In this document: positions 1 through 64,000 of the stretch, in pieces
Layout: each line of letters opens with the position of its first letter
Numbering within the stretch: the stretch's first letter is position 1
Notes under the pieces: generated by a model
Told to the model about the DNA's origin: nothing
What the model saw: only the letters and a program-made list of their open reading frames with translations
Databases searched by the model: none
Position numbers and translations under genes: made by a program
Origin: a virus
Length of the DNA stretch: 64,000 nucleotides
Reading direction: 5' to 3' (one strand)
IMG/VR virus record: IMGVR_UViG_3300030333_003061
Span: 22,118 to 86,117 of that record

Positions 1-415
1 TCAAATAATCATGTAGCATCTCAAATATATTAATATCGTAATCAACGGGAGAGTCTGCATTTGCAGCGCGTTCCCCATTCAGACGAAGCAAATAGTTAGT
101 CGTTCCTGCTCTCTTTAATTTACAAAGATTAAAGATACGCTTCGGAACATCCTTTTGATTCAAAGAAGTCAATATTACTTTACCTCTAAATTGTAGAAGA
201 GTATCTACAATTAAATCTACATTAGGTTTGTAATTAACTTCTTCAATAAGAATACCTGTGGTTGGAGGAATACTAAAATTATCCTCTATATCATATTCAT
301 CTGCATATCTAACTATGTAGTCATCACCAAGAAGTTCTAACGCCTTCGTTGTTTTTCCTGTTCCTGGTTTTCCCACTATTAATATTGGTTTATTTATATA
401 TTGATTTGTTATCAT
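1..415 (-). CDS. P-loop ATPase, AAA-like (partial, runs off left edge)
   Basis: The reading frame runs from an ATG at 415 to the window edge with no stop. A Walker A motif (GKPGTGKTT) lies near residue 15, followed by an acidic segment (LIEEV, possible Walker B) and VILTSLN, which looks like sensor 1. The later KLKRAGTTNYLLRL stretch fits an AAA-type fold. It overlaps the upstream zinc-ribbon gene by 26 bp, as is usual in this leftward operon. A clamp-loader-like or helicase-loader role is possible but not shown. Confidence 0.7.
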   Translation of the reverse strand, partial: MITNQYINKPILIVGKPGTGKTTKALELLGDDYIVRYADEYDIEDNFSIPPTTGILIEEVNYKPNVDLIVDTLLQFRGKVILTSLNQKDVPKRIFNLCKLKRAGTTNYLLRLNGERAANADSPVDYDINIFEMLHDYL

Positions 416-644
416 AATCTTTCCTCATGGGTTTTATTGTCATTATATCTTTATATTTTGCAAGGCACTTAGGGCATTCTATAGATAAGAAAAATACTTT
501 ACATTCATTTTCTACACTTATACATGATTGAAAAACAACTTGTAGAAATCCACATTCTTTACAGCCTTCTTTTAATGTTCTATGGGTTTCATTCTCTAAT
601 ATCCGAATATCATCAGCATCAGGTAATTCCCAATCAGGTAGCAT
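390..644 (-). CDS. Small zinc-ribbon protein (84 aa)
   Basis: Two CxxC knuckles (CKEC near residue 28, CPKC near residue 57) make a zinc ribbon likely. The segment between them is hydrophobic and could form the ribbon strands. The start overlaps the stop of the next upstream gene (ATG at 644). Function is unknown. Small zinc ribbons are unusually frequent in this block. Confidence 0.7.
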   Translation of the reverse strand: MLPDWELPDADDIRILENETHRTLKEGCKECGFLQVVFQSCISVENECKVFFLSIECPKCLAKYKDIMTIKPMRKDYDNKSIYK

Positions 645-1042
645 TATAATTCACCCTTGATTTCTAATATTTTATCTAAGCCTTCAAGTGTATGGTGTTC
701 TCCAGAATCTATAATCTTAATTACTTCTTTGAAACTAGGCCAAACATCTTTTGCGTCAGGTAAATTATCTGGAACTAAATTACACAATTTCCATAGATTA
801 ACTATACCACCAATACTCAAGATTGGTCTTGGTCTGCTCTTGTGTTCCTTCTCTTTATAGTTTCCGCTAATTCCTTTTTGTTCTAGGGTTCTATGTAGCC
901 CTAATATAAAATCTTCACTCCCACGAAAATTAACTCTTACTCTTACTCTATACCCAATATTTGTATTATTGGCTCTTGATACATGTATCTCTGGCTTAGC
1001 CATTGATAACAATATTCCTGTCAGTTGTCCATTATTAAACAT
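644..1042 (-). CDS. Hypothetical protein, possibly a degenerate LAGLIDADG-like fold (132 aa)
   Basis: Near the N-terminus LTGILLSMAKPEIHV has the spacing of a LAGLIDADG motif and its following strand, but the catalytic acidic residue is absent. The C-terminal half (GGIVNLWKLCNLV, then a helical HHTLEGLDKILEIKG) resembles the helix-rich end of such endonucleases. If real, this is a catalytically dead copy used for DNA binding. The call rests on pattern only and may be wrong. The start overlaps the upstream stop. Confidence 0.45.
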   Translation of the reverse strand: MFNNGQLTGILLSMAKPEIHVSRANNTNIGYRVRVRVNFRGSEDFILGLHRTLEQKGISGNYKEKEHKSRPRPILSIGGIVNLWKLCNLVPDNLPDAKDVWPSFKEVIKIIDSGEHHTLEGLDKILEIKGEL

Positions 1043-1388
1043 TAATATCTACCTCTTCTACACTAATAAATTCATTCTTTGCTCTTAATTGCTTAAGACC
1101 TTCTGAAATAAAATCTATCCATTCTTCATCTATCCCATCTTCAGCATGTGTTTCTTCACCAAAAGGAAATACAAATTTAAATAACCATCCTCTTTGTGTA
1201 TCTAATGCTCTGGCTTTTTCTTCATCTATTTCTTCTGCTAATATCTTAACTGGATTAGCAAATATTTCTACACCCGCCTGTAATACTTCTAAATCTCTAG
1301 CACCCGGTTGTCCATAAAACATAAACGAAAAGACTTTTACTTTAGGCCAATATCTTAATACCTGTTCTAGCGTCATATCATAACTCAT
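1035..1388 (-). CDS. Hypothetical protein (117 aa)
   Basis: No family recognised. An alpha/beta-looking protein with an acidic central part (LAEEIDEEKARALD) and an acidic C-terminus. GAGAGGTAATCA precedes the ATG as ribosome binding site. It overlaps both neighbours by 4-8 bp, so it is translated as part of the leftward operon between the histone-fold gene and the LAGLIDADG-like gene. Confidence 0.6.
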   Translation of the reverse strand: MSYDMTLEQVLRYWPKVKVFSFMFYGQPGARDLEVLQAGVEIFANPVKILAEEIDEEKARALDTQRGWLFKFVFPFGEETHAEDGIDEEWIDFISEGLKQLRAKNEFISVEEVDINV

Positions 1389-1843
1389 TGATTACCTCTC
1401 TCCTTTAGATATTGTTTGTAATCTTTAGCCCATTCTCTATTATCTTCCCAATAACCTGATTGATTTCCTAAATCAGTATTTGGAGGCCAATGAGCCGCAG
1501 TTATTCTTTCATCGCCTCTCATTCTAGCATTATCTTCTGCTTCTAAGGCCGCATTACTAACTAAAGTTTCCAACCATTCAGCAACATAATAAGCCAAATC
1601 GTGAGATGTAGGTAAATCCACTTCTTCTTTAATGAGTTTCATAAAGTGAAAACGAGTCATACGCTTTCTATTGACGGGTGGGGGATTTGGAACAATTAAG
1701 TTTCCTTTTTCATCGAGATACGGAACCAATTTTGCATCCATCTTTCTGAATCTGCCCCTAGTTTCATCCCCAACCTTCTTCAAATACGCCACGCCATGCT
1801 CTATTTTAATACACATATAAGGTAGATGTTCTAATAGGGTCAT
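1385..1843 (-). CDS. Histone-fold protein (152 aa)
   Basis: Residues about 62-112 read like an archaeal histone: short helix HFMKLIKEEV, loop LPTS, long helix SHDLAYYVAEWLETLVSNAALEAEDNA, loop RGDE, then RITAAHW, in the position of the R-x-T-I-x-A-E-D segment of HMf histones. About 60 N-terminal and 40 C-terminal residues are extra. I chose the ATG at 1843, which has AGAGGGT upstream; an in-frame GTG lies at 1861. A DNA-packaging or TAF/NF-Y-like regulatory role is inferred. A second histone-fold gene lies at 3573-3818, so the two may pair. Confidence 0.7.
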   Translation of the reverse strand: MTLLEHLPYMCIKIEHGVAYLKKVGDETRGRFRKMDAKLVPYLDEKGNLIVPNPPPVNRKRMTRFHFMKLIKEEVDLPTSHDLAYYVAEWLETLVSNAALEAEDNARMRGDERITAAHWPPNTDLGNQSGYWEDNREWAKDYKQYLKERGNQ

Positions 1844-1861
1844 TTTACCCTCTTCTATCAC

Positions 1862-3403
1862 TTATATCATCTCCATGAGGTTATCCAGCGTATCAATATC
1901 GGCAGGGTATTTGTCGCGTCTAATTCTCACGCATCGAGGGAATCTAAGTCCAATGTTCCCATCAGCGTCATTAGTCACCAAATCACAAGTCACTTCTAAA
2001 ACTACGCGAGGCAAGAAATAGTAAGTATCTCCTTCATAATAATCTACATTCTTTCTAAGTTCTAAAGTCAACGAATCTAAATCCATGTCAGAAAAGCCTG
2101 TTCCGACTTTACCAACACTAACATATTTATCACCATCTTTTACTGAGATACCATAGGTTCCATATACATTGCCTCTTTTGCCTTCACCATACTTTGCAGA
2201 TGTAATTACTACATCAACAGAGATACGAGGAGGTTTATATTTTAACCATCCTTTACTTCTCTTTCCAGGTTGATAGGCCATATCAGAATCTTTAATCATA
2301 ATTCCTTCAAATCCTCTATCAATTGCTATGTTATATGCTGATTGAATTGTGCCGTTATCAAATCGTTCTGCTCGAAAGTCAGGATAAACTGCACTATCTA
2401 AATACTCTACTCTTGTTGATAGTGGTTCATCTAATACTTCTGTTTCATTCCATTTTAATACATCAAATACTACCATGTATACAGGGCATTCTTCTACTGC
2501 TTTAGCCTTATCCTTTTTGTGAACTCTTTTACCTAACAATTTATGCTCGGCAGGAGAACCGTCTGGATTAACAGGATAGATTTCTGTATCATAAACACCA
2601 CTAACCTTAAAAACTTCATCGTTTAAAATCAATTCAACAATATCAGGATATTGCTCGGTCACAATTTTACCCTTTCTGTTGAAGATAATTACATTATTCT
2701 TTACATCATCCCAATGAATTTGGTATCTATTCCCATCATATTTAATATCAACAATATAATTAGTTGGTCTTTCTTTACCCTTTCGGGCCTTAGCCAACAT
2801 AGGATTAACAAATTGACCATGCGTTAATTTACATTCAGGCGGAACTCCCATTTCTAAAGAACCACATATTTCTGATGCAGAATTATAATCATAATACTTT
2901 TCAATATTACTATCACGGTAATATAATTTCATTGCCTTTAGTGGAACCTTATTGTTCACTCCATTTCTTGGTTTATGTAGCCAATATCTAAGGAACCATT
3001 TCTTTTCTCTAGCACTCATTTTGTTAAGTGATTCAGAAAATAAAGTATAAGCATCACTATTTAATCTGCTACAGTCTAATCGAAGTAATGATAAAAATTC
3101 AAGTAAAGTAATATCAGAATCTTTTTCATTTCCTGCATCTAACTCCTTGACTCCTTCTCCAATATCTCCCCATATACTTGTATAGGTTTCTATCTCATCA
3201 TCAAATACACCAAGAGCATTAGCAATCCATGTTGTTGCTCTTTTACTACCAATATTATTAATAGGATATTCTTGAGATAAAATTAAAATGAGTGATTCTC
3301 TACTATCAAATGTAGACATAGATTCAGATATTGTTTTAGCCTTCATCGTGGGCGTTTGGTTTTCTAAAACCTCACACATACGAGCAAACTTTGCTAGAGT
3401 CAT
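1862..3403 (-). CDS. lig: ATP-dependent DNA ligase (513 aa)
   Basis: The nucleotidyltransferase motif I KYDGNR places the adenylated lysine at K221. Later come DTEIYP (motif III region), EGIMIKD (motif IV) and KGWLKYKP (motif V), then an OB-fold ending in the FPRCVRIRRDK region. About 200 N-terminal residues match the helical DNA-binding domain of archaeal/eukaryotic LIG1-type enzymes, and the length is near the usual 510-600 aa. It seals nicks during replication or repair. A second, very different ligase sits in the late module at 50428. Confidence 0.95.
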   Translation of the reverse strand: MTLAKFARMCEVLENQTPTMKAKTISESMSTFDSRESLILILSQEYPINNIGSKRATTWIANALGVFDDEIETYTSIWGDIGEGVKELDAGNEKDSDITLLEFLSLLRLDCSRLNSDAYTLFSESLNKMSAREKKWFLRYWLHKPRNGVNNKVPLKAMKLYYRDSNIEKYYDYNSASEICGSLEMGVPPECKLTHGQFVNPMLAKARKGKERPTNYIVDIKYDGNRYQIHWDDVKNNVIIFNRKGKIVTEQYPDIVELILNDEVFKVSGVYDTEIYPVNPDGSPAEHKLLGKRVHKKDKAKAVEECPVYMVVFDVLKWNETEVLDEPLSTRVEYLDSAVYPDFRAERFDNGTIQSAYNIAIDRGFEGIMIKDSDMAYQPGKRSKGWLKYKPPRISVDVVITSAKYGEGKRGNVYGTYGISVKDGDKYVSVGKVGTGFSDMDLDSLTLELRKNVDYYEGDTYYFLPRVVLEVTCDLVTNDADGNIGLRFPRCVRIRRDKYPADIDTLDNLMEMI

Positions 3404-3570
3404 TATGAACTCTCCATTATCTTTTTCATCATTTCTTCTGCTTTATTCTTCTTGAAATCTCGCAAACATTTAACTACACAAGGAAAGCAAAAACTTTCAC
3501 TAAATGGTATATCTTTATTATCTATGGTTAATAGTTGTTCTTTATCTTTATTACATCTAAAACATTTCAT
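3403..3570 (-). CDS. Small zinc-ribbon protein (55 aa)
   Basis: Short frame from ATG at 3570 to a TAA overlapping the ligase ATG (TAATG). It begins MKCFRC and has a second knuckle CFPC near residue 28, then a Lys/Met-rich helix. Four cysteines in two CxxC pairs support zinc binding. Overlap with the ligase start suggests translational coupling. Function unknown. Confidence 0.65.
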   Translation of the reverse strand: MKCFRCNKDKEQLLTIDNKDIPFSESFCFPCVVKCLRDFKKNKAEEMMKKIMESS

Positions 3571-3572
3571 AT

Positions 3573-3818
3573 TTATTCCTCTTCTGTTCTCATATTATCT
3601 CTTCCAAACATAACATTAATAAATGCTTCTTTGACATTCCCAGAAGAGATTTTTCTTTCGTTGTTGTTTGCATATATATATGCAGTTTCTTTAGATAATC
3701 TTTCTAAAAAGATTTCTACACAATTAGCCATTGTCATATATACTTCTGGCTTAACGAATGTTCCTTCATCAAGTTCATTCTTCAATTTCATCTTCATTAA
3801 ATTCTTGCTTATCTTCAT
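3573..3818 (-). CDS. Histone-fold protein (81 aa)
   Basis: After a basic N-terminal helix (KNLMKMKLKNEL), residues from about 22 form a histone-like long helix KPEVYMTMANCVEIFLERL continuing as SKETAYIYA, loop NNNERKISS, then helix GNVKEAFINVM. This is the helix2-loop-helix3 signature of histone-fold domains (RKISSGNVKEAF matches the RKTIxxxDVxxA position of archaeal histones). ATG at 3818 is preceded by GGTGATAAAA, a clean ribosome binding site. Likely a nucleoid or transcription-associated histone-fold subunit; it may dimerise with the product at 1385-1843. Confidence 0.75.
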   Translation of the reverse strand: MKISKNLMKMKLKNELDEGTFVKPEVYMTMANCVEIFLERLSKETAYIYANNNERKISSGNVKEAFINVMFGRDNMRTEEE

Positions 3819-4023
3819 TTTTATCACCAATTATTTTAGTAAGTGCTCGATGTAATATCTTTGCTTCATCCATATTACATCTAAACCCTTTACCTGTGGG
3901 TTTACCATTATCCCACCATCTTATATCTAAGACATCTGTTTTCCAAAATACTAGAGTTTTTATTATCGCTTCTTTATTCGCATCTCTAGGTATTCTAGCC
4001 CATATTTTTTCTTCATCTGTCAT
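3775..4023 (-). CDS. PC4-like single-stranded DNA-binding protein (82 aa)
   Basis: DIRWWDNGKPTGKGFRCNM followed by the helix DEAKILHRALTKIIG matches the beta-strand/basic-loop/helix layout of PC4 (Sub1)/YdbC-like ssDNA-binding coactivators. The C-terminal tail is acidic. It overlaps both neighbours. A role in replication or in transcription with the viral TFB is inferred. Assignment is by motif order, not by homology search. Confidence 0.55.
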   Translation of the reverse strand: MTDEEKIWARIPRDANKEAIIKTLVFWKTDVLDIRWWDNGKPTGKGFRCNMDEAKILHRALTKIIGDKNEDKQEFNEDEIEE

Positions 4024-4432
4024 ATTCTAACTCCTTCCTAAATAAATCTAATTCTTTAGAATTATAGAAGTATTTAGGCGGAGCGAATTCATCAAGCCTA
4101 TTTGCTATCCAAACCGCCCCACCTAAACTACTTACTTGGACAATTTCATATTGCCCAATTTGCCCATCAATAACTTCTTTCGTTTCTATTTCTGGGACTA
4201 AACCATATAGTTTAGTTAATTCAGAACTAACGGCACTCATATTATCTGCAACATATTTGATAATGTGTGCTCGTTGAATTGGAATCTTAGCAGCAACTGT
4301 TATGTTTATTTTACCTGTAAACTCACAGGCTACGCAACCATTACCTCTTTTGCCTTCTTCTACACTACAAACAGGGCAGGGTATTTCAGCAGGTAATGGT
4401 GCTGGAAACTTAACAGTTATCTGTTTGCTCAT
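4013..4432 (-). CDS. Zinc-knuckle protein (139 aa)
   Basis: CPVC near residue 19 and CVAC near residue 33, flanked by glycines, resemble half of the DnaJ-type cysteine-rich zinc centre. The rest is alpha/beta with a basic C-terminal helix. It overlaps the lipoprotein gene by 4 bp. Function unknown. Confidence 0.6.
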   Translation of the reverse strand: MSKQITVKFPAPLPAEIPCPVCSVEEGKRGNGCVACEFTGKINITVAAKIPIQRAHIIKYVADNMSAVSSELTKLYGLVPEIETKEVIDGQIGQYEIVQVSSLGGAVWIANRLDEFAPPKYFYNSKELDLFRKELEYDR

Positions 4433-4872
4433 CTTCCATTCACCGTTCTGTAAATTACTGTATAATTAACAGTAATATCATATGGGAAAGTAGGGAAATA
4501 TACTTCTGCCGTTCCATAATTTGGCGCAGTTCCACTACTAAACAACATCCCATTTTGGCTAATATAGCCATCGTTCTCAAAGGTGTAATTATTGAATATT
4601 ACAGTATTATTTACTATCTCAAAACTTAAATGAGTAGCAGTATAATTAAAACTAGAGACCTCCAACCATGTTGTATTAGTTCCTAATACTATTGTTTCAT
4701 AGGTTGAATTGTTTTCATCTCCAACTATAATTGTAAACACACTATTAAGTGTTGTCCATTCATTTATTACTTCTTCATCATCACCAATAATAGGTGGTTC
4801 GGGTATAGCGTCAGCACAACCCGCCATTAAACTTGCTACTATTAATAGCACCATTGTCTTATTTACTTGCAT
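4429..4872 (-). CDS. Secreted lipoprotein (147 aa)
   Basis: The N-terminus is a signal peptide (MQVNKTMVLLIVASLMAGC) with a lipobox LMAGC, so the mature protein would start at Cys19 and be membrane anchored. The mature part is rich in Asn-x-Ser/Thr sequons (NNST, NTT, NYT, NNT and others), as in glycosylated archaeal surface proteins. Surface exposure during infection, for example superinfection exclusion or virus-host contact, is inferred. TTGGAGG precedes the ATG. Confidence 0.75.
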   Translation of the reverse strand: MQVNKTMVLLIVASLMAGCADAIPEPPIIGDDEEVINEWTTLNSVFTIIVGDENNSTYETIVLGTNTTWLEVSSFNYTATHLSFEIVNNTVIFNNYTFENDGYISQNGMLFSSGTAPNYGTAEVYFPTFPYDITVNYTVIYRTVNGR

Positions 4873-4940
4873 TGTTTTTCCTCCAATCTACAATTCTTTA
4901 TGTGTTCTCTCCAAGGAATAATTTCATCATGAATACTCAT
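4863..4940 (-). CDS. Possible microprotein (25 aa)
   Basis: Short frame starting ATGA over the stop of the JAMM peptidase gene and ending 10 bp inside the lipoprotein start. The overlaps on both sides and its central position in the operon suggest it may be translated, chiefly to couple translation. The peptide (charged, two Cys) has no recognisable family. Confidence 0.35.
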   Translation of the reverse strand: MSIHDEIIPWREHIKNCRLEEKQCK

Positions 4941-5380
4941 TCTTCTTCATCCTCTTTAACCCACATAAATTGACTAAATTCTTGAAAGTGTTCACCGTTT
5001 GGCCCCACTCTAAAGAATATAGACATTTCTTCATTGTTACCAATGACTGTTGCCTTATCTAAGTATCGTTCCCACATACCAATTGTTCTTAAATCCGTTC
5101 CACTAAAATAAGCAGAACCAAATGGATGAGTGTGAATCCACTCTTTCAAAGGAAGTTTCATTCCTGGTAATTGGTCTTCTTGACCTTCAAAAGATACAAA
5201 ACCAGGAGTTCCGACACTAATGAATAATTTATCATTATTATCAATTACTACTTGAACTTCTCTCGGTTTATCAAAGGCTTCTTGAGACATTTCCCAAATC
5301 TTAGAATGGAAAAATATATTCCAATCATGCCCATAAGATTCTTCAATTTGTTCTTTCCAGTCATCTATCTTAATTTGCAT
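4937..5380 (-). CDS. JAMM/JAB (MPN) metallopeptidase (147 aa)
   Basis: Contains the exact JAMM zinc motif H-x-H-P-x6-S-x2-D: H83, H85, P86, S93, D96 in IHTHPFGSAYFSGTD. The catalytic Glu is probably one of the Glu residues in the first third (E34/E41). The length fits a stand-alone JAB domain such as PRTRC protein A or Rpn11-like deubiquitinases. I chose the ATG at 5380, preceded by GGTGAT; ATGs at 5395/5398 overlapping the upstream stop are also possible. JAB enzymes cleave after ubiquitin-like C-termini. Together with the E1-like gene at 6388 and the Gly-Gly-Tyr protein at 12738 this suggests a Ubl pathway. Confidence 0.88.
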   Translation of the reverse strand: MQIKIDDWKEQIEESYGHDWNIFFHSKIWEMSQEAFDKPREVQVVIDNNDKLFISVGTPGFVSFEGQEDQLPGMKLPLKEWIHTHPFGSAYFSGTDLRTIGMWERYLDKATVIGNNEEMSIFFRVGPNGEHFQEFSQFMWVKEDEEE

Positions 5381-5394
5381 TTCGCTATCACCCA

Positions 5395-5721
5395 TCATTG
5401 TATTGACCACCAATATCCAATTATCATTGCACCTATTAATACACAGGTAGTAATTACCCAATCAACTTTTGATGCCATTTCTGTTTCAGGAAAAGGTTCG
5501 CTCTGATAAGGTATATCTTCTACGATATCATCTTCAATAATATCAAAGATTGTTTCTGGCCACTTTTGACCTGTATGACTTCGATATTTACTTCTAACTG
5601 AGGGAACTGTTCTATTTTCCCATCCTGTCGCTATCATCTTCTCAGATGTTTCTTCTAAGGAAAAGCCCTTTTCAGCACACATTTCCATATATTCTACTTG
5701 TTCTTCTGTCCATTTACTCAT
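5395..5721 (-). CDS. Membrane-anchored Myb/SANT-like protein (108 aa)
   Basis: Residues 1-55 form a SANT/Myb-like three-helix domain (KWTEEQVEYM, then helices to TVPSVRSKYRSH). A Pro/acidic linker follows, then a C-terminal transmembrane helix (WVITTCVLIGAMIIGYWW), which predicts a tail anchor. A DNA-binding domain tethered to the membrane is unusual. ATG at 5721 is preceded by AAGGTGAA. It sits between the second SANT-like gene and the JAMM peptidase. Confidence 0.65.
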   Translation of the reverse strand: MSKWTEEQVEYMEMCAEKGFSLEETSEKMIATGWENRTVPSVRSKYRSHTGQKWPETIFDIIEDDIVEDIPYQSEPFPETEMASKVDWVITTCVLIGAMIIGYWWSIQ

Positions 5722-6391
5722 ATAGTTCACCTTTCAATTTATTTATTTTTGCTCTTATTTTTGCATTTCTTTTTGCTTGTTTTCTTTCCTTTCTGTTTTT
5801 AAGGAATATGTATAGTTTATCCAGCCATGTTAATTTAGTTTCGCCAGGGATAATTTTCACGATTGAATTATTTATCAACGCTGTATGTAAATCAGGGTTA
5901 TACTTTCTTAATCTAGCAAGACGGGTATGACAGCCTTTAACTGACCTACCTAAGTGGTTTGCTACTTTAGTTTGAACTTCTTCATCGGCTGTCCATTGAG
6001 CCACTAAATACTGTTCATCTGCTGTTGTCCATGATTTACCAGAATTTCTGGGTCTTGGCATATTTGACTTTAATGAGAAACTTGCTGCTTCATGGCCTTC
6101 TACTATAGTACCATCTACTTCGGTTTCTTCTTCTAATTCATCAAAGTTAATTATTCCTTCACCATCTAGTGGATTAAATTTAATACCCACAGGAATACCT
6201 GTAGTTCTATTCTTTCTAGTTAATCCGTATTCTTTTAGGATTAAATGTTTTTGTCCATGAACTGCACTCGCAGTTCGCTTATTATCGAATTTTTCATTTA
6301 GTAGTTTTACTACTTCATGAACATCCATTCCTTCTTCTAAAGCAAGATTCATCATGTAATCTTTTTCTTTCTTAGTCCATCTTACAGTCAT
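5714..6391 (-). CDS. Double Myb/SANT-like DNA-binding protein (225 aa)
   Basis: Two SANT-like repeats: residues 3-55 (VRWTKKEKDYMMNLALEEG, ending ASAVHGQKH) and about 118-165 (SWTTADEQYLVAQW, ending VKGCHTRLARLRK). The linker is acidic and the C-terminus very basic (RKERKQAKRNAKIRAKINK). A sequence-specific regulator is likely. GGTGAT precedes the ATG. Related domains occur in the products at 5395 and 17275. Confidence 0.65.
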   Translation of the reverse strand: MTVRWTKKEKDYMMNLALEEGMDVHEVVKLLNEKFDNKRTASAVHGQKHLILKEYGLTRKNRTTGIPVGIKFNPLDGEGIINFDELEEETEVDGTIVEGHEAASFSLKSNMPRPRNSGKSWTTADEQYLVAQWTADEEVQTKVANHLGRSVKGCHTRLARLRKYNPDLHTALINNSIVKIIPGETKLTWLDKLYIFLKNRKERKQAKRNAKIRAKINKLKGELYE

Positions 6392-6963
6392 ATATTAATC
6401 ACCATTTTGTCTTTAATTTGTTCCCCATTATTCCATCTTTGCACCCATTGCGCTCCAATCCCTGCTATTGCAACATGAGTGAAATGTAAGTCTTTCTTAT
6501 CTAATGTATCATTAAATGCTTCACCTTGACAAGAGAATGAACCTTCTGGCCCACTTAGAAAGGTATCACATAGTTTTGGGTCAGCCAAATAACTAATCAA
6601 AGCACCATTTCTCCCTTGCGCTCTTAAGTCAAGCCATTGCGCTTTACAGTTAGATTGAAAGCCTTGCCTATAAACAAGTCGTCTCACATCTAAATTGTCG
6701 GCGCAACAAATAATTAAATCATACCCATTAAGTTGTTTGTCAGTGAGAATGGGATAAGGCAATCTCGTACAAGGATAAGACAATTCCAAACTATTGACCT
6801 TTGCTGCACCTAATTGATGCATTCCAAAGTTCTGATACGATACATTCTTTTCCTCTACAATATCTGGGTCTGCTATTGTAATATCATAGTTATCCGTCTT
6901 TAATAGTAAAGGGGTTAAATAACTACCTATACCACCTACTCCTATAATCAAGATTCTGCGCAT
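6388..6963 (-). CDS. E1/ThiF/MoeB-like ubiquitin-activating adenylyltransferase (191 aa)
   Basis: Rossmann-type ATP site IIGVGGIGSYL (G8-G13), acidic ADPD at residues 31-34, YQNFG, K55, and CADN (D89) are the E1/ThiF hallmarks. A candidate catalytic Cys145 lies in GSFSCQGEA, followed by DLHFTHVAIAGIGAQWVQRW, a layout I recall from PRTRC-system ThiF proteins, with the C-terminal domain reduced. E1-like enzymes adenylate the C-terminal Gly of a Ubl and pass it to a Cys. I chose ATG at 6963 (GGAGAGGAT upstream) over 6984. Partners are probably the JAMM peptidase (4937), the E2-like candidate (8037) and the Ubl (12738). Confidence 0.88.
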   Translation of the reverse strand: MRRILIIGVGGIGSYLTPLLLKTDNYDITIADPDIVEEKNVSYQNFGMHQLGAAKVNSLELSYPCTRLPYPILTDKQLNGYDLIICCADNLDVRRLVYRQGFQSNCKAQWLDLRAQGRNGALISYLADPKLCDTFLSGPEGSFSCQGEAFNDTLDKKDLHFTHVAIAGIGAQWVQRWNNGEQIKDKMVINI

Positions 6964-7100
6964 CCGCAATCCTCTCCTGTACAACCCTTTAAACTCATAA
7001 ACATATTATACCAATACATTGCTGGTTTTTCTGGGTATCTTTCTAAATCTTCCATTTCTTTCGCCATTTTCATATACATTTCTTTTACTTGTCTATCCAT
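6948..7100 (-). CDS. Small Met-rich protein (50 aa)
   Basis: Frame from ATG 7100 to TGA 6948, overlapping the TFB stop by 8 bp and the E1-like start by 16 bp. The N-terminal half is a charged Met-rich helix (DRQVKEMYMKMAKEMEDLE). The C-terminus holds three Cys (GCTGEDCGCAES). The overlaps support translation in the operon. Function unknown. Confidence 0.5.
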   Translation of the reverse strand: MDRQVKEMYMKMAKEMEDLERYPEKPAMYWYNMFMSLKGCTGEDCGCAES

Positions 7101-8040
7101 ATCTTACACCTGCTATAAATTGTTCTATTCTCATTCTCTTCAATTCTTTTTTGTTTGTATTTAAAATACCATATAGTTTTCTCATATTATCTCTTAGTCC
7201 TATTTCAGAGCATCCACAACTAGATGCTATTTCTGATTGAGTGTATTCTGGCCACCCGCCTCTTGTTCTCAATAAGCAAGTTATCCAGAATGATGCCGCT
7301 AAATGATTTTTAGAAAAATGCATATTTCTTTCAGTCACTTGAGTATAAACATATTCTGCTATAGTTCTAGTATCAGAAACAAATTCTCTTTCTCTAGTTT
7401 TTGTTCTGAATACATTAGACTGTTTTAATAAATCAACAGTTGCTTTTTCAATCATATTAGGTAAAGAATTCTGATGTAATAACCAAGGCTTCTTTAATTC
7501 TCTAGCAAAATATCTCGCTGCTTTTGATACAGATTGAGGGTTTTCACCATTATTCTTAGCAAGTTCTTGCAATGAAACAGATATACCATTTTCTTTTAGG
7601 ACTAAGAAAACTATTGCGGTTGCTCTAGTTCCTACTGTCCATCTGTAGGTATGTCTATCCTTAAAGAATGTTTTATAATAACTATAGGTTCTTTCCTTTA
7701 GATTATTATTAGGTAGCCATGGAGACAAAATCATATTACATTCTAGAATACCTTTACCCATATTCTTTATAGATTTATCTTGAAGCCAAGATTGATTTCT
7801 TCTTAGTCTAGAAACTAATTTCTTATTCATAGAAGAATCTACTGTTTGACCCATAATTGAACCCAATTCTCCTCTATCTCCTGAGCGAATAATTAATTCA
7901 CCATTTTCCATAGATACATTACTTACAGTTTCTTCAAATAAATGAGAAACCATTACATATCCACAGTCGGAACAAACTCTTTCACCTAACTTATCATCAA
8001 TATAGTTAGATTCACTTTTACATAAATCACATATCATCAT
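7093..8040 (-). CDS. tfb: Transcription initiation factor B (TFB/TFIIB homologue, 315 aa)
   Basis: N-terminal zinc ribbon with C4/C7 and C23/C26, then a B-finger-like segment (DRGELGSIMG), then two cyclin-like helical repeats (about residues 105-200 and 205-305). Length and domain order match archaeal TFB. It recruits RNA polymerase to TBP-bound promoters; a viral copy probably redirects host polymerase to viral promoters. Start ATGATG at 8040 is preceded by GTGATAAC. It lies directly upstream of the E1-like gene in the same operon. Confidence 0.92.
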   Translation of the reverse strand: MMICDLCKSESNYIDDKLGERVCSDCGYVMVSHLFEETVSNVSMENGELIIRSGDRGELGSIMGQTVDSSMNKKLVSRLRRNQSWLQDKSIKNMGKGILECNMILSPWLPNNNLKERTYSYYKTFFKDRHTYRWTVGTRATAIVFLVLKENGISVSLQELAKNNGENPQSVSKAARYFARELKKPWLLHQNSLPNMIEKATVDLLKQSNVFRTKTREREFVSDTRTIAEYVYTQVTERNMHFSKNHLAASFWITCLLRTRGGWPEYTQSEIASSCGCSEIGLRDNMRKLYGILNTNKKELKRMRIEQFIAGVRYG

Positions 8041-9350
8041 GTTATCACAGCCCAAGGAGCATCTTTATCTAAATTATCGAAATCATCAAATCTAGATTCT
8101 ATTCTTCCTTCTCTAACAGGTTTAGGAATATATTTTGCTATAGTATATACTAACTTCAATGTTACATCATCATTTAATAGAGCCAATGCTCTTGCAGCAT
8201 ATTGGTCTCCAACACTAGAGTTATCATGGATATTATCAATACAAATTGGCCCTCTTAGATTCCCATTATAGAATGTATTTTTTAGGTTATGTCTATTTCT
8301 AGGAACATATTCATTCCCTTCAACATGATTTTCTGCAAGTTCTAATTCATAAGATTCTGAAGTAATAAATGCATAGGTCTTAACCTTTTGAATAGCAGTT
8401 TTATATGTAGAATCAATAATTACCCAATCACATAGTTTTCCTCTAATACACATAATCGTGTTCTTTTCAAACTCAAAGAGTTTAATTCTGTTTGGGTATT
8501 TAACCGTTAGACTTTGCATTAATTCTCTTGCTCTATTCTCGACTAACTCTTGTGTTCTATTTTGAGACAAGAATTCCATCATTAGTTTCTCTTGAGATTC
8601 TGATGGAGGCTTCCCCATTAATATTGTCCATATTTTCTTAGGAGATTTATACGCCCACTTCTTCGCTCTAGAATGACCATGATAAAAATAGTTAATGAAT
8701 ACATCTAAATCTTTAATTGATATTGGTGCCCAAACTCCATCTGATATTTCTAATGCGCATTCTTCTGCACTAATCATTTGAGTATTAAGTCTAACTTCTG
8801 TCTTCTCAGAATCACCTGGAATGAAAAACCAATAAGGCGTTCTATTTTCTAATGCATAAGATACATTTTCTGGAAGAGTTATCATCTTAAAAACATAATC
8901 AGTTAAAACTAATCCATCTTTTTCAAAACAAGAACGATACACTCCTCTTGAAAGAGCAATCATCAAGTTTCTTTTTGTCATTCTATTTCCTAATAGATTA
9001 TAGTATGGGTTAGTTTTGTTTATGATAAATGTTGCCGGAGTTCCGTCTTCAAACGGAGAATTAATAAACTTGAATTTTACAGAGAATTCTTTTGGTGCAG
9101 CAGAATAACTTCTACTTCCCCAACCCAAGTTATTTTGTAATTCTTTCTTAATTGAAAGAATCATTGGTTCTCCTTTAGTAGCCTGTCTACTTAGTTTAAT
9201 TGGCCAGACTAATGTTCTATTAATATTTGATAAACTTCTTATTTGATATGTAGACTCAATATTAACTAATGTACTATAATATGTATCTCTTTCGTCATCT
9301 GCAGTATGGATTCTTATTTCTACTTCATAGGAATAAATATAATCATTCAT
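8037..9350 (-). CDS. Large protein with an E2-like (Prok-E2_D/PRTRC-B-like) C-terminal segment, tentative
   Basis: Of 437 residues only the segment around Cys370 suggests a family: H354, N355, then NTFYNG and GPICIDNIHDNSS resemble the N-x-y-x-x-G-x-I-C-L-D active-site region of ubiquitin-conjugating enzymes and of PRTRC protein B, and are followed by helical DQYAARALALLND. The N-terminal 270 residues are beta-rich and unrecognised. Context favours the reading, because E1-, JAB- and Ubl-like genes are close by. It is pattern-based and could be chance. GGAATGAATG at the start couples it to the gene at 9347. Confidence 0.4.
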   Translation of the reverse strand: MNDYIYSYEVEIRIHTADDERDTYYSTLVNIESTYQIRSLSNINRTLVWPIKLSRQATKGEPMILSIKKELQNNLGWGSRSYSAAPKEFSVKFKFINSPFEDGTPATFIINKTNPYYNLLGNRMTKRNLMIALSRGVYRSCFEKDGLVLTDYVFKMITLPENVSYALENRTPYWFFIPGDSEKTEVRLNTQMISAEECALEISDGVWAPISIKDLDVFINYFYHGHSRAKKWAYKSPKKIWTILMGKPPSESQEKLMMEFLSQNRTQELVENRARELMQSLTVKYPNRIKLFEFEKNTIMCIRGKLCDWVIIDSTYKTAIQKVKTYAFITSESYELELAENHVEGNEYVPRNRHNLKNTFYNGNLRGPICIDNIHDNSSVGDQYAARALALLNDDVTLKLVYTIAKYIPKPVREGRIESRFDDFDNLDKDAPWAVIT

Positions 9351-9631
9351 TCCTCTTCCCCCAAGCCTAAAGTTTTTCTCAAATATTCAGGATTAACTCC
9401 ATCCATATAAATATGGACAATTATTGCTGCTTTAGGCAATCTATAAAAATTAGCCCAAGACATAATCTCTCCTTCAATTTTAGGTCGCTTTAATCCTAAA
9501 GGCTGAGACTTATTATATCCATATCCGTCATTATGCTTAGAAGCATATAGTTTCTTTTCTTTTAGCATATTTCTATAAACTTTAATGAGTTCACTCGTAT
9601 GCAAATTAGTATAAAGTTCTACATCATTCAT
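9347..9631 (-). CDS. Hypothetical protein (94 aa)
   Basis: Basic, mostly helical, ending in an acidic GLGEEE tail. No motif recognised. ATGA-type overlaps with both neighbours place it in the same transcript as the E2-like candidate. Confidence 0.55.
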   Translation of the reverse strand: MNDVELYTNLHTSELIKVYRNMLKEKKLYASKHNDGYGYNKSQPLGLKRPKIEGEIMSWANFYRLPKAAIIVHIYMDGVNPEYLRKTLGLGEEE

Positions 9632-10068
9632 TTAAAATTCACCGTCACAAATTCTACTTGTTCATTTCTTTTACTCTGAAATATATCCTGTGTTGTTATA
9701 TTAAACAGAATTATTTCCTTTCTTTTCTTTTGAGGATTAAATTTAAACTTCCAATAGATATGATGGTCATTCCATTTTGCCCCTTGAGTTGGAACTCTAA
9801 CCTTTGGCCAGGTTCCATTATAGAATTTTTCTATACTAGAACAATCTTTCAATATTTGTTCATTACTCATATCAGGAAAATACTTTTCCATTCTTTCCAT
9901 AAACTTCGGAGTCATTACGACCCAAAAGAACTGTTTGCTATTAGGCTTAGTTACTTTATGCTCCTCTGAAGAATAAGTAATATACTTTCTAGCACCACAT
10001 GCACTACAAACTAAATTACCCCATTCTAACAAAAAATTATCATTTCCACATTTACATTTCATCTTCAT
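9628..10068 (-). CDS. Zinc-ribbon protein (146 aa)
   Basis: N-terminal ribbon with knuckles CKC (near 5) and CSAC (near 25), like TFB/TFIIS-type ribbons, followed by a basic alpha/beta domain. It resembles small viral transcription or replication accessory proteins in layout only. It overlaps the next gene upstream by 17 bp. ATG at 10062 is an alternative start. Confidence 0.6.
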   Translation of the reverse strand: MKMKCKCGNDNFLLEWGNLVCSACGARKYITYSSEEHKVTKPNSKQFFWVVMTPKFMERMEKYFPDMSNEQILKDCSSIEKFYNGTWPKVRVPTQGAKWNDHHIYWKFKFNPQKKRKEIILFNITTQDIFQSKRNEQVEFVTVNFK

Positions 10069-10414
10069 TCACTTCCTTATATTTCTCTAAATGGTATAGA
10101 TTCACCATTTTTTGATGGAACTCTCCATCGTCTATACATTTTCCGCTTACTATAAATAGTCTGCGTAGATAGCGCAGCAACTCTCTAGGAGTTATTACCT
10201 CATCTATTGCGTCATCAATGGCTCGTATAGTAGCCGAATGTGCTGACACTTTATCATTATAGATATATCTCTCCCACTCATAAACAGTAGGGAGGACATT
10301 CTCTATAGTTTGCACTTCATCTAAGATTGCATCTTTAATGAAGGCAATCTGCTTTGGGGTTTTAATTACATTAAAACTAGATTTCACAAGCACCACCAGC
10401 ACAGGCAGGGTCAT
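10052..10414 (-). CDS. Hypothetical helical protein (about 120 aa)
   Basis: All-helical and charged, with an acidic C-terminus. The 5' end overlaps the 3' end of the reductase gene by up to 68 bp, so the true start is uncertain: ATGs at 10444 and 10414 and a GTG at 10387 are all in frame. I list 10414. No family recognised. Confidence 0.5.
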   Translation of the reverse strand: MTLPVLVVLVKSSFNVIKTPKQIAFIKDAILDEVQTIENVLPTVYEWERYIYNDKVSAHSATIRAIDDAIDEVITPRELLRYLRRLFIVSGKCIDDGEFHQKMVNLYHLEKYKEVNEDEM

Positions 10415-12269
10415 TTCCAAAATCTGTATTATCATCATCTTCATAAACCTGTGATAAATCTACATTAGTTAAAGATTGCATCATCTTTTCATAAGTCTCT
10501 TTAGTACATGTTTCAAATGGCGGTTGGTCATATTGTTGCATTTCTGGGAAACAAGACATTCCATTATAGAACCATCTATTTGACCACATCCATTCACCTA
10601 TTTCATCCCATTGGTCTTCTTTAATATAAACCGTAGCAGAAACATTATGGGTATTTTGACCATCTCTATGGCCAGGATTAACCCAATGAATTGTTGCATT
10701 TCTTACTCTTTCTAAGAACATAAAAGCATCTTCGTTTCTATTAGAATCCTTCGCGCTACTTGTGACCGCACCTACGGGTGCTTTTTGTGGTATTTCAATA
10801 ACTGCACCAGATACTTCATCCCATACATCATCCTTAACTAATTCAGGATGATTAAACTTAAGATAAGTATAAATTGGTTCCATCTTATTTACTCTAATTC
10901 TTCTAATATAATGAGGCGCATGCCAAGCATGAATACCTGATGAAGAACCTAATACACAAGATGCTGTTCCTGATGGTTTAATACATGTGACTCTTGAAGC
11001 CTCATTAATACCAATTATATTTGCTACTCTAGTATTTTCAGCCTTAGCCTTATGAACAGTTCCTGTTACATCTAATCCTACAGTAGCATTACTAGCAAGT
11101 CCTGTCATAGATACACCTAATAAAGCATCCTTTTCAGTTGTTGTCTGCCAAATATCTCTTAAATAATGGAAGTCAGTATAAGACGCTTGTAGTGTTCCTA
11201 AGAAAGTTGCCGCTTTAACTCTTGCATCTAAGTCTTCTTGATTCTCAACATTAGAAGCATTTATTTCTGTTAAATTACAAAATTGATAAGGTCTTAAGGC
11301 TATCTCACAACAAGGATTGGTTCCCCAATCTTTATCATTTGAGAAATAAACTCCAGGTTCTCCTTGACCTCCTCTTCTAATTCTATCCCATAGCATATCA
11401 AAAATAGGCTTCTTAATTTTATGTCGTAGAATAACTGCTGAATTGTTTGCTCTAAATCTCTGTGATTGAGTTTGCTGCCAATCTAATCCTGCTTTACAAT
11501 TAGTCATTTCTAAATCATCCATACTAAATAATGAAATTAATGCTGCTCTACGAATACCACCTGCTAATACTGCATCTGCAATATGACACATAATATCATG
11601 ACATTCTAAAGTTGTTAATTGCTCACCATCATTTTTAAGTTGAAGCATACTTTCAATAAGAACAAGACATTTTCTTAATGGTTGAGGGCCAGGGGCTTTT
11701 CCACCACTAGTTTTTAATATAGCACCTTTTGGTCTAATATCATCATAAATAAATCTAGGTGTTTGAGTTAATTCGCCTGTATAAGAACGGAATAATTCTT
11801 TAACTGCATCAGCCCATCCCATAATAGAATCTTCAATAACTATTTTTCTAGTTCTATTTGGATTAGGTTTACGAATTTCGGGCAACATTCTAACATGATG
11901 TTTTTGAACCGAATAACCTACTCCTGTTCCACCTAATAATAAAAACATTGCTTCGTGAAAACACGCTACATCATCTACAGGCATATAAGCACAATTGTAA
12001 ACACGATTAGGTGATAATTCAATTGGTTTACCTGCAAATTGCATTGAACGCATTGAAGGCAGTATTTTACGAGGTATAACATAGTTAGCATAAATCCCCT
12101 TAATCTCTTCAAGGAATTCAGGGTCATGGTCTGCAAATTTCTTTAAATGCATTTCCATATTTCTATTACACACTTCTTCCCAAGTTTCTTTTCTGTTTTC
12201 TTCTGGCAACCATTTTGCATATTTCATATATACAGTTATGTCGCTTAATATTTTGTTTGATAGTTCCAT
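10377..12269 (-). CDS. Adenosylcobalamin-dependent (class II) ribonucleotide reductase (630 aa)
   Basis: Shows class II reductase landmarks: VYNCAYMPVDD (redox Cys), LLLGGTGVGYSV, the radical/redox Cys region NPCCEIALRPYQFCNLTEIN, GTASCVLGSSSGIHAWHAPHYIRRIRV, and a C-terminal Cys pair CAGGAC for re-reduction. It starts directly in the catalytic barrel, so an N-terminal allosteric ATP cone seems absent or reduced. It makes dNTPs from ribonucleotides using B12, which suggests the host can supply cobalamin. A thioredoxin-like gene at 14611 could be its reductant. Confidence 0.93.
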   Translation of the reverse strand: MELSNKILSDITVYMKYAKWLPEENRKETWEEVCNRNMEMHLKKFADHDPEFLEEIKGIYANYVIPRKILPSMRSMQFAGKPIELSPNRVYNCAYMPVDDVACFHEAMFLLLGGTGVGYSVQKHHVRMLPEIRKPNPNRTRKIVIEDSIMGWADAVKELFRSYTGELTQTPRFIYDDIRPKGAILKTSGGKAPGPQPLRKCLVLIESMLQLKNDGEQLTTLECHDIMCHIADAVLAGGIRRAALISLFSMDDLEMTNCKAGLDWQQTQSQRFRANNSAVILRHKIKKPIFDMLWDRIRRGGQGEPGVYFSNDKDWGTNPCCEIALRPYQFCNLTEINASNVENQEDLDARVKAATFLGTLQASYTDFHYLRDIWQTTTEKDALLGVSMTGLASNATVGLDVTGTVHKAKAENTRVANIIGINEASRVTCIKPSGTASCVLGSSSGIHAWHAPHYIRRIRVNKMEPIYTYLKFNHPELVKDDVWDEVSGAVIEIPQKAPVGAVTSSAKDSNRNEDAFMFLERVRNATIHWVNPGHRDGQNTHNVSATVYIKEDQWDEIGEWMWSNRWFYNGMSCFPEMQQYDQPPFETCTKETYEKMMQSLTNVDLSQVYEDDDNTDFGNDPACAGGACEI

Positions 12270-12272
12270 TTT

Positions 12273-12656
12273 CTAGCACCTTACCTGTTTTCTATATGGC
12301 ATTTCTGATAAATTGGAAAATGCCGAAATCCAATCCCCATTTCTTCTAATAGTCCATTCCTTTTCTACCCTTATTTTCCAATTGGGAAAAGTGGAATAGG
12401 CTTCTTCTCCCATTTTTTCATAGAGTTCATTAAAATCTCTATATTCTAATCCATCAAAATCAAAGACTGTGTTACCTTCACAAACTATTACTGCCTTTTT
12501 GCTAATTGCTAAGACATAACCAACAGGGTAAAAGTCGGCTCTAATTAGTGCTAAGTCTTGATATGTATTGTAGTTTTGCAGATTCCAACCGAATATTTCA
12601 AATATTTTCCCTATCAATTGTTTCTGCGCGTAATTCTCGTTGTCGTCTAAATTCAT
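12273..12656 (-). CDS. Hypothetical protein (127 aa)
   Basis: Alpha/beta protein with alternating strands (YVLAISKKAVIVCEGNTVFDF) and a Trp-rich C-terminal part. No family recognised. It lies 3 bp upstream of the reductase start and downstream of the 12683 hairpin. Confidence 0.6.
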   Translation of the reverse strand: MNLDDNENYAQKQLIGKIFEIFGWNLQNYNTYQDLALIRADFYPVGYVLAISKKAVIVCEGNTVFDFDGLEYRDFNELYEKMGEEAYSTFPNWKIRVEKEWTIRRNGDWISAFSNLSEMPYRKQVRC

Positions 12657-12682
12657 TCATTCTGCCTCCAATGATGAGAGGA

Positions 12683-12705
12683 GAGAGCATGGAGGCTATG
12701 CTCTC
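12683..12705. terminator. Perfect hairpin between Ubl-like gene and next gene
   Basis: GAGAGCAT, 7-nt loop GGAGGCT, ATGCTCTC: an 8-bp perfect stem in the 80-bp gap after the ubiquitin-like gene. No U-tract follows on either strand, so it may be an RNA-processing or attenuation hairpin and not a classical terminator. It separates the Ubl gene from the reductase part of the operon. Confidence 0.4.
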
Positions 12706-12737
12706 AACCCCTCAAAATTCTGACTATCATTAACGGC

Positions 12738-12938
12738 TTAATAGCCGCCAACGATAGCAGGTGTTAGGTCAACTGATTCAACAGTATCCCAATTTACATC
12801 TGAGATTACTTCTCTAGATGTTAATTCACCGTCAATAAAGACCCAATGTGTAGGATGGTCATTGATTTGCTCAATAACTTCCGTTTGGGTAACTTCAAGT
12901 TCTGTATGTCCTGTTTCATTAATTATTGTTAATAACAT
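12738..12938 (-). CDS. Ubiquitin-like (beta-grasp) protein ending in Gly-Gly-Tyr (66 aa)
   Basis: Predicted order fits beta-grasp: strand LLTIIN, strand HTELEVT, helix QTEVIEQINDH, strand HWVFIDGELT, a turn, then strand VESVDLT leading to a flexible PAIVGGY end. A Gly-Gly followed by one residue is what a JAMM peptidase would trim to expose the conjugatable Gly. The 66-aa size is close to small prokaryotic Ubls. ATG 12938 has GGAGTGA upstream; a GTG at 12950 is the alternative. E1- and JAB-like genes lie downstream in the same direction. The fold call is from pattern and needs modelling. Confidence 0.6.
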   Translation of the reverse strand: MLLTIINETGHTELEVTQTEVIEQINDHPTHWVFIDGELTSREVISDVNWDTVESVDLTPAIVGGY

Positions 12939-12960
12939 TCTGTTTCTCACTCCGATTGTC

Positions 12961-13203
12961 TTAGTTTGTGGAGTCCTCGGCGGGTATTAAACCTTGCGCA
13001 CGACTCTCAATCAATCTAGATGTTAATAGATTGATAGTTTCTTCATATCTAATTACAAGCATATTCAGTTGGTTTGCCTGATTTACTGCGGCTTGATAGC
13101 CAGCAGATAATTGCTGCAATTGTCCTTGCATTTCTGCATTTGCAGAAGAAAGTGCCTCTACTTCCTTCTCCAAATCCTTTTTTGTTTTCTTTTCTTCTGT
13201 CAT
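12961..13203 (-). CDS. Coiled-coil protein (80 aa)
   Basis: Almost wholly helical with heptads from residue 8 to 65 (KDLEKEVEALSSANAEMQGQ and onward). The helical hairpin spacing is prefoldin-like, but no signature is present. Located just upstream of the Ubl-like gene. Confidence 0.55.
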   Translation of the reverse strand: MTEEKKTKKDLEKEVEALSSANAEMQGQLQQLSAGYQAAVNQANQLNMLVIRYEETINLLTSRLIESRAQGLIPAEDSTN

Positions 13204-13204
13204 T

Positions 13205-14365
13205 TTATCCCCACCTTGCAGTTTTTAGCAAAGTAATTTGGTTGCTCGCTTCATCTTTAGTAAGATTATCTAAATCCCCCTCATAGCCTAATTTAACTAA
13301 GTAGTTTTTTTGTTTCTCAGTTGCTTCTGCTATTGTTTTTTCTCCATTAAAAATACTATGTAATTTAGCGAGTTGTTTATCTGTTAGAATTGTGCCTCTA
13401 ATCATCTTAGCCTTCACATCTTTTAAGAAGTTTTCTTCCCAAGAATCTCGACCCTGTTCAGGAATAAACGGATTTACTCCGAAGTATTCACAGGCTTCGA
13501 TAAAAGCGGGTTCGTGTTGAATGTCCTCAATAGTAGAAACCATTTTTTCTCTTCTTTCTATCTGAGCCTTCTTGATATCCGCTTGTTTTTCATCGTGTTT
13601 TTTCAGGGTGTCCATACGAGTCTTCTCAAAATCTAGTTCTTTTTGCACAGCCTTTTCAGCCTGTTCTAACTGAAGATAGAATTTCATTAAATCCATCCAT
13701 AATGATTGATTAGGAAAACCTCTAGTGTTTATCTGTGCTTTAGGATTTTCAGGATGATTCCATCTCCAAACGATTGAAGCCATCTTATATCCGGTATCAC
13801 CAAATGAACCTGTTGCTCTCTTTCTAATGAATGTCTTAGGTCTTCTCATTCTTAATGCTGAATCATAATAATATCCATCTTTGCGAACATTAACTCTTAA
13901 ATCCATATCTTTTACTGCTTCAAACATTTCAATAAAATGGTCGCCGTGAACATTCCACCATGCGTTCTTTTTCAAAGCATGGACTCTAACTTCAATCCAC
14001 TCATCAATCATTTCATCTGTAATCTGTTCATCATTAAGACCTGTTTCTTCACGAATAGCACGAAGAATTAGATAAGAATTAATGTGGTCTGAACCAACAC
14101 ATTCTCTAACATCAGTTTCAGTATTATGAATCTCAAAATGATATGTAATAGTATGACCACATAAACAATAATATGGATGACCATTAGTATAAGCAGGTGG
14201 TGTTGAACCTACTTCATCCCACCATACCTTTCCTGTTGCTATCCATTCATGTTTAGCATCATCATAATTATCTGCTTTAGATAGTGATACCATTCTTTCT
14301 TTTAATTTTCTATCCCAACGACCATTAGTTAATGCTCGCTTAGGGCTTATTTCTATATCTGTCAT
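13205..14365 (-). CDS. Zinc-binding phage-type protein with C-terminal ATEKQKNYL module (386 aa)
   Basis: A Cys/His cluster near residue 65-100 (YYCLCGHTITYHFEIHN, then ECVGSDH) suggests zinc binding. A long basic coiled coil occupies about residues 235-275. The C-terminus carries ATEKQKNYLVKLGYEGD and LTKDEASNQI, a small helical module seen in many phage and prophage proteins. Specific function unknown, probably nucleic-acid related. I chose ATG 14365 because GGTGATTAAA precedes it; ATG at 14377 is possible. Confidence 0.65.
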   Translation of the reverse strand: MTDIEISPKRALTNGRWDRKLKERMVSLSKADNYDDAKHEWIATGKVWWDEVGSTPPAYTNGHPYYCLCGHTITYHFEIHNTETDVRECVGSDHINSYLILRAIREETGLNDEQITDEMIDEWIEVRVHALKKNAWWNVHGDHFIEMFEAVKDMDLRVNVRKDGYYYDSALRMRRPKTFIRKRATGSFGDTGYKMASIVWRWNHPENPKAQINTRGFPNQSLWMDLMKFYLQLEQAEKAVQKELDFEKTRMDTLKKHDEKQADIKKAQIERREKMVSTIEDIQHEPAFIEACEYFGVNPFIPEQGRDSWEENFLKDVKAKMIRGTILTDKQLAKLHSIFNGEKTIAEATEKQKNYLVKLGYEGDLDNLTKDEASNQITLLKTARWG

Positions 14366-14370
14366 TTTAA

Positions 14371-14493
14371 TCACCATTTACTCTTGGGTTTTTTCTTTTC
14401 AAGATAGGCTTGTTTTCTTCTAATAGCCTTTCTTTCAGTTTTACCCTTTCGTCTAATGACTCTTGCTTTTTTACTCTTTGATAATTTCTTCAT
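14371..14493 (-). CDS. Very basic small protein (40 aa)
   Basis: Frame from ATG 14493 to TGA 14371 is almost entirely Lys/Arg with few hydrophobics (KKLSKSKKARVIRRKGK), resembling a ribosomal or nucleoid-like tail. It overlaps the next gene upstream by 23 bp in another frame. Likely binds nucleic acid, if translated. Confidence 0.45.
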   Translation of the reverse strand: MKKLSKSKKARVIRRKGKTERKAIRRKQAYLEKKKPKSKW

Positions 14494-14614
14494 TTTCTTT
14501 CACCTTTTTATTATATCTATTTTCACATTGAATACAAACCCAACATAAAGTTCTACCATTAGCAAATCCTTTAGTAATTCGTTTGCATTTTACATTGCTG
14601 CATACCCAAGTCAT
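14471..14614 (-). CDS. Small zinc-ribbon protein (47 aa)
   Basis: ATGA overlap with the thioredoxin-like stop supports translation. Cysteines at 5, 10, 24, 27 and 30 (CSNVKC, then CWVCIQC) form a zinc ribbon, followed by a charged tail. Function unknown. Confidence 0.55.
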   Translation of the reverse strand: MTWVCSNVKCKRITKGFANGRTLCWVCIQCENRYNKKVKENEEIIKE

Positions 14615-14880
14615 TCTTCTTCACTACTGAAATCTGATTCTGATACATCAAAATATGTTAAATTATTAACATAGTTTATTATATCTTTTAGACCTGTTGC
14701 GACTATTTCGTTTGTAATTACTTTAACTAATGCAGGTGTAGTTTTCACACCATACATATCAAACATATCAGGATTCATTTCATAATAAACCGATTCCCAA
14801 TTTAATGTCGTATTTCGTAGGAAATTTCGCGCACTTCTACAAGGCACACAATTGTCTGTGCTTAATAAAAGAAACTTCAT
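14611..14880 (-). CDS. Thioredoxin/glutaredoxin-like protein (89 aa)
   Basis: Strand LLLSTDNCVPCRSARNFL has the CxxC redox site (CVPC) at the N-terminus of helix 1, and TTPAL supplies the cis-Pro before a strand. Length fits a minimal glutaredoxin/thioredoxin fold. It probably reduces disulphides, plausibly those of the class II reductase encoded at 10377. The C-terminus is acidic (SSEEE). Confidence 0.85.
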   Translation of the reverse strand: MKFLLLSTDNCVPCRSARNFLRNTTLNWESVYYEMNPDMFDMYGVKTTPALVKVITNEIVATGLKDIINYVNNLTYFDVSESDFSSEEE

Positions 14881-15209
14881 TCTTCTTCACCTTGCCTTTT
14901 CATTATGGAATTAAATTCTCTAGTTAATGCTTTAATCGTGTAATATATTGATGTTACACTCTTATGGTTTTGTTCTTTACCAATTGAATATAAACTATCC
15001 ATCGTTTCTAATGCTTCAACTGTTAACTTTTCATCAGCATTAAGTTTACTTCTATCTATCCCATAGATTCCCCATTCTGCATCAGTAAATATTCCAGCAA
15101 CAGACGCACATCTACATCTATTTCCGGCTTCTCCATGACCTCCGGCATTTTTACTATACATTCCGTAATCATTTTCTTTAGTATGCGCATATCTTTCTTT
15201 ATGAATCAT
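14877..15209 (-). CDS. Hypothetical protein (110 aa)
   Basis: Begins with a Gly/His/Cys-rich part (GGHGEAGNRCRCAS) followed by two helices. It overlaps its neighbours by 4 bp on both sides. No family recognised. Confidence 0.55.
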   Translation of the reverse strand: MIHKERYAHTKENDYGMYSKNAGGHGEAGNRCRCASVAGIFTDAEWGIYGIDRSKLNADEKLTVEALETMDSLYSIGKEQNHKSVTSIYYTIKALTREFNSIMKRQGEEE

Positions 15210-15379
15210 TCTTCCTCTCCCTCTATTCTAATAGAATGATAACACAAATGGGTTATCACATTATTTAGCCATTCTTCATTATTTATATTATAAGACATAA
15301 GCAATTCTAATATCTGCTCCATGCCTTCATCTATTCCTTCTTTCTTAATTACTGCTCTTACTATTTCATTTGTTTCCAT
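15206..15379 (-). CDS. Small acidic protein (57 aa)
   Basis: Starts in a TAATG overlap with the gene upstream and ends in an ATGA overlap with the gene downstream. Helical, ending IRIEGEEE. No family recognised. The paired overlaps are the main evidence that it is real. Confidence 0.5.
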   Translation of the reverse strand: METNEIVRAVIKKEGIDEGMEQILELLMSYNINNEEWLNNVITHLCYHSIRIEGEEE

Positions 15380-15537
15380 TATTCCAACTCCTTTGGTTCC
15401 ATAAAATCTACTGCATCTCTAACTTTTAATCTCCATTCTTCTGCTATTTCTGAATGATTTTCTCTTAAGTATTTCATTAATGCTTCATACATATATTCTG
15501 CACCATAATTCATTACGCCTGGTTCTTTAACTCTCAT
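15379..15537 (-). CDS. Small helical protein (52 aa)
   Basis: ATG at 15537, TAA overlapping the next ATG. Helical with Glu/Lys pairs (YMYEALMKYLRENHSE). Lies 2 bp after the upstream gene stop. No family recognised. Confidence 0.5.
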   Translation of the reverse strand: MRVKEPGVMNYGAEYMYEALMKYLRENHSEIAEEWRLKVRDAVDFMEPKELE

Positions 15538-15539
15538 AA

Positions 15540-15791
15540 TCATCCCATTCTTTCAAACATTCTTTGTTCACTAAGATGATTACTCAATAATTCATCTATC
15601 TTTTCAAATAGTGATTCAGCGCATCCCCCAATACATTTTCTATATAATCCTAGCCATATAGTATAATGTCTATTAATTACAACTTTAGGCAAATCTGTTT
15701 CTGCTTCAATTGTAATCATAATTGGAGGCATATTCTCATCATCTATTATTTTATAAGTTATTTCTCTCTTGGTTACTTCTTCTTGTTTCAT
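15540..15791 (-). CDS. Hypothetical protein (83 aa)
   Basis: Beta-rich N-terminus (EITYKIIDD, then PPIMITIEAE) and a helical C-terminus with two Cys. ATGA overlap with the upstream gene. No family recognised. Confidence 0.55.
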   Translation of the reverse strand: MKQEEVTKREITYKIIDDENMPPIMITIEAETDLPKVVINRHYTIWLGLYRKCIGGCAESLFEKIDELLSNHLSEQRMFERMG

Positions 15792-16156
15792 TGCACACCA
15801 TCTCCAATAGTATCCTTTAATCTTTCTTCTTGGTCAAAGGTATTCTTTTGAATCTCAATATCATTCTCTAATGTTTTGAGACGCATTTTGGCCGCATCTA
15901 CAACCTGTGCTTCTTTTAATATTGTCCACTTAGGTAAAGTCTCAAACTCTACCTTTAGCACTAAATCTCTAGAAATGGATACATGTCCATTATCTGTTTC
16001 TAAATTGATATAGGACTGAGCCATTGGTGTATTAAGATAAGACTGAAATCCTTCAGCGATTTCAATAGTATCTAAATAACTTTCTGCTTCTCTATATTTG
16101 TCCAAACTATACCAAACTTTCATCTTTGTTCTATTTTCTTTTTTCCAATTCTTCAT
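15788..16156 (-). CDS. Hypothetical protein (122 aa)
   Basis: Start chosen at ATG 16156, preceded by AAGGAGAGAAG; an upstream ATG at 16192 lacks such a site. Central strands (GHVSISRDLVLKVEFETL) are followed by a long helix (AKMRLKTLENDIEIQKN). No family recognised. Confidence 0.55.
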   Translation of the reverse strand: MKNWKKENRTKMKVWYSLDKYREAESYLDTIEIAEGFQSYLNTPMAQSYINLETDNGHVSISRDLVLKVEFETLPKWTILKEAQVVDAAKMRLKTLENDIEIQKNTFDQEERLKDTIGDGVQ

Positions 16157-16200
16157 CTTACTTCTCTCCTTATCGTTCTGTCTTAGCGGCACATATAAAC

Positions 16201-16317
16201 CTAGTGCCTGAGACTTTCAAACCATTTACTAATTATACAATCACATTCTATCGGAATGTATTCAGCAACGGATATTTGTTTCATTATTACTCCATCTACA
16301 CATTTATCACATTTCAT
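16201..16317 (-). CDS. Zinc-knuckle microprotein (38 aa)
   Basis: Starts one base after the stop of the upstream gene. Cysteines at 3, 6 (CDKC) and 25, 27 (CDC) could bind zinc. It fills the only gap between its two neighbours and is too short to judge by composition. Confidence 0.4.
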   Translation of the reverse strand: MKCDKCVDGVIMKQISVAEYIPIECDCIISKWFESLRH

Positions 16318-16318
16318 T

Positions 16319-16822
16319 TTAATCAACCTTCTCCCACCATTCGGGAACATTTGTTTTCCAATTTGCTATATGCTTTTTATCATGTATATAATACATACGA
16401 TATTTTTCGACAGTAGAAAGATTATCAAAATCTTCTATTTGTCGACATAGCATATTAGGTGCTATTGCTACAGCAAATGGAGTAAGTTGTGTATCGGGTA
16501 AATAATCAATTAATTTATTTACCTCGTCTTCTACCTTTTTAAAGGTCAGTTGGCATTTGTGAGTTTTATTATAACGGATAGTATATTCTTCACATAATGC
16601 TTTGAAGTGTTCTATAAGCCACATAAGATTCTGTCTAGATTTACCTGCCCATACAGTGCATGGATGTAAAGAATGAGACATACGATATGGGCCATTAAAA
16701 TTACGCAAAGTCATACAAGCAGAAATCATCTGCAGACTTTCTAATGGCATTTTAACTATATGCTTATCATTCATCATTTGGGCTGCTAATTTAGGGTTTT
16801 CATCTAATATAAATATATTCAT
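16319..16822 (-). CDS. Conserved phage protein of the pyrimidine-dimer-glycosylase-like type (167 aa)
   Basis: The pattern MNIFILDENPKLAAQMMNDK then HIVKMPLES, with HPCTVWAG, a WLIEHFKALCEEY helix and C-terminal YRMYYIHDKKHIANWK then PEWWE, is one I recall from many phage proteins that are sometimes annotated as pyrimidine-dimer glycosylase-like. A DNA repair role is therefore possible but not proven. The start at 16822 is supported by GGTGATAATA. Distal to it lies a 350-bp gap. Confidence 0.6.
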   Translation of the reverse strand: MNIFILDENPKLAAQMMNDKHIVKMPLESLQMISACMTLRNFNGPYRMSHSLHPCTVWAGKSRQNLMWLIEHFKALCEEYTIRYNKTHKCQLTFKKVEDEVNKLIDYLPDTQLTPFAVAIAPNMLCRQIEDFDNLSTVEKYRMYYIHDKKHIANWKTNVPEWWEKVD

Positions 16823-17174
16823 TATTATCACCTTTGAATGTAATAGAGAAGAATAAGAAGTGTTATGAGGACTCCTTTACCAAAACTAATCTATAAGTGC
16901 ATAATACCTGAGACCTTGGCGTGAATACTTATTGATTAGACAAGGATAGTTTAATTCTTTTTATCTTGGCAAACTCTACTCAATATAACATTAGAAACAC
17001 CAATTACGCATACGGCTGCAATGGAACGGGCAATAAGAAAATACCGTATTCTCCCGTCTAATGTTTTGAGTGTAAATGTGGGCCTTTCACCCAACTTGAT
17101 AGGTTTTCTCCACACTTCCTATTAAGTGATACCTAGGCTGAAAAAAGTTAGTAAAAACCAGCCTTTGGAGTGTA
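16823..17174. other. Intergenic gap, promoter/leader region
   Basis: About 350 bp without a convincing gene between the glycosylase-like gene and the tRNA. I saw no second tRNA and no strong repeat. It must hold the promoter and leader for the 16822 gene and perhaps the 3' trailer of the tRNA transcript. The small open frame that spans it and the tRNA on the minus strand is rejected. Confidence 0.5.
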
Positions 17175-17261
17175 TGGTTGCGAGGATGGGATTTGAACCC
17201 ATGAAGCACTACGCACAGAATCTTAAGTCCTGCTCCTTTGACCAAACTCGGATACCTCGCA
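17175..17261 (-). tRNA. tRNA-Leu (anticodon UAA), CCA encoded
   Basis: Acceptor stem UGCGAGG/CCUCGCA, D-arm, anticodon arm CAGGA-CUUAAGA-UUCUG with anticodon UAA, a long class II variable arm, T-arm AUGGG-UUCAAAU-CCCAU, discriminator A, then an encoded CCA (17175-17177). No intron. It reads UUA, a codon heavily used in this AT-rich genome, so it may supplement the host pool. tRNA genes are also common integration sites, but I see no second copy of its 3' end here. Confidence 0.95.
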
Positions 17262-17263
17262 TT

Positions 17264-17283
17264 AAAGAGTATAATCACTCTTT
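17264..17283. terminator. Inverted repeat between HTH gene and tRNA
   Basis: AAAGAGT, 6-nt loop ATAATC, ACTCTTT: a 7-bp perfect stem overlapping the stop of the upstream HTH gene, 3 nt before the tRNA 5' end. It may be a processing signal releasing the tRNA from the HTH transcript or a weak terminator. Confidence 0.4.
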
Positions 17284-17856
17284 CAACTGAACTAGAAGTA
17301 ATATCAAATAACCAATTAGGTCTTTGATTACATCTTCATCAGATTCAAGAATATCTTTACCCTGCATAAGTCTATTCAACTTATCATCAATTCTAACCTT
17401 AATCTGTTCTTGTGCATCAGACTTTGAAAAGATTCTAATTGGTGCAATTGCTGAATCACCATATGCTTCATTCTTCTTTAGAAGGAAATACATAATTGAT
17501 TTACATTCATTTTCTATTTGTCTTTGAGTGTTAGTCAATCCTTTACTACTTGTATGTAATACAACCTTTGTAGTAGGTTCCTTCTTTGATTTTGTTCCAT
17601 ATACATCATTAAAATCTTCAGCATATTGCTTATACAATTTCTTGTAATCAACTTCTTTCTTAACCTTTTTCTTTCTTCCTGAACCCTTACTTTTATGCTT
17701 GTAAGGTAATTCACCTTTCTTTTGAAGTGCGTTTATTTTCATATAACAAGCCGCACTACTTCGCTTCAATTTCTTTGCTATTACTGATACTGATGTTCCT
17801 TCATTGAACATTTCAATCAGTGTCTTTATATCTTTGTTTGTCCATTTTTTATTCAT
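17275..17856 (-). CDS. Myb/SANT-like HTH protein (193 aa)
   Basis: Residues 1-50 (KKWTNKDIKTLIEMFNEGTS, then VIAKKLKRSSAACYMKINAL) form a SANT/HTH domain like those at 5395 and 5714. A Lys-rich linker (KSKGSGRKKKVKKEVDY) and a helical C-terminal half follow. Start ATG 17856 has AAAGGTGTT upstream; ATG at 17883 is less likely. As the first gene of the leftward block it is a good candidate early regulator. Confidence 0.65.
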   Translation of the reverse strand: MNKKWTNKDIKTLIEMFNEGTSVSVIAKKLKRSSAACYMKINALQKKGELPYKHKSKGSGRKKKVKKEVDYKKLYKQYAEDFNDVYGTKSKKEPTTKVVLHTSSKGLTNTQRQIENECKSIMYFLLKKNEAYGDSAIAPIRIFSKSDAQEQIKVRIDDKLNRLMQGKDILESDEDVIKDLIGYLILLLVQLKE

Positions 17857-17930
17857 TTTAACACCTTTGTTAAATAACTCCATTGGAAGGTAATTCCAGC
17901 CCGAACATTCTCATAACTTTCTACTCCCAT

Positions 17931-17979
17931 AAGAATGTTGATTCTGCCCACTTTTCCCCATAAAGGTGGGAACATTCTT
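17931..17979. promoter_or_regulatory. Nested inverted repeat upstream of the HTH gene
   Basis: Outer arms AAGAATGTT (17931-17939) and AACATTCTT (17971-17979) enclose a second stem, CCCACTTT near 17948 against AAAGGTGGG. The structure lies about 75 bp upstream of the HTH start. It could be an operator bound by a dimeric regulator or a leader-RNA hairpin. Confidence 0.5.
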
Positions 17980-18030
17980 ACCAATTATCGTTATGATTCT
18001 CGTTTCTTACATTTCCAGCCCTCTGAGGGG

Positions 18031-18054
18031 ATGGATGGATGGATGGATGGATGG
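18031..18054. repeat. Tandem tetranucleotide repeat (ATGG)6
   Basis: Six perfect ATGG units in a row in non-coding DNA. No coding frame uses it. Such a slippage-prone tract could vary in copy number between isolates. Confidence 0.9.
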
Positions 18055-18646
18055 AGTAGTATATAGATATAAGAATAATAAGAATATAATAAATATATAA
18101 TATCTTATCACTTATTCCTACTTTTCTGCCTAACTTCTTACCACTTATGTTTCTACCCCAAAGTAGAAACGAGAAACTGGGCAGATTCTAATCACTTTTT
18201 GGATGCCATATCAATATTAATATTAATATAGAATATTCAATACTGATATTGATAGTAATATAGAATATTAAATTAATATCTACTGACAAGAATACATGTT
18301 ACGGCAGTTACTGATTAACATTGTAACTTATTACGCCATTACATAGGTTTCATTCATATATTGATTAGGAATTAATCGCTTTCTTGAAGCAATTGTAGGA
18401 ATTGACTCTTACAGTATAAGGAGAGTCGTAGACACATATATACTGGCCGCCCTCGCTGATGGCCTGTGCGATATATAACGCAATTCCTTACCATATGGTA
18501 AGAATACTTTGTCATTGAATTACCTGAAAAAAGTGGAAAGGCCGAGAACAGGCGATACATCATGTAAATCATGTTGTAAAGTTTTATACGCCCATTCTCG
18601 ACCCTTCGCGTTAGTCAGCACCGAAAGAACTATTCAGGAGGAAGAA

Positions 18647-19150
18647 TCACTCCTCCTCCGTGTAATCATAATCGCCGCAATCAGCGAGTCCAGCAAGAGA
18701 ACCATCCCATTCTCCCTCTCGGAAGAGTTCTGTTGCTGCCTTTCGTGCCTTTGTTGCTAGGCTGTTTGCATAATCGTCTGCATCTACATATACAGGCGAA
18801 CCCTTTGATTTACCATGCTTTCTTAGCAATGGTTGGGAATATTGCTGTGTTTCTGTGAAAAAGGTGTGTGCTGCTGCACGAATCTCATCACAAGCCGAAT
18901 CTACTACTGCGCGAGCAGCAGCAGGTAAAATACCTTGATTTCCTCTCTTCCAAGGATAACCTGGGTATGGCTTTAACATTCCCTTAATTGAGGTAGTCAA
19001 AGACTCTCTCGTTCCTTCATTGTTATTTCCTGTTTCTACTAGCATTCTTGCTAGTGAAACTACATCTGATGGAATGGCCTGAACTTCGCTATCGCCGTCA
19101 AGCATTCCATTTACCTTTATTACTACTGAATCCCATTCAATTTGTTCCAT
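18647..19150 (-). CDS. Hypothetical protein, paralogue of 19646 product (167 aa)
   Basis: Shares with the divergent neighbour a core R-x-HGKS-x-G (LLRKHGKSKGSPVYV) followed by a helix with YANSLATKARKA (neighbour YAKSEAKAERA) and an acidic EEE C-terminus. Start ATG 19150 is preceded by AAAGGTGATATT, and a TATA-like box lies upstream. GC content is clearly higher than the flanks. Function unknown; position at the centre of the palindrome island suggests a link to it. Confidence 0.75.
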   Translation of the reverse strand: MEQIEWDSVVIKVNGMLDGDSEVQAIPSDVVSLARMLVETGNNNEGTRESLTTSIKGMLKPYPGYPWKRGNQGILPAAARAVVDSACDEIRAAAHTFFTETQQYSQPLLRKHGKSKGSPVYVDADDYANSLATKARKAATELFREGEWDGSLAGLADCGDYDYTEEE

Positions 19151-19212
19151 AATATCACCTTTGTTGTTTCTTCCTGAGCCTTTCGGGGCTACTATAGGGA
19201 GGATATGATACA

Positions 19213-19220
19213 CATATAAA
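19213..19220 (-). promoter_or_regulatory. TATA-like box for the 18647-19150 gene
   Basis: On the minus strand this reads TTTATATG, close to the archaeal TATA consensus, about 63 nt upstream of the ATG. That allows a leader of about 35-40 nt containing the GAGCC/GGCTC-like hairpin at 19178-19192 and GGTGAT. Confidence 0.4.
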
Positions 19221-19420
19221 GGGGTCTGAGCAAAGTAGAACCATATGGTAATGAAGTAATTTTAAGGTGGATTCTTGAAGGCTTAGGAAAAACGGGCGTT
19301 TTTATTCTCAGCATAGGTAATGAATCCGCACTTGTAGAACAGAGAGTGCTAATTAACATCGGTTATTTTTAACATAAATACTGTCTCACCTTTAGACAGC
19401 GTTAATTAACAACCATATGG

Positions 19421-19447
19421 TCTCATGGCAGCAAGTGTGCCATGAGA
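19421..19447. repeat. Perfect 10-bp hairpin beside a palindrome
   Basis: TCTCATGGCA, loop GCAAGTG, TGCCATGAGA, starting directly after the CCATATGG at 19413. Part of the spacer between the divergent paralogues. Confidence 0.75.
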
Positions 19448-19645
19448 ATGAAAGTATAGCGATAGCGTACTAAATATGCCTTAAGGTAGTCATTAATGAC
19501 AAATACGGCTTCGCCTTTATTGGTCATTACCATTCCCTTATGACACCATATGGTAGCATACTTTGTGAAAACTACCTTATAGGTGTCTATAACATATCTA
19601 ATAACGGTGGGGCAACACCACAAAAAACACAAGGAAAGTGATATT

Positions 19646-20233
19646 ATGGCTGATTACAGTATGGAAGATAGTAAATGGAACGACAGAAAAGCGACTGTCG
19701 GGGCTTGGTTTGAAGCAAACCCCGATTTAGCCAAAGAGGAAGATAGAGAAGCCCTTGCAAACGGGTTTTTCCGAATTGGCGACAATTACCCAGAAAACAG
19801 AATGAAGTATTGGACTTCGATAACAAGTCTATTCGCTGGACTGAGTAATTCACCATTAGGGCCGGGCCGAGCATCAAACCTCACAGTAGCCCAAAAGTCT
19901 CAATTAGACCTATACATCTCTGAGTATGAAGAAGATGCAGTGGCGCAATATGAGTCAAACCCTAAATTGCGAGCAACCGCAAGACAACACGGAAAGTCTG
20001 GTGGTATGTTTTACCATCTAATGGAGAATGGAGCGCAAGAATACGCAAAGAGCGAAGCGAAGGCTGAGAGAGCATTCCTCATCAAGGCATTCAATTCCGC
20101 CCATAAGGGTGATAACGAGGCTATGTATCTATGGCCTACTATACCGTCAGAAGACGGTGAATCACAGATTCTGGACTTTAATGCTGATGGGTCGCCAAAT
20201 GTGACCTATGTAGCAATACAGGAGGAGGAGTGA
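19646..20233 (+). CDS. Hypothetical protein, paralogue of 18647 product (195 aa)
   Basis: Start ATG 19646 is preceded by GAAAGTGATATT, nearly the same leader as its divergent paralogue. It shares the RQHGKSGG core and following YAKSEAKAERA helix and ends QEEE. The N-terminal 110 residues are acidic and helical. It is followed by a UUCG-tetraloop hairpin with a T-run at 20259. The pair flank three CCATATGG palindromes. Possible roles are binding the palindromes or acting in replication; nothing in the sequence proves either. Confidence 0.75.
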   Translation: MADYSMEDSKWNDRKATVGAWFEANPDLAKEEDREALANGFFRIGDNYPENRMKYWTSITSLFAGLSNSPLGPGRASNLTVAQKSQLDLYISEYEEDAVAQYESNPKLRATARQHGKSGGMFYHLMENGAQEYAKSEAKAERAFLIKAFNSAHKGDNEAMYLWPTIPSEDGESQILDFNADGSPNVTYVAIQEEE

Positions 20234-20258
20234 TTTAGTGGTTTGTTGCCCCACCACC

Positions 20259-20276
20259 ACCCTTCGGGGTCTTTTT
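20259..20276 (+). terminator. UUCG hairpin plus T-run after the 19646 gene
   Basis: ACCC-TTCG-GGGT followed by CTTTTT, ending just before an ACAAAGT-N4-CCATATGG site. The same arrangement recurs at 21445-21461. It probably ends the rightward transcript of the 19646 gene. Confidence 0.6.
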
Positions 20277-20287
20277 ACAAAGTATGA

Positions 20288-20418
20288 CCATATGGAACGG
20301 TTACCAAAGGATTTAGGGGTTTAATGCAATTAAATACTCCGTTGCGACTGATAAGGTAGCAATCTTTGGTTATAGTTCCTTAAGGTATGATAAAAATACT
20401 TTTTATTCTACCATATGG
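20288..20418 (+). ncRNA. Structured module M1 between two CCATATGG palindromes
   Basis: The first of three related modules bounded by CCATATGG. It has a stem (TTACCAAAGGATT against AATCTTTGGTTA), the shared internal sequence TTTAATGCAATTAAATA then TCCGT, and a 3' end TATGATAAAAATACTTTTTATTCTA ahead of the next palindrome (written here only to show similarity to M2 and M3). Strand is assumed. Confidence 0.45.
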
Positions 20419-20546
20419 TCATGCGTTAGCATTATGACCAGACGGGGTGAATTTACGGAAAAGTATTGGATTCATATTATTATTGTAGTTATTACTTTTC
20501 AAGTAATCTTTTATTTTATTATTATGTGAATCATATTTTCCTATTA

Positions 20547-20688
20547 CCATATGGTAGAGGGTGTCCTGTGGTATTTTTAGGTTTTTAATGTAATTAAATA
20601 ATCCGTCTAAAGACGATAGTATTGCAAAATACCTGTGGACACTTCGACCAGATGAGGATGTTAAAAAGAATTTTACACTACCATATGG
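20547..20688 (+). ncRNA. Structured module M2 between two CCATATGG palindromes
   Basis: Long stem GTGTCC...GTATTTT against AAAATAC...GGACAC encloses TTTAATGTAATTAAATA and ATCCGT. The 3' part GGATGTTAAAAAGAATTTTA then CACTA precedes the palindrome. The stem bases differ from M1 and M3 while pairing is kept, which argues for selected structure. Confidence 0.5.
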
Positions 20689-20720
20689 ATGATAGTCCCC
20701 GCAGCAACTTAAGGTGTCAC

Positions 20721-20739
20721 TAAGTATCGGAGATACTTA
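20721..20739. repeat. Perfect hairpin TAAGTATC-GGA-GATACTTA
   Basis: Eight-bp perfect stem with a 3-nt loop, 30 nt after the palindrome at 20681, in DNA without a gene. One of several hairpins that punctuate the island (others at 19421-19447 and about 20497-20513). Confidence 0.7.
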
Positions 20740-21170
20740 CTTATCTCGTATCATGTTCGCTTACTTTATTCAAAACTATATAATATTCATTATTATTATT
20801 TAACTAAAGCAACCTCTCATTCTTCTACTTCGTAGTAACTCGAACCATATGGTAATATGACAGATTGGCGCGAAAGTAATCATCAAAGACAATTGATTAC
20901 TGAGCATGGGCCAATCTAAATTAACCCCAGGTTGTGCTTCTAAACTTCTAATAACCACTCTCTGCTCCGTTGGAGAGTGTCTTCTATTCCTATCGTCATA
21001 TTTGTATTAGACGCTTAGAACCATATGGTCTGATAATAGGTTGAATCTCTATCAACTCTTTACAGTATCCCAAATGAGGATATTCTTCGTAGAAGCGAAA
21101 GACCCGACACTATCGTTCTTCGTAGAGTTAACACTCTTCTTTCACTTCTACTTCAGAATACACCATATGG

Positions 21171-21461
21171 TTCTATACTATGTGGAAGAACCTCATTAGC
21201 GTCTATATCATATCTATTAATGTCGGAGGCATCCGGCACGATGTGGCTGAATAACACCCTTTCTAACGGTGTAAGGCATGATTATTGGGGTTTAGCGACC
21301 CACCGAGTCGGCTCGACTAAAGAGAAGGCAGGACAACGACCTTAGCGGGTTAATAATCAGTAGGGGCGAGTTAAGCGATATATTAACCAGTATAAAGTTA
21401 GAACTCATGCAACTTATAGGTGAGAGAAATCAAACCCTATCATCACCCTTCGGGGTTTTTT
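21171..21461 (+). ncRNA. Possible non-coding RNA with UUCG terminator
   Basis: A 290-bp segment, more GC-rich than its surroundings, between the palindromes at 21163 and 21474. No open frame of note. It contains GGCATCCGGCACGATG and several local stems and ends in ACCC-TTCG-GGGT plus a T-run (21445-21461), identical in form to the terminator at 20259. That suggests a transcript ends here. Boundaries and strand are inferred. Confidence 0.4.
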
Positions 21462-21473
21462 AACAAAGTAGAA

Positions 21474-21615
21474 CCATATGGTGGCAGTGCTGCATTTTAA
21501 TAGAATATTTAATGTAATTAAATTATGCGTGGCAAAATGATAATTATGCTTCAAATGACAGCATGCCGACCTGAAGGAATAGGGATGTTAAAAAGAATTT
21601 TATACTACCATATGG
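21474..21615 (+). ncRNA. Structured module M3 between two CCATATGG palindromes
   Basis: Same length as M2 (142 nt). Stem GGCAGTGCTGCATTT against AAATGACAGCATGCC encloses TTTAATGTAATTAAATT and ATGCGT; the 3' part GGATGTTAAAAAGAATTTTA then TACTA is almost identical to M2. Stem sequence differs from M1/M2 but pairing is retained. Confidence 0.5.
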
Positions 21616-22053
21616 AACAGTGGAGAAACAGGAAGATATGCTTCTGCTTTATGAAGGTTAGTAATTAATGTAATTAATACAATATCTAGCATGTATAATG
21701 AGAATGAAATGACTCTGGGCTTCGTATGATAATAGAAGAACAGATTCATGAATGAACTTATATTGCGGTCATAAAGCGGAGCAGAGGCTTCGCTGTTTAT
21801 CCCTTGTTCCCTACCGCTTTTTACTCCCAAACTGAGGTTACATATAATCTACGAGATATTATCTCTGTTCGTTGCTCATTGCTACCATTCGACACTGCCA
21901 TTCATACTACTTATCATTGCACTCATTCTGTGTCTCATTATACCATTCGCTTAACGAACCCGTTATTAGAACCATATGGATGATAGTCCTTATGGGGGTT
22001 ATCCCCCTATCTCCAGCGAGATAGCCGAATTAAATGCAAAAGACTAAAGCCTC
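21616..22053. other. Non-coding segment with two palindrome intervals
   Basis: About 440 bp with no supported gene. It holds the palindrome at 21972, followed by ATGATAGTCC, a word that also follows the palindromes at 20681 and (as GTGATAATCC) 22802, and a GGGGGTTATCCCCC hairpin near 21996. The open frame on the minus strand here looks random in composition. Confidence 0.5.
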
Positions 22054-22113
22054 AAAGGAATGAAACTCAAGGGTTTCACCTGCCACAATAATCGTGGCAA
22101 GTTTCATTTCTTT
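22054..22113 (+). ncRNA. Structured element with mutually exclusive hairpins
   Basis: AAAGGAATGAAAC (22054-22066) pairs over 13 bp (one G-U) with GTTTCATTTCTTT (22101-22113), enclosing the perfect hairpin TGCCAC-AATAATC-GTGGCA (22081-22099). The TGAAAC at 22061 can instead pair with GTTTCA at 22073-22078. Two alternative folds sharing one strand look like a switch or attenuator. It ends 14 nt before the palindrome at 22128. Confidence 0.5.
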
Positions 22114-22980
22114 TACATTTACCACTTCCATATGGTTCTGTGGTTTATTCATAGATAAAAAAGATGAGCAATAAACAACAATGTTTTGGTGCAGCAGCAC
22201 CAATAATGCTGCATAAAACTTGTTGTGCGAATCAAAACAATTAAAGAATAAATAGGTTGGATAGGGGTGAACCAGAAAACTTGCGGTATCAAGGGGCTTT
22301 TCGCTTATTAAAGGTATTCATTTCGCTGCGTATCCTTGCGATAAATACCATTAATTGCTGAATTATAAATAAATTATTAATAGTCGCCTCCTTGCTACCA
22401 TATGGCAAGGAGATGATAAAAAAAGGCTCTATAGGGTTACTCAACACTTAAGTAATCAATCAATCTTCATCTTCATCGTATAGCATTTTTTTATTACCTC
22501 CTGAAAGTCCCTATAGGGTTGCTCTTCCTACTGAAGCAACCATATGGTCATACAGTATATACTCTGACCAAAACCCAATGGGGTATATTACTTGTGATAT
22601 TGTCTTGTCTTGATGACATATTGACATTATTGCTATTTAGTTACATTATCACATAACCATATGGAAAGAAACATTCTACTGAGGACAAAGAATAATAGGG
22701 TGATAAGTAGAAACGATGGAGTTATAATAATAACATGGGTGTAGTGAGATGTTGTCTCTTCCCCTTTGGGGTTTAATATACTAATTACATTATGTATCTT
22801 ACCATATGGGTGATAATCCCCAGCAGCGGGTCTTTATCGAAACTTACCAATTAAAGTGCACACGCCGTTGTTTAACAACCCCACCTAACCAAGTGCAACT
22901 TCCTTGGTAAGTTTCTGACCATATGGTGTTACTTTGCTAAACACCCTATATTAGTGTCGTTTACTTATCTATTAATGGTT
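22114..22980. other. Non-coding segment with six palindromes
   Basis: No supported gene. Contains palindromes at 22128, 22398 (within CTCCTTGC...GCAAGGAG), 22540, 22657, 22802 and 22919, a direct repeat CTATAGGGTT(A/G)CTC at about 22430 and 22511, and a CCCC-TTT-GGGG hairpin near 22760. Confidence 0.5.
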
Positions 22981-23082
22981 GGTGGGTGAGAAAGGTGTTG
23001 ACTCCTCAATTCCATTCCATAAACGGCTGAATGGTCGTAGGAAATGGCTCTTTGGGTTGTAGTCCTGTTCTCACCCATCACC
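22981..23082 (+). ncRNA. Possible structured RNA closed by a long stem
   Basis: GGTGAGAA (22985-22992) pairs with TTCTCACC (23068-23075) and, after a bulge, GGTG (22981) with CACC (23079-23082). The enclosed 75 nt contain further local pairing (CCATTC/GAATGG). It lies directly before the nested palindrome at 23091. Strand is uncertain. Confidence 0.4.
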
Positions 23083-23090
23083 GCTTGAAT

Positions 23091-23150
23091 CTTGAGGCTC
23101 TTTACAAAGTTGAACCATATGGTAGAATACTTTGTCAATGATGCCTCAAG
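23091..23150. repeat. Nested 60-bp palindrome around a CCATATGG core
   Basis: CTTGAGGC (23091), ACAAAGT (23104), ACCATATGGT (23114), ACTTTGT (23129), GCCTCAAG (23143): three nested inverted pairs around one centre. This is the most complete version of the site whose half-forms occur at 18491, 19231, 19546, 20277 and 21463, and could form a cruciform or bind a dimer of dimers. Confidence 0.8.
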
Positions 23151-23157
23151 CGAGGAC

Positions 23158-23250
23158 TTATTTCATTATGGGTGCTTTATTAAAGAACCCACATACAGGG
23201 CATTTACCGTAGAATTGCAATTCATAAGAGCATACCGTGCATTTACTCAC
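23158..23250 (-). CDS. Zinc-ribbon microprotein, GTG start (30 aa)
   Basis: A 30-residue frame begins GTG inside the stop of the upstream gene and encodes CTVC and CPVC knuckles 13 residues apart, a minimal zinc ribbon. The overlap and clean knuckles support it despite the size. Confidence 0.45.
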   Translation of the reverse strand: MSKCTVCSYELQFYGKCPVCGFFNKAPIMK

Positions 23251-23509
23251 TATCTTTTTCATCTTCTATAACCTCCACTATCATATTTAACAATTCTTCA
23301 TAATCAAATGTTTCACTACAATTACTACAATAATATGACCCGAGTTCTGAATCTAAATAATCCGAATAACCATATTCTAACTGAAAGGAATCTTCTACTT
23401 TAATAGGGAAAACCTCAGTTATTTGAAATACTGTTTCTTCTAATTGTATATCACACGGTTCATTAGGGTCGCTCTTATCTGCTATCTTACATTGAAACTT
23501 ATATTTCAT
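23243..23509 (-). CDS. Hypothetical acidic protein (88 aa)
   Basis: Beta-rich N-terminus and a C-terminal CSNC pair followed by an acidic helix (DYEELLNMIVEVIEDEKDSE). ATGA overlap with the upstream gene. No family recognised. Confidence 0.6.
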   Translation of the reverse strand: MKYKFQCKIADKSDPNEPCDIQLEETVFQITEVFPIKVEDSFQLEYGYSDYLDSELGSYYCSNCSETFDYEELLNMIVEVIEDEKDSE

Positions 23510-23703
23510 TCCTCTTCACCTTCTATTACATCCATAATATCCCAATGCTTAAATTGATTATTATTAATATATGTCCAATCGGTTCTTTTGTCTATATTCT
23601 CTATACGATACAATAGAACCCCAACATCTGTCATTACTTCTTCTGTGACTATTACAATTCTATCATTATGCTTATTCTTTAATTTCATTCCTTCTTTAAA
23701 CAT
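23506..23703 (-). CDS. Hypothetical small beta-barrel-like protein (65 aa)
   Basis: Pattern GMKLKNKHNDRIVIVTEEVM, then VLLYRIENID and WTYINNNQF, suggests a small SH3-like barrel. Ends EGEEE. Immediately downstream of the 23704 gene. Function unknown. Confidence 0.55.
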   Translation of the reverse strand: MFKEGMKLKNKHNDRIVIVTEEVMTDVGVLLYRIENIDKRTDWTYINNNQFKHWDIMDVIEGEEE

Positions 23704-23901
23704 TTACTCACCCGACTTCTCAATGTATTCATTCAATGCTACTGATAACTCAGTCATTACTGTGGATAGGTCATCACCAGATACTCTCAATTTATTTATT
23801 GCTAATACCAATGCGCTACCCGACTTCATATGTTTTAATTCAATAACATATTTAGGGTCATTTATTTGCTGAATAATAGTATTCGTTTCCTCAGTGCTCA
23901 T
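23704..23901 (-). CDS. Hypothetical small protein (65 aa)
   Basis: First gene of a four-gene leftward mini-operon (23901 to 23158). Alpha/beta in appearance, no motif. ATAAGGAGAAAAG on the plus side means little here; the minus-strand leader reads into the degenerate palindrome region at 23941-23966 (ACAAAGT ... CCATATG ... CTTTGT), which may carry its promoter. Confidence 0.55.
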   Translation of the reverse strand: MSTEETNTIIQQINDPKYVIELKHMKSGSALVLAINKLRVSGDDLSTVMTELSVALNEYIEKSGE

Positions 23902-24151
23902 GTTATAAGGAGAAAAGAAGACCCTTATGAGGTATTAGTAACAAAGTCTACTACCATATGCTTTGTGCGAATTTTTTTCTTTTTCTTTTAATGTGCGTTT
24001 TTTCTTCTCTTGGCTTAATATTTTAATCAGCAGAACTCAAGAATTATATGTTAGGCGTGTGTGGTATAGAATACAGACGGGGCTATACCTCAATTGTTGA
24101 TAATTAACGATAGAGAAAAAAACGCGCCCTGAATGTAAGGAGATACAGATA

Positions 24152-24307
24152 ATGGCTAAATGTGAAGTTAATCAGTGTTATGCAACTAATTGCAGGTATA
24201 ATAGTAATCATCAGTGTATTCGTGACACAGTCATAATTAAAGAGAATGGTGCGTGTGCTTATTTTATTACACCTGAAGATTGGAAGAGTAAAGTATTAAG
24301 AGAATAA
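24152..24307 (+). CDS. Cys-rich protein, DUF1540-like (51 aa)
   Basis: AAGGAG lies 10 nt before ATG 24152. Cysteines at 4, 9, 14, 22 and 35 in CEVNQCYATNCRYNSNHQC, then ACAYF, match the C-x-V-x-x-C-x-Y-N...C layout of small DUF1540-type metal-binding proteins. It is the first gene of the rightward block. Confidence 0.6.
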   Translation: MAKCEVNQCYATNCRYNSNHQCIRDTVIIKENGACAYFITPEDWKSKVLRE

Positions 24308-24327
24308 TATCTTATTCTGGGAATGCA

Positions 24328-24654
24328 TTGAATAAAAGAAATAAAAAAACGCAAGTGGCAAATAAATTACGGGCCAAATTTTCGGTTTTAATGGTTGAAT
24401 ATATTATGACATGGTATTCAGTAGTTAGGAAATCGTCTATAGGAGATAAGTTCCTTAAAAATAGAGTTCGTATATACTATGAAAGGTTAAGATTGGCTAA
24501 ATGGATTAGAGATATGGACATTAATAGGCAAAATAAAAGTATTACAGTATATGTATATCCTGATACCGTTGGATTATTAATTGGAATAAGAGGAGAAACA
24601 GTAAATAAGTTATCAGAATCCATGGGTTGGACAATTAATATTAGAGGAAGATAA
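24328..24654 (+). CDS. KH-domain RNA-binding protein (108 aa)
   Basis: The C-terminal 45 residues form a KH core: strand SITVYVYPD, VGLLIGIRGETVNKLSESM with the GxxG loop (GIRG), and strand WTINIRG. The N-terminal half is basic. The frame opens with TTG at 24328; the first in-frame ATG is at 24388, so the exact start is uncertain. A KH protein at the head of the late operon suggests post-transcriptional control or structural-RNA binding. Confidence 0.7.
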   Translation: MNKRNKKTQVANKLRAKFSVLMVEYIMTWYSVVRKSSIGDKFLKNRVRIYYERLRLAKWIRDMDINRQNKSITVYVYPDTVGLLIGIRGETVNKLSESMGWTINIRGR

Positions 24655-24655
24655 T

Positions 24656-25852
24656 ATGTCGATGTATAAGGCTATGATGGAACTCCAGAAAAAGGAGAGA
24701 AAAACGCCCAATCCTTATGTTAGAAATCAAAAGAAATACAAACCCCATCATTCGCCGCCAAAAAATATAGATTTAATTTCTGACGAAAGAACAGATGATG
24801 ACAAAATGGAAATAATACTTGATGAACTTTGGGAATTAGTTCAAACAGGTTATATAAAAGATGATTACGGTGAAATATGGGATGCTGAACAAAAGCCAGG
24901 GCAAATATCGTTTAATGAATGGGTGGAAAATAATTATATAACAGATGAAGATATATTCGAAATATATCAAGATGTTATTGAAGATGTTTTTAGAGAAAAA
25001 GGGGTAGATGAAGCAGTAAAATGGTGGGATAGCGCGAAAATAAGAATGTTTGTTCCTCCATCTACTGCTAGAGGTAGAGAGATTGGAGACTCTTTAGAAG
25101 GATTTAGTCCTACTAGAGAAGTTAAGGTAAAAGATGAAAGAAGTGATGATGGAGCATATATACATGCAAATGAAACAGGAGACCTTAGACCACAAGGAGA
25201 GCAATTAGTGCCTATTGGAGCAAGTGATTACAATAAAAATAAAAAACAGGATTTAGTAACATTTGTTAATTCTACATTAGGAAAAGCAAAAGAAAAGTTT
25301 ACTAATAATATTATTGGGCCAAATAAAGAAGTTAATGTAATAATTTATACTCATTGTGATGATAAATTACCTGATGGGGTAGCAGTAAAAGTATTAGAAT
25401 TAATAAAGCGTGGTCATCAATTTGGTAAAATTAAAATGGATAAATATGGAGATTATGTCCAGGGCCATAAAAGAAAACAATATGAAATTGAAAGAGAAGA
25501 AGAATATCCAGAAAGGCCAAATATAACGGAAAGAGATAGATTAACAGGAAGGGCAAGATGGAAAAACGAACCAACAAGTGAAGACAGAAAAAAAGAAGGT
25601 TGGCAAAAAGTATTAGAAACAACAAATCCATCTTTACAAGACACTAAAGATATTACAGTAACTAGCAGAATAATTAGGACACAGAAAGGTAGTGATAGAC
25701 AATATAAAAATTATGTTATGATAGTTCAAGGAGATTATCCATTGTTTATGGCAGGAATAAGAGTTAATTGGGATATGGATGCAGATGAACGAACATTAAC
25801 TGAAACAGAACCTTTCATTAATGAAGAAGTATTAAATTGGAGGAAATGGTAA
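24656..25852 (+). CDS. Hypothetical late protein (398 aa)
   Basis: Charged protein without the N-terminal tag of its neighbours (begins MSMYKAMMELQKK). Middle region EVNVIIYTHCDDK, then GVAVKVLELIKRGHQFG, is alpha/beta; a basic Arg/Glu-rich stretch follows (about 270-310). No family recognised. One base separates it from the KH gene stop. Confidence 0.7.
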   Translation: MSMYKAMMELQKKERKTPNPYVRNQKKYKPHHSPPKNIDLISDERTDDDKMEIILDELWELVQTGYIKDDYGEIWDAEQKPGQISFNEWVENNYITDEDIFEIYQDVIEDVFREKGVDEAVKWWDSAKIRMFVPPSTARGREIGDSLEGFSPTREVKVKDERSDDGAYIHANETGDLRPQGEQLVPIGASDYNKNKKQDLVTFVNSTLGKAKEKFTNNIIGPNKEVNVIIYTHCDDKLPDGVAVKVLELIKRGHQFGKIKMDKYGDYVQGHKRKQYEIEREEEYPERPNITERDRLTGRARWKNEPTSEDRKKEGWQKVLETTNPSLQDTKDITVTSRIIRTQKGSDRQYKNYVMIVQGDYPLFMAGIRVNWDMDADERTLTETEPFINEEVLNWRKW

Positions 25853-26245
25853 ATGGATTGGAAAGAACTAATAAAGAATGTAGATTTTGGTGGTAGTCAA
25901 GGTAGAGCCGATAGAAAGAAAAACATACCTGAAAAACCTACAAATCCCTTTTCTAAGAAAAAGGTAAGACCTAGCGGAAATAGAGTAGATAATACTGTTC
26001 CTAAAGGTAAAATTCCTCATAATAAATGTGATTCTTGGCCCGATTGTAGAAATAATGCTACTAAGTATTGTTATGTTTGTTGCATGAAAGCCTGTGATGA
26101 ATGTTATCCTTTATTTGGTGGTGGTCATCCTAGTAGACCATTTGATGGAGACCCAGATTATTATGAGCATTGTAATATTGATTCAGTAACAGGTGAATCA
26201 AAAGAAGTAGAAGAAGATAAATATTCATCAGGAAAGGATTGGTGA
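25853..26245 (+). CDS. Tagged B-box/RING-like zinc protein (130 aa)
   Basis: Starts with the shared tag MDWKELIK. Residues about 58-100 hold a Cys/His cluster (CDSWPDC, then CYVCC, CDEC, GGGH, HCN) that can bind two zincs in a B-box/RING-like cross-brace. A paralogue with the same WP-x-C-x3-A layout is at 35022. If the tag is a capsid signal, this would be virion cargo. Confidence 0.75.
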   Translation: MDWKELIKNVDFGGSQGRADRKKNIPEKPTNPFSKKKVRPSGNRVDNTVPKGKIPHNKCDSWPDCRNNATKYCYVCCMKACDECYPLFGGGHPSRPFDGDPDYYEHCNIDSVTGESKEVEEDKYSSGKDW

Positions 26246-26249
26246 TTAT

Positions 26250-26783
26250 ATGAAATGGTTTGAATTAATAAAAAGACAAAGACCTAGAAAGCGTAGATAT
26301 AAGCCTGTGGCTAATATATTTGAAGGAGAAAAAATTCGTGATGAAGAAAGAATTGACCAACAAAAGAAAGAAGGCAGAAAGGGAAGTCCTTTCAAAAGAA
26401 CAGGTCTTGAAGGAAGAGATATTCAAGATAGAAAAGAAAAGTTTGAATTACAAAGGCAAAGAACGCATCATAATCCAAGAAATGTTTCTGCCGAATTAGG
26501 TGGAAGAAGTCGAGGAGGATTTTATGGAAAAGAAGAAGGAACTTCTAGAACACAAACTCCTAAAGGTAGATGCGCAATGTGCTCAAAAGCAATAAGTAAA
26601 AATAGTTCTTGGAAGAGAGAAGATAGGTTATTAACTACAGGAGAAATAGGAAGAATGAGATATTGTTATAGATGCATGAAAGAATTAGGTGGCCCTAAAG
26701 GATTTGTTAAAGACAAGAGCCTTTCTGGTAGGTCTACTGATGAGTTAAGTGCAATGCAAAGAGCAAGGCAGGGTAAAGAATGA
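26250..26783 (+). CDS. Tagged basic zinc protein (177 aa)
   Basis: Tag MKWFELIK, then a very basic Arg/Lys-rich region to about residue 100, then CAMC and CYRC knuckles about 35 residues apart. Probably nucleic-acid binding. GATTAT precedes the ATG. Unknown family. Confidence 0.7.
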   Translation: MKWFELIKRQRPRKRRYKPVANIFEGEKIRDEERIDQQKKEGRKGSPFKRTGLEGRDIQDRKEKFELQRQRTHHNPRNVSAELGGRSRGGFYGKEEGTSRTQTPKGRCAMCSKAISKNSSWKREDRLLTTGEIGRMRYCYRCMKELGGPKGFVKDKSLSGRSTDELSAMQRARQGKE

Positions 26784-27112
26784 ATTGGTGGGAAATATTA
26801 AAATTGGCAAAAAAAGGCCAAGAATTAAAGTCTTTTAAGAAAGCCCTAAAAAAGAAATGGCAGGGGAATATTGTTTTTGAAGAAGTTAAAGGTAAAGGGC
26901 AAAAAAAGAGCCATCATCATAAATTACGAGTTACTGACACAATGACAGGAAATGACATTTATCCATTAGTTATTTCTAAATCTCCAAGGTCGACAGGTAG
27001 ACATTCATTAAAATTTAGAGATATTAGAAGAATGTTTCTACAAGAACACAAAGTAGATTTGAATGAACTATATCCTGACAAAAAGAAGAAAAAGAAAGGT
27101 AAGGATGATTAA
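26780..27112 (+). CDS. Tagged basic protein (110 aa)
   Basis: Tag MNWWEILK, then a Lys-rich protein with both ends strongly basic (KKKKKKGKDD at the C-terminus). Central KSHHHKLRVTD. ATGA overlap with the preceding gene. Function unknown. Confidence 0.7.
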   Translation: MNWWEILKLAKKGQELKSFKKALKKKWQGNIVFEEVKGKGQKKSHHHKLRVTDTMTGNDIYPLVISKSPRSTGRHSLKFRDIRRMFLQEHKVDLNELYPDKKKKKKGKDD

Positions 27113-27442
27113 ATGAAGTGGTTTGATTTTATCAAAAAGAGATTCGATTCTAGAGATTTAGATGTAACAGATTTTAATTTACCTGAACCTCCGCATTCTA
27201 CAGGAACTCCAGATGTTAGATGGGAAGATAGAATAGCAGAAAATATTGAAAGAAAGAAAAACTTACAACCTATTGTTATAGAAGAAGGTGGTGAAGAATG
27301 CCCACCAGGAGAATTATGGTGTGAACAACATCAAGAATGTGAAAGTGAGAAATATTGGTTAACTCATAATAGGCATCTAACAGCAGAAGAAGTTGAAAAT
27401 CAAAAGCAATTTGAATCTAGTGGTAAACTGAGTGATAAATGA
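27113..27442 (+). CDS. Tagged acidic protein (109 aa)
   Basis: Tag MKWFDFIK. Acidic, Pro-rich middle, and a short Cys pair segment (ECPPGELWCEQHQEC). No family recognised. Overlaps the next start. Confidence 0.65.
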   Translation: MKWFDFIKKRFDSRDLDVTDFNLPEPPHSTGTPDVRWEDRIAENIERKKNLQPIVIEEGGEECPPGELWCEQHQECESEKYWLTHNRHLTAEEVENQKQFESSGKLSDK

Positions 27443-28167
27443 TGAATTGGATGAAATTACTTAAAAGACGGGGAGATGTAGAAATACATCAAACTAGTGG
27501 TGGTAAAGAAGCAGGTTCATTTACCCCAGGTTTTCATCCAGACCCAAGGGAAAAAAGAACAATTAAATTATATTTAAAAGAAATAAAGGAAATATACACT
27601 TTCTTATATGGAAGAGCACCAACAGATAAAGAATTGGAACAACACTTTTTGGAAACATTATACCACGAATCAGGACATGCAGCCCATGAAGATGTAGAAA
27701 AACCTACAGCAGCAGACCCAAAGGGATGGAATATGATGGAAGGTAATACCAAAAATGTATTTGATAAAGAATGGGTTGCCTTTTCTACTCAATTTCCAGA
27801 TAAACCATATTATGTAATGATTGGATTAATGAATCATGGATTTATTAATGAGTATGCTAAACAAGTATTTGGTAAGATAGCACGATGGTTAAATAAAATG
27901 ATTCCTGATAACTATAATAGGCGAGACCAGTCAGAAAGAGGAGCATGGGGTGATGACTTACTTTACGAAATGAGAAACAAATTACTAACTTTACATTACA
28001 AGTATGGTAAGGTAGAATCTTCAGCAGGAAGATTTGTAGACTTAAATGCAGCAAATGTTCCAAAGACAAAGAAAGAAGCACTAGAAATGTATGGGGAAGA
28101 ACATAAAGATTTCATTAAAACTTTAAGATTGCCTGGAAGTTTAGATAGAAAGAATCCTTGGAGTTAA
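27442..28167 (+). CDS. Tagged zinc metallopeptidase, HExxH type (241 aa)
   Basis: Tag MNWMKLLK. A zincin helix ETLYHESGHAAHEDV carries HESGH (HExxH), and KEWVAFSTQF about 35 residues on offers a third-ligand Glu as in gluzincins. The preceding YGRAPTDKELEQHF helix fits a minimal metalloprotease domain. A tagged protease could act inside the capsid or on entry. I chose the second of two adjacent ATGs because it puts W at position 3 as in the other tags. Confidence 0.75.
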   Translation: MNWMKLLKRRGDVEIHQTSGGKEAGSFTPGFHPDPREKRTIKLYLKEIKEIYTFLYGRAPTDKELEQHFLETLYHESGHAAHEDVEKPTAADPKGWNMMEGNTKNVFDKEWVAFSTQFPDKPYYVMIGLMNHGFINEYAKQVFGKIARWLNKMIPDNYNRRDQSERGAWGDDLLYEMRNKLLTLHYKYGKVESSAGRFVDLNAANVPKTKKEALEMYGEEHKDFIKTLRLPGSLDRKNPWS

Positions 28168-28171
28168 TATT

Positions 28172-28546
28172 ATGTCTTGGTTTGGTATACTAAAAGCAGA
28201 ATTAGCAAAACCTGCTGTAGATGTTACTACAGGTAAAAGTCCTACTGAAGAATGTTGTAGTAAAACAATTGAATATATGAAATCAAAAGGAACGACTGGT
28301 ATACAAGGTTATATAAGAATTAATCAGAACCTACCTGTATCTGATGATAATATTGAATGGCGAGGAAATGCGCCTCTTGATGAATTAAATTGTGAGTTTA
28401 TTTATGAATGGCTAGAACAAGCAGCATTGAGTGACCGTGGAATGAATCGTACAAAGGTAAAAGCGAGAATGGCGAAATACAAAGACTTTTTGGATTATTG
28501 GGATAAATGCATGAAAGAGAAAGGAAATGCGGGAATGGAATTATGA
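28172..28546 (+). CDS. Tagged CC-domain protein (124 aa)
   Basis: Tag MSWFGILK. Contains ECCSKTIEYMKSKGTT, then NCEFIYEWLEQ and a late DKC. The spacing (CC, about 45 residues, C, about 40 residues, C) recurs in the product at 41914 and in the middle of the 29669 product, defining a small helical family with likely disulphides or a metal site. Confidence 0.7.
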   Translation: MSWFGILKAELAKPAVDVTTGKSPTEECCSKTIEYMKSKGTTGIQGYIRINQNLPVSDDNIEWRGNAPLDELNCEFIYEWLEQAALSDRGMNRTKVKARMAKYKDFLDYWDKCMKEKGNAGMEL

Positions 28547-29307
28547 CTTGGTTTACTGTTCTAAAAATGCCTAATCCTTTTGGTGGAAATTGGCAAACTT
28601 TAACAAGTTCTGAATATTATACAATGGATGATAATAATAAACAAGTTTATCATAATGCTATGCAAAGTTTTTATCAAAGACAAATTAAAAGAGCAGTTAC
28701 ACCAAGAAAAGCAGGTCAAGCCCCACCTGCAACAGATGACCAAATTAGAGGACTTAGAGAATTGTCTAGATTCCATGAAAGACAAAAGGACAGAATTAAG
28801 TTTGATAGTCCTAAAGATAACTATTATTCTTTAGATGAAGAAAAAGATAGAACAATGTATAAACCACGATATGATGCAGTTGAGAGAATGCCTCATACTA
28901 CTAAAGAAATGTATGATAAATATTCAAGAGAGGAAAAAATGAAGTATTGGGGTCGGTTGGCTGAAAAGATAAAAAGCGAATATGGACAAACAGATACAGT
29001 AGCATTTGCGAAAAAGATGTATCGGAGAATGGCAAACAATCCAAATTATAATCCACCATTTGAAGGAGATAAATCAACTAGAGAAGAATATGGAGATAAA
29101 CATAGGTTTAGAGATGTTAGCGAGTATGATAATTTTACAGATGAAGAAAAAAGAAAATATCATCTAAGAATGAGAGATAGAGCAAAGAAAGTAAACAAAA
29201 AAGATGAGATGAATTTTCATGGTAAAATGCATAGGCGAATAGACAATAATAGTCCTTTACCCACTTATCCTACACCTGAAGCACAAAAGGAGGCAGAAGA
29301 AGAATGA
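28543..29307 (+). CDS. Tagged charged protein (254 aa)
   Basis: Tag MTWFTVLK followed by MPNPFGG. It contains an imperfect internal repeat: EMYDKYSREEKMKYWGRLAEKI and onward (about 118-155) and EYDNFTDEEKRKYHLRMRDR and onward (about 190-230), both ending M-x-R-R-x-x-N-N. Highly charged. Start overlaps the preceding stop (ATGA). Unknown function. Confidence 0.65.
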   Translation: MTWFTVLKMPNPFGGNWQTLTSSEYYTMDDNNKQVYHNAMQSFYQRQIKRAVTPRKAGQAPPATDDQIRGLRELSRFHERQKDRIKFDSPKDNYYSLDEEKDRTMYKPRYDAVERMPHTTKEMYDKYSREEKMKYWGRLAEKIKSEYGQTDTVAFAKKMYRRMANNPNYNPPFEGDKSTREEYGDKHRFRDVSEYDNFTDEEKRKYHLRMRDRAKKVNKKDEMNFHGKMHRRIDNNSPLPTYPTPEAQKEAEEE

Positions 29308-29663
29308 CTTGGTTTGATTTAGTTAAATCTGCAGAGATGAAAGAGTTTGAAATGCTCGCAAATAAATATGCAGATAAAGGAGATATGGTTCATTTAGATT
29401 ATCTTAGAAAGAAACATGGTAAAAGAAGCAATGAATTTTATGAAGCACTAAATATACAGATAACAAAGTATCTACAAGAAGAGCAAGATTGGCGTTCATT
29501 ACAAGATATTGCAAAGTCAATTAAAGAACAAAACCCTGGACTTAAGGACAAAGAAGAAAATCTAGAATCATTTTTAAGAAAAAGGTTGGAAACAATGAAT
29601 CTTACAACTAAGCAAGAAAGAGGCGTTGGAAGAACCGGAAAGAAAACATATTACAAGGTGTGA
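29304..29663 (+). CDS. Tagged helical protein (119 aa)
   Basis: Tag MTWFDLVK then SAE. All helical. The C-terminal 70 residues (SLQDIAKSIKEQNPGL, then LRKRLETMNL and RTGKKTYYKV) resemble a winged helix-turn-helix. Overlaps both neighbours. Confidence 0.65.
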   Translation: MTWFDLVKSAEMKEFEMLANKYADKGDMVHLDYLRKKHGKRSNEFYEALNIQITKYLQEEQDWRSLQDIAKSIKEQNPGLKDKEENLESFLRKRLETMNLTTKQERGVGRTGKKTYYKV

Positions 29664-29668
29664 TTATT

Positions 29669-31726
29669 ATGCCAGGCCAAATAAGAGTAATAGAATATCT
29701 TAATGAAGACCAGGTTCAAAAGATTTGGTATGAAAGAGTAGGTAAATTTTTAGGTTTTCCTGAATCTGGCGCAAATGCACTTTGGCCAAAAAATAGTGAA
29801 AGATATGGTGGTGATGGAACTACTATTTGGAGGCTCTTTTCGGGAGATGCTAGATTTCAAACTAAAACATGGTTAGGTTTTGGTGAAGGCTTACAATCAA
29901 ATGAAGCAATACCCTTAATGACCAGAACAGTAGCAGACACTGGAGATAAAGTAGTTTTTCTTGCTGGAGTATATGGTATAAATGAGGCAATGAGAACATA
30001 TTTAACAGCAGGAGGTAAAGAAGTTAGAAGAGGAAAACCATTAAAGGAATTAGTTTCTGCATATAAATTATTAAATCCTAATATAGAACCCGACCCTGTG
30101 CCGGAAGACCAAACAAGACTTGAAGATTTTGATGAAGAAGTTTCATGGGCTAAAGATGAAATGGAAGGATTTAAGAAACCTATAACTGACGAAGGAGAAA
30201 TAGTAATATCTGACCAAGAAAAAAGAATGGAATTAATGGCATTACTTCAAGAATTAGAACCTGGAAATTTATTTGATGAAACTCAAGCAGATATATTAGG
30301 AAGGTATGGTAATAATTGGATAATGTTAAGAATGTTTCCACCAAAAGACCAATATGCAAATATCCACTATAATAAATATATTTCTAATGGGTTTGTTAAG
30401 TTTGATGATTATGCAGATAAATTAATTAAGTTTTTAGATAGACAAATAACACTTGGAAATACCGGATTTACTAAAATCAATGAATATTTTAAAAGGATTG
30501 TAAAAGATGGCCCAAATTTAGGCGGCACAACAGGAGGAGCATTTTGGATGATTAGACCACCGAATAACAACAAACAGATATTAGAAATGTTTGGCGCATA
30601 TGAACAATTACCACTACAAAAAACATTCTTTGGAACAATTAAGAAATCAGATGTTAATTGGCAAAATATATTAAAGGCTGAAATGGCTCCAGCAGACGGC
30701 TCTCCACCTGATGATGAAGATGAAAAAGAAGATGAATATGATTACGCAAAGCCAGAAAAAGAAGAATTAGAAGATGGATTAAAGAGAATTAAACCATACG
30801 CAAGAGAAAGAGGAGATACCTTTATTATAGACGGAAAAGAGGAAACAGAAGGTGAATGGAAAAATTCTCCATTAGGGCAACAAGAAGTAGTAACAATGAA
30901 TTGGGAAGATTCCTGTTGTCAGAAATTAAAAGAAGATTTAATTAAACTGTATACTGTAGAATTAGACAATAGAAAGAAAGACATACATGAGGATAGAATT
31001 AGGCAAACTATATCAAACATGTCTTGTGCAGAATTGAGCGAATACATGGAACCTCCAACTGTAGCACCAAATAATTTTACAAATTTAAGATTTTTCGGAA
31101 TACTAGCAGGTGATTTAGACGGGGCTTTAAGGGAAGCATTTGATATACAAGGAATGGATGTTCATAGGTATTTATATGAGCAATATACTAAATGTTTAGA
31201 ATATCATCTCTCTAGTGTAATTAAGCCTCCTTCTGAATCAACTGACCCAGTAAAAGAAAAGTTAGATGTTCCAACAGGAGATATAGTTGTAGAAAGAGAT
31301 GTTCCTCCACATAGAGAATTTGAAGGATTTAGTTTTGATACTGGAACTTCAGATAAAGGTGAATTAACTGAAGACGAAAAGACTGAATATGAACGCATGA
31401 GAGAACAAGTCATTCACGGAAAACGAAAAGACACAAAAGACGATACATTCCAAGAAGAAGAAATGGCTCAACCAATGCAAGAAGAATGGTGGAGACAACA
31501 ACAACAAGATAGATTGATGCCATCAAAAGATAAATTTTTAAATGTATGGAATATGACTGTAAAAGGAATGAGAAATATACCATCAACGGTAAATAATGTT
31601 AAGAATGCAATTGAATGGCGAGATGCCAATGTAAGAGATAGATTTGGTTTTAGTGAACAACAATGGGCATATCTTTATAATAATTTTGAGAAAATACATG
31701 AAAAATATATGGGGTCGGGTTACTAA
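29669..31726 (+). CDS. Large late protein with an internal copy of the tag and a CC domain (685 aa)
   Basis: The N-terminus lacks the tag, but residues 329-338 read VNWQNILKAE, the tag core, at the junction between an N-terminal globular part and an acidic linker. After the linker comes MNWEDSCCQKLKEDLIKLYT, then SCAELSEYM and a late KCLEYH: the CC-domain family. The protein thus looks like a fusion of an untagged protein with a tagged CC-domain protein. Start 29669 chosen for GGTGTGATTATT upstream. The C-terminal 200 residues are charged and helical. Confidence 0.7.
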   Translation: MPGQIRVIEYLNEDQVQKIWYERVGKFLGFPESGANALWPKNSERYGGDGTTIWRLFSGDARFQTKTWLGFGEGLQSNEAIPLMTRTVADTGDKVVFLAGVYGINEAMRTYLTAGGKEVRRGKPLKELVSAYKLLNPNIEPDPVPEDQTRLEDFDEEVSWAKDEMEGFKKPITDEGEIVISDQEKRMELMALLQELEPGNLFDETQADILGRYGNNWIMLRMFPPKDQYANIHYNKYISNGFVKFDDYADKLIKFLDRQITLGNTGFTKINEYFKRIVKDGPNLGGTTGGAFWMIRPPNNNKQILEMFGAYEQLPLQKTFFGTIKKSDVNWQNILKAEMAPADGSPPDDEDEKEDEYDYAKPEKEELEDGLKRIKPYARERGDTFIIDGKEETEGEWKNSPLGQQEVVTMNWEDSCCQKLKEDLIKLYTVELDNRKKDIHEDRIRQTISNMSCAELSEYMEPPTVAPNNFTNLRFFGILAGDLDGALREAFDIQGMDVHRYLYEQYTKCLEYHLSSVIKPPSESTDPVKEKLDVPTGDIVVERDVPPHREFEGFSFDTGTSDKGELTEDEKTEYERMREQVIHGKRKDTKDDTFQEEEMAQPMQEEWWRQQQQDRLMPSKDKFLNVWNMTVKGMRNIPSTVNNVKNAIEWRDANVRDRFGFSEQQWAYLYNNFEKIHEKYMGSGY

Positions 31727-32301
31727 TGACAATAGAATACCCAAATACAATTTTTGCTGAAGTAGAAATATATGAATTATGGAATAAACAACATGAGGAA
31801 GACCCTAAGAATTATATTAAATTTGAAATGAGAAAAGATAGAGTGCATTTATCATCACAATCTAGATTTCCTGGTATTTATTATGCGGCATTTAAGGATG
31901 GTAAAATCATTGCTTATTCTGGATGGAGAGAAGAACCGACTTTCTTTAGAATGAGTGGAACAAGGGTAGCAGAACACATGAAAAGAAAAGGTGTAGCGAA
32001 AACATTAATTGGAAAGAAAATAGAAGTAATTAATTCATCAAAGAAACCATCAATGGTGATTTTTAATAATGTAGATATTGCAGAAGCATGGAAAGAATCA
32101 TGGAAAAAATTAGGATGGGTTCCTCTTTCTGAACAATCAACTAAAGATAAACTTAGAGAAGTAACAGGAGATGATGAAATATATTTAATGTATCAAGATA
32201 AAGAAGATTCTTCTTTTGCATATTTCCCTTCTGGCTTTAATAAATCATGGGCAATCTTAACTAACTTTGAGAATCATATACTAAGATATGAGGGATTATG
32301 A
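31726..32301 (+). CDS. GNAT-like acetyltransferase (191 aa)
   Basis: Strands GIYYAAFKDGKIIAYSGWRE, then HMKRKGVAKTLIGKKIEVI with the acetyl-CoA-binding pattern R/K-x-x-G-x-A, and a later strand/helix AWKESWKKLGWVPL match the GNAT order. No tag. It overlaps the preceding stop by one base. Substrate unknown; modification of capsid or host proteins is possible. Confidence 0.7.
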   Translation: MTIEYPNTIFAEVEIYELWNKQHEEDPKNYIKFEMRKDRVHLSSQSRFPGIYYAAFKDGKIIAYSGWREEPTFFRMSGTRVAEHMKRKGVAKTLIGKKIEVINSSKKPSMVIFNNVDIAEAWKESWKKLGWVPLSEQSTKDKLREVTGDDEIYLMYQDKEDSSFAYFPSGFNKSWAILTNFENHILRYEGL

Positions 32302-32432
32302 TGAATTGGTGGAATATAATTAAAGAAGGTGGAGCAGTAAGTTTTGGTGGTCATGGTGGTGGTAACCAAAGCGCATTATTCAACATAAGTTATGGAGAAA
32401 AGGAGGAAGAAGAAGATGCCGAAGAAAACTAA
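32301..32432 (+). CDS. Tagged microprotein (43 aa)
   Basis: MNWWNIIK tag followed by a Gly-rich segment (GGHGGGNQ) and an acidic tail. Start overlaps the GNAT stop (TGATGA). It is little more than the tag plus a linker, which supports the idea that the tag itself is functional. Confidence 0.6.
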   Translation: MNWWNIIKEGGAVSFGGHGGGNQSALFNISYGEKEEEEDAEEN

Positions 32433-33573
32433 ATCAACTAAGAAATCTAGAATTACAATAGAAAGAGATGGTAATGAAGTTGAACAAGTGTTTGACCAAG
32501 CCAAGTTTAAGAAATCATTTGATAAGTGGAAGGATGATTGTGCAGCATCAGGTGAAGACCTTAGAATGAAAACAAACACGAATTCATTATTGGATATGGT
32601 TGCTAATCATGGTAAAACACATAGACCTCAAACAAAAGATAAAAATGCCATTGGTGCATCAGAAGTAGTTAAGAAATTATCTGAAATTCTAGATAACGAA
32701 GAAGGAATAGAAGAACCAGACCAAAAGTTCATTGATGACGCAATTAAGCAATTAGAAGAAATAGAAAAGGAAAATAATCCTAGAAATATATTATTTACAA
32801 TACCAATTGTTTCAAGAGTAAATAGAAAAACTTTAGAATATGATGAAGACACAGATGTTGTACAGATATATGGTCATTATAGAACTCCAGATTATGTTAA
32901 ATTTAGAAACTTAAAAGCAAAACTGAGAGAAAATGTAGACAAAGAAGATATGCCTCCTGCACCGACTAGTTGGTGGGATAAAGATAAAGATAAAGCAAAA
33001 CCTCCTCTTTGGCAAGCATTGTTTGCTGATGGTGATGGTGATGTTGTTTCCAAAGGATTATTACCAGTATTACGAGAAGCAGCAGAAATGGTAGATGATG
33101 ATAACATTAAATTACAACACTTAAGATTAAGAATTAAAGATAGTGGTTCTGGTGCTACAGCAAAAGATTTATGGTCAATTCCTGAAGTTCAAAAATGGGT
33201 TAAACAACAAGTAGGAAAGGAAAATAATCCAGGTGTAGGTATAAATAAAACTTCAGGAAACTTTAGAGATTCTCATTATGCTGAAACTGCTATGCCTAGT
33301 GTTAAATTCCCTGTTAAGTCAATTAGAGAAAGTAATTTCATAAAAGACTTAGCAGGATTTGAAGATATAGTAGGTAATTTAATTACTTATTCTGTTATTA
33401 TAACTAGAAGGCAGATGAGAAATCTTGCTATATTAGCGGGTTGTAAGAAAAGACCAGGCAAAGATACAGTTTATATGCCTGGAGTAGCAGAAGAAGATAA
33501 AGTAGTAGAAGAAGATAAAGAGTCTGACACAAAATTGAAAATGGATTGGCGAACAGTATTAAAGGGGAATTAA
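32416..33573 (+). CDS. Late protein with a C-terminal copy of the tag (385 aa)
   Basis: Start ATG 32416 (AGGAGGAAGAAG upstream) inside the previous gene. A basic N-terminus (PKKTKSTKKSR) leads to a helical, acidic protein. The last ten residues MDWRTVLKGN carry the tag core at the C-terminus instead of the N-terminus. No family recognised. Confidence 0.7.
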   Translation: MPKKTKSTKKSRITIERDGNEVEQVFDQAKFKKSFDKWKDDCAASGEDLRMKTNTNSLLDMVANHGKTHRPQTKDKNAIGASEVVKKLSEILDNEEGIEEPDQKFIDDAIKQLEEIEKENNPRNILFTIPIVSRVNRKTLEYDEDTDVVQIYGHYRTPDYVKFRNLKAKLRENVDKEDMPPAPTSWWDKDKDKAKPPLWQALFADGDGDVVSKGLLPVLREAAEMVDDDNIKLQHLRLRIKDSGSGATAKDLWSIPEVQKWVKQQVGKENNPGVGINKTSGNFRDSHYAETAMPSVKFPVKSIRESNFIKDLAGFEDIVGNLITYSVIITRRQMRNLAILAGCKKRPGKDTVYMPGVAEEDKVVEEDKESDTKLKMDWRTVLKGN

Positions 33574-33574
33574 T

Positions 33575-33805
33575 ATGACTTGGATGAAAATAATAAAACA
33601 GGAACAATTAATTCAACAAACATATAAACAATTTAAGGAACAAAATGCACATCTTTGGGCAGAAGCATCACAATTAGCAGGACAAGGAGAAATTGCAACA
33701 TTAGACTCTATAGTTTTAAGCGCAATTAAAGAAAATCTAAACAAACCAAATATGATGGAGATTGTTAAGATAACAGCAGAAAACTATATATTAAAGGATT
33801 GGTAA
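33575..33805 (+). CDS. Tagged helical protein (76 aa)
   Basis: Tag MTWMKIIK followed by a Gln-rich helical body. Starts one base after the preceding stop. It lies directly before the candidate small terminase. Unknown function. Confidence 0.65.
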   Translation: MTWMKIIKQEQLIQQTYKQFKEQNAHLWAEASQLAGQGEIATLDSIVLSAIKENLNKPNMMEIVKITAENYILKDW

Positions 33806-33807
33806 AT

Positions 33808-34464
33808 ATGGTGAAGAGAAAGAGATGTAAATTCTGTAATCACGAAGACCGTGATGATTTAGAAGCACAGTTAGAAACATTGGCTATTGCAGCAGATGAT
33901 TTAGATAAACAGATGAATTGGCCTAGTGGAACTTCTGCTAGGCATCAGAGGAATCACATGGGAGATTATGTGGATGCGTCTAATCCTAGATGTAATCTAT
34001 GCACCCATGAATTAAGACCGATGTTAGAAGAAAAATTGAGTGAAGGAGATATTACTCCTAATGCAGTAGCATTGATGGTAGAATGTAGCGAAGAACAAGT
34101 AAAGCGACATATGACGAAGCATCTCCAACCACTCGTTCAAAAATCGGCAGCAAACATTATAGCGAGGAAAGAAGTAGACGAAATCGAGTCACTATCCCGA
34201 AACATAACTAGGCTTGAACAAAAAATTGATGTATTATTCGACCAAGAAGAAATGCACCCTAAGTATGTTGATAGTTTGACTAAACTTGCAAAGGAGATAA
34301 GAGAAAGCCTAAGATATCTTATGGAGTTCAAAGGAAAACTCGTTCATAAAAGGCAAGACACAGTTATTGTAGCGCAAATGCAAATAGTTCAAGAGGTATT
34401 AGCACAGAATCACCCTCAAGTTTGGTTAGATGTTAAAAGTAAAATGGAGGAGAAGTTACAATGA
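33808..34464 (+). CDS. Duplicated zinc-finger protein, candidate small terminase subunit (218 aa)
   Basis: Two related C2H2-like units: CKFCNHEDRDDLEAQL ... RHQRNHM (about 6-53) and CNLCTHELRPMLEEKL ... VKRHMTKHL (about 65-110). In each, the second half looks like an HTH recognition helix. A coiled coil follows (ITRLEQKIDVLFDQEE) and then a helical tail. DNA-binding N-terminus plus oligomerising coiled coil is the usual small-terminase plan, and TerL is 8.5 kb downstream. The role is inferred. Confidence 0.55.
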   Translation: MVKRKRCKFCNHEDRDDLEAQLETLAIAADDLDKQMNWPSGTSARHQRNHMGDYVDASNPRCNLCTHELRPMLEEKLSEGDITPNAVALMVECSEEQVKRHMTKHLQPLVQKSAANIIARKEVDEIESLSRNITRLEQKIDVLFDQEEMHPKYVDSLTKLAKEIRESLRYLMEFKGKLVHKRQDTVIVAQMQIVQEVLAQNHPQVWLDVKSKMEEKLQ

Positions 34465-34787
34465 GTTGGGAAAATATTATGAAAATAAGAGTTAATTGGG
34501 ATAAAGATAAGGCTTGGCCTAGTCCTGATACTTGGTATGAGGATATGGATACGGTAATATACATAGGAATGGTATTTGAAGATTTATTTGGGCTTGGAAC
34601 TGGTGGTGAATCCGTTTGGTATTATATTACTAAACCTTACAAATATACACCTGAATACACAGTGTTGCGAGAGGCTGCTTTAAAATTAAATTTAGATGCA
34701 GAAGGACTTGATAATTGGATGGATAAAAATAATGTTCATTACATTGATGAACTAGAACAGAGAATAAAAGAAGGTGATTTACAATGA
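34461..34787 (+). CDS. Tagged protein (108 aa)
   Basis: Tag MSWENIMK. The body is Trp/Tyr-rich (AWPSPDTWYEDMD, SVWYYITKPYK) and alpha/beta. ATGA overlap with the preceding gene. No family recognised. Confidence 0.65.
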   Translation: MSWENIMKIRVNWDKDKAWPSPDTWYEDMDTVIYIGMVFEDLFGLGTGGESVWYYITKPYKYTPEYTVLREAALKLNLDAEGLDNWMDKNNVHYIDELEQRIKEGDLQ

Positions 34788-34858
34788 GGCCAACAACCTG
34801 CTCAATGTTTCTTACTTGTTTAAGAGAAATCTTTGAAGGCATGGAGGAATTAGAATGA
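34784..34858 (+). CDS. Possible microprotein (24 aa)
   Basis: ATGA overlaps at both ends bridge the genes at 34461 and 34855. Short helical peptide with two Cys. It may exist mainly for translational coupling. Confidence 0.3.
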   Translation: MRPTTCSMFLTCLREIFEGMEELE

Positions 34859-35016
34859 GTTGGGAATTAACATTAAAAGCATTGCGTTGCCCTTCTTGTG
34901 GTCAAAAGACTTTAGAAACTGTTAAACATGATAGATTTGAAAGACAGGGATTAAGAAGAAAAGATAGGGGAATTATGGAATGCACAAAATGTGGCCATAG
35001 AGAAGTATTTAGGTGA
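34855..35016 (+). CDS. Tagged zinc-ribbon microprotein (53 aa)
   Basis: Tag MSWELTLK followed immediately by a CPSC/CTKC zinc ribbon (residues 12-46). The TFIIS/RPB9-like spacing and basic middle suggest nucleic-acid binding. AGGAATTAGA upstream. A tag joined to a minimal domain is a clear example of the modular layout. Confidence 0.65.
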   Translation: MSWELTLKALRCPSCGQKTLETVKHDRFERQGLRRKDRGIMECTKCGHREVFR

Positions 35017-35021
35017 GAACA

Positions 35022-35405
35022 ATGGATAAAATATGGGAAGAGACTATTAAGAAAGATTGCGGTTGTAGCAACTGCGAATGTGGAAATATGAAAAAGGCTA
35101 TATTAAAGCCAAGACCACCAAGAATAAAAACTGCACCTAAAACTAATCCAACGGTTGCTCAACCAACTGATAACAACCCTGATGATGACGATGATTATGA
35201 ATCATTACCTGAGAGATGTATGTGTAATTGGCCTAAATGTAAAAGAAAGGCAAGGTGGGGTTGTAGATGGTGTTCTGCTAGAATGTGTAATTATCATCAT
35301 GCTCAAGTAACAGATAGAAAGGTAGGAATACCGGGAACAAGTGCTTCAGAAATACATAACTTTGGAACAGGCACTTGTGTAGGAGAAGAATGGGTGTGGG
35401 ATTAA
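35022..35405 (+). CDS. Tag-like B-box/RING-like zinc protein (127 aa)
   Basis: The N-terminus MDKIWEETIK fits the tag core shifted by two residues. A CGCSNCEC cluster follows, a Pro-rich linker, then CMCNWPKCKRKARWGCRWC and MCNYHHAQ, paralogous to the product at 25853 (WP-x-C-x3-A layout). ATG 35022 is preceded by AGGTGA. Probable zinc-dependent binding module. Confidence 0.7.
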   Translation: MDKIWEETIKKDCGCSNCECGNMKKAILKPRPPRIKTAPKTNPTVAQPTDNNPDDDDDYESLPERCMCNWPKCKRKARWGCRWCSARMCNYHHAQVTDRKVGIPGTSASEIHNFGTGTCVGEEWVWD

Positions 35406-35545
35406 TGTCTTGGAAAAAGATATTAAAAGAAGATGAAGGATTAGGAGATACAGTATCTAGGATTACTAAAAGACTTGGAATAAAAGAATGTAAACCTTGT
35501 GCTGCTAGAAAGAAAAAATTAAACAGGATGGTGAAATATAAATGA
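35405..35545 (+). CDS. Tagged microprotein (46 aa)
   Basis: Tag MSWKKILK, then a short helix and CKPC followed by a basic tail (AARKKKLNRMVKYK). Overlaps the stop before it and the start after it. Unknown function. Confidence 0.6.
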   Translation: MSWKKILKEDEGLGDTVSRITKRLGIKECKPCAARKKKLNRMVKYK

Positions 35546-36552
35546 CACATTGGTTTTCTGTATTAAAGATGCCTTGGGATGCTAGAAGAAGAGGTTGGAA
35601 GAAAGCCACTTATTGGGAGGCTAATCCAGAAGCAATCAAATATTGGGTAATGGATAATTCTGTTGGTGCATCTGCTATTCTTCCACAACAAGGATATGAA
35701 GGAATGGAACTATTTAGCAATAAATTAGTTAATCCTACATTTGACCCACCACATGACCTTCCAACAAATAGATGGAATCCTCGTCAATATTTAGAAGACG
35801 GTAGAGTAGGCATCTTCGCAGTATTTAATTGGAGAAGTGAACAATTAGTTCAAAAATGGGAAGTAATGCAGTTAAGTTCTGATGACCCAGATGCTGGCGC
35901 AGAAATGCATGGAGCATTTACAGGAGCAATTACTCTTGAATTACAACCAGACCATATCGGATTAATGGTAACTCAAGTTGCCCCTTACAATAAAGAGGCC
36001 CAAAAAGTAGAATGGAAAGATGCTAAGATGGAAGTGGATATATTCTATCCTAGAGATTCTACTTGGTTTGGTGAAGGAAGGGCAAGAGATGCACAAAGAT
36101 ATGGTGGAGAAAGAGCAAGAACCGGAGGATTAGAAACATTAACAAATGCGGAAGGTGCAATACTTTGGATATATACAAACATTAAAAATTTAAAAGAGAA
36201 AAGAAGTGCATTGGCTGATTTTAATTTAGGTAGCACTGATAAAACAGAAAATAAAAGATTAGAAGGTTTGTTTCAAAGAGGATTCTTTAGGTCATCTGGC
36301 CGAGACCAATATGAAGGCGGAGAAGAAAAGAGAGCATTACCTATTATATCAGATAAAGGTAAGGCACATGCTCCTGAAATGACTAGAGACCAATTCTTTA
36401 GTAAATTTAGAACTGAAGTAATGAATAACCCTAATGAATTATTAGTCTTAAAAGACCACGGAGAATGGGTTGACCCTGAAATAGGTTTTGATGTTGCAGT
36501 AGAACAAGAAGATAGAAGACCAGATTATATGAGAAGAATGGAAGATGACTGA
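35542..36552 (+). CDS. Tagged protein (336 aa)
   Basis: Tag variant MTHWFSVLK, with MPW after it (compare MTWFTVLKMPN at 28543). The body has strands (GRVGIFAVFNW, GAITLELQPDHIGLMVTQV, AKMEVDIFYP) suggesting a beta-rich domain around 90-170, then a charged helical end. No family recognised. Confidence 0.65.
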   Translation: MTHWFSVLKMPWDARRRGWKKATYWEANPEAIKYWVMDNSVGASAILPQQGYEGMELFSNKLVNPTFDPPHDLPTNRWNPRQYLEDGRVGIFAVFNWRSEQLVQKWEVMQLSSDDPDAGAEMHGAFTGAITLELQPDHIGLMVTQVAPYNKEAQKVEWKDAKMEVDIFYPRDSTWFGEGRARDAQRYGGERARTGGLETLTNAEGAILWIYTNIKNLKEKRSALADFNLGSTDKTENKRLEGLFQRGFFRSSGRDQYEGGEEKRALPIISDKGKAHAPEMTRDQFFSKFRTEVMNNPNELLVLKDHGEWVDPEIGFDVAVEQEDRRPDYMRRMEDD

Positions 36553-36553
36553 A

Positions 36554-38560
36554 ATGACTTGGTTAGAACTTCTTAAGGCAATTCCTGCACCAGCAGAAAT
36601 AGAAGGAAATTTAATGTCTGAAGAAGGTCTAAATAGAATTGCGTTAGAATTTGAAAGAGCATTAGAATCAGGAGAAACTAGAAATCTTAGAACATCAAGA
36701 AAAAAGATAGAACAGTTTGCTGCTGGCGAAACAGGGGGTATATCTGGAGATATAGCAGAAGAAATTATTGAACGCGCTAAGAGAGCCAAAGAAACATTAG
36801 ATGAATTGTTTAAAGATAGAGACGCACAAGGAAAAGAACTTGGCCCTAGAACTACACCAAAAATTACTGATGAGTTATTAACTGAAGCCATATCTGAATA
36901 TAATGATGGTAACAAAGAAAAATTAATTAATTGGCTTGGAGAGAATAAGGAAAATAGACACACTAAATCAAGACAAAGGATTCTTAGAAATAATAGAGAA
37001 GCAATTAGAAATTTACCAACAGATGACGATGATTTATTTTATGTAACATTTAAACAAGGAACAAAATATGTAACACAACCTACTCCTAGTGATGAACCTT
37101 TTTCTATAGATGATGCAAAACAGGCTTTCTCTGAAATAGAAGGAATAGAAATTGAAGAAGACAAGTCAATCATTCCACCAGAAAGAATGAATAAATCTGA
37201 GTATACTAAATTTGAAAATGTAATAGAACAATTAAAAGCAGATAAGAAATCTGTATATAAATTAAAAGGTAAAAGAATCCCTTCTACCTTATGGAGTGTA
37301 GTAGGAGATGAATTAAGTTCTGATGAAATCAGACAAAAAGAAAGATTTGAAGAAGATGGTGTAGTAGCATACAGAGGTAATGTAACTACTTCTCAACAAG
37401 TATTAGATTATTTTGAATTATTAACTAAAAAGGGTTGGGGTAATAAAACTATATTTATGCCAGATAGTATTCTTAGTCAGAAAAAAGATTCACAAGCAAT
37501 GAATTCAATAATAGGAGGAGGGCAAACTGGAGGATGGGGTGCTCAAAAAACTATATCAACAAATTTAAAAACAATATTACAAAATCCTACTTTTGATACA
37601 CAAAAAATGTTAGAAACAAAAGAAACAGAACGATTAATGATTCCTCAACAATTAAGAAAATTAATTGCTGGAAATGAAATGGATGAGGAAACTAAAGAAT
37701 TAATTGGAAGAGCACAAATAACTTCAGATGAACTTAATAATCTAAGAACGGCAGCACAAAAAACTGGCCCGTCTAAATATATTGATTGGCCCAAATTCCA
37801 AAAAGTAATACAATCAAGAAAAAATGCAACATTAAAAGATTCCTTTGATAAATTACAAGGAGCAATGGGCGGAGTAATGGAAAATTTATTTAATGAAGAA
37901 GAAGTTAAATTCTTTGAAGGACTTAAAGGTAAAACAGAAGATGAAGTAGAAGAAGAAATTTCTGAATTTTATGGTGTTGATGAAGATACTGTATTAGACA
38001 GTGAAGTTACCATTCCAACTAGAAGAATAGTAAGAGCAGAGAATATATTTGTTCCCACATCAGCATCACACTATAAATTAGATACTTCACATGCTCATAG
38101 AGATAGAGATACATTTACTAGAGTATTTAGAACATTTAGAAATAATAAGTATTCAATTGATGTAGAAGGGGAACCGATAGAATCAGCAGATGAACAAACA
38201 AATGTTAAAAGTTTAGCAGGGACTGGAGTTCTTGATTTAATTATGGATATAGATTTTTATTATCACAGGAAGTTAATAGAAGAATGGAATAATGTATTAG
38301 ATGAAGAAGACAATACAAGACGAGATGAATTAATAATAGAATTATTACCTAAATTAAAAGAAGAATATCCAAAAATAATTGAGGCTTTAGTTACAGCAAC
38401 AAATGATAAAATGAATCACATTATACAGAATAGAGAAGATTATATAAAAGCAATGCGATTTAAGGTAAAAGGAAAAAGGAAAAAGCAAACATATGAAATC
38501 TTAAATAAATTATCGGAAAAGAATTTAATAGTTAAAATAGGAAGTGATGGAAATGAGTAG
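36554..38560 (+). CDS. Tagged large protein (668 aa)
   Basis: Tag MTWLELLK then AIPAPAE. Acidic and helical throughout, with a possible ADP-ribosyltransferase-like stretch: VVAYRGNVT near 270, then KTIFMPDSILSQ, and RAENIFVPTSASHY near 500. That resemblance is weak. ATG 36554 fits the tag spacing; 36545 is an alternative. Confidence 0.6.
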   Translation: MTWLELLKAIPAPAEIEGNLMSEEGLNRIALEFERALESGETRNLRTSRKKIEQFAAGETGGISGDIAEEIIERAKRAKETLDELFKDRDAQGKELGPRTTPKITDELLTEAISEYNDGNKEKLINWLGENKENRHTKSRQRILRNNREAIRNLPTDDDDLFYVTFKQGTKYVTQPTPSDEPFSIDDAKQAFSEIEGIEIEEDKSIIPPERMNKSEYTKFENVIEQLKADKKSVYKLKGKRIPSTLWSVVGDELSSDEIRQKERFEEDGVVAYRGNVTTSQQVLDYFELLTKKGWGNKTIFMPDSILSQKKDSQAMNSIIGGGQTGGWGAQKTISTNLKTILQNPTFDTQKMLETKETERLMIPQQLRKLIAGNEMDEETKELIGRAQITSDELNNLRTAAQKTGPSKYIDWPKFQKVIQSRKNATLKDSFDKLQGAMGGVMENLFNEEEVKFFEGLKGKTEDEVEEEISEFYGVDEDTVLDSEVTIPTRRIVRAENIFVPTSASHYKLDTSHAHRDRDTFTRVFRTFRNNKYSIDVEGEPIESADEQTNVKSLAGTGVLDLIMDIDFYYHRKLIEEWNNVLDEEDNTRRDELIIELLPKLKEEYPKIIEALVTATNDKMNHIIQNREDYIKAMRFKVKGKRKKQTYEILNKLSEKNLIVKIGSDGNE

Positions 38561-41030
38561 ATTAAAAGATTATATTGCATTGAGCACCGATGAATTTGAG
38601 AATAAATATGGTGATGAAGCCTATGATGAAACTAGAGAGTTAGCCAGAAAGACAAACTATAATGCTTCTTTGGTTATTCCAATAATGCGAGAAGAAAGAG
38701 AAAGAAGAATCGCTGATGGGGCAACAGAACAAGAAGCCGATAAAAACATCAGAAGAATTCTTAAGAGAAAAGCATTTAGTGAAGAATTTATATCAAGATA
38801 TATTACAGCCTTACAAGGAACTAAGGTAGAAGGCTTTGGAGATTTAATTGAAACATTTGATATAACCTATTACGGCGAGCCACTTAAAGCAAGTGATTTA
38901 GAAGGAGAATTAAACACTAAAAAATTAGTTATTCCTGAAGGAATGGAAGATGTTATTAAACAAACTATTAAAACTTTAAATATTGATGAAAAGTATCAAG
39001 GGGCAATAGAACAAATTCTTTCTGAATTAGATAAACCAAAGGATATGATAAGTGTTAGTTATTCTCCTGCAGATATTGTTGATACAATTAATCCAGTGAA
39101 AACAGAAGATAGAAAGGAATTTTATGATTTTTGGGAAGAAATACATCCATTATTTGATGATTTATATAAAGCAGTAGAAAATGTCATTAGGGATTGGCAA
39201 GGTGTATCAAAAGAACTTAATGAAGAAGGGGGCTATAAGGAAGAAATGACTTTACCCGAACCATTGAAAGAGAGCGATGAATTTGTTGAGTTAGAAAAGG
39301 AAATGATTGCTTTAACTAAACTATTCAAGAAAATGAAAGGAATGAATTATGTTGCCGAAGTAGAACCGTTAAGTTTCAAACTACATAGTAGGCATGATGA
39401 TGAAATACATATTAATGTTATTGAGATGATTAAAGATGAAATTTTAAGTTTACCTATTTTTGACGCAATAGATTCTGACCCAGGATTAGATGAAGAAGAT
39501 GATGAAGTTCCTGAACCATCACCAACCTTTGAAGGAGAAGATGATGAACAAGGCGGAGGACAAACAAATATTGGTGGAACTCCAGATTTTGACCCACATG
39601 GAAATTTAAGTCCTAATGCAATACATCAAATTGAAAGAGCAGAAAAGTTGTATAAAACAATACATCATGTTGACCCCCTTACTGCTGTAGCACAAATGAA
39701 AAATAAATTCAAAAGAGGAGCATTTACAAGTAGAACATATACAAAATTCATTGCTGAAATGGAAAGTCAAATGAAAGACTTAGGTTCTATGAATCCTGAT
39801 ATGATAGACCAATTATGGGAATTAATGGAAGACTTAAAGGAAGCAGAAGAAGAATTAGTAGAAGTCTCTCAAGAAGAATATCATGTTCCTTTAACTTCTG
39901 AAATGACTAAAGTATTAAATATGTCTAGAGAAGAAAAGATAGATAACATTGCAGATATAGATGATTTCCATGAAAAGTTATTAGATGCAGTTCAAGATAT
40001 TGTAGAAACCGAAGATGATAAATCAATGTCTCCATGGATAACAGAATTTATTGATACAAGAGAAAGCGTTTCTAGTGAATATGATTTAGGAGATGAAGCA
40101 GGAGAATCAACACCAAGAATGGCTAGGTATCAAACAGGAAAAACTGGTATGCCTAGACCTTTAGGTAAATATATGGATTCTATTACTGAATTATTAAGAA
40201 TAATTAATGAATATTATGTTGTTCCTGCACATAGTCACTTTTTGCCATTTGAAACAATTCCAAAACATTTAGATTCTAAATTCTTATCTCAAATTAAAAT
40301 TGCTGGCCCAGATAGTTTATATCAATTATTAGAATTTGGATTTTATAGCACAAGTGCACAAATGATAGATATGCATGAAATTAATCATATTAATGAATAT
40401 TTAGATATGATGAAAAATCCAACAGAAATAGATATGAAAGACGCAGTTATAATTTCAGAAAAATTATTAGATGTATTGGATGATATATTTGATGAGCGAT
40501 TTAAAGAAAATGACAAAAAACTTTTGAGTAAAGTTCTTGTCGGAATAGCCAATAAAAATAATGTTGAAGCAAAAGACATTACCTTAGAAGGAGAAAGCAT
40601 AGTTGAACTATCTAAGGGATATAGTAGAAAAAAGCATACTTCATCTTATTTCTTACTAATTAAATTACTTCGTCATTACAAAGACTTATTCTTGAAAGAT
40701 TCTAAAAAGAAAGAACCTATGGAAAAATTCTATGAATTATTAGAAGGAGTGAGAAACCCACTATTACTATCCCAACAAAGAGATATATTAATAGCACATG
40801 ACGAAATAAGAAAAATGTCTGATAAACCAATACATTATGCCTATAAAAATTTAGATGATTATGATGATATTAATAATACAATTGATTTAATTAAGAGCAA
40901 ATATAAACAAGATATTACAGCAACAGATATAACTTCAATAGTTACTGAATTTGATAGTATTAATTCTATTTCGAAGAAACATGGATTAGGAGAAGAAGTA
41001 ATTTACCATATTAAGGGGTTGTATAGATGA
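38553..41030 (+). CDS. Large late protein (825 aa)
   Basis: No tag (begins MSRLKDYIALSTDEFENK). Long acidic helical protein with a low-complexity acidic linker around 315-350 (EEDDEVPEPSPTFEGEDDEQ). Start 38553 preceded by GAAGTGATGGAA. Size and position before TerL suggest a virion or tape-like internal protein, but no family is seen. Confidence 0.6.
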   Translation: MSRLKDYIALSTDEFENKYGDEAYDETRELARKTNYNASLVIPIMREERERRIADGATEQEADKNIRRILKRKAFSEEFISRYITALQGTKVEGFGDLIETFDITYYGEPLKASDLEGELNTKKLVIPEGMEDVIKQTIKTLNIDEKYQGAIEQILSELDKPKDMISVSYSPADIVDTINPVKTEDRKEFYDFWEEIHPLFDDLYKAVENVIRDWQGVSKELNEEGGYKEEMTLPEPLKESDEFVELEKEMIALTKLFKKMKGMNYVAEVEPLSFKLHSRHDDEIHINVIEMIKDEILSLPIFDAIDSDPGLDEEDDEVPEPSPTFEGEDDEQGGGQTNIGGTPDFDPHGNLSPNAIHQIERAEKLYKTIHHVDPLTAVAQMKNKFKRGAFTSRTYTKFIAEMESQMKDLGSMNPDMIDQLWELMEDLKEAEEELVEVSQEEYHVPLTSEMTKVLNMSREEKIDNIADIDDFHEKLLDAVQDIVETEDDKSMSPWITEFIDTRESVSSEYDLGDEAGESTPRMARYQTGKTGMPRPLGKYMDSITELLRIINEYYVVPAHSHFLPFETIPKHLDSKFLSQIKIAGPDSLYQLLEFGFYSTSAQMIDMHEINHINEYLDMMKNPTEIDMKDAVIISEKLLDVLDDIFDERFKENDKKLLSKVLVGIANKNNVEAKDITLEGESIVELSKGYSRKKHTSSYFLLIKLLRHYKDLFLKDSKKKEPMEKFYELLEGVRNPLLLSQQRDILIAHDEIRKMSDKPIHYAYKNLDDYDDINNTIDLIKSKYKQDITATDITSIVTEFDSINSISKKHGLGEEVIYHIKGLYR

Positions 41031-41446
41031 GTTGGGAAAACATATTAAAGGCCAGAGGAAACTCTAAACATTTAAGTGTGTTCAAAGTATCAGAAGATGT
41101 TAGAAATGCTACAAGAAAATGGTCAAAAAAAGTTCAGCCAGGAAATTCTTTTTTCATTAGACATATTCGTAAAGCCATTATTCCTATATTAGAAGATATA
41201 TTAATGCCGAAATTGGAACCTACTATAAACCTAACGCGAAAAAAAGATGAATCAGATGATAATTATAAAAGAAGAAGAGTAATTCAAACCCAAAGAGTAA
41301 TTACTATATTTATTAATAAACATTTTAATCTCAAAGAAGCAGAAATAAGTAAATTTGATAAGACAATATTTAATGAATTAATGAGCCATCCAGATTGGAA
41401 TGTTACAGGAAAAACTGCTCATGTTGCGGATTTCGTGAGAGTATGA
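41027..41446 (+). CDS. Tagged protein (139 aa)
   Basis: Tag MSWENILK then ARG. Basic and helical (RKWSKKVQPGNSFFIRHIRK). ATGA overlap with the preceding stop. No family recognised. Confidence 0.65.
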   Translation: MSWENILKARGNSKHLSVFKVSEDVRNATRKWSKKVQPGNSFFIRHIRKAIIPILEDILMPKLEPTINLTRKKDESDDNYKRRRVIQTQRVITIFINKHFNLKEAEISKFDKTIFNELMSHPDWNVTGKTAHVADFVRV

Positions 41447-41505
41447 TAAAAAGGATTTGGGATTTTATTTATGGAGTATGGTGTTTAGGGAGGTTTAGAC
41501 CATGA
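41443..41505 (+). CDS. Possible microprotein (20 aa)
   Basis: ATGA overlaps link it to the genes on both sides. The peptide (MIKRIWDFIYGVWCLGRFRP) is hydrophobic and basic and could be amphipathic or membrane-active. Too short to be sure. Confidence 0.3.
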   Translation: MIKRIWDFIYGVWCLGRFRP

Positions 41506-41762
41506 AACAATGGATGATTAGAAAATTAATTTCATTTATGGGTAGCACCTATGTTTGGTTAGATAAAAAATTAGAACATCCTGATGGCCCAGTTCTAGGT
41601 TTAAAGATTGATGATGATTTTGCAGGTATGAGTAGATATGAATTATGCTGTCATATTGAAGATAAGTTTGCTTTAGATAGAAATTCGTTTTGGGAATTAG
41701 AATCGACACAAAAAATTAGATTTTGTTGCCAAACTGCTAGAAATATATTGGGAAAGAAATGA
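41502..41762 (+). CDS. Hypothetical protein (86 aa)
   Basis: No tag. Contains CCHIEDKF and FCCQTARN, so two Cys pairs, and a Trp-containing helix. GGGAGGTTTAGACC precedes the ATG. No family recognised. Confidence 0.55.
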   Translation: MKQWMIRKLISFMGSTYVWLDKKLEHPDGPVLGLKIDDDFAGMSRYELCCHIEDKFALDRNSFWELESTQKIRFCCQTARNILGKK

Positions 41763-41917
41763 AAAAAGAATGGGATATAGATTGGGAATACTGGAACGCA
41801 CAAGTGGAAGGATTCAAAGCACTTAAAAAGAAAAAGAAACTTTGGCGTGACCACAAAAATGAAAACAAAGAAATAGTTGATAAAATATATGAATGGTTTT
41901 GGGAGGTTGGAGAATGA
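41759..41917 (+). CDS. Trp-rich microprotein (52 aa)
   Basis: Eight-residue charged repeats with six Trp residues and a KKKKK stretch. Overlaps at both ends. No family recognised. Confidence 0.45.
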   Translation: MKKEWDIDWEYWNAQVEGFKALKKKKKLWRDHKNENKEIVDKIYEWFWEVGE

Positions 41918-42267
41918 CTTGGATGGAAGTATTAAAAGGAATAGAAACTGAATGGATTTCAGATTGTTGTAATACTGTAAGCCGAAGTATTATAAATGAT
42001 TTTAAAGGAACAGGAACCAATGAATGGGATAAATGGATAAAATTTGTTAAAGAATCTACACTTAATGGTAATTGTGAAGAACTATTAGAAGAATTAAATA
42101 AAATAGAAGACCATAACGGAATGGAATATTTCCAAAACGAATATTTGGATGGAATTACACTAACAAGCGGTGAAATAGCAGACTTATATTTACGACTAAG
42201 AGATTACACTAGAGATTATGAAGAATGCATAGAAGACTTAACGGGCTTAGACCACAGATTTAGATGA
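41914..42267 (+). CDS. Tagged CC-domain protein (117 aa)
   Basis: Tag MTWMEVLK. The body SDCCNTVSRSIINDF, NCEELLEELN and a late ECIEDL match the CC-domain family of the products at 28172 and 29669. ATG 41914 has GGGAGGTTGGAGA upstream. Confidence 0.7.
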   Translation: MTWMEVLKGIETEWISDCCNTVSRSIINDFKGTGTNEWDKWIKFVKESTLNGNCEELLEELNKIEDHNGMEYFQNEYLDGITLTSGEIADLYLRLRDYTRDYEECIEDLTGLDHRFR

Positions 42268-42278
42268 GAGGGATTAAT

Positions 42279-42563
42279 ATGGATTGGTTTAAATTAATTA
42301 AAACAAGAAGAGGTAAAAGACTTGACCATAATATGGAAAGAATACTTAGAGAAAAATTAACTACTCCAATGTCTACTTATCAAATTATTGGTCTTCTTTC
42401 TGACGGGATTCGTGAAATAAATGACGGAAGAAAACTAACAAATCAAAGACCATTATCTACTAGAGGAATACCTGATAGGTTATCATTGCCTCATATGCTT
42501 AAAGTGCATCCTAATATACGGATAATACCAGGACACACAGCAGAATATGTTTGGGAGGAATAA
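42279..42563 (+). CDS. Tagged winged-helix-like protein (94 aa)
   Basis: Tag MDWFKLIK. The body (REKLTTPMSTYQIIGLLSDG, then TRGIPDRLSLPHML and IRIIPGHTAEYVW) has the helix-turn-helix-wing order of a small DNA-binding domain. AGAGGGATTAAT upstream of ATG 42279. Confidence 0.65.
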   Translation: MDWFKLIKTRRGKRLDHNMERILREKLTTPMSTYQIIGLLSDGIREINDGRKLTNQRPLSTRGIPDRLSLPHMLKVHPNIRIIPGHTAEYVWEE

Positions 42564-42566
42564 TAT

Positions 42567-42947
42567 ATGACTTGGTTTGAAACAATTAAAAAATCCAAAG
42601 TGGATTTATTTATAGAAAGATATTTACAATTCAATGCTGATGTTAGAGGTCTTCATGGAACAGTAAAAAACCCTGAAGGATTTTTACCAAATCATGTTGT
42701 TACTGCTAATGAAGATAATGTAAATGATAGAATTAGAGAAGTAATTAAAAATTATAAGTCTATTCTTAAATTGGGAACAAGAGGACAAACTATTGGAGAT
42801 GCTAATTATGATAAGTCAAAGCCTATCGGGTATCAAGTTAAAATTACACCGGAAGAAAGAAAACAATATGAAGAATTTATACAAGATTTAGAAGATTTGA
42901 TTAAAACAGAATCTAAGTATGATAATTGGAAAAAGGAGAATGAATGA
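42567..42947 (+). CDS. Tagged protein (126 aa)
   Basis: Tag MTWFETIK. Helical, ends in a charged DNWKKENE. Overlaps the TerL leader. No family recognised. Confidence 0.65.
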   Translation: MTWFETIKKSKVDLFIERYLQFNADVRGLHGTVKNPEGFLPNHVVTANEDNVNDRIREVIKNYKSILKLGTRGQTIGDANYDKSKPIGYQVKITPEERKQYEEFIQDLEDLIKTESKYDNWKKENE

Positions 42948-42948
42948 T

Positions 42949-44388
42949 ATGACTGAATTAGAAAATCTTAATTTTGCTCACCAAATGGATATGGAGTTAT
43001 CTAAGAATTCATTTCCTTATTTCTTTAAAAATGTATTAGGTATGATGTATCCTAAATATATGGAAGAGTGGTTAAATACAATGGAAACTACAGATAGAAC
43101 AGTAATTGTTTGTAGTCGTGACCACGGAAAATCTGTATTTATGCATTCATGGGTTGTTTGGAATTTAGTATTCCAAGAGCCACCATTTCAAATGCTATAT
43201 ATTTCATCTAACCAAAAGCAGACATTAGTTCACATGAGAGAAATAGATAGAATGTTTAATATTCCTCAATTAAAGAAATTCAGACCATCAAGAGGATGGG
43301 CTATTGGTAACATTACATTAACTAATGGTAACTCTGTTCTTGAAAGGTCAGTAGGTTCTCAGATTCGTGGTCTTCACCCTCAAGAAATTATCATTGATGA
43401 CCCTCTAAAAGAGTTCAGTTTAGTAGGTATTCAAAGAGTCACAGATTGGTTCTTTGGTGATATGATTCCAACACTTCACCATACTGCTTCATTAAGAATG
43501 ATAGGAACACCATTTACTTATACTGACATTTTCTCACAATTAGAAGAAAATCAAGCATATACTGTAAGGAAATATCCATGTTTAGATTCAATGAATGAAC
43601 CACTATGGCCAGAAAGATGGAATTATGAAGCACTAATGCAAAGAAAAGCAGAAATTGGCTCTTTAAAGTTTACAAGAGAATATTTATGCATACCTGTTTC
43701 TACAGGAACTGCGTTATTTTCTCAAGACCATCTATTAAATGCTAAAAATGAACATGCTATGCTTAAATTGGGTCATAGAAAAGAAAAAGGATATAGATAT
43801 TATGTTGGCGTTGACCCTGCAATTTCTACAGATGGAGATTACAATGTAATAATGGTATTAGAGGTAGATGATAACCAAAATAAAACAATTGTTCATGTGG
43901 ATAGAGCAAAAAATGTGCAATTTAGAGAAAATATTGATAAATTACGGCTAATTGGTCAAATATTCCAACCAGAGGTAGTATTATATGAAACAAATACTTT
44001 CGCAAAAGCCTTTACACAGGAATTACGCTCAGTTTCGGACTTAAATGTTAGAGATTTCAACACAACTAGAAGAAAAAAGCAAGAAATTATCCTAAATCTA
44101 CAAATGAACTTTGAAAACGGTAAAATTCATCTCCCTTATGCTGATAATAATAGTAAAAAGATGACTAATGCTTTAATTGAAGAACTTTCGATGTTCTCCA
44201 TCACAGAATCCGGCAAGTTTGAAGGAGTGGGTGCGCATGATGATTTGGTTATGGGTCTTGCTTTAGCAAATGCAGCCTCACAGACTCCAACAGAAGCATT
44301 TATGCTCCTTGACGACATGGAGATATTTGATGCTCCACAGTCGCCTCAAATCGGGCTTCCGCAGGGTATTATGGGGCTGAATTTTTAA
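42949..44388 (+). CDS. terL: Terminase large subunit (479 aa)
   Basis: ATPase: Walker A variant SRDHGKS (56-62) and Walker B IIIDDP. Nuclease: VGVDPAIS with the first acidic residue of an RNase H-like site, VLYETN, and HDDLVMGLALAN near the C-terminus. Length is typical. It packages DNA through the portal. ATG 42949 follows GGAGAATGAT. No intein is present; a free-standing homing endonuclease follows directly. Confidence 0.95.
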   Translation: MTELENLNFAHQMDMELSKNSFPYFFKNVLGMMYPKYMEEWLNTMETTDRTVIVCSRDHGKSVFMHSWVVWNLVFQEPPFQMLYISSNQKQTLVHMREIDRMFNIPQLKKFRPSRGWAIGNITLTNGNSVLERSVGSQIRGLHPQEIIIDDPLKEFSLVGIQRVTDWFFGDMIPTLHHTASLRMIGTPFTYTDIFSQLEENQAYTVRKYPCLDSMNEPLWPERWNYEALMQRKAEIGSLKFTREYLCIPVSTGTALFSQDHLLNAKNEHAMLKLGHRKEKGYRYYVGVDPAISTDGDYNVIMVLEVDDNQNKTIVHVDRAKNVQFRENIDKLRLIGQIFQPEVVLYETNTFAKAFTQELRSVSDLNVRDFNTTRRKKQEIILNLQMNFENGKIHLPYADNNSKKMTNALIEELSMFSITESGKFEGVGAHDDLVMGLALANAASQTPTEAFMLLDDMEIFDAPQSPQIGLPQGIMGLNF

Positions 44389-44402
44389 GCCAGGTGATTA
44401 TT

Positions 44403-45725
44403 ATGGTTAAATTAACAGAAGAGGCTCTTAATGATGAGATAGAAGAGAATGAAGATGAGACTGAGATATTAGAAACATTGAAGCCTAAAGTCCAAGAATT
44501 AGAAAACCTTAAAGAAACACTAAATAGAGGATGGTTAGATAATAAACCAATTAGAGACCACGAATCTATAGCAAAGGAATATTCCGATAGATTCAATTTA
44601 AATTTAACTGATGCAAAGAAGCAATTATTTTCATATCCTGAACAATATGAGATTCAAGGAAAAGATATACCTTCAGTCATTAAAGAAATGAGAAATTATA
44701 GAAGGACACTAAAAGGGGAAACTAAAATTCAGTTTACTAAATCAATAGATAATTTAATTGATGGATACACTGACCATTTAGAGAAGTGTATGGATAGTAT
44801 TTATTGGATTAGAAAATATAAAGTCCCCTTAACCCAAATGAATAATAGTGAATATCATCTTAGAAAATTAAGCACTATAACAAAGGAAGAGGATAAGAGA
44901 AATATAATAGATTTATTATGTAAACATTGGGAATTACAATTGAATAGAAAACACTTAGATTATGGCCCTGAATATGCACTACTTACTAAAAAAATGAATA
45001 TAACTAAAAAGGCATATAAGAAGGCTTTGAAAGATACAGTTATAGGCAGGTCACCTAAAGAGGAGATTCGTAAGAGTATTCTAAAAGCGGTATGCGAAAA
45101 TCCAGGAATATCATCTAGACAAATCCATGATTCATTACCTAAAAAGTTGTATAATAGAACCTCTCCAATAATTATATCTAAACTTGCTAAAGACCAAAAC
45201 ATAACACAAGTAGATGGCGCGTATTATAAAATTAATGATGATATTAAGAAAAACATTTGGGCTTATACAGCAGCATTCATAGATTCTGATGGTTATATTA
45301 CAATGGATAAAAACCATAATCCTAGAGTTGGATTAGTAGCAACAGGAAATAGAGGAAAAGCATTTATGATGGAAATGCATAAATCATTAGGTATGGGTAG
45401 ATTACATTTAGACCAAAAATCTCCTCAAGATACAAGACCCGTAAATAGATTGAATTTTTATTCTGCAAAAGATGTAGAAAAATTACTTAAAAAATGTAGG
45501 CCTCATTTTAAAATGAAAGGTTCTAATGCGGATGTTTTATTAGAATTAATTAAAATAAAGAAACATAATAAAAAGGAAGATTGGTATAATCAAAGAAAAG
45601 ATGAATTATTTAAATTAATGAAATATTATAATCACAGTGATAATAAGAAGTTTAACTGGAATGAATGGGATATTGATATAAATGATATTAACAAACTTGA
45701 AGCGAATAGTAAAATGGATTTCTAG
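44403..45725 (+). CDS. Free-standing LAGLIDADG homing endonuclease with winged helix (440 aa)
   Basis: The C-terminal third holds AAFIDSDGYITMDK, a LAGLIDADG motif with its acidic residues, then VGLVATGNRGKAFMMEM and a second half without a clear motif. Just before it lies a winged-helix-like region (EIRKSILKAVCENPGISSRQ then IHDSLPKK). The N-terminal 200 residues are helical. It sits between TerL and portal, a common insertion site for mobile endonucleases. GGTGATTATT precedes ATG 44403. Confidence 0.8.
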   Translation: MVKLTEEALNDEIEENEDETEILETLKPKVQELENLKETLNRGWLDNKPIRDHESIAKEYSDRFNLNLTDAKKQLFSYPEQYEIQGKDIPSVIKEMRNYRRTLKGETKIQFTKSIDNLIDGYTDHLEKCMDSIYWIRKYKVPLTQMNNSEYHLRKLSTITKEEDKRNIIDLLCKHWELQLNRKHLDYGPEYALLTKKMNITKKAYKKALKDTVIGRSPKEEIRKSILKAVCENPGISSRQIHDSLPKKLYNRTSPIIISKLAKDQNITQVDGAYYKINDDIKKNIWAYTAAFIDSDGYITMDKNHNPRVGLVATGNRGKAFMMEMHKSLGMGRLHLDQKSPQDTRPVNRLNFYSAKDVEKLLKKCRPHFKMKGSNADVLLELIKIKKHNKKEDWYNQRKDELFKLMKYYNHSDNKKFNWNEWDIDINDINKLEANSKMDF

Positions 45726-45778
45726 AACAGCACAAATTTATTTAGAATGGTGGATTTATATTTATATGGAGGGATAAT

Positions 45779-47428
45779 ATGGTAGAAGAAAAAAGGACAT
45801 TTTCATTAGGAAACTTGTTTAGAAGACAAACTCCTAAACCAAAGGATAAAGAAGTATTTAATCCTGGTATTCAGGAAAAGAATAATGCTTATATGATTAC
45901 ATCGCCTATATTATATCATGTAGCACAACAATCAGTAATCGTAAGAACATGCACAACTCAATTAAAGAATGAAATCTTTAGAAGAGGATATACATGGGAA
46001 GAAAAGTTTGTTCAGAAGTGTAAAGATTGTGGTGCAGAACATGATTCTCCAGTAGAAGAATGTAAAGACTGTAGTTCTAGAAACTTAGTTAAACCTGATA
46101 AAAAACAACTTAAGTATGCTCATAAATTTTTAGATGGATATGTAAATAAATCAGAACAAATGTTTATTGATGTCTTAAAAGAATTAGAAGACGATTTGAA
46201 TATAATGGATGATGCATATATCATATTAGTTAAAGAATATTTCTTAGATGCTAATGGCGATATTAGAATGCATAGGATTAAAGAAATGTATAGGGGCGAC
46301 CCTGTAACTATGGCTTTATACACAGATGAAGATGGAACCAAAGGAACTTCTGGATTTACTTGTATTAGACACAGAAATATGATTTCTGAAGAAGACGGTA
46401 ATTCTTGTGAATATTGTGGTGAAAAACTATATCCAGTTTATTATGTTAATAGAGCACATGGAGAGGAACAATATTATTTGCAAGGAGAAGTATTACACTT
46501 TAGTAAATATAATCCAAGTAGGCTTTATGGATTATCTCCTGTATTGACATTATGGAATCATATTACTACTTTAATTGCCATGGAAAATTATGTAAATTCT
46601 TCATATTCTAAGGCTAGAATGCCTAGAGGATTATTAGCAGTTCAAACTAGAAATATTGATTCCATGAAATCCTTTTGGCGTGGAGTCAAAGAAAAGATGG
46701 AACAAGACCCTCATTTCATACCTGTTATGGGAATAGAGGCAGAAAACGGTAAAGGTTCTATTGAATGGATTAAGTTCTTAGATAGTCTAAAAGAGATGGA
46801 TTATATTTCTGTTAAAGACGACCTTAGAGATAGAATATCAGGTTTTTATGGTGTTAGTAAAGTATTCATGTCAGACAATTCTGCTAGTGGTGGTTTGAAT
46901 AATGAAGGTATGCAGATATTGGTGACTAATAGAGCAGTTGAGATGGCTCAAACAATATGGAATAATTATGTATTTCCATTCATTACTAAAGAGTTTGGTG
47001 TTACTGATTGGGAACTTAAATTACCACCATCAGAAGAAGAAGATGAATTATTTAGAATTAGATTAAGAGAATTAGAAGTTCAAGTTGCTGCTTCAATTAA
47101 GAATTTAGGATTTGAAGTAGAAATGGATGATGAAGGGAGATTTTCTTATCATAAGCCTCCACCTGAACCTCAAGGAAAACCTAAAGGTGAAGAAGAACAA
47201 ATTGAGCGTGACCCCTATGCTGGAACAAATATAGACCAACAACATTTAGGTGAAATGATGGAACAAGGAAATAGACCAACACAAGAAGAAGCGGGAGCAC
47301 CTGCAAAAGTAAAAGCAACAAGGAATAAACCAAGTTCAAGCACAGGGCCAGATAAGAGATTTACCGGATTACCAGCAGAAGCAGGTAATCAAAATGTAGA
47401 TAAAAGAACGGAGAGAAGAGTAGGATGA
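45779..47428 (+). CDS. Portal protein with two zinc ribbons (549 aa)
   Basis: Position after TerL and the order of motifs (SPILYHVAQQSVIVRTCTTQ, ILHF-like VLHFSKYNPSRLYGLSPV, ISGFYGVSKVFMSD near 360, WNNYVFPFI) identify a portal. Unusual are two zinc knuckle pairs: C81/C84/C95/C98 and a second set around 197-217 (CIRH, CEYC). The C-terminus is Pro/Gln-rich. It forms the dodecameric DNA channel. GGAGGGATAAT precedes the ATG. Confidence 0.9.
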   Translation: MVEEKRTFSLGNLFRRQTPKPKDKEVFNPGIQEKNNAYMITSPILYHVAQQSVIVRTCTTQLKNEIFRRGYTWEEKFVQKCKDCGAEHDSPVEECKDCSSRNLVKPDKKQLKYAHKFLDGYVNKSEQMFIDVLKELEDDLNIMDDAYIILVKEYFLDANGDIRMHRIKEMYRGDPVTMALYTDEDGTKGTSGFTCIRHRNMISEEDGNSCEYCGEKLYPVYYVNRAHGEEQYYLQGEVLHFSKYNPSRLYGLSPVLTLWNHITTLIAMENYVNSSYSKARMPRGLLAVQTRNIDSMKSFWRGVKEKMEQDPHFIPVMGIEAENGKGSIEWIKFLDSLKEMDYISVKDDLRDRISGFYGVSKVFMSDNSASGGLNNEGMQILVTNRAVEMAQTIWNNYVFPFITKEFGVTDWELKLPPSEEEDELFRIRLRELEVQVAASIKNLGFEVEMDDEGRFSYHKPPPEPQGKPKGEEEQIERDPYAGTNIDQQHLGEMMEQGNRPTQEEAGAPAKVKATRNKPSSSTGPDKRFTGLPAEAGNQNVDKRTERRVG

Positions 47429-47928
47429 ATGAGTGGTTTAATGTAGTTAAAGCCAGAAAGTATTATACTTTTGAGAATAGTGTTCCTCAGATGTATCATT
47501 TCTTAACAAGACTATTTGCGCCAGAAGAGAAAAGAAACCCAGCATTTCATAAGAAATATAAATCATGGATTGAACTTGATACAAATGACCAAGCGAGAAT
47601 AGTAGAGAAATTCATAAGAATGGATAAACAAAGAGAAGAAGCAGAAAAACAAACTAACCCTCGATGGTGGAGTCATAGTTATATTCCAGGAATTATTGTG
47701 GAATTTATGAATGACGGATATCCAATAGTTAATGAAGCCGAATTCCAACATTGGAGAAAATCGGCAATAGCAGAAAGAGAAGATGAAAATAATAATACTA
47801 GAGCACCTGCTGGAATGGGAGGATATAGTAATTGGTCATGGTTCCAAAGAAATTTGTATAAAGAATTAAAGGAAATATTTAGAAGAAACATTCCTACATC
47901 TAGAGGATATAAAAGAAGAAGTGATTAA
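47425..47928 (+). CDS. Tagged protein downstream of portal (167 aa)
   Basis: Tag variant MNEWFNVVK then ARK. Basic, Trp-rich. Overlaps the portal stop (ATGA). Its place between portal and protease supports a capsid link for tagged proteins. No family recognised. Confidence 0.65.
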   Translation: MNEWFNVVKARKYYTFENSVPQMYHFLTRLFAPEEKRNPAFHKKYKSWIELDTNDQARIVEKFIRMDKQREEAEKQTNPRWWSHSYIPGIIVEFMNDGYPIVNEAEFQHWRKSAIAEREDENNNTRAPAGMGGYSNWSWFQRNLYKELKEIFRRNIPTSRGYKRRSD

Positions 47929-47929
47929 G

Positions 47930-48133
47930 ATGACAGAAAAAACTGTAAGAGAATTAGAAAGGGAACTTTCTATAGCAAAGAAAAAAGAACGCATGTCTAA
48001 TACAACAAAAGAACATGTGAATAGGGATTATGGTGTAATAGGCCCACAAGCAGTAAAGAAAGAAAGACCAGAATCGGGAGATACTCCTGATTATATCGCA
48101 CTTCCTAGTAGGAAGAAAGGAAGAGCAATTTAG
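47930..48133 (+). CDS. Small basic protein (67 aa)
   Basis: Helical N-terminus (TVRELERELSIAKKKER) and a basic C-terminus. AGTGATTAAG precedes ATG 47930. No family recognised. Confidence 0.55.
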   Translation: MTEKTVRELERELSIAKKKERMSNTTKEHVNRDYGVIGPQAVKKERPESGDTPDYIALPSRKKGRAI

Positions 48134-48141
48134 GTGATACA

Positions 48142-49629
48142 ATGAACTTTATGGAAATATTATGGAATCAAGATAGTATTACCATAGAGAAAGCAAGTAC
48201 CACATTAGATGAAATAATGTCTTTAATTGGTAAACAAAAAGCAGTAAGTATGGGAATTACTAGAAAAGACTTACGAAAGCAATTAGAACAATGGGGAAAA
48301 GATTTTCAAACTTCTGAAAATAAACCAATGATATTTTGGTCTGATGCAGACATTAGTGCTCCTGATTTAAGTATGGGAAAAACCACTACTAGGAGAGCAA
48401 TTAAACCAAGAATTAATAATCCTTCATTTATGATAGATGCATTGATTCAAATAAAAACAGCAGATAATACCACAATTATTGATAAAATAATTAGTCTTCT
48501 TAGTGATAGGAAATCTAAAACAAAAAGAATACCAAGGGGCCAAGAAGACCCATATACAACAAGTGGAAAGGTTGGAGACAAAGAAATTAGAGAGTATAAT
48601 AATCAAGAAGACCCTCTACATGATTTATTAGATAAAATAGATAAAGGACATAATTATAGAAGAGATAGAAAATTACTTAGAGAGTTAATAGACAATAAAG
48701 TATTATCTAGTCATTATTTATCATTGGTATCGCAAGCACTATATGGAGAAAGTAAAAAAGTTCATCCAAGAATAATTGATTTACTAAGAAAACCAAAAGT
48801 ATACCAAGAATTTATGAGTTTCCTAAAATCACAAGGGAAGAATTTACCAAGAGAAGATGCTATGAGGGCTGCATTAGGAATGTTAGAAGGAAGAGCATCT
48901 TCAAATAAAAGAATAGTAGATTTATTGATTAATAGACCAGATGATTATAGGTTTAATGAATCAATGTATGATGGACATTTAGATATCATTAACTCTATAT
49001 TAAATAGAAATTTAGAAACTTTAGATGAAAGAATAGACCCAATAGCAGCAGAAGCAAACAATTATTGGGATGTTTTATTAGAAGAGATAAGAGAAGATTA
49101 TAATAATTTATCTAGACAACAAAAAAGAAAAACATCATCAGAACAGTTTGAAGGAAATAAGATAACTAATCTCATAAAAGAAATTCTTGAGGACATTCAA
49201 GACTTAGAACGCACACAAAAGGCAAAAGAAAAATTAATAGAAATAGGACAATCTAATGGTAAAAGTGGAACTATAAATAATACTGAATATGATGCAATGA
49301 TGGAAAAAGTTAACACATTAAAACAAACATATTATTTTAATAAATATACTGATGATGCACAAAGAAGAATGAATGATAGTGCTCCTGGAAAAAGGACAAT
49401 GCCCAAGAAAAAGAAAACTAATAATTTAGAGCGTCAAATAATTTCAAGATATCGAGAAATTAAAAGATTACTTAATGATGTAAAAAGAGAAAGGAATATA
49501 AAAACAGATTCTGATGTTGACTCTATGTTAAATGTAAGTAGAGATAGAGAAATATCTAGATACAACGATGCTTTAAGAGCAATTAGAGAACAATTCCCAA
49601 GAATAAATTTTGGAGATGAAGAAGAATGA
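48142..49629 (+). CDS. Large helical protein with a degenerate tag (495 aa)
   Basis: Begins MNFMEILWNQ, similar to the tag but with Phe for Trp and Trp for Lys. Charged and helical with many Arg/Lys/Glu. AGGTGATACA upstream. Possibly a prohead core protein; no family seen. Confidence 0.6.
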   Translation: MNFMEILWNQDSITIEKASTTLDEIMSLIGKQKAVSMGITRKDLRKQLEQWGKDFQTSENKPMIFWSDADISAPDLSMGKTTTRRAIKPRINNPSFMIDALIQIKTADNTTIIDKIISLLSDRKSKTKRIPRGQEDPYTTSGKVGDKEIREYNNQEDPLHDLLDKIDKGHNYRRDRKLLRELIDNKVLSSHYLSLVSQALYGESKKVHPRIIDLLRKPKVYQEFMSFLKSQGKNLPREDAMRAALGMLEGRASSNKRIVDLLINRPDDYRFNESMYDGHLDIINSILNRNLETLDERIDPIAAEANNYWDVLLEEIREDYNNLSRQQKRKTSSEQFEGNKITNLIKEILEDIQDLERTQKAKEKLIEIGQSNGKSGTINNTEYDAMMEKVNTLKQTYYFNKYTDDAQRRMNDSAPGKRTMPKKKKTNNLERQIISRYREIKRLLNDVKRERNIKTDSDVDSMLNVSRDREISRYNDALRAIREQFPRINFGDEEE

Positions 49630-49973
49630 GATGGACTTATGAACTTAAAAAAGAAGATGGTGACATTTTTGATAAGACTAGCCCTAAACAGAAAAAGAAG
49701 TTGAAAAAATTATTACAATCAACTCAACCAACTGAATATATGGGCCAAGATTTTACAAAATTAGGAGACCTTCTTGATGAACTAAAAGGACTAGGTGTGA
49801 ATAAATCATCTAAAAAAATGCAGAAGAAATTTGAAGGTTTTGAAGAAGCAAATTTAGATATGGTTGCAGCAGCATCTGAATTAAGAAAAGAATATGAAAT
49901 TCTATATCGTCAATTACGAGGAATGATATATCCAAAGAGTAAAGGCGATTTAGGAGATGAGAAAGATGAGTGA
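49626..49973 (+). CDS. Tagged basic helical protein (115 aa)
   Basis: Begins MRWTYELK, which fits W3-x3-L-K8 although residue 6 is Glu. Lys-rich helices follow and the C-terminus is acidic. ATGA overlap with the gene before. Confidence 0.6.
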   Translation: MRWTYELKKEDGDIFDKTSPKQKKKLKKLLQSTQPTEYMGQDFTKLGDLLDELKGLGVNKSSKKMQKKFEGFEEANLDMVAAASELRKEYEILYRQLRGMIYPKSKGDLGDEKDE

Positions 49974-50208
49974 AGAAAACGAAAGCGAAATGATGTTACT
50001 AATGAAAGAATTAGTAAACAAGGTAAAACAGTTAGAAAAGGCTGTTTATGATAAAGACAATCTTTTGATGAAATCAGGATATGTAGTGGTTGATTCCCCA
50101 ACTCCTAGAATATCAGGTGGAGATATTAATGTTGAAACTGATAAGATTGCAAAGATGGAATGGGAACAAATAAATGAAATGGTTTCTAGAATAGAAGGTG
50201 GTTATTGA
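49966..50208 (+). CDS. Coiled-coil protein ending in Gly-Gly-Tyr (80 aa)
   Basis: N-terminal coiled coil (MMLLMKELVNKVKQLEKAV), a short strand-rich middle and C-terminus MEWEQINEMVSRIEGGY. The end combines a W-x-x-I motif like the scaffold C-terminus with the GGY end seen in the Ubl candidate at 12738. Start 49966 overlaps the preceding stop. Function unknown. Confidence 0.55.
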   Translation: MSEENESEMMLLMKELVNKVKQLEKAVYDKDNLLMKSGYVVVDSPTPRISGGDINVETDKIAKMEWEQINEMVSRIEGGY

Positions 50209-50423
50209 TGGTAGAAAAGGTAACAAGAGAAGAAAGAATGGCAACATTATTGAAAGAAGCAGCAGAAAAGGCAATAGAGATATTGAATGCTAATGATTTC
50301 AATGAAGATGATTTAACTGGTGAAGAAGTTAAAATGACTAAGCCTAAAGCAGAAAAGGTTTCTGATGCTAAAGGCGGAGATGAACAGGCAGACAACAGAA
50401 CCAGTAGAGATGTTAAAGAGTGA
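50205..50423 (+). CDS. Small acidic protein (72 aa)
   Basis: Helical N-terminal half (ERMATLLKEAAEKAIEIL) and a disordered, charged C-terminal half. Overlaps the preceding stop. Precedes the ligase-like gene. Confidence 0.55.
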   Translation: MMVEKVTREERMATLLKEAAEKAIEILNANDFNEDDLTGEEVKMTKPKAEKVSDAKGGDEQADNRTSRDVKE

Positions 50424-50427
50424 TTAA

Positions 50428-52944
50428 ATGGTTGAAACCGGAGTCTTTGTTGAGAAGAAAACAGGTGCTATGGCGAAGCGTGTCCTTGATTTTTATGAGG
50501 ATGTTCGCTATAAATATCTATCTGCTTTAGAGGACAAGAAAGAATACGGTAATGACTGGAAAAAGTCAATTAAGAAGATTAGAGAAGACTTTGATGGACT
50601 TGGAGATTTCAGCGCAGAAATGAAAAAATACCTTGATGAAGACAATGTATTCAATGATGAAGTTAATAATCCTGAATCGAATGCTGCTGAAAAATTATAT
50701 AATTCAATAAAAAGAATGCGCTTTAATTCAGATGAAATTAATGACCCCTTCGCTAAACAAATGGGAGATAAGGTTGTTGAAACACTTGTAAAGAATCCTT
50801 CTGTTTATGCTATGTTCATCCACTACGCTCTACGCGCACACGCGCACAGCATTAAAGAAGAAGCATGGAAAGCCCACGATTTGAAGCCGGATGAGATTAC
50901 ACAAGGGGCTAAAGGTTTAGACCTCAAATTAGAAGATATACCTCTTTATATTACTGAACACTATGGCGACAATGCAGATACTACTAGAGTTAAAGGTAAG
51001 TTTAATGGAGCATTAAAATTATTAGAAAAAGTATACATGGAAGAAAATACAAAAGATAATTGGGATGCGCTTTTAGCATTAGATATATCTAAGTCTGAAG
51101 ATGAGGATGATGATAAAGAAGAAAAATCAGAAATAGATTTTATTGTTCCTAATAAACCAATGTATAGAATATTTGAAATAGACGACATGAAAGAATTAAA
51201 AGGTTTTAGTGGAGAATACTTAGTTCAAGAAAAATTTGATGGTATTAGAATACAAATTCATAAGTCTGATAAGAAAGTTAAAATTTACACATATAATGAG
51301 AAAGACATAACTAATAAATGTAAGGATATTGTCGAAAAGGTAGAACAAAAAAGATTTGGCGATATGATATTAGATGCTGAATTAATTTTGTATGATGGCG
51401 ATGAACCTTTACATAGAGCAGATACAATAGCACATCTGTTTAAGGATAAATATAAAGATGCTACATTAAAGGCAAGAATTTTTGATATAATGAATCATGA
51501 TGGAAAAGACCTTACTGATTCTCCATTAAGAGAAAGAATAAATATTCTATTCTATCAGTTATCTCCTGGTTCATCTGATTTATTTAATTTCCCTTCAAAG
51601 AAAAACTCTAGGATTGCAGATTCATTAAGTGAAATAGAAAAATACGCTAAAGATATAATGGAATCTAAAACATCAGAAGGAGTAGTAATAAAGGACATAG
51701 AATCAACATACTATCTAGGTAATAAAAAGAATCCTAAGTGGGTTAAATGGAAGAAGTTCGTAGACTTAGATGTAATTGTATTAGATAAGAAAAAGACAAA
51801 ATCAAATCTTTATTCATATACTGTTGGTGTTGGCCCTCTTAGTGGTGAAGAAAGTAGGGAACACAATGGAACAGAATTTGAAGGAAAAACATATTTACCT
51901 GTAGGTAAAGCCCTTAACACTAAAGAGGTTGTTAGTATCGGTTCAATCATTAGAGTTAAAGTAGACGAAGTGAGAAGAAAAGGAACTGGATATAGTCTTT
52001 ATTCTGCAAAGGTAATTGAAATACCTGAAGTAGAAACACCAGAGAAACTTATTACTTTAGAATTATTATCAAAAGAAGGAAGAAAGTCTCTTAAGTATGA
52101 TGTTCAGGATGCTTTAACTAAATATACTATAACAGATGGAATTCATGGTGAAGCAGATATTATAATGAAATCAGATTATGAAGGATTTACTATCTATGGG
52201 TTTGAAGGAGATTCTTTAATGGAGAAAAATGCTTTAGCAGATATTGATTTATGGAAAGAACAATTAACGGAAATGATGAAATCTCATACATCTGATGCAA
52301 GAGTTGCAGTTAAAAACTTTTTAAGAAAAGAAGGAAAACCAATGGAAGTAAAAGACATATTTGAATTTATGTCTAAAGATAAACCAGAATTAGTAGAAAA
52401 ATTATGGGAAGGCAAAATGAATAAATTTACAAAATGGATGGATGATTATGATGATTTTATTAGAGTATCAGCAACTACATATAAAGATAATGAATTAAAA
52501 ATAATTAAAGACGATGAACCATCAGAAAAAGAAGGAAAATATAGATTATATGTTAGAAAAGATAATAACATAGAATTACTCATTAATTACAAAGGCAAAT
52601 CAATGGCATGGATAATTGATATTGACGACACAGAAGATATTTATAACTTATTTGGAAAAGCCGGTAAGTTTCCTGCTCAAGTCGCAGAAAAGAGTCAACC
52701 TGATAAATTATTAGATAAAGGAAATATAATATTGGGTGTCCAAAAGCATGGTTATCACGAATATAAAATAGACGGAGACAAATTTAAGACTAGACTTCAC
52801 TTTAGAGTTGTTCCTATCAAAGACGAAGATAAATGGATAGTATGGACAGGATTTAAACAGAAGATGCTAGATTCAAAAGAAGACAAAGGAATATGGGATA
52901 TTGCAGAAGACAGGCATAAAAAGTTAGCCATGCAAATCGCTTAA
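50428..52944 (+). CDS. Large multidomain protein with ATP-dependent DNA ligase core (838 aa)
   Basis: Central ligase domain: motif I EKFDGIR with K269, DAELILYDG (motif III), EGVVIKD (motif IV) and KWVKWKK (motif V), then an OB-like region to about 560. About 240 N-terminal residues are unlike LIG1. About 270 C-terminal residues include a winged-helix-like part (ARVAVKNFLRKEGKPMEVKD) and a final beta-rich domain (LHFRVVPIKDEDKWIVWTG). Its place between portal and protease in the late block, and a second ligase at 1862, suggest a packaged or packaging-linked nick-sealing or repair enzyme. GTGATTAA precedes the ATG. Confidence 0.85.
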   Translation: MVETGVFVEKKTGAMAKRVLDFYEDVRYKYLSALEDKKEYGNDWKKSIKKIREDFDGLGDFSAEMKKYLDEDNVFNDEVNNPESNAAEKLYNSIKRMRFNSDEINDPFAKQMGDKVVETLVKNPSVYAMFIHYALRAHAHSIKEEAWKAHDLKPDEITQGAKGLDLKLEDIPLYITEHYGDNADTTRVKGKFNGALKLLEKVYMEENTKDNWDALLALDISKSEDEDDDKEEKSEIDFIVPNKPMYRIFEIDDMKELKGFSGEYLVQEKFDGIRIQIHKSDKKVKIYTYNEKDITNKCKDIVEKVEQKRFGDMILDAELILYDGDEPLHRADTIAHLFKDKYKDATLKARIFDIMNHDGKDLTDSPLRERINILFYQLSPGSSDLFNFPSKKNSRIADSLSEIEKYAKDIMESKTSEGVVIKDIESTYYLGNKKNPKWVKWKKFVDLDVIVLDKKKTKSNLYSYTVGVGPLSGEESREHNGTEFEGKTYLPVGKALNTKEVVSIGSIIRVKVDEVRRKGTGYSLYSAKVIEIPEVETPEKLITLELLSKEGRKSLKYDVQDALTKYTITDGIHGEADIIMKSDYEGFTIYGFEGDSLMEKNALADIDLWKEQLTEMMKSHTSDARVAVKNFLRKEGKPMEVKDIFEFMSKDKPELVEKLWEGKMNKFTKWMDDYDDFIRVSATTYKDNELKIIKDDEPSEKEGKYRLYVRKDNNIELLINYKGKSMAWIIDIDDTEDIYNLFGKAGKFPAQVAEKSQPDKLLDKGNIILGVQKHGYHEYKIDGDKFKTRLHFRVVPIKDEDKWIVWTGFKQKMLDSKEDKGIWDIAEDRHKKLAMQIA

Positions 52945-52983
52945 TGACGCTGAGTTCATATAGTCAAAGAGGAGTGGGAGATT

Positions 52984-54192
52984 GTGTCCGAATTAGGATT
53001 AGTGAAAAGTGATACTAATGGTGACTTTGATATATTAAAATCAGATGAACTAATAATTGGTGGATATGCTTCTATTGAAATTGTAGATAAACAAAATGAC
53101 CTTATTACTCTTAGTGCATTAAATGAAGCAGTTAAGAAATATATGGAAGTAAAGAAATATAGAAATGTAATGTCAAATCATTCAAATGTTCAAGTCGGAG
53201 ATGTTATAGAAAAATATAGAGATAAAAATGGAACGCTTCATAAAACACAAGTAGATGATGTAGGATTTTATGTTGTAATTAAATTAAGAGACGACATTGA
53301 AAAAGCAAAAGAAATTTCTAGAGGAATTAGAAAAGGAACATTACGCTCATTTAGTATAGGTGGTCAAGCACTATCAAAAAGAAAGAAAACTAGCCCTGAT
53401 ATTGGCGAGTATAATGAAATAGATAAATTAGAACTCCATGAAGTCACAATTTGTGAAAAAGGAATAAACCCTGAAGCGAAATTTGACATTCTGAAGGAGG
53501 ATAACGAAATGACTGAGAGATTGGAAAAAGCGTTAGAGGAACTTAACGACCTTATGAAGGAAGTTAATGAACTTAAGAAAGAAGAAGGCACAGACCCTGA
53601 TTTGTCTGGTAGTGAAGAACTAATGGAAGAATCAATGGATGATGCTAGCGTAGAAGCAATGGATAATGATGAAGAAGAGTCGTCAGACGATGAATCATAT
53701 GAAGCCATGAATAACTACGATGATGAACAGAAAATGAGAACAGGGCCAGAAGGCCCAGTAGAACATGGTTATGGCGAAGATTTGGCTGCAGGAAAGAAAC
53801 ACTCTCAAGCAGGCCAAATAGGTCAATTATACAAAGAATGGCAGAACGAAGATTTTGCTACTCTTGACCTATCTACTGAAAATGTAGAAAAAGCCTATGA
53901 AGCGTTTAAGGCTGAACAATTAGAAAAGATGGCCTATGATACTTTGAAGACCAAGTTTGCTGAAAGGTTTGCTAATGAGCAATCTGTCCGAAAGGCTGAT
54001 GTTGCACGAAGCGAATATGACGCTAAGAACGAAGTTGAATCTCTAAAGGAAGAATTTGCTTCCTTAAGAAAGAGCCTAACAGAACAATCAAATGAGATTG
54101 TTAAGGCTCAAACAATTGAGGTTCCTGACTTTGATGTTAGTGAAATGTCTTGGACAGACATTCATAATGTCATTAGCCAGTTTGAGGAGTGA
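52984..54192 (+). CDS. Prohead maturation protease fused to scaffold (402 aa)
   Basis: HK97 gp4/S78-type protease core: GGYASIEIVDKQNDL, H66 in VMSNHSN, S124 in RSFSIGGQ, and LHEVTICEKGINPEA. The acidic helical remainder (about 165-402) is a scaffold. FDILK occurs at both ends of the protease domain (residues 15-19 and about 157), matching possible self-cleavage sites after Lys. The C-terminus EMSWTDIHNVIS resembles the W-x-x-I tag core. Start is GTG 52984 with GAGGAGTGGGAG upstream. It sits directly before the MCP. Confidence 0.9.
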   Translation: MSELGLVKSDTNGDFDILKSDELIIGGYASIEIVDKQNDLITLSALNEAVKKYMEVKKYRNVMSNHSNVQVGDVIEKYRDKNGTLHKTQVDDVGFYVVIKLRDDIEKAKEISRGIRKGTLRSFSIGGQALSKRKKTSPDIGEYNEIDKLELHEVTICEKGINPEAKFDILKEDNEMTERLEKALEELNDLMKEVNELKKEEGTDPDLSGSEELMEESMDDASVEAMDNDEEESSDDESYEAMNNYDDEQKMRTGPEGPVEHGYGEDLAAGKKHSQAGQIGQLYKEWQNEDFATLDLSTENVEKAYEAFKAEQLEKMAYDTLKTKFAERFANEQSVRKADVARSEYDAKNEVESLKEEFASLRKSLTEQSNEIVKAQTIEVPDFDVSEMSWTDIHNVISQFEE

Positions 54193-54197
54193 TTAAG

Positions 54198-55574
54198 ATG
54201 AGTAATTACATTAAGACAATGAAAGACTTAGAATCCGCTACCTACGGAGTTCGTGGGGGAAGCGGTAATGCTTTGTTAAAGAGCGCAGGTGTTGTTTCGT
54301 GGGGTTCTTCGGGAACAGGACACGATACCGATGTTGCTGGTTTATCCGGTGCTTCGGGCCTTGCTGACTTGTATAACAGGGCTTATGGACAAAAAGTATG
54401 GTCAATGCTAAACCAAGAGGTTAATGCTTTGGCTATGTTAGCAAAGAGGCCATATACCACTAGTGGATGGCGAGTGCTAAAGAAGAGAGCAGAAGGTGGT
54501 TCAGGTTCAACCTTCGATGTTTCATTAAGTGGAGCAGCAACCGCAAGAGGCGTTGATGCACCATCTGCTGATAATATCGGTGGTGTTGCTGAGAACGCAT
54601 CTTTAGGAACAGGTAATGATATTCCGGCCATTACGCCAGAATACACTAAGTTATTTACCAGCCCAAAGACTGTGGCTCATTTGTTTGAGTTCTCAGAATT
54701 GGCTCTTGAAATGGCTAAGATTGATGACGGCGTAGGTGATTTACGCGCATTAATCCGTGAAGACATGGGTAAGCATCATGCAGAAGTTCAGAATAAGATG
54801 CTTCTTATGCCATTAGAGGCATATGACCAAGTTATCACAGGTAGCGATAACCGCGTTAATATCAACAAGAATTACACTTCATTGTTGAAGGTTGTTGCTT
54901 CAAGTCAAGAAATGGAAGCAATGGTTGATGCGTCAATGTTGGATGATTCAACATCTAGCACAGGCGGTCTAACTGCTACTCTTAGCACTATTTATGGTGC
55001 AACAGACAGGCAATTAGTCGGTAATGCGTATAACCCATCTTTCCTTGATGCTGAAGTAGATTTCGGTGATGGATATGCAGCAGGTAATGCTCGCGTATTA
55101 ACTTTAACCATCATTAATGATATGCTACGAAGGCTAAGAGAAAACGGTGGTTCACCAAAGGTTATCTTAACTGGATATGATACTATTCAGCATCTAGGTG
55201 ACCTATTGCAAGCCCAAGAAAGATTTATGGATAGAAAAGAGGTAATTCCTACACATGGCGGTGTTCGTGGTGTAAAGGGTAGAGAAGTCGGTTTTAGAGT
55301 CGCTACCTATTACGACATACCAATCATTCCTTGTAAGGATATGCCTAAGACTGGAAATGGTTCTAACAAGTTAAGTGATATTCTTATCCTTGATACAGAC
55401 CATCTATGGTTAAGTGTGTTGAAGCCAACTCAATACTTTGAGGATGGAATTGACCATGGAAACCCATTTGGTGTTGGAACTCTAGGTAATCAAGCAATGT
55501 ATCGAACAATTGCTGAAACAGGTTGTTCCTTCTTTAAGGGGCAGGGTAAGATTACCAACATTACCAGCGCATGA
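54198..55574 (+). CDS. Major capsid protein, HK97 fold (458 aa)
   Basis: Follows the protease and has higher G/C codon use, as expected for the most expressed gene. N-terminal ALLK28-S29 would be a cleavage site like that of HK97 (after Lys). ELALEMAKIDDG, LRALIREDMGKHHAEVQNKM (spine-helix region) and PKVILTGYDTIQHL with VGFRVATYYDIPIIPCKDMP (P/A domains) fit the fold. GAGGAGTGATTAAG precedes ATG 54198. Confidence 0.9.
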   Translation: MSNYIKTMKDLESATYGVRGGSGNALLKSAGVVSWGSSGTGHDTDVAGLSGASGLADLYNRAYGQKVWSMLNQEVNALAMLAKRPYTTSGWRVLKKRAEGGSGSTFDVSLSGAATARGVDAPSADNIGGVAENASLGTGNDIPAITPEYTKLFTSPKTVAHLFEFSELALEMAKIDDGVGDLRALIREDMGKHHAEVQNKMLLMPLEAYDQVITGSDNRVNINKNYTSLLKVVASSQEMEAMVDASMLDDSTSSTGGLTATLSTIYGATDRQLVGNAYNPSFLDAEVDFGDGYAAGNARVLTLTIINDMLRRLRENGGSPKVILTGYDTIQHLGDLLQAQERFMDRKEVIPTHGGVRGVKGREVGFRVATYYDIPIIPCKDMPKTGNGSNKLSDILILDTDHLWLSVLKPTQYFEDGIDHGNPFGVGTLGNQAMYRTIAETGCSFFKGQGKITNITSA

Positions 55575-55593
55575 AGTTAAAAGGTGATAAAAG

Positions 55594-55950
55594 ATGGCTT
55601 TAGCATATACAGTAACAACACTTGCAGACCATAAAGGCATTACTGCTCCAAAAGCAGTTGGTGACGAATATGTGGTTGATGCGGTTATAGATGTAACATC
55701 ACATGTAGCGGCGGGTGCAGTAATACCTGCTTCTCAGTTTGGTTTATCTACAATCCATGCAGCGTGTATTACAGGACATGAAGGAGCAAATCATCGTTAT
55801 CCTAATATCGAAACTACTAGTGGCGGGGTTTATGAGTCGTCAACATCATTAGCATTAATGTTCACATCATTAGATGGAACAAATGCAACAATCGCTAATG
55901 ATGGCGACCCAACCTGTGCTGTTAGAGTCCGTGTTTGGGGCAACCTTTGA
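55594..55950 (+). CDS. Small capsid-associated protein (118 aa)
   Basis: Beta-rich (DEYVVDAVIDVTSHVAAGAV, then ALMFTSLDG, CAVRVRVWG) and close to the MCP with the same G/C-richer codons. A decoration or stabilising protein is likely by position. AAAAGGTGATAAAAG before the ATG. Confidence 0.65.
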   Translation: MALAYTVTTLADHKGITAPKAVGDEYVVDAVIDVTSHVAAGAVIPASQFGLSTIHAACITGHEGANHRYPNIETTSGGVYESSTSLALMFTSLDGTNATIANDGDPTCAVRVRVWGNL

Positions 55951-55968
55951 TTGTTATATGTGGCCTTT

Positions 55969-55984
55969 GACCCCTTCGGGGGTC
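55969..55984 (+). terminator. UUCG-tetraloop hairpin after the capsid genes
   Basis: GACCCC-TTCG-GGGGTC, a perfect 6-bp stem in the short gap after the 55594 gene. No T-run follows, so it may stabilise the 3' end of the capsid mRNA or lower readthrough. Confidence 0.5.
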
Positions 55985-56019
55985 ATTGGTCACTAAAAAG
56001 CGTAAGCATTGGTGATAAT

Positions 56020-56385
56020 ATGACACAAATAGAATTAAGCGAAAAAGGATTTCCTATTACATTATCTACTAAATCACATTCTAAAGTTAGTTTTGGTGAA
56101 AAAACTGAAATTGACGCGAAAGAAGCATTGGTATATTTAGGCGACAATAGATTCAAAATTACTTTTGTCCCTTCTGATAAGAAAGTCCTAAGAACTTGCA
56201 ATAAACATCAAACTGCATGGCTCAAGAAAGAGTTTAATGTTAAAGGTGATATTGACAAAGTATTAAAGAAAATGTTTCCTGATAGCGGTATCAAAAAAGT
56301 AATGAAACCTGTATTGAAGGAAAAGAAGACAGTAGAAGAAAAGCCAAAGGTTAGCAAAGAACCTAAAAAGGAAACGATGGGTTAA
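56020..56385 (+). CDS. Hypothetical late protein (121 aa)
   Basis: Start 56020 has ATTGGTGATAAT upstream; earlier in-frame starts would cover the hairpin. Beta-rich N-terminal half (ALVYLGDNRFKITFVPSDKK) and a Lys-rich tail. No family recognised. Confidence 0.6.
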   Translation: MTQIELSEKGFPITLSTKSHSKVSFGEKTEIDAKEALVYLGDNRFKITFVPSDKKVLRTCNKHQTAWLKKEFNVKGDIDKVLKKMFPDSGIKKVMKPVLKEKKTVEEKPKVSKEPKKETMG

Positions 56386-56426
56386 TATGCACTACCCATC
56401 TTGGACACAATGAAGGAGATACTTAA

Positions 56427-56738
56427 ATGTCAGGCGGTTGTAATAATACAGGTGTTTTAACTGTTTCAGGTTCTGGAACGGCATCAACACAAGCCATTAC
56501 TGGTCGAATTAGAATACAATCTATTAAGGTCAGTAATGATGCAGCAGTGGATAAAACAGTAACTTTCTATGATGGAACAGCAAATACTGCAACAAAGATA
56601 CATGAGGCTCATGTCGGTGCAGTAAATGAAAACTATGATTTTGATTTTCATGGTTCAATTGCTATTAATGGGGTATTCGTTGAAGTTACAGGTAGCGGAA
56701 GCAATAGTGGGGTAAGTTTCTCAATTCAATATTTCTGA
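56427..56738 (+). CDS. Small beta-sandwich protein (103 aa)
   Basis: Gly/Ser/Thr-rich strands (NNTGVLTVSGSGTASTQAI, IRIQSIKVSND, DKTVTFYDGT, GVFVEVTGSGSNSG). Looks like a capsid decoration or fibre-type beta protein. AAGGAGATACTTAA upstream. Confidence 0.6.
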   Translation: MSGGCNNTGVLTVSGSGTASTQAITGRIRIQSIKVSNDAAVDKTVTFYDGTANTATKIHEAHVGAVNENYDFDFHGSIAINGVFVEVTGSGSNSGVSFSIQYF

Positions 56739-56746
56739 GGGATATA

Positions 56747-57148
56747 ATGCCAGCACTAGAAAAAGACACAAAACTCGTAATGACGATATTATTCGTTGGT
56801 GCGATTAGCGGAACCAATGTTTACTTTTACGGTAAATATGGAAGCATGATTGCTTTTGGTGAATACGCCCATGCGTTAATATTTGGGCTAATGACCATAG
56901 GAGCAATCTTAGCAATGAAAGCCATATTTGATTTGGCTTTGAATGATAGAATAGAAATGCTTCTATTAGATAGAAGAATTTCTGCTTATTGGGCTAAAAA
57001 GCAAAGAGATGAACAACAAAGAGAAAAGATTAGACAAAGTATGTATCAGAACACTCAAGTTCAATCAGGATATATGCCTGTTCCTCCTATGCCTGTTCAG
57101 CCAGAAGAACCTAGAGTTCCAACATCATTTTTAGCACAAATAGAGTAG
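56747..57148 (+). CDS. Two-span membrane protein (133 aa)
   Basis: Hydrophobic helices at about 8-30 (LVMTILFVGAISGTNVYFYG) and 38-62 (HALIFGLMTIGAILAMKAIF), then a charged, Gln/Pro-rich cytoplasmic tail. Followed closely by another membrane protein and a GTPase. Role unknown; membrane protein genes within a structural block may encode holins or virion-membrane contacts. Confidence 0.7.
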   Translation: MPALEKDTKLVMTILFVGAISGTNVYFYGKYGSMIAFGEYAHALIFGLMTIGAILAMKAIFDLALNDRIEMLLLDRRISAYWAKKQRDEQQREKIRQSMYQNTQVQSGYMPVPPMPVQPEEPRVPTSFLAQIE

Positions 57149-57156
57149 TGAGATAA

Positions 57157-57384
57157 ATGCTTGAAGCAATAACAATGGGCTTTGATGAAACAACATTAGC
57201 CTATGATTTGCAAAGAGCGCATTCTGCTGATATTTGGTTTTTAAGAGCCAGATACTTCTTTTGGGGAACAGTATCTACAATTGTTGGTTTTTTCGTAGGA
57301 CATGCTTTACCCTCCTTTGGGATAAATGTTTATCAAGAAGCATGGGAGGGCTTCATATCAATTTGGCATCATCTTGTGGGGTGA
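57157..57384 (+). CDS. Single-span membrane protein (75 aa)
   Basis: One clear transmembrane helix (YFFWGTVSTIVGFFVGHAL) after a 35-residue N-terminal part. Linked by 4-9 bp gaps to the membrane protein before and the GTPase after. Function unknown. Confidence 0.65.
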   Translation: MLEAITMGFDETTLAYDLQRAHSADIWFLRARYFFWGTVSTIVGFFVGHALPSFGINVYQEAWEGFISIWHHLVG

Positions 57385-57388
57385 ATAA

Positions 57389-58057
57389 ATGTCATTAATG
57401 ACTGGTTTCGTCATAATAATGATAGAAAAAGCAGGAGCATTATGGAGAAGAATTCATGCAATTCCTTTTGGTGTATATGGGGCTACACAAGTAGGAAAAA
57501 CAACATTACATCATCAAATGAGAACAAGAGGAGAAGTTCCAGATATTAAAGAAAGAACAGTAGGTCGAGGCAGGGCGACTAGAAAATCAATTAAAATAGA
57601 TGGAGATTTACATACAATTAAAACATCAGATATTGGAGGAGAAACTCTTTATTGGGGCGAATGGCTTAAAGATATGAGAACAAGAAAAGTCAAATATATT
57701 ATTTTTATGATTGATGATAGACACATGGATAAACATTATGATATAGAACAACAATTATGTTGGAGTTTTTTAGTCGATACAATATGTTCCCCTTATTGGG
57801 ATGCAATAAATAGAAAGCATAGAAAAAAAGCACATGATTATCCCCTTGCTGTAGGTTTATGGGCAAATAAATTTGATTTATGGAAAGACAAATATCCTTA
57901 TGATGATATACAAAAACACCCAATATTTGAATCATTCAAAGACGGAATGGCTAAATTAAATGATAGAGGAATCCCTTGTTTCAAATATATAGTAAGTGCA
58001 AAATCAGATTCAGAAATGGTATATAGAGGAATAGCAACAATGGTGGATGATTATTAG
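57389..58057 (+). CDS. Ras/Arf-like small GTPase (222 aa)
   Basis: Complete G-motif set: G1 GATQVGKTT (31-39), G3 DIGGE (81-85), G4 NKFD (160-163), G5 SAK (203-205). DIGG is the Arf/Sar-like form of G3. A hydrophobic N-terminal segment (MTGFVIIMIEKAGALW) could be an amphipathic membrane anchor. It follows two membrane-protein genes. A small GTPase in a viral structural block is unusual; membrane remodelling or assembly control is inferred. Confidence 0.85.
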   Translation: MSLMTGFVIIMIEKAGALWRRIHAIPFGVYGATQVGKTTLHHQMRTRGEVPDIKERTVGRGRATRKSIKIDGDLHTIKTSDIGGETLYWGEWLKDMRTRKVKYIIFMIDDRHMDKHYDIEQQLCWSFLVDTICSPYWDAINRKHRKKAHDYPLAVGLWANKFDLWKDKYPYDDIQKHPIFESFKDGMAKLNDRGIPCFKYIVSAKSDSEMVYRGIATMVDDY

Positions 58058-58065
58058 GTGATAAA

Positions 58066-58137
58066 ATGAATACGACAAGATTTTTAGAAGAAAATACATC
58101 AATAATAGATTTTTATTTACGGAGGAATTATTTATGA
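58066..58137 (+). CDS. Leader-like microprotein (23 aa)
   Basis: Starts after a clean TTAGGTGATAAA site and ends in an ATGA overlap with the next gene, whose own GGAGG lies inside it. Probably translated, perhaps only for coupling. Confidence 0.4.
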   Translation: MNTTRFLEENTSIIDFYLRRNYL

Positions 58138-58805
58138 GTATGCAATATAATCCTCCTTCATTAATTGGTGCTACTAATGCTACTGCTACTAATCCATTTT
58201 TACCACCAATTAAATTTGCTCGCGCTGCTGGCGGAGTAATGAATTATGATTATAAGAGTAACAAGCCAAAGAAACAAGTAAAAGAAATGATTTCTATTCT
58301 ATGGCCAGAAAAGAAAAGATTCCTTAAGATTCCATATGGGTTTAAATTCAATACAAGAGATAGATGTGTTGTTTGTGGAACTCATAAAAGATGGGATGCT
58401 TCTGACCCAATGAGGCCAACAATACCACTTCATAAAGTTAGAAAGGGTTATCCAATGAGAGGAACTTATTGTGATAAACATGCAGCATTACATAGACAAT
58501 ATGAAATGTTAGAACAACAAATAATAGCCGATGAACATGGCTTAGAATTTTCTTCATACATTCCTAAACCTAAAGTGCCTAAAATGTTGCAATCAGCACC
58601 GCTAACTTCATTAAGGCAATCCGATATCGAGGCATTGAGTGAGGTTGGCTGGACAATAAGACCCCCACAAATGCAATCAGAAACATTAGAAGATGAAATG
58701 TTTAGATTAACAATTGAAACTCAAGCAATTAATAGAAGAATATTAAAACTAATTACAGATGGTGCAGAAGTAATTCCTCAAAAAATCGAAGAGGAGGTAG
58801 AATAA
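58134..58805 (+). CDS. Zinc-finger late protein (223 aa)
   Basis: A CVVC and CDKH pair (RDRCVVCGTHKRWD ... GTYCDKHAALHRQY, residues about 79-122) forms a zinc site. The C-terminal third is helical. GGAGGAATTATTT precedes the ATG. Contains the only CCATATGG outside the island (58332). Unknown function. Confidence 0.65.
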   Translation: MSMQYNPPSLIGATNATATNPFLPPIKFARAAGGVMNYDYKSNKPKKQVKEMISILWPEKKRFLKIPYGFKFNTRDRCVVCGTHKRWDASDPMRPTIPLHKVRKGYPMRGTYCDKHAALHRQYEMLEQQIIADEHGLEFSSYIPKPKVPKMLQSAPLTSLRQSDIEALSEVGWTIRPPQMQSETLEDEMFRLTIETQAINRRILKLITDGAEVIPQKIEEEVE

Positions 58806-58806
58806 T

Positions 58807-59514
58807 ATGGGTTTATTTGGAACAAGTAATAGAGCGTTATCTAATCAGATAACATCTCAAGGACAATCAGATTTTAAGGTAATGAATAATTTATTAACAT
58901 TACAAGATAATCATGTTGAAGAATTCTTTCAATATCATGGCGAAGCATTTTTATCATCTTTTGAAAAATTATTTGAAGATGTAATAGAAAGAGTAGTAAG
59001 CCAAATGCTAACTAAACTAAAATTTGTTAGTAATTCTAATGGAGAAATTTCTGTTCATTCAGATGCTCTTAGAGAATATGAAACAATTACTGCTGAAAAT
59101 ATCCAATTAGATTTACAAACTCTTTTAGCCTCTGCATTAAATACAGAAGTTATTATGCAAAGAAAAATGGCTAAACAGCAATATCTTGAGGCACAAGGTT
59201 TTTCTACATCACAAATGCCTCAAACACAACAAGTGCAACAACAACCAAATATGGCTAATCCTCAAGGTCTAGCCCCATCACAGATTCAAGGAAGTAATGC
59301 GGGGGTTGCTGCTAATAACATGATGATGCAACAACAAGCAGCATTCAATAATACTAGTGGCTATCCTGTTCCGCCGTCAGGTTATGACCAAATGAACAAT
59401 CCATATTGGATTGACCCAATGACCGGACAACCAACATATACCCCACCTGCTAGCGGTTTGGGCTTAGGTAATGCTATTAGTAAAGGATTGGCCTGGGCTT
59501 CTTGGTTAGCATGA
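58807..59514 (+). CDS. Late protein with Gln/Pro-rich C-terminus (235 aa)
   Basis: N-terminal helical domain (about 1-125) followed by a Gln/Asn/Pro-rich low-complexity region (QTQQVQQQPN) and a Gly-rich hydrophobic end (GLGLGNAISKGLAWASWLA). The last 20 residues could associate with membrane. No family recognised. Confidence 0.6.
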   Translation: MGLFGTSNRALSNQITSQGQSDFKVMNNLLTLQDNHVEEFFQYHGEAFLSSFEKLFEDVIERVVSQMLTKLKFVSNSNGEISVHSDALREYETITAENIQLDLQTLLASALNTEVIMQRKMAKQQYLEAQGFSTSQMPQTQQVQQQPNMANPQGLAPSQIQGSNAGVAANNMMMQQQAAFNNTSGYPVPPSGYDQMNNPYWIDPMTGQPTYTPPASGLGLGNAISKGLAWASWLA

Positions 59515-59524
59515 GTGGAGTAAT

Positions 59525-61366
59525 ATGGACATTAAAATACCTAATCAATTTAAGGTGCATAATCGCACCTATAATTTAGGTGAAGACATAGAACTCACTA
59601 GGTCTAATTTAGAGGGAAATCCCTCTAATCATGCACTATTTAAGTATATGTTAAAATATCTTATGGCTCCAATGGATAATAAATTGGATAAAGTTTCTAA
59701 TAGTATGAAAATGCTATTAAAACCTGAAGTCCTAGAGAGGGCTTCTGGTTATACCCATGATATGGATATAGATGCAGAAGAATATGAAAAGCATATTAAA
59801 TATGCATGGGAAGAATTAAGCGAATCTGTCATGTATTCATCTGAGTCAGCACTTGATTCAGAAGGCAAAGAAGCAGAAAAAGATGGAGAAAAAATAACTA
59901 TTGAAGGAGGATTGTTATATATTTTATCACAGCAAGGATGGCTACAATCTCAAGAAAAAGAATTAATTGATAAAATAATAAGGGCAATGCCTGAAAGAGG
60001 AAAAAGAGAACCATTTAAAGAAATACTAGATACTGTAGATGATTCAGGAAAGCCCTCTATTGGTAGAATAGGACAACAAAAAATAATGGGATACAGAACA
60101 GGAGAAAGAGCATCTAAATTAATGAATGCAGCAAACTATAAGCAATTATTCTATCCTGTAATAGATTTATTAAAAACAGTAAAGGTTGAAGAAAAACCAA
60201 ATGAAAAGATTGGTAAGATAGATAATAAGAAAATCATAGAATACAAACATTATCCAAAACCAAGACAAATAGATGGAAATAAAATATTAGATTCATCAGA
60301 TATTATTATTCATTTCGATAATGCATTTTCTGCTCTTAGAAAAGAATACGGTATGTCAATGAAAATGGAAAGACTTACATCAGATGATGAAATAGAAAAT
60401 ATGTTAAATGGTGAAATATTAAAATATGATTGGAACCTTGATGAATCAAACTTATTAGATGCAGAAGGATTACCAACAAAACAATATGCCATTGGTGAAT
60501 TAAACCCTGATGAACAATTAACTGAATGGAAAAGGAGAAATTGGGATTATGATTCAGAAGGGCTTTCTAATGAAGAAATATATTATGCTAGAAGAATTAA
60601 TTTAAAATTAGAATATGATAAACAATTAGATAAAGGAGAAATAGAAAAAGAATTATTATTTAATTTATATTTATATAGAATAATTAGTAAAGATAAAATG
60701 AAACAATATATAGATTTTGGAAAATATGGAGACCAAGGCTTTGATTTTACAGAACCTGAATATAAAGTAATGGGAAAGGTTTTAGAAGATAAAGAAAACA
60801 GAACAGGCATTGAACAAAAATTACATCAACAATATACAATTCATGGAATATCCAAAATTAATGAAAGGGAAGCAAAAAGATTAAGAGGAGAAAATAAGAG
60901 TCTTATTCAAGGATTACCAGATAGTCAATTTTCTGATAGGAAACTCTTTGATAATATATCAGACCCTGATATTTCAAAAATAGATTTAAGAAATGCAGAA
61001 AATGTAGGTGAGTTTAGAGAAGAATTACATAAAGCAATTACTCCTGGAACAGAAGGAAAATTAAAATTTTCAATAGGAATAATGGCTACAAAATCTCATG
61101 GCGGTCATGTATTATTATCTGTGGAATTTATCCCAAAAGTAAAAGGGCCATATGCTGATTATCACGCAAAAACATTTGCTGAAAGAGGAAAAGAAAAAGT
61201 CATACCTTCAAATTTAAAACCAAGTCAAATAAAAAATCAACCTTCTTTAGCAGCAAGAGGAGGACAAAACTTATGGTATGAAGGCATACCAAATGCATTA
61301 ATGTTTCTATATTATATCAAAAAGCAACTAACAAGATTAAATAAAATGGTGAAGCCTTATGTCTAG
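59525..61366 (+). CDS. Hypothetical late protein (613 aa)
   Basis: Charged alpha/beta protein, no tag, no recognised motif. Lies between the GTPase cluster and the neck genes, so a virion or assembly role is likely. AGTGGAGTAAT precedes the ATG. Confidence 0.6.
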   Translation: MDIKIPNQFKVHNRTYNLGEDIELTRSNLEGNPSNHALFKYMLKYLMAPMDNKLDKVSNSMKMLLKPEVLERASGYTHDMDIDAEEYEKHIKYAWEELSESVMYSSESALDSEGKEAEKDGEKITIEGGLLYILSQQGWLQSQEKELIDKIIRAMPERGKREPFKEILDTVDDSGKPSIGRIGQQKIMGYRTGERASKLMNAANYKQLFYPVIDLLKTVKVEEKPNEKIGKIDNKKIIEYKHYPKPRQIDGNKILDSSDIIIHFDNAFSALRKEYGMSMKMERLTSDDEIENMLNGEILKYDWNLDESNLLDAEGLPTKQYAIGELNPDEQLTEWKRRNWDYDSEGLSNEEIYYARRINLKLEYDKQLDKGEIEKELLFNLYLYRIISKDKMKQYIDFGKYGDQGFDFTEPEYKVMGKVLEDKENRTGIEQKLHQQYTIHGISKINEREAKRLRGENKSLIQGLPDSQFSDRKLFDNISDPDISKIDLRNAENVGEFREELHKAITPGTEGKLKFSIGIMATKSHGGHVLLSVEFIPKVKGPYADYHAKTFAERGKEKVIPSNLKPSQIKNQPSLAARGGQNLWYEGIPNALMFLYYIKKQLTRLNKMVKPYV

Positions 61367-62483
61367 ATTAAAGTCGTCAAGTGATTTTACTGGTATTAAT
61401 CCTAATTATACCAACGGGAAAGGGTATTATACTACCCATGTTGATGTGTCTGATTTACTTCAGATTACTCCATCAACAGATGCAGACGGTGATGGTGATT
61501 TTTCATATTTCACTACTTCGTCTACTCCATCTAAAGCAATGGTGGGAAAAATAATAAAGAAAGTAGAAGGAAAGATTGATAACTGGATTAAGCAATCTTA
61601 TAGACCTGAAATAATTGAAAACGAAGTTCATAACTTTGAATCAGGTAGATTTGTAATATATCCAGCAGTTCACTGGAAAGATTATCTTGGGTTTATTCAA
61701 TTAACATATCCTAAGTTAAGAAAGGTAATTAAATTAGAAGTATATCAAGGGGATGAATGGAAAAACCTTGCTTCTGCTAGTGTTAAATATACTCCCCCTG
61801 CTTCTGCTACTACACCTGCATTTACACTTAAATTATTAGTTGCTGGATATACTTTCACATTAACTAAGGGAAATTCTAATGGGTTCTATGATGTTTATGG
61901 ACAAAAAACAACTGTTTCTCAAATATGCGATGCAATAAATGAGGTATTTCCTCACGATACTGCTCAATTTACAGGAGAAACTTCTCCAAAAACAACAACA
62001 GAAGACGGCGGCACAACGAAAAATGTTTCTGATTTCTTTTATGCTTCTCCTGCTAGTGATGGAAAATCGGTTGAAATTTCTTCTCTATTACCATCTGATG
62101 CTGGAAGTATTTGTTCAATTATCGAAACCATTGATGGAACGGCTGTGACTACTAATTTCACAGATAATGAAGATTCTGGTAGAAATGAAGATTGGTGGGT
62201 AATAGGCTCAGAAGGAAAGATATTCTTCAAAAAGGAATGGCCTTTCCTAAAGAACAATTCAGTTAGGGTAACTTATATTACAGGCGCATCTAGAGTTCCA
62301 GCAGAAATACACGATGCTGCAACTAAAATGGTTGCCGCTGAAATATTAGTACATGATGATAATAGTATTTTAATTGCCGAAACAGGGGCTAATATAGATT
62401 TGAAAACTAAGCATGATATTTTAATGCAAGAGGCAAATGATTTAATTAAGGGTAAACAAAACCTATTACATTTAATTGATTAA
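61359..62483 (+). CDS. Head-tail adaptor (gp6-like) with inserted domain (374 aa)
   Basis: VSDLLQITPST, TPSKAMVGKIIKKVEGKIDN and SYRPEI are typical of the first helices of head-tail adaptors, and AEIHDAATKMVAAEILVHDD with IDLKTKHDILMQEANDLI form the closing helices. The beta-rich middle (about 130-270) is an insertion. Would sit under the portal ring. Confidence 0.75.
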   Translation: MSRLKSSSDFTGINPNYTNGKGYYTTHVDVSDLLQITPSTDADGDGDFSYFTTSSTPSKAMVGKIIKKVEGKIDNWIKQSYRPEIIENEVHNFESGRFVIYPAVHWKDYLGFIQLTYPKLRKVIKLEVYQGDEWKNLASASVKYTPPASATTPAFTLKLLVAGYTFTLTKGNSNGFYDVYGQKTTVSQICDAINEVFPHDTAQFTGETSPKTTTEDGGTTKNVSDFFYASPASDGKSVEISSLLPSDAGSICSIIETIDGTAVTTNFTDNEDSGRNEDWWVIGSEGKIFFKKEWPFLKNNSVRVTYITGASRVPAEIHDAATKMVAAEILVHDDNSILIAETGANIDLKTKHDILMQEANDLIKGKQNLLHLID

Positions 62484-62491
62484 GTGATAGT

Positions 62492-62692
62492 ATGGACAAA
62501 ACAATTGCTTTTAAGCAGTTTCTGCAAAAAGAAGAAGAAATTAATAATATACTTAAAAATTCAGAATTTGGTGATTTTTCACTTAGCACAGAAGCAGTAA
62601 AAGAAGAGGCAATTAAAAAATATATTGAAGCAATGGAAAAGAAAACCATTGATATGATAGACGAGTATATGATGAGGTTTTTGCGTGGATGA
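62492..62692 (+). CDS. Small helical neck-region protein (66 aa)
   Basis: Helical, charged. AAGTGATAGT before the ATG and overlap with the next gene. Position between adaptor and tail-completion protein suggests a neck or assembly role. Confidence 0.55.
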   Translation: MDKTIAFKQFLQKEEEINNILKNSEFGDFSLSTEAVKEEAIKKYIEAMEKKTIDMIDEYMMRFLRG

Positions 62693-63221
62693 GGTTGAGT
62701 TTATTATTCGCTTGCTAAGTGATAATTGGTCTAACGCCAGCACAATAGCAGCAGGTAAAAAGAATGTTAAACAAGCAAATGGAAATGCTTGGACATATAC
62801 TCCGACACCATTATTTATAGATATTCGTTCATTAGAACCTGGAAGAGGTAAAAGGGTAGATTTAGACGAAAAGGCAGTTATTATAGTTTCAGAAGATAGT
62901 GCTAGCGTTTCACACCCAACAATTGATAGAGCCGTAAGAAATGAAGAGTATGGTTTTACCCTTCATTTACGAGTATTGCACCGTAGAGATTACACTGAAC
63001 TAACATATTCCCGCAGACTACTGCAAGTTTTATATCAAATGGCTCGCCACATCTTAGAGAAGAACGGGCTTAGGCCGAAGGTTTATGATGATTCAGACGC
63101 ATTAGAAGCAAGCGCGGAATTAATTGAGATTACAGGAAGAAGTGAAGCCAATGATAGAGGAAAGAGATTATTGGGTTATAGGATTCCTGTTACCATGAAA
63201 AGGTTTGGAAGAGCCATATAG
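62685..63221 (+). CDS. Tail completion/terminator-like protein, GTG start (178 aa)
   Basis: Starts GTG at 62685 inside the previous gene. The pattern IRLLSDNWSNAS, PLFIDIRS, YGFTLHLRVLHRRDYTE, RLLQVLYQMARHILE and a final strand LIEITGRSE resembles head-closure or tail-terminator proteins. Position before the tail tube gene agrees. Confidence 0.65.
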   Translation: MDEVEFIIRLLSDNWSNASTIAAGKKNVKQANGNAWTYTPTPLFIDIRSLEPGRGKRVDLDEKAVIIVSEDSASVSHPTIDRAVRNEEYGFTLHLRVLHRRDYTELTYSRRLLQVLYQMARHILEKNGLRPKVYDDSDALEASAELIEITGRSEANDRGKRLLGYRIPVTMKRFGRAI

Positions 63222-63240
63222 TAAGTAAGTAAGTGATATA

Positions 63241-64000
63241 ATGGTATTAAACGAAGTATATACAGGTGCAGGATTATCTGCAACTTTGATACCGGAAGCA
63301 GAATTTCCGGTTCATGCAGCATTTGGAACAGAAATAGGGGGAACTGGAGAAGTTACCCTAAATACAGCAAACGACCAGAAAGAATTGACTTGGACTTTAA
63401 GTTCAGAACCAGCATCAAATAGATTGGTTCCTAATATTTACAAAGGTTGCATGGCTAAATTAGAATCATTTAAAGATGCTAGTATGGGCGGTGCAGCAGG
63501 AGAAGCAGTTTCTACTCAAACATTAATGATTAAAGGTAATACTGCCAATACAATACAATTTCATACTGCTTTAGATAGTGTAGGTACTTATGAATATAAA
63601 TGCACTATTCTTTCTTATGGCGCACCATCATATGCTCCTTCAGTAGTAAATAATACTGCAACTCTATTATCAGATAATTGGCTAGGATTAGTCAATACAA
63701 TTACTCCACCAACTGTTGATGCAGAAATGAAACAAATGAATCTAGCATTAGGTGGAACAAGAAATTTTGGATTCCAACTAAAAGGGGCAGAAACATTAGG
63801 AGAAGCATCAATTGATGTATCTCTTAACAATGGTTCTTGGCTCTATTATGCATTAGGTAAAATGACTTTTACTGCTACCCAAGATGGTTCAGTAACTTTA
63901 AACAGCACAGGGGATGATGCTCCTGCAAATGGTAATGTTTATTTTGATGCAGATAATCATACATTACATAGATATGAAACTCATTTATTACCTCCAAGAT
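63241..64000 (+). CDS. Major tail tube protein (partial, runs off right edge)
   Basis: Open frame from ATG 63241 (GTAAGTGATATA upstream) to the edge with no stop; 253 codons visible. Rich in strands and Gly/Thr/Ser (GGTGEVTLNTANDQ, ELTWTLSSEP, ASIDVSLNNGSWLYYALG), as in tail tube proteins of haloarchaeal and related viruses. Its place after the neck genes fits. G/C-richer codons suggest high expression. Confidence 0.75.
   Translation, partial: MVLNEVYTGAGLSATLIPEAEFPVHAAFGTEIGGTGEVTLNTANDQKELTWTLSSEPASNRLVPNIYKGCMAKLESFKDASMGGAAGEAVSTQTLMIKGNTANTIQFHTALDSVGTYEYKCTILSYGAPSYAPSVVNNTATLLSDNWLGLVNTITPPTVDAEMKQMNLALGGTRNFGFQLKGAETLGEASIDVSLNNGSWLYYALGKMTFTATQDGSVTLNSTGDDAPANGNVYFDADNHTLHRYETHLLPPR

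Follow-up and report, generated by a model that had tools for sequence, protein, structure and literature searches.

Gene content of the locus and its genomic setting

The locus holds two membrane-protein genes and a small GTPase gene on the plus strand, within the structural block of a tailed virus genome. The window, i.e. the whole 64 kb stretch of DNA analysed here, is the final part of an 86-kb IMG/VR virus record. The first gene, MEM1 (56747..57148), was delineated by its open reading frame, hydropathy and synteny, and encodes 133 aa with two predicted membrane segments at approximately residues 10–28 and 43–61 (Kyte-Doolittle 19-mer means of 1.55 and 2.14). Its C-terminal tail is soluble, first basic and then Pro-rich. 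MEM2 (57157..57384; 75 aa), recognized by conservation and hydropathy, has a soluble and highly conserved tract at its N-terminal side, AYDLQRAHSADIWFLRAR, which is followed by a single membrane segment. By the same 19-mer measure this segment is sub-threshold in the window (1.40) and clear in relatives (1.67–2.08). The GTPase gene (57389..58057) encodes 222 aa. MEM1 starts 8 bp downstream of the preceding gene, and gaps of 8 bp and 4 bp separate MEM1 from MEM2 and MEM2 from the GTPase gene. The initial annotation had placed a GTPase gene directly after two membrane-protein genes, and the open reading frames bear this out.

The GTPase was assigned by its motifs, invariant alignment columns, an AF2 model and Foldseek comparison. 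Its P-loop (G1), GATQVGKT, spans residues 31–38 (57479..57502) and is followed by the switch I threonine of G2, Thr57 (57557..57559), by DIGGE as G3 (residues 81–85; 57629..57643), NKFD as G4 (residues 160–163; 57866..57877) and SAK as G5 (residues 203–205; 57995..58003). G2 was recognized by its invariance in the alignment and extends the set of G1, G3, G4 and G5 motifs noted earlier, all of which were recovered together with the hydrophobic N-terminus. The latter is a predicted hydrophobic to amphipathic helix at residues 2–22 (57392..57454), a candidate membrane anchor; in the AF2 model it covers residues 3–22, with a hydrophobic moment of 0.35–0.38 from residue 4 on. Across an alignment of 79 GTPase sequences M1, S2, G6 and F7 are invariant, and E13 is conserved in at least 90%. 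The G1–G5 residues are invariant in the same alignment, in which pairwise identity falls to 52%. The GTPase is under strong purifying selection, with a median dN/dS of 0.08 (MEM1, 0.13; MEM2, 0.17; capsid protein, 0.14) and a mean identity of 68%, against 67% for the capsid protein of the same genomes. Since the G1–G5 residues withstand this divergence at such a low dN/dS, the motifs are real and do not reflect a chance match.

The surrounding genes support the structural setting proposed for this unit. Upstream lie TerL and the portal gene, then the prohead protease (Pfam S78, 8e-10) and the major capsid protein of the SU10/HK97 type (54189..55574, plus strand). The immediate left neighbour of MEM1 encodes a small head-block protein of 103 aa (56427..56738, plus strand), for which sister viruses have weakly matching homologues at the corresponding position. 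Downstream, a gene for 374 aa occupies the head-tail-connector position (61359..62483, plus strand) and is homologous to genes of marine sister viruses (E to 1e-119) and of Druskaviridae (E 5e-22).

The record as a whole carries replication genes on the minus strand and structural genes on the plus strand, has a G+C content of about 33%, and encodes PolB and DNA ligase. These opposed blocks and the low G+C, together with capsid, portal and TerL proteins related to Druskaviridae within the Caudoviricetes, are the genome features of the order Magrovirales, and the gene layout agrees with the magrovirus family description (PMC10768690). The nearest named relatives of the capsid protein are those of Druskaviridae haloviruses, at about 24% identity. 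The earlier view of a tailed archaeal virus fits these capsid relatives and the magrovirus-like layout, as judged from sequence. From relatives described in PMC10768690 and PMC12999244 we infer Poseidoniales as the host, and the GTPase-bearing clade, which is very common among tailed ocean viruses, probably infects archaea.

Several other features of this genome were observed. Two distinct ATP-dependent DNA ligase genes are present in the one virus, the first in the replication block (1862-3403, minus strand) and the second, encoding 838 aa, in the structural block directly before the prohead protease (50428-52944, plus strand). PolB is encoded in two pieces (at 12950-13372 and 14345-14836 of the record, ahead of the window). 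The split is shared by the other magrovirus-type records tested, PolB is unsplit in three sister viruses, and the Aoguangviridae map in PMC10768690 enters PolB-NTD and PolB-CTD separately. Between the opposed gene blocks, about 5 kb (18500-24000) contain few long open reading frames and show a GC skew near zero; this is possibly a regulatory or origin region. Furthermore, about 20 otherwise unrelated proteins (24300-43000, plus strand, and 47425-47928) share the N-terminal tag M-[TSNDK]-W-x-x-[ILV]-[ILV]-K, e.g. MDWKELIK, MKWFELIK, MNWWEILK, MSWFGILK, MTWFDLVK and MSWENILK. The tag also occurs in the loci L188, L190, L216, L227, L229 and L230. In the sister lineage it was found at 71 of 634 ORF starts and at 3 of 3267 internal methionines, and in Druskaviridae at 0 of 650. 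We take the tag to resemble the T4 capsid-targeting peptide, and by this analogy it may load head cargo for co-injection.

Fold and family of the GTPase

The structure of the GTPase was modelled with AF2 from 79 sequences (pLDDT 85.4, pTM 0.82), superseding a model from 30 close sequences (pLDDT 68). The predicted topology, b1-a1-b2-b3-a2-b4-a3-b5-a4-b6-a5, is that of a complete small-GTPase fold, to which the N-terminal helix and, inserted after helix 3 and ahead of strand 5, a short basic hairpin are added. Among the best 50 matches listed by Foldseek against the PDB, small GTPases ranked highest, mainly Rab and Ras, with Rab4 at E 1.6e-10 and TM scores (target) of up to 0.73. The named matches among the best 50 in a viral structure library were giant viruses of eukaryotes, and none of these 50 was a tailed phage. 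Profile searches against PDB sequences likewise returned Rab33B for a 30-member profile (E 3e-4) and Ras for the 79-member profile.

Matches to curated families were weaker. The window GTPase alone gave weak Pfam matches; TIGR00231 (small_GTP) matched 30 of 30 members, though not strongly, and MMR_HSR1 matched 67 of 79, with Roc, SRPRB, Arf and Ras matching fewer and none of them strong. SRPRB similarity was weak and found in 39 of the 79 members. Searches in PHROG, PADLOC, NCBIfam and phage records returned little, with no PADLOC match. No close cellular homologue was detected in a GTDB-based collection, where the only two matches were both viral contigs. These contigs (L108 and L109) had been binned in a bacterial Maricaulis MAG, apparently by contamination.

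By its motifs and its modelled fold the protein is an intact small GTPase of the Ras superfamily (TRAFAC), and it is not demonstrably a member of Arf/Sar within it. The Arf/Sar label of the initial annotation therefore stands in part. On its side are the G3 motif, which is DxGG in all 153 unique family members, the GKTT P-loop, a Trp after switch II, the predicted N-terminal helix and the lack of any C-terminal lipid tail. Against it, G5 is SAK, invariant in the 79-sequence alignment, instead of the CAT or CSV of the Arf/Sar type. The position of the catalytic Gln (Gln71 equivalent), which is Gln or His in Arf/Sar1, carries Glu in most members and Gln in the rest (of 153 unique members, 114 have Glu and 39 have Gln at the fifth position of G3), and there is no Gly2 for myristoylation. 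Pfam Arf (PF00025) was matched weakly by 21 of 79 members (best E 2.1e-5) and not by the window GTPase at E 1, and Rab and Ras rank first in both structure and profile searches. The likeness to Rab/Ras, which includes NKxD and SAK, is limited in turn by an identity of about 13–20%, by DxGG in place of DTAG and by the basic hairpin inserted before strand 5. SRP receptor beta (SRPRB), to which the weak Pfam similarity points, is also a membrane-linked GTPase, but the viral locus has no SRP context.

Sar1 and Arf contact membranes through their N-terminal helix. As the alignment shows no C-terminal hypervariable or CAAX tail, membrane contact of the viral GTPase, if any, would be through the predicted N-terminal helix as in Sar1/Arf, whereas Rab and Ras use a C-terminal prenyl group. 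A packaging or SRP ATPase identity was ruled out, TerL being a separate gene (42919-44388) and motifs and fold being those of a small GTPase; the grouping with SRP or packaging ATPases for which the initial annotation had allowed did not appear in the comparisons made. These viral GTPases probably form a deep, previously unplaced branch in prokaryote-associated small-GTPase sequence space.

A five-gene module confined to one clade

Scans of viral contigs for relatives of the GTPase yielded 74 and then 303 and 323 stretches, in overlapping sets. The three-gene unit, whose conservation the initial annotation had named as a check, proved strictly conserved: the order MEM1-MEM2-GTPase was found in 232 of 232 loci holding all three genes, and the gaps had medians of 8 and 6 bp. 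The GTPase is single in the records searched. To assess its presence independently, loci were drawn by their capsid protein and not by the GTPase, and at least 4.5 kb had to follow the capsid gene. Where the capsid protein was close (scoring >600 bits against the magrovirus profile), 60 of 60 loci had the GTPase; where it was more distant (marine sister and Druskaviridae-type viruses), 0 of 38 did. The 600-bit line was set after seeing the data, with no locus listed between 551 and 664 bits, and the counts refer to contigs, many of them closely related, and not to independent events. The GTPase query found no match in the complete records of 15 genomes from sister viruses and haloviruses, while the same query matched 10 of 10 magrovirus-type records. 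Nor was there a convincing open reading frame for a diverged P-loop GTPase downstream of the sister-lineage capsid gene. Genes for 223 and 226 aa at a similar place in Druskaviridae were considered as homologues and rejected, as they encode connector-position proteins.

We compared the sites with and without the unit, using the capsid gene as the left and the connector-position gene as the right anchor. In marine sisters the order is protease, capsid, a 118-aa homologue, a gene for about 105 aa, a 103-aa-like gene, a large gene (788-977 aa) and the connector-position gene. Homology to magrovirus-type viruses is clear for the protease, capsid, 118-aa and connector-position genes. In magrovirus-type viruses, the 103-aa gene is separated from the large gene by MEM1, MEM2, the GTPase gene and two further genes that co-occur with it. 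The fourth gene (58134..58805, plus strand; 223 aa) has a conserved CxxC...CxxH zinc-finger-like stretch, and the fifth (58807..59514, plus strand; 235 aa) encodes a protein with a conserved N-terminal LLTLQDNHVEEFFQYHGE and a Gln/Pro-rich C-terminal part; neither belongs to a known family. All five genes are jointly absent from the sisters between homologous flanking genes. The finding is thus larger than three genes and comprises a five-gene module (56747-59514), which is a lineage trait specific to one large magrovirus-type clade. Some relatives have small genes inserted within the module (L227 and L230). The 613-aa gene in the interval between the module and the connector-position gene (59525-61366) is variable: homologues of it were detected in just 35 magrovirus-type loci, and the 788-977-aa gene found in its place in sisters shows no detectable homology to it.

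We also examined covariation within the module. Once the capsid signal was partialled out, distances correlated best between MEM2 and the GTPase (partial distance correlation 0.72), which fits a working pair but would also follow from their co-inheritance as a unit. Taken together, a small GTPase is a core gene of fixed position in an abundant marine virus clade, gained or lost with two membrane proteins.

Proposed role and comparison with known systems

In eukaryotes, regulated processes at membranes characteristically involve Ras-type switches. We consider the best explanation of the locus, with a probability of about one half, to be that the GTPase is the switch of a late five-gene module that times a GTP-controlled membrane step. 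Most likely it would be a switch that docks on the membrane in the late phase and serves the assembly or the release of virions. The module would be made late, alongside the virion proteins. With GTP bound, the N-terminal helix of the GTPase would dock on the host membrane at MEM1/MEM2, with the conserved cytosolic tract of MEM2 as the likely receptor or regulator, and cycling between GTP and GDP would time a membrane step of the late phase. In this step, heads under assembly could dock and be released at the membrane, or the membrane could be opened in a controlled way for exit from a host without a peptidoglycan wall; we give the two about equal weight. The module is missing from sister tailed viruses, so it is not a general requirement for either HK97 head assembly or release. 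What makes the exit reading attractive is that archaea have no peptidoglycan and that, at the time of review, an egress mechanism was understood for just two archaeal viruses (PMC4456609). As holin genes were, in addition, not found in isolated archaeal viruses (PMC4456609), an uncharacterised membrane device is plausible.

The GTPase could instead serve host control, mimicking or titrating a small GTPase of the host, or the regulators of that GTPase, and thereby reprogramming the host membrane or secretion or blocking superinfection. MEM1 and MEM2 would then be its membrane partners, and the position in the structural block would just give late or strong expression. Ras-superfamily proteins are indeed cellular regulators, and the closest viral folds are acquired Rab/Ras proteins of giant viruses. 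We nevertheless regard this as rather unlikely. Accessory or arms-race genes are normally patchier, mobile and faster evolving, whereas the GTPase occurs throughout its clade at a constant position and equals the capsid protein in conservation. Neither a close cellular homologue in the GTDB-based collection nor a PADLOC match was found.

It also seems improbable that the module contributes to the virion for entry, with MEM1 and MEM2 packaged or ejected to aid DNA across the host membrane and the GTPase as an assembly chaperone or virion enzyme. The module genes do lie between head-decoration and connector genes, and in Druskaviridae a comparable position ahead of the connector is occupied by a small protein that has a single hydrophobic segment (HCTV-1 gp116, HVTV-1 gp124). 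However, this protein has no detectable homology to MEM1 or MEM2, the module proteins lack the N-terminal tag common to about 20 other proteins and possibly marking head cargo, and we know of no virion GTPases in tailed viruses. Finally, we give hardly any weight to a reading of the P-loop protein as an NTPase for packaging or of the SRP type, or as a decayed GTPase without function, in either case with no membrane role: its similarity to every curated GTPase family is low, but TerL is separate, NKxD and SAK are intact, the best structural matches listed are small GTPases and dN/dS is 0.08.

Returning to a late GTP-controlled membrane step, a tentative extension is that the five genes together encode a dedicated membrane machine under GTP control with an Arf/Sar-like logic, in which nucleotide-gated docking on viral membrane receptors would serve virion assembly at the archaeal membrane or exit across it. 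If true, this would be a kind of device undescribed for any tailed virus. The module offers a defined set of proteins for studying how tailed archaeal viruses exit from cells without a peptidoglycan wall.

The novelty is a protein of known superfamily in an unexpected place. To our knowledge, hardly any Ras-type switches have been described in tailed viruses that infect microbes, and we know of no counterpart there of a conserved five-gene membrane-GTPase module. The magrovirus literature searched contained no earlier report of the GTPase, although a gene-table label in Philosof 2017, Zhou 2023 or Prabhu 2025 is possible. The Druskaviridae viruses HCTV-1 and HVTV-1 share a homologous capsid protein, protease and connector-position gene with the virus described here, but have no homologue of the GTPase, MEM1, MEM2, or the 223-aa or 235-aa protein. 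For a membrane protein in head assembly, a working analogy may be T4 gp40, a tailed-phage membrane protein that is a chaperone of portal assembly, though the T4 case involves no GTPase. The closest viral folds are the Ras/Rab-like GTPases of giant viruses (Pithovirus, Klosneuvirus and Tupanvirus). Those are acquired accessory genes in viruses of eukaryotes, whereas here the GTPase is a fixed core gene of the head block.
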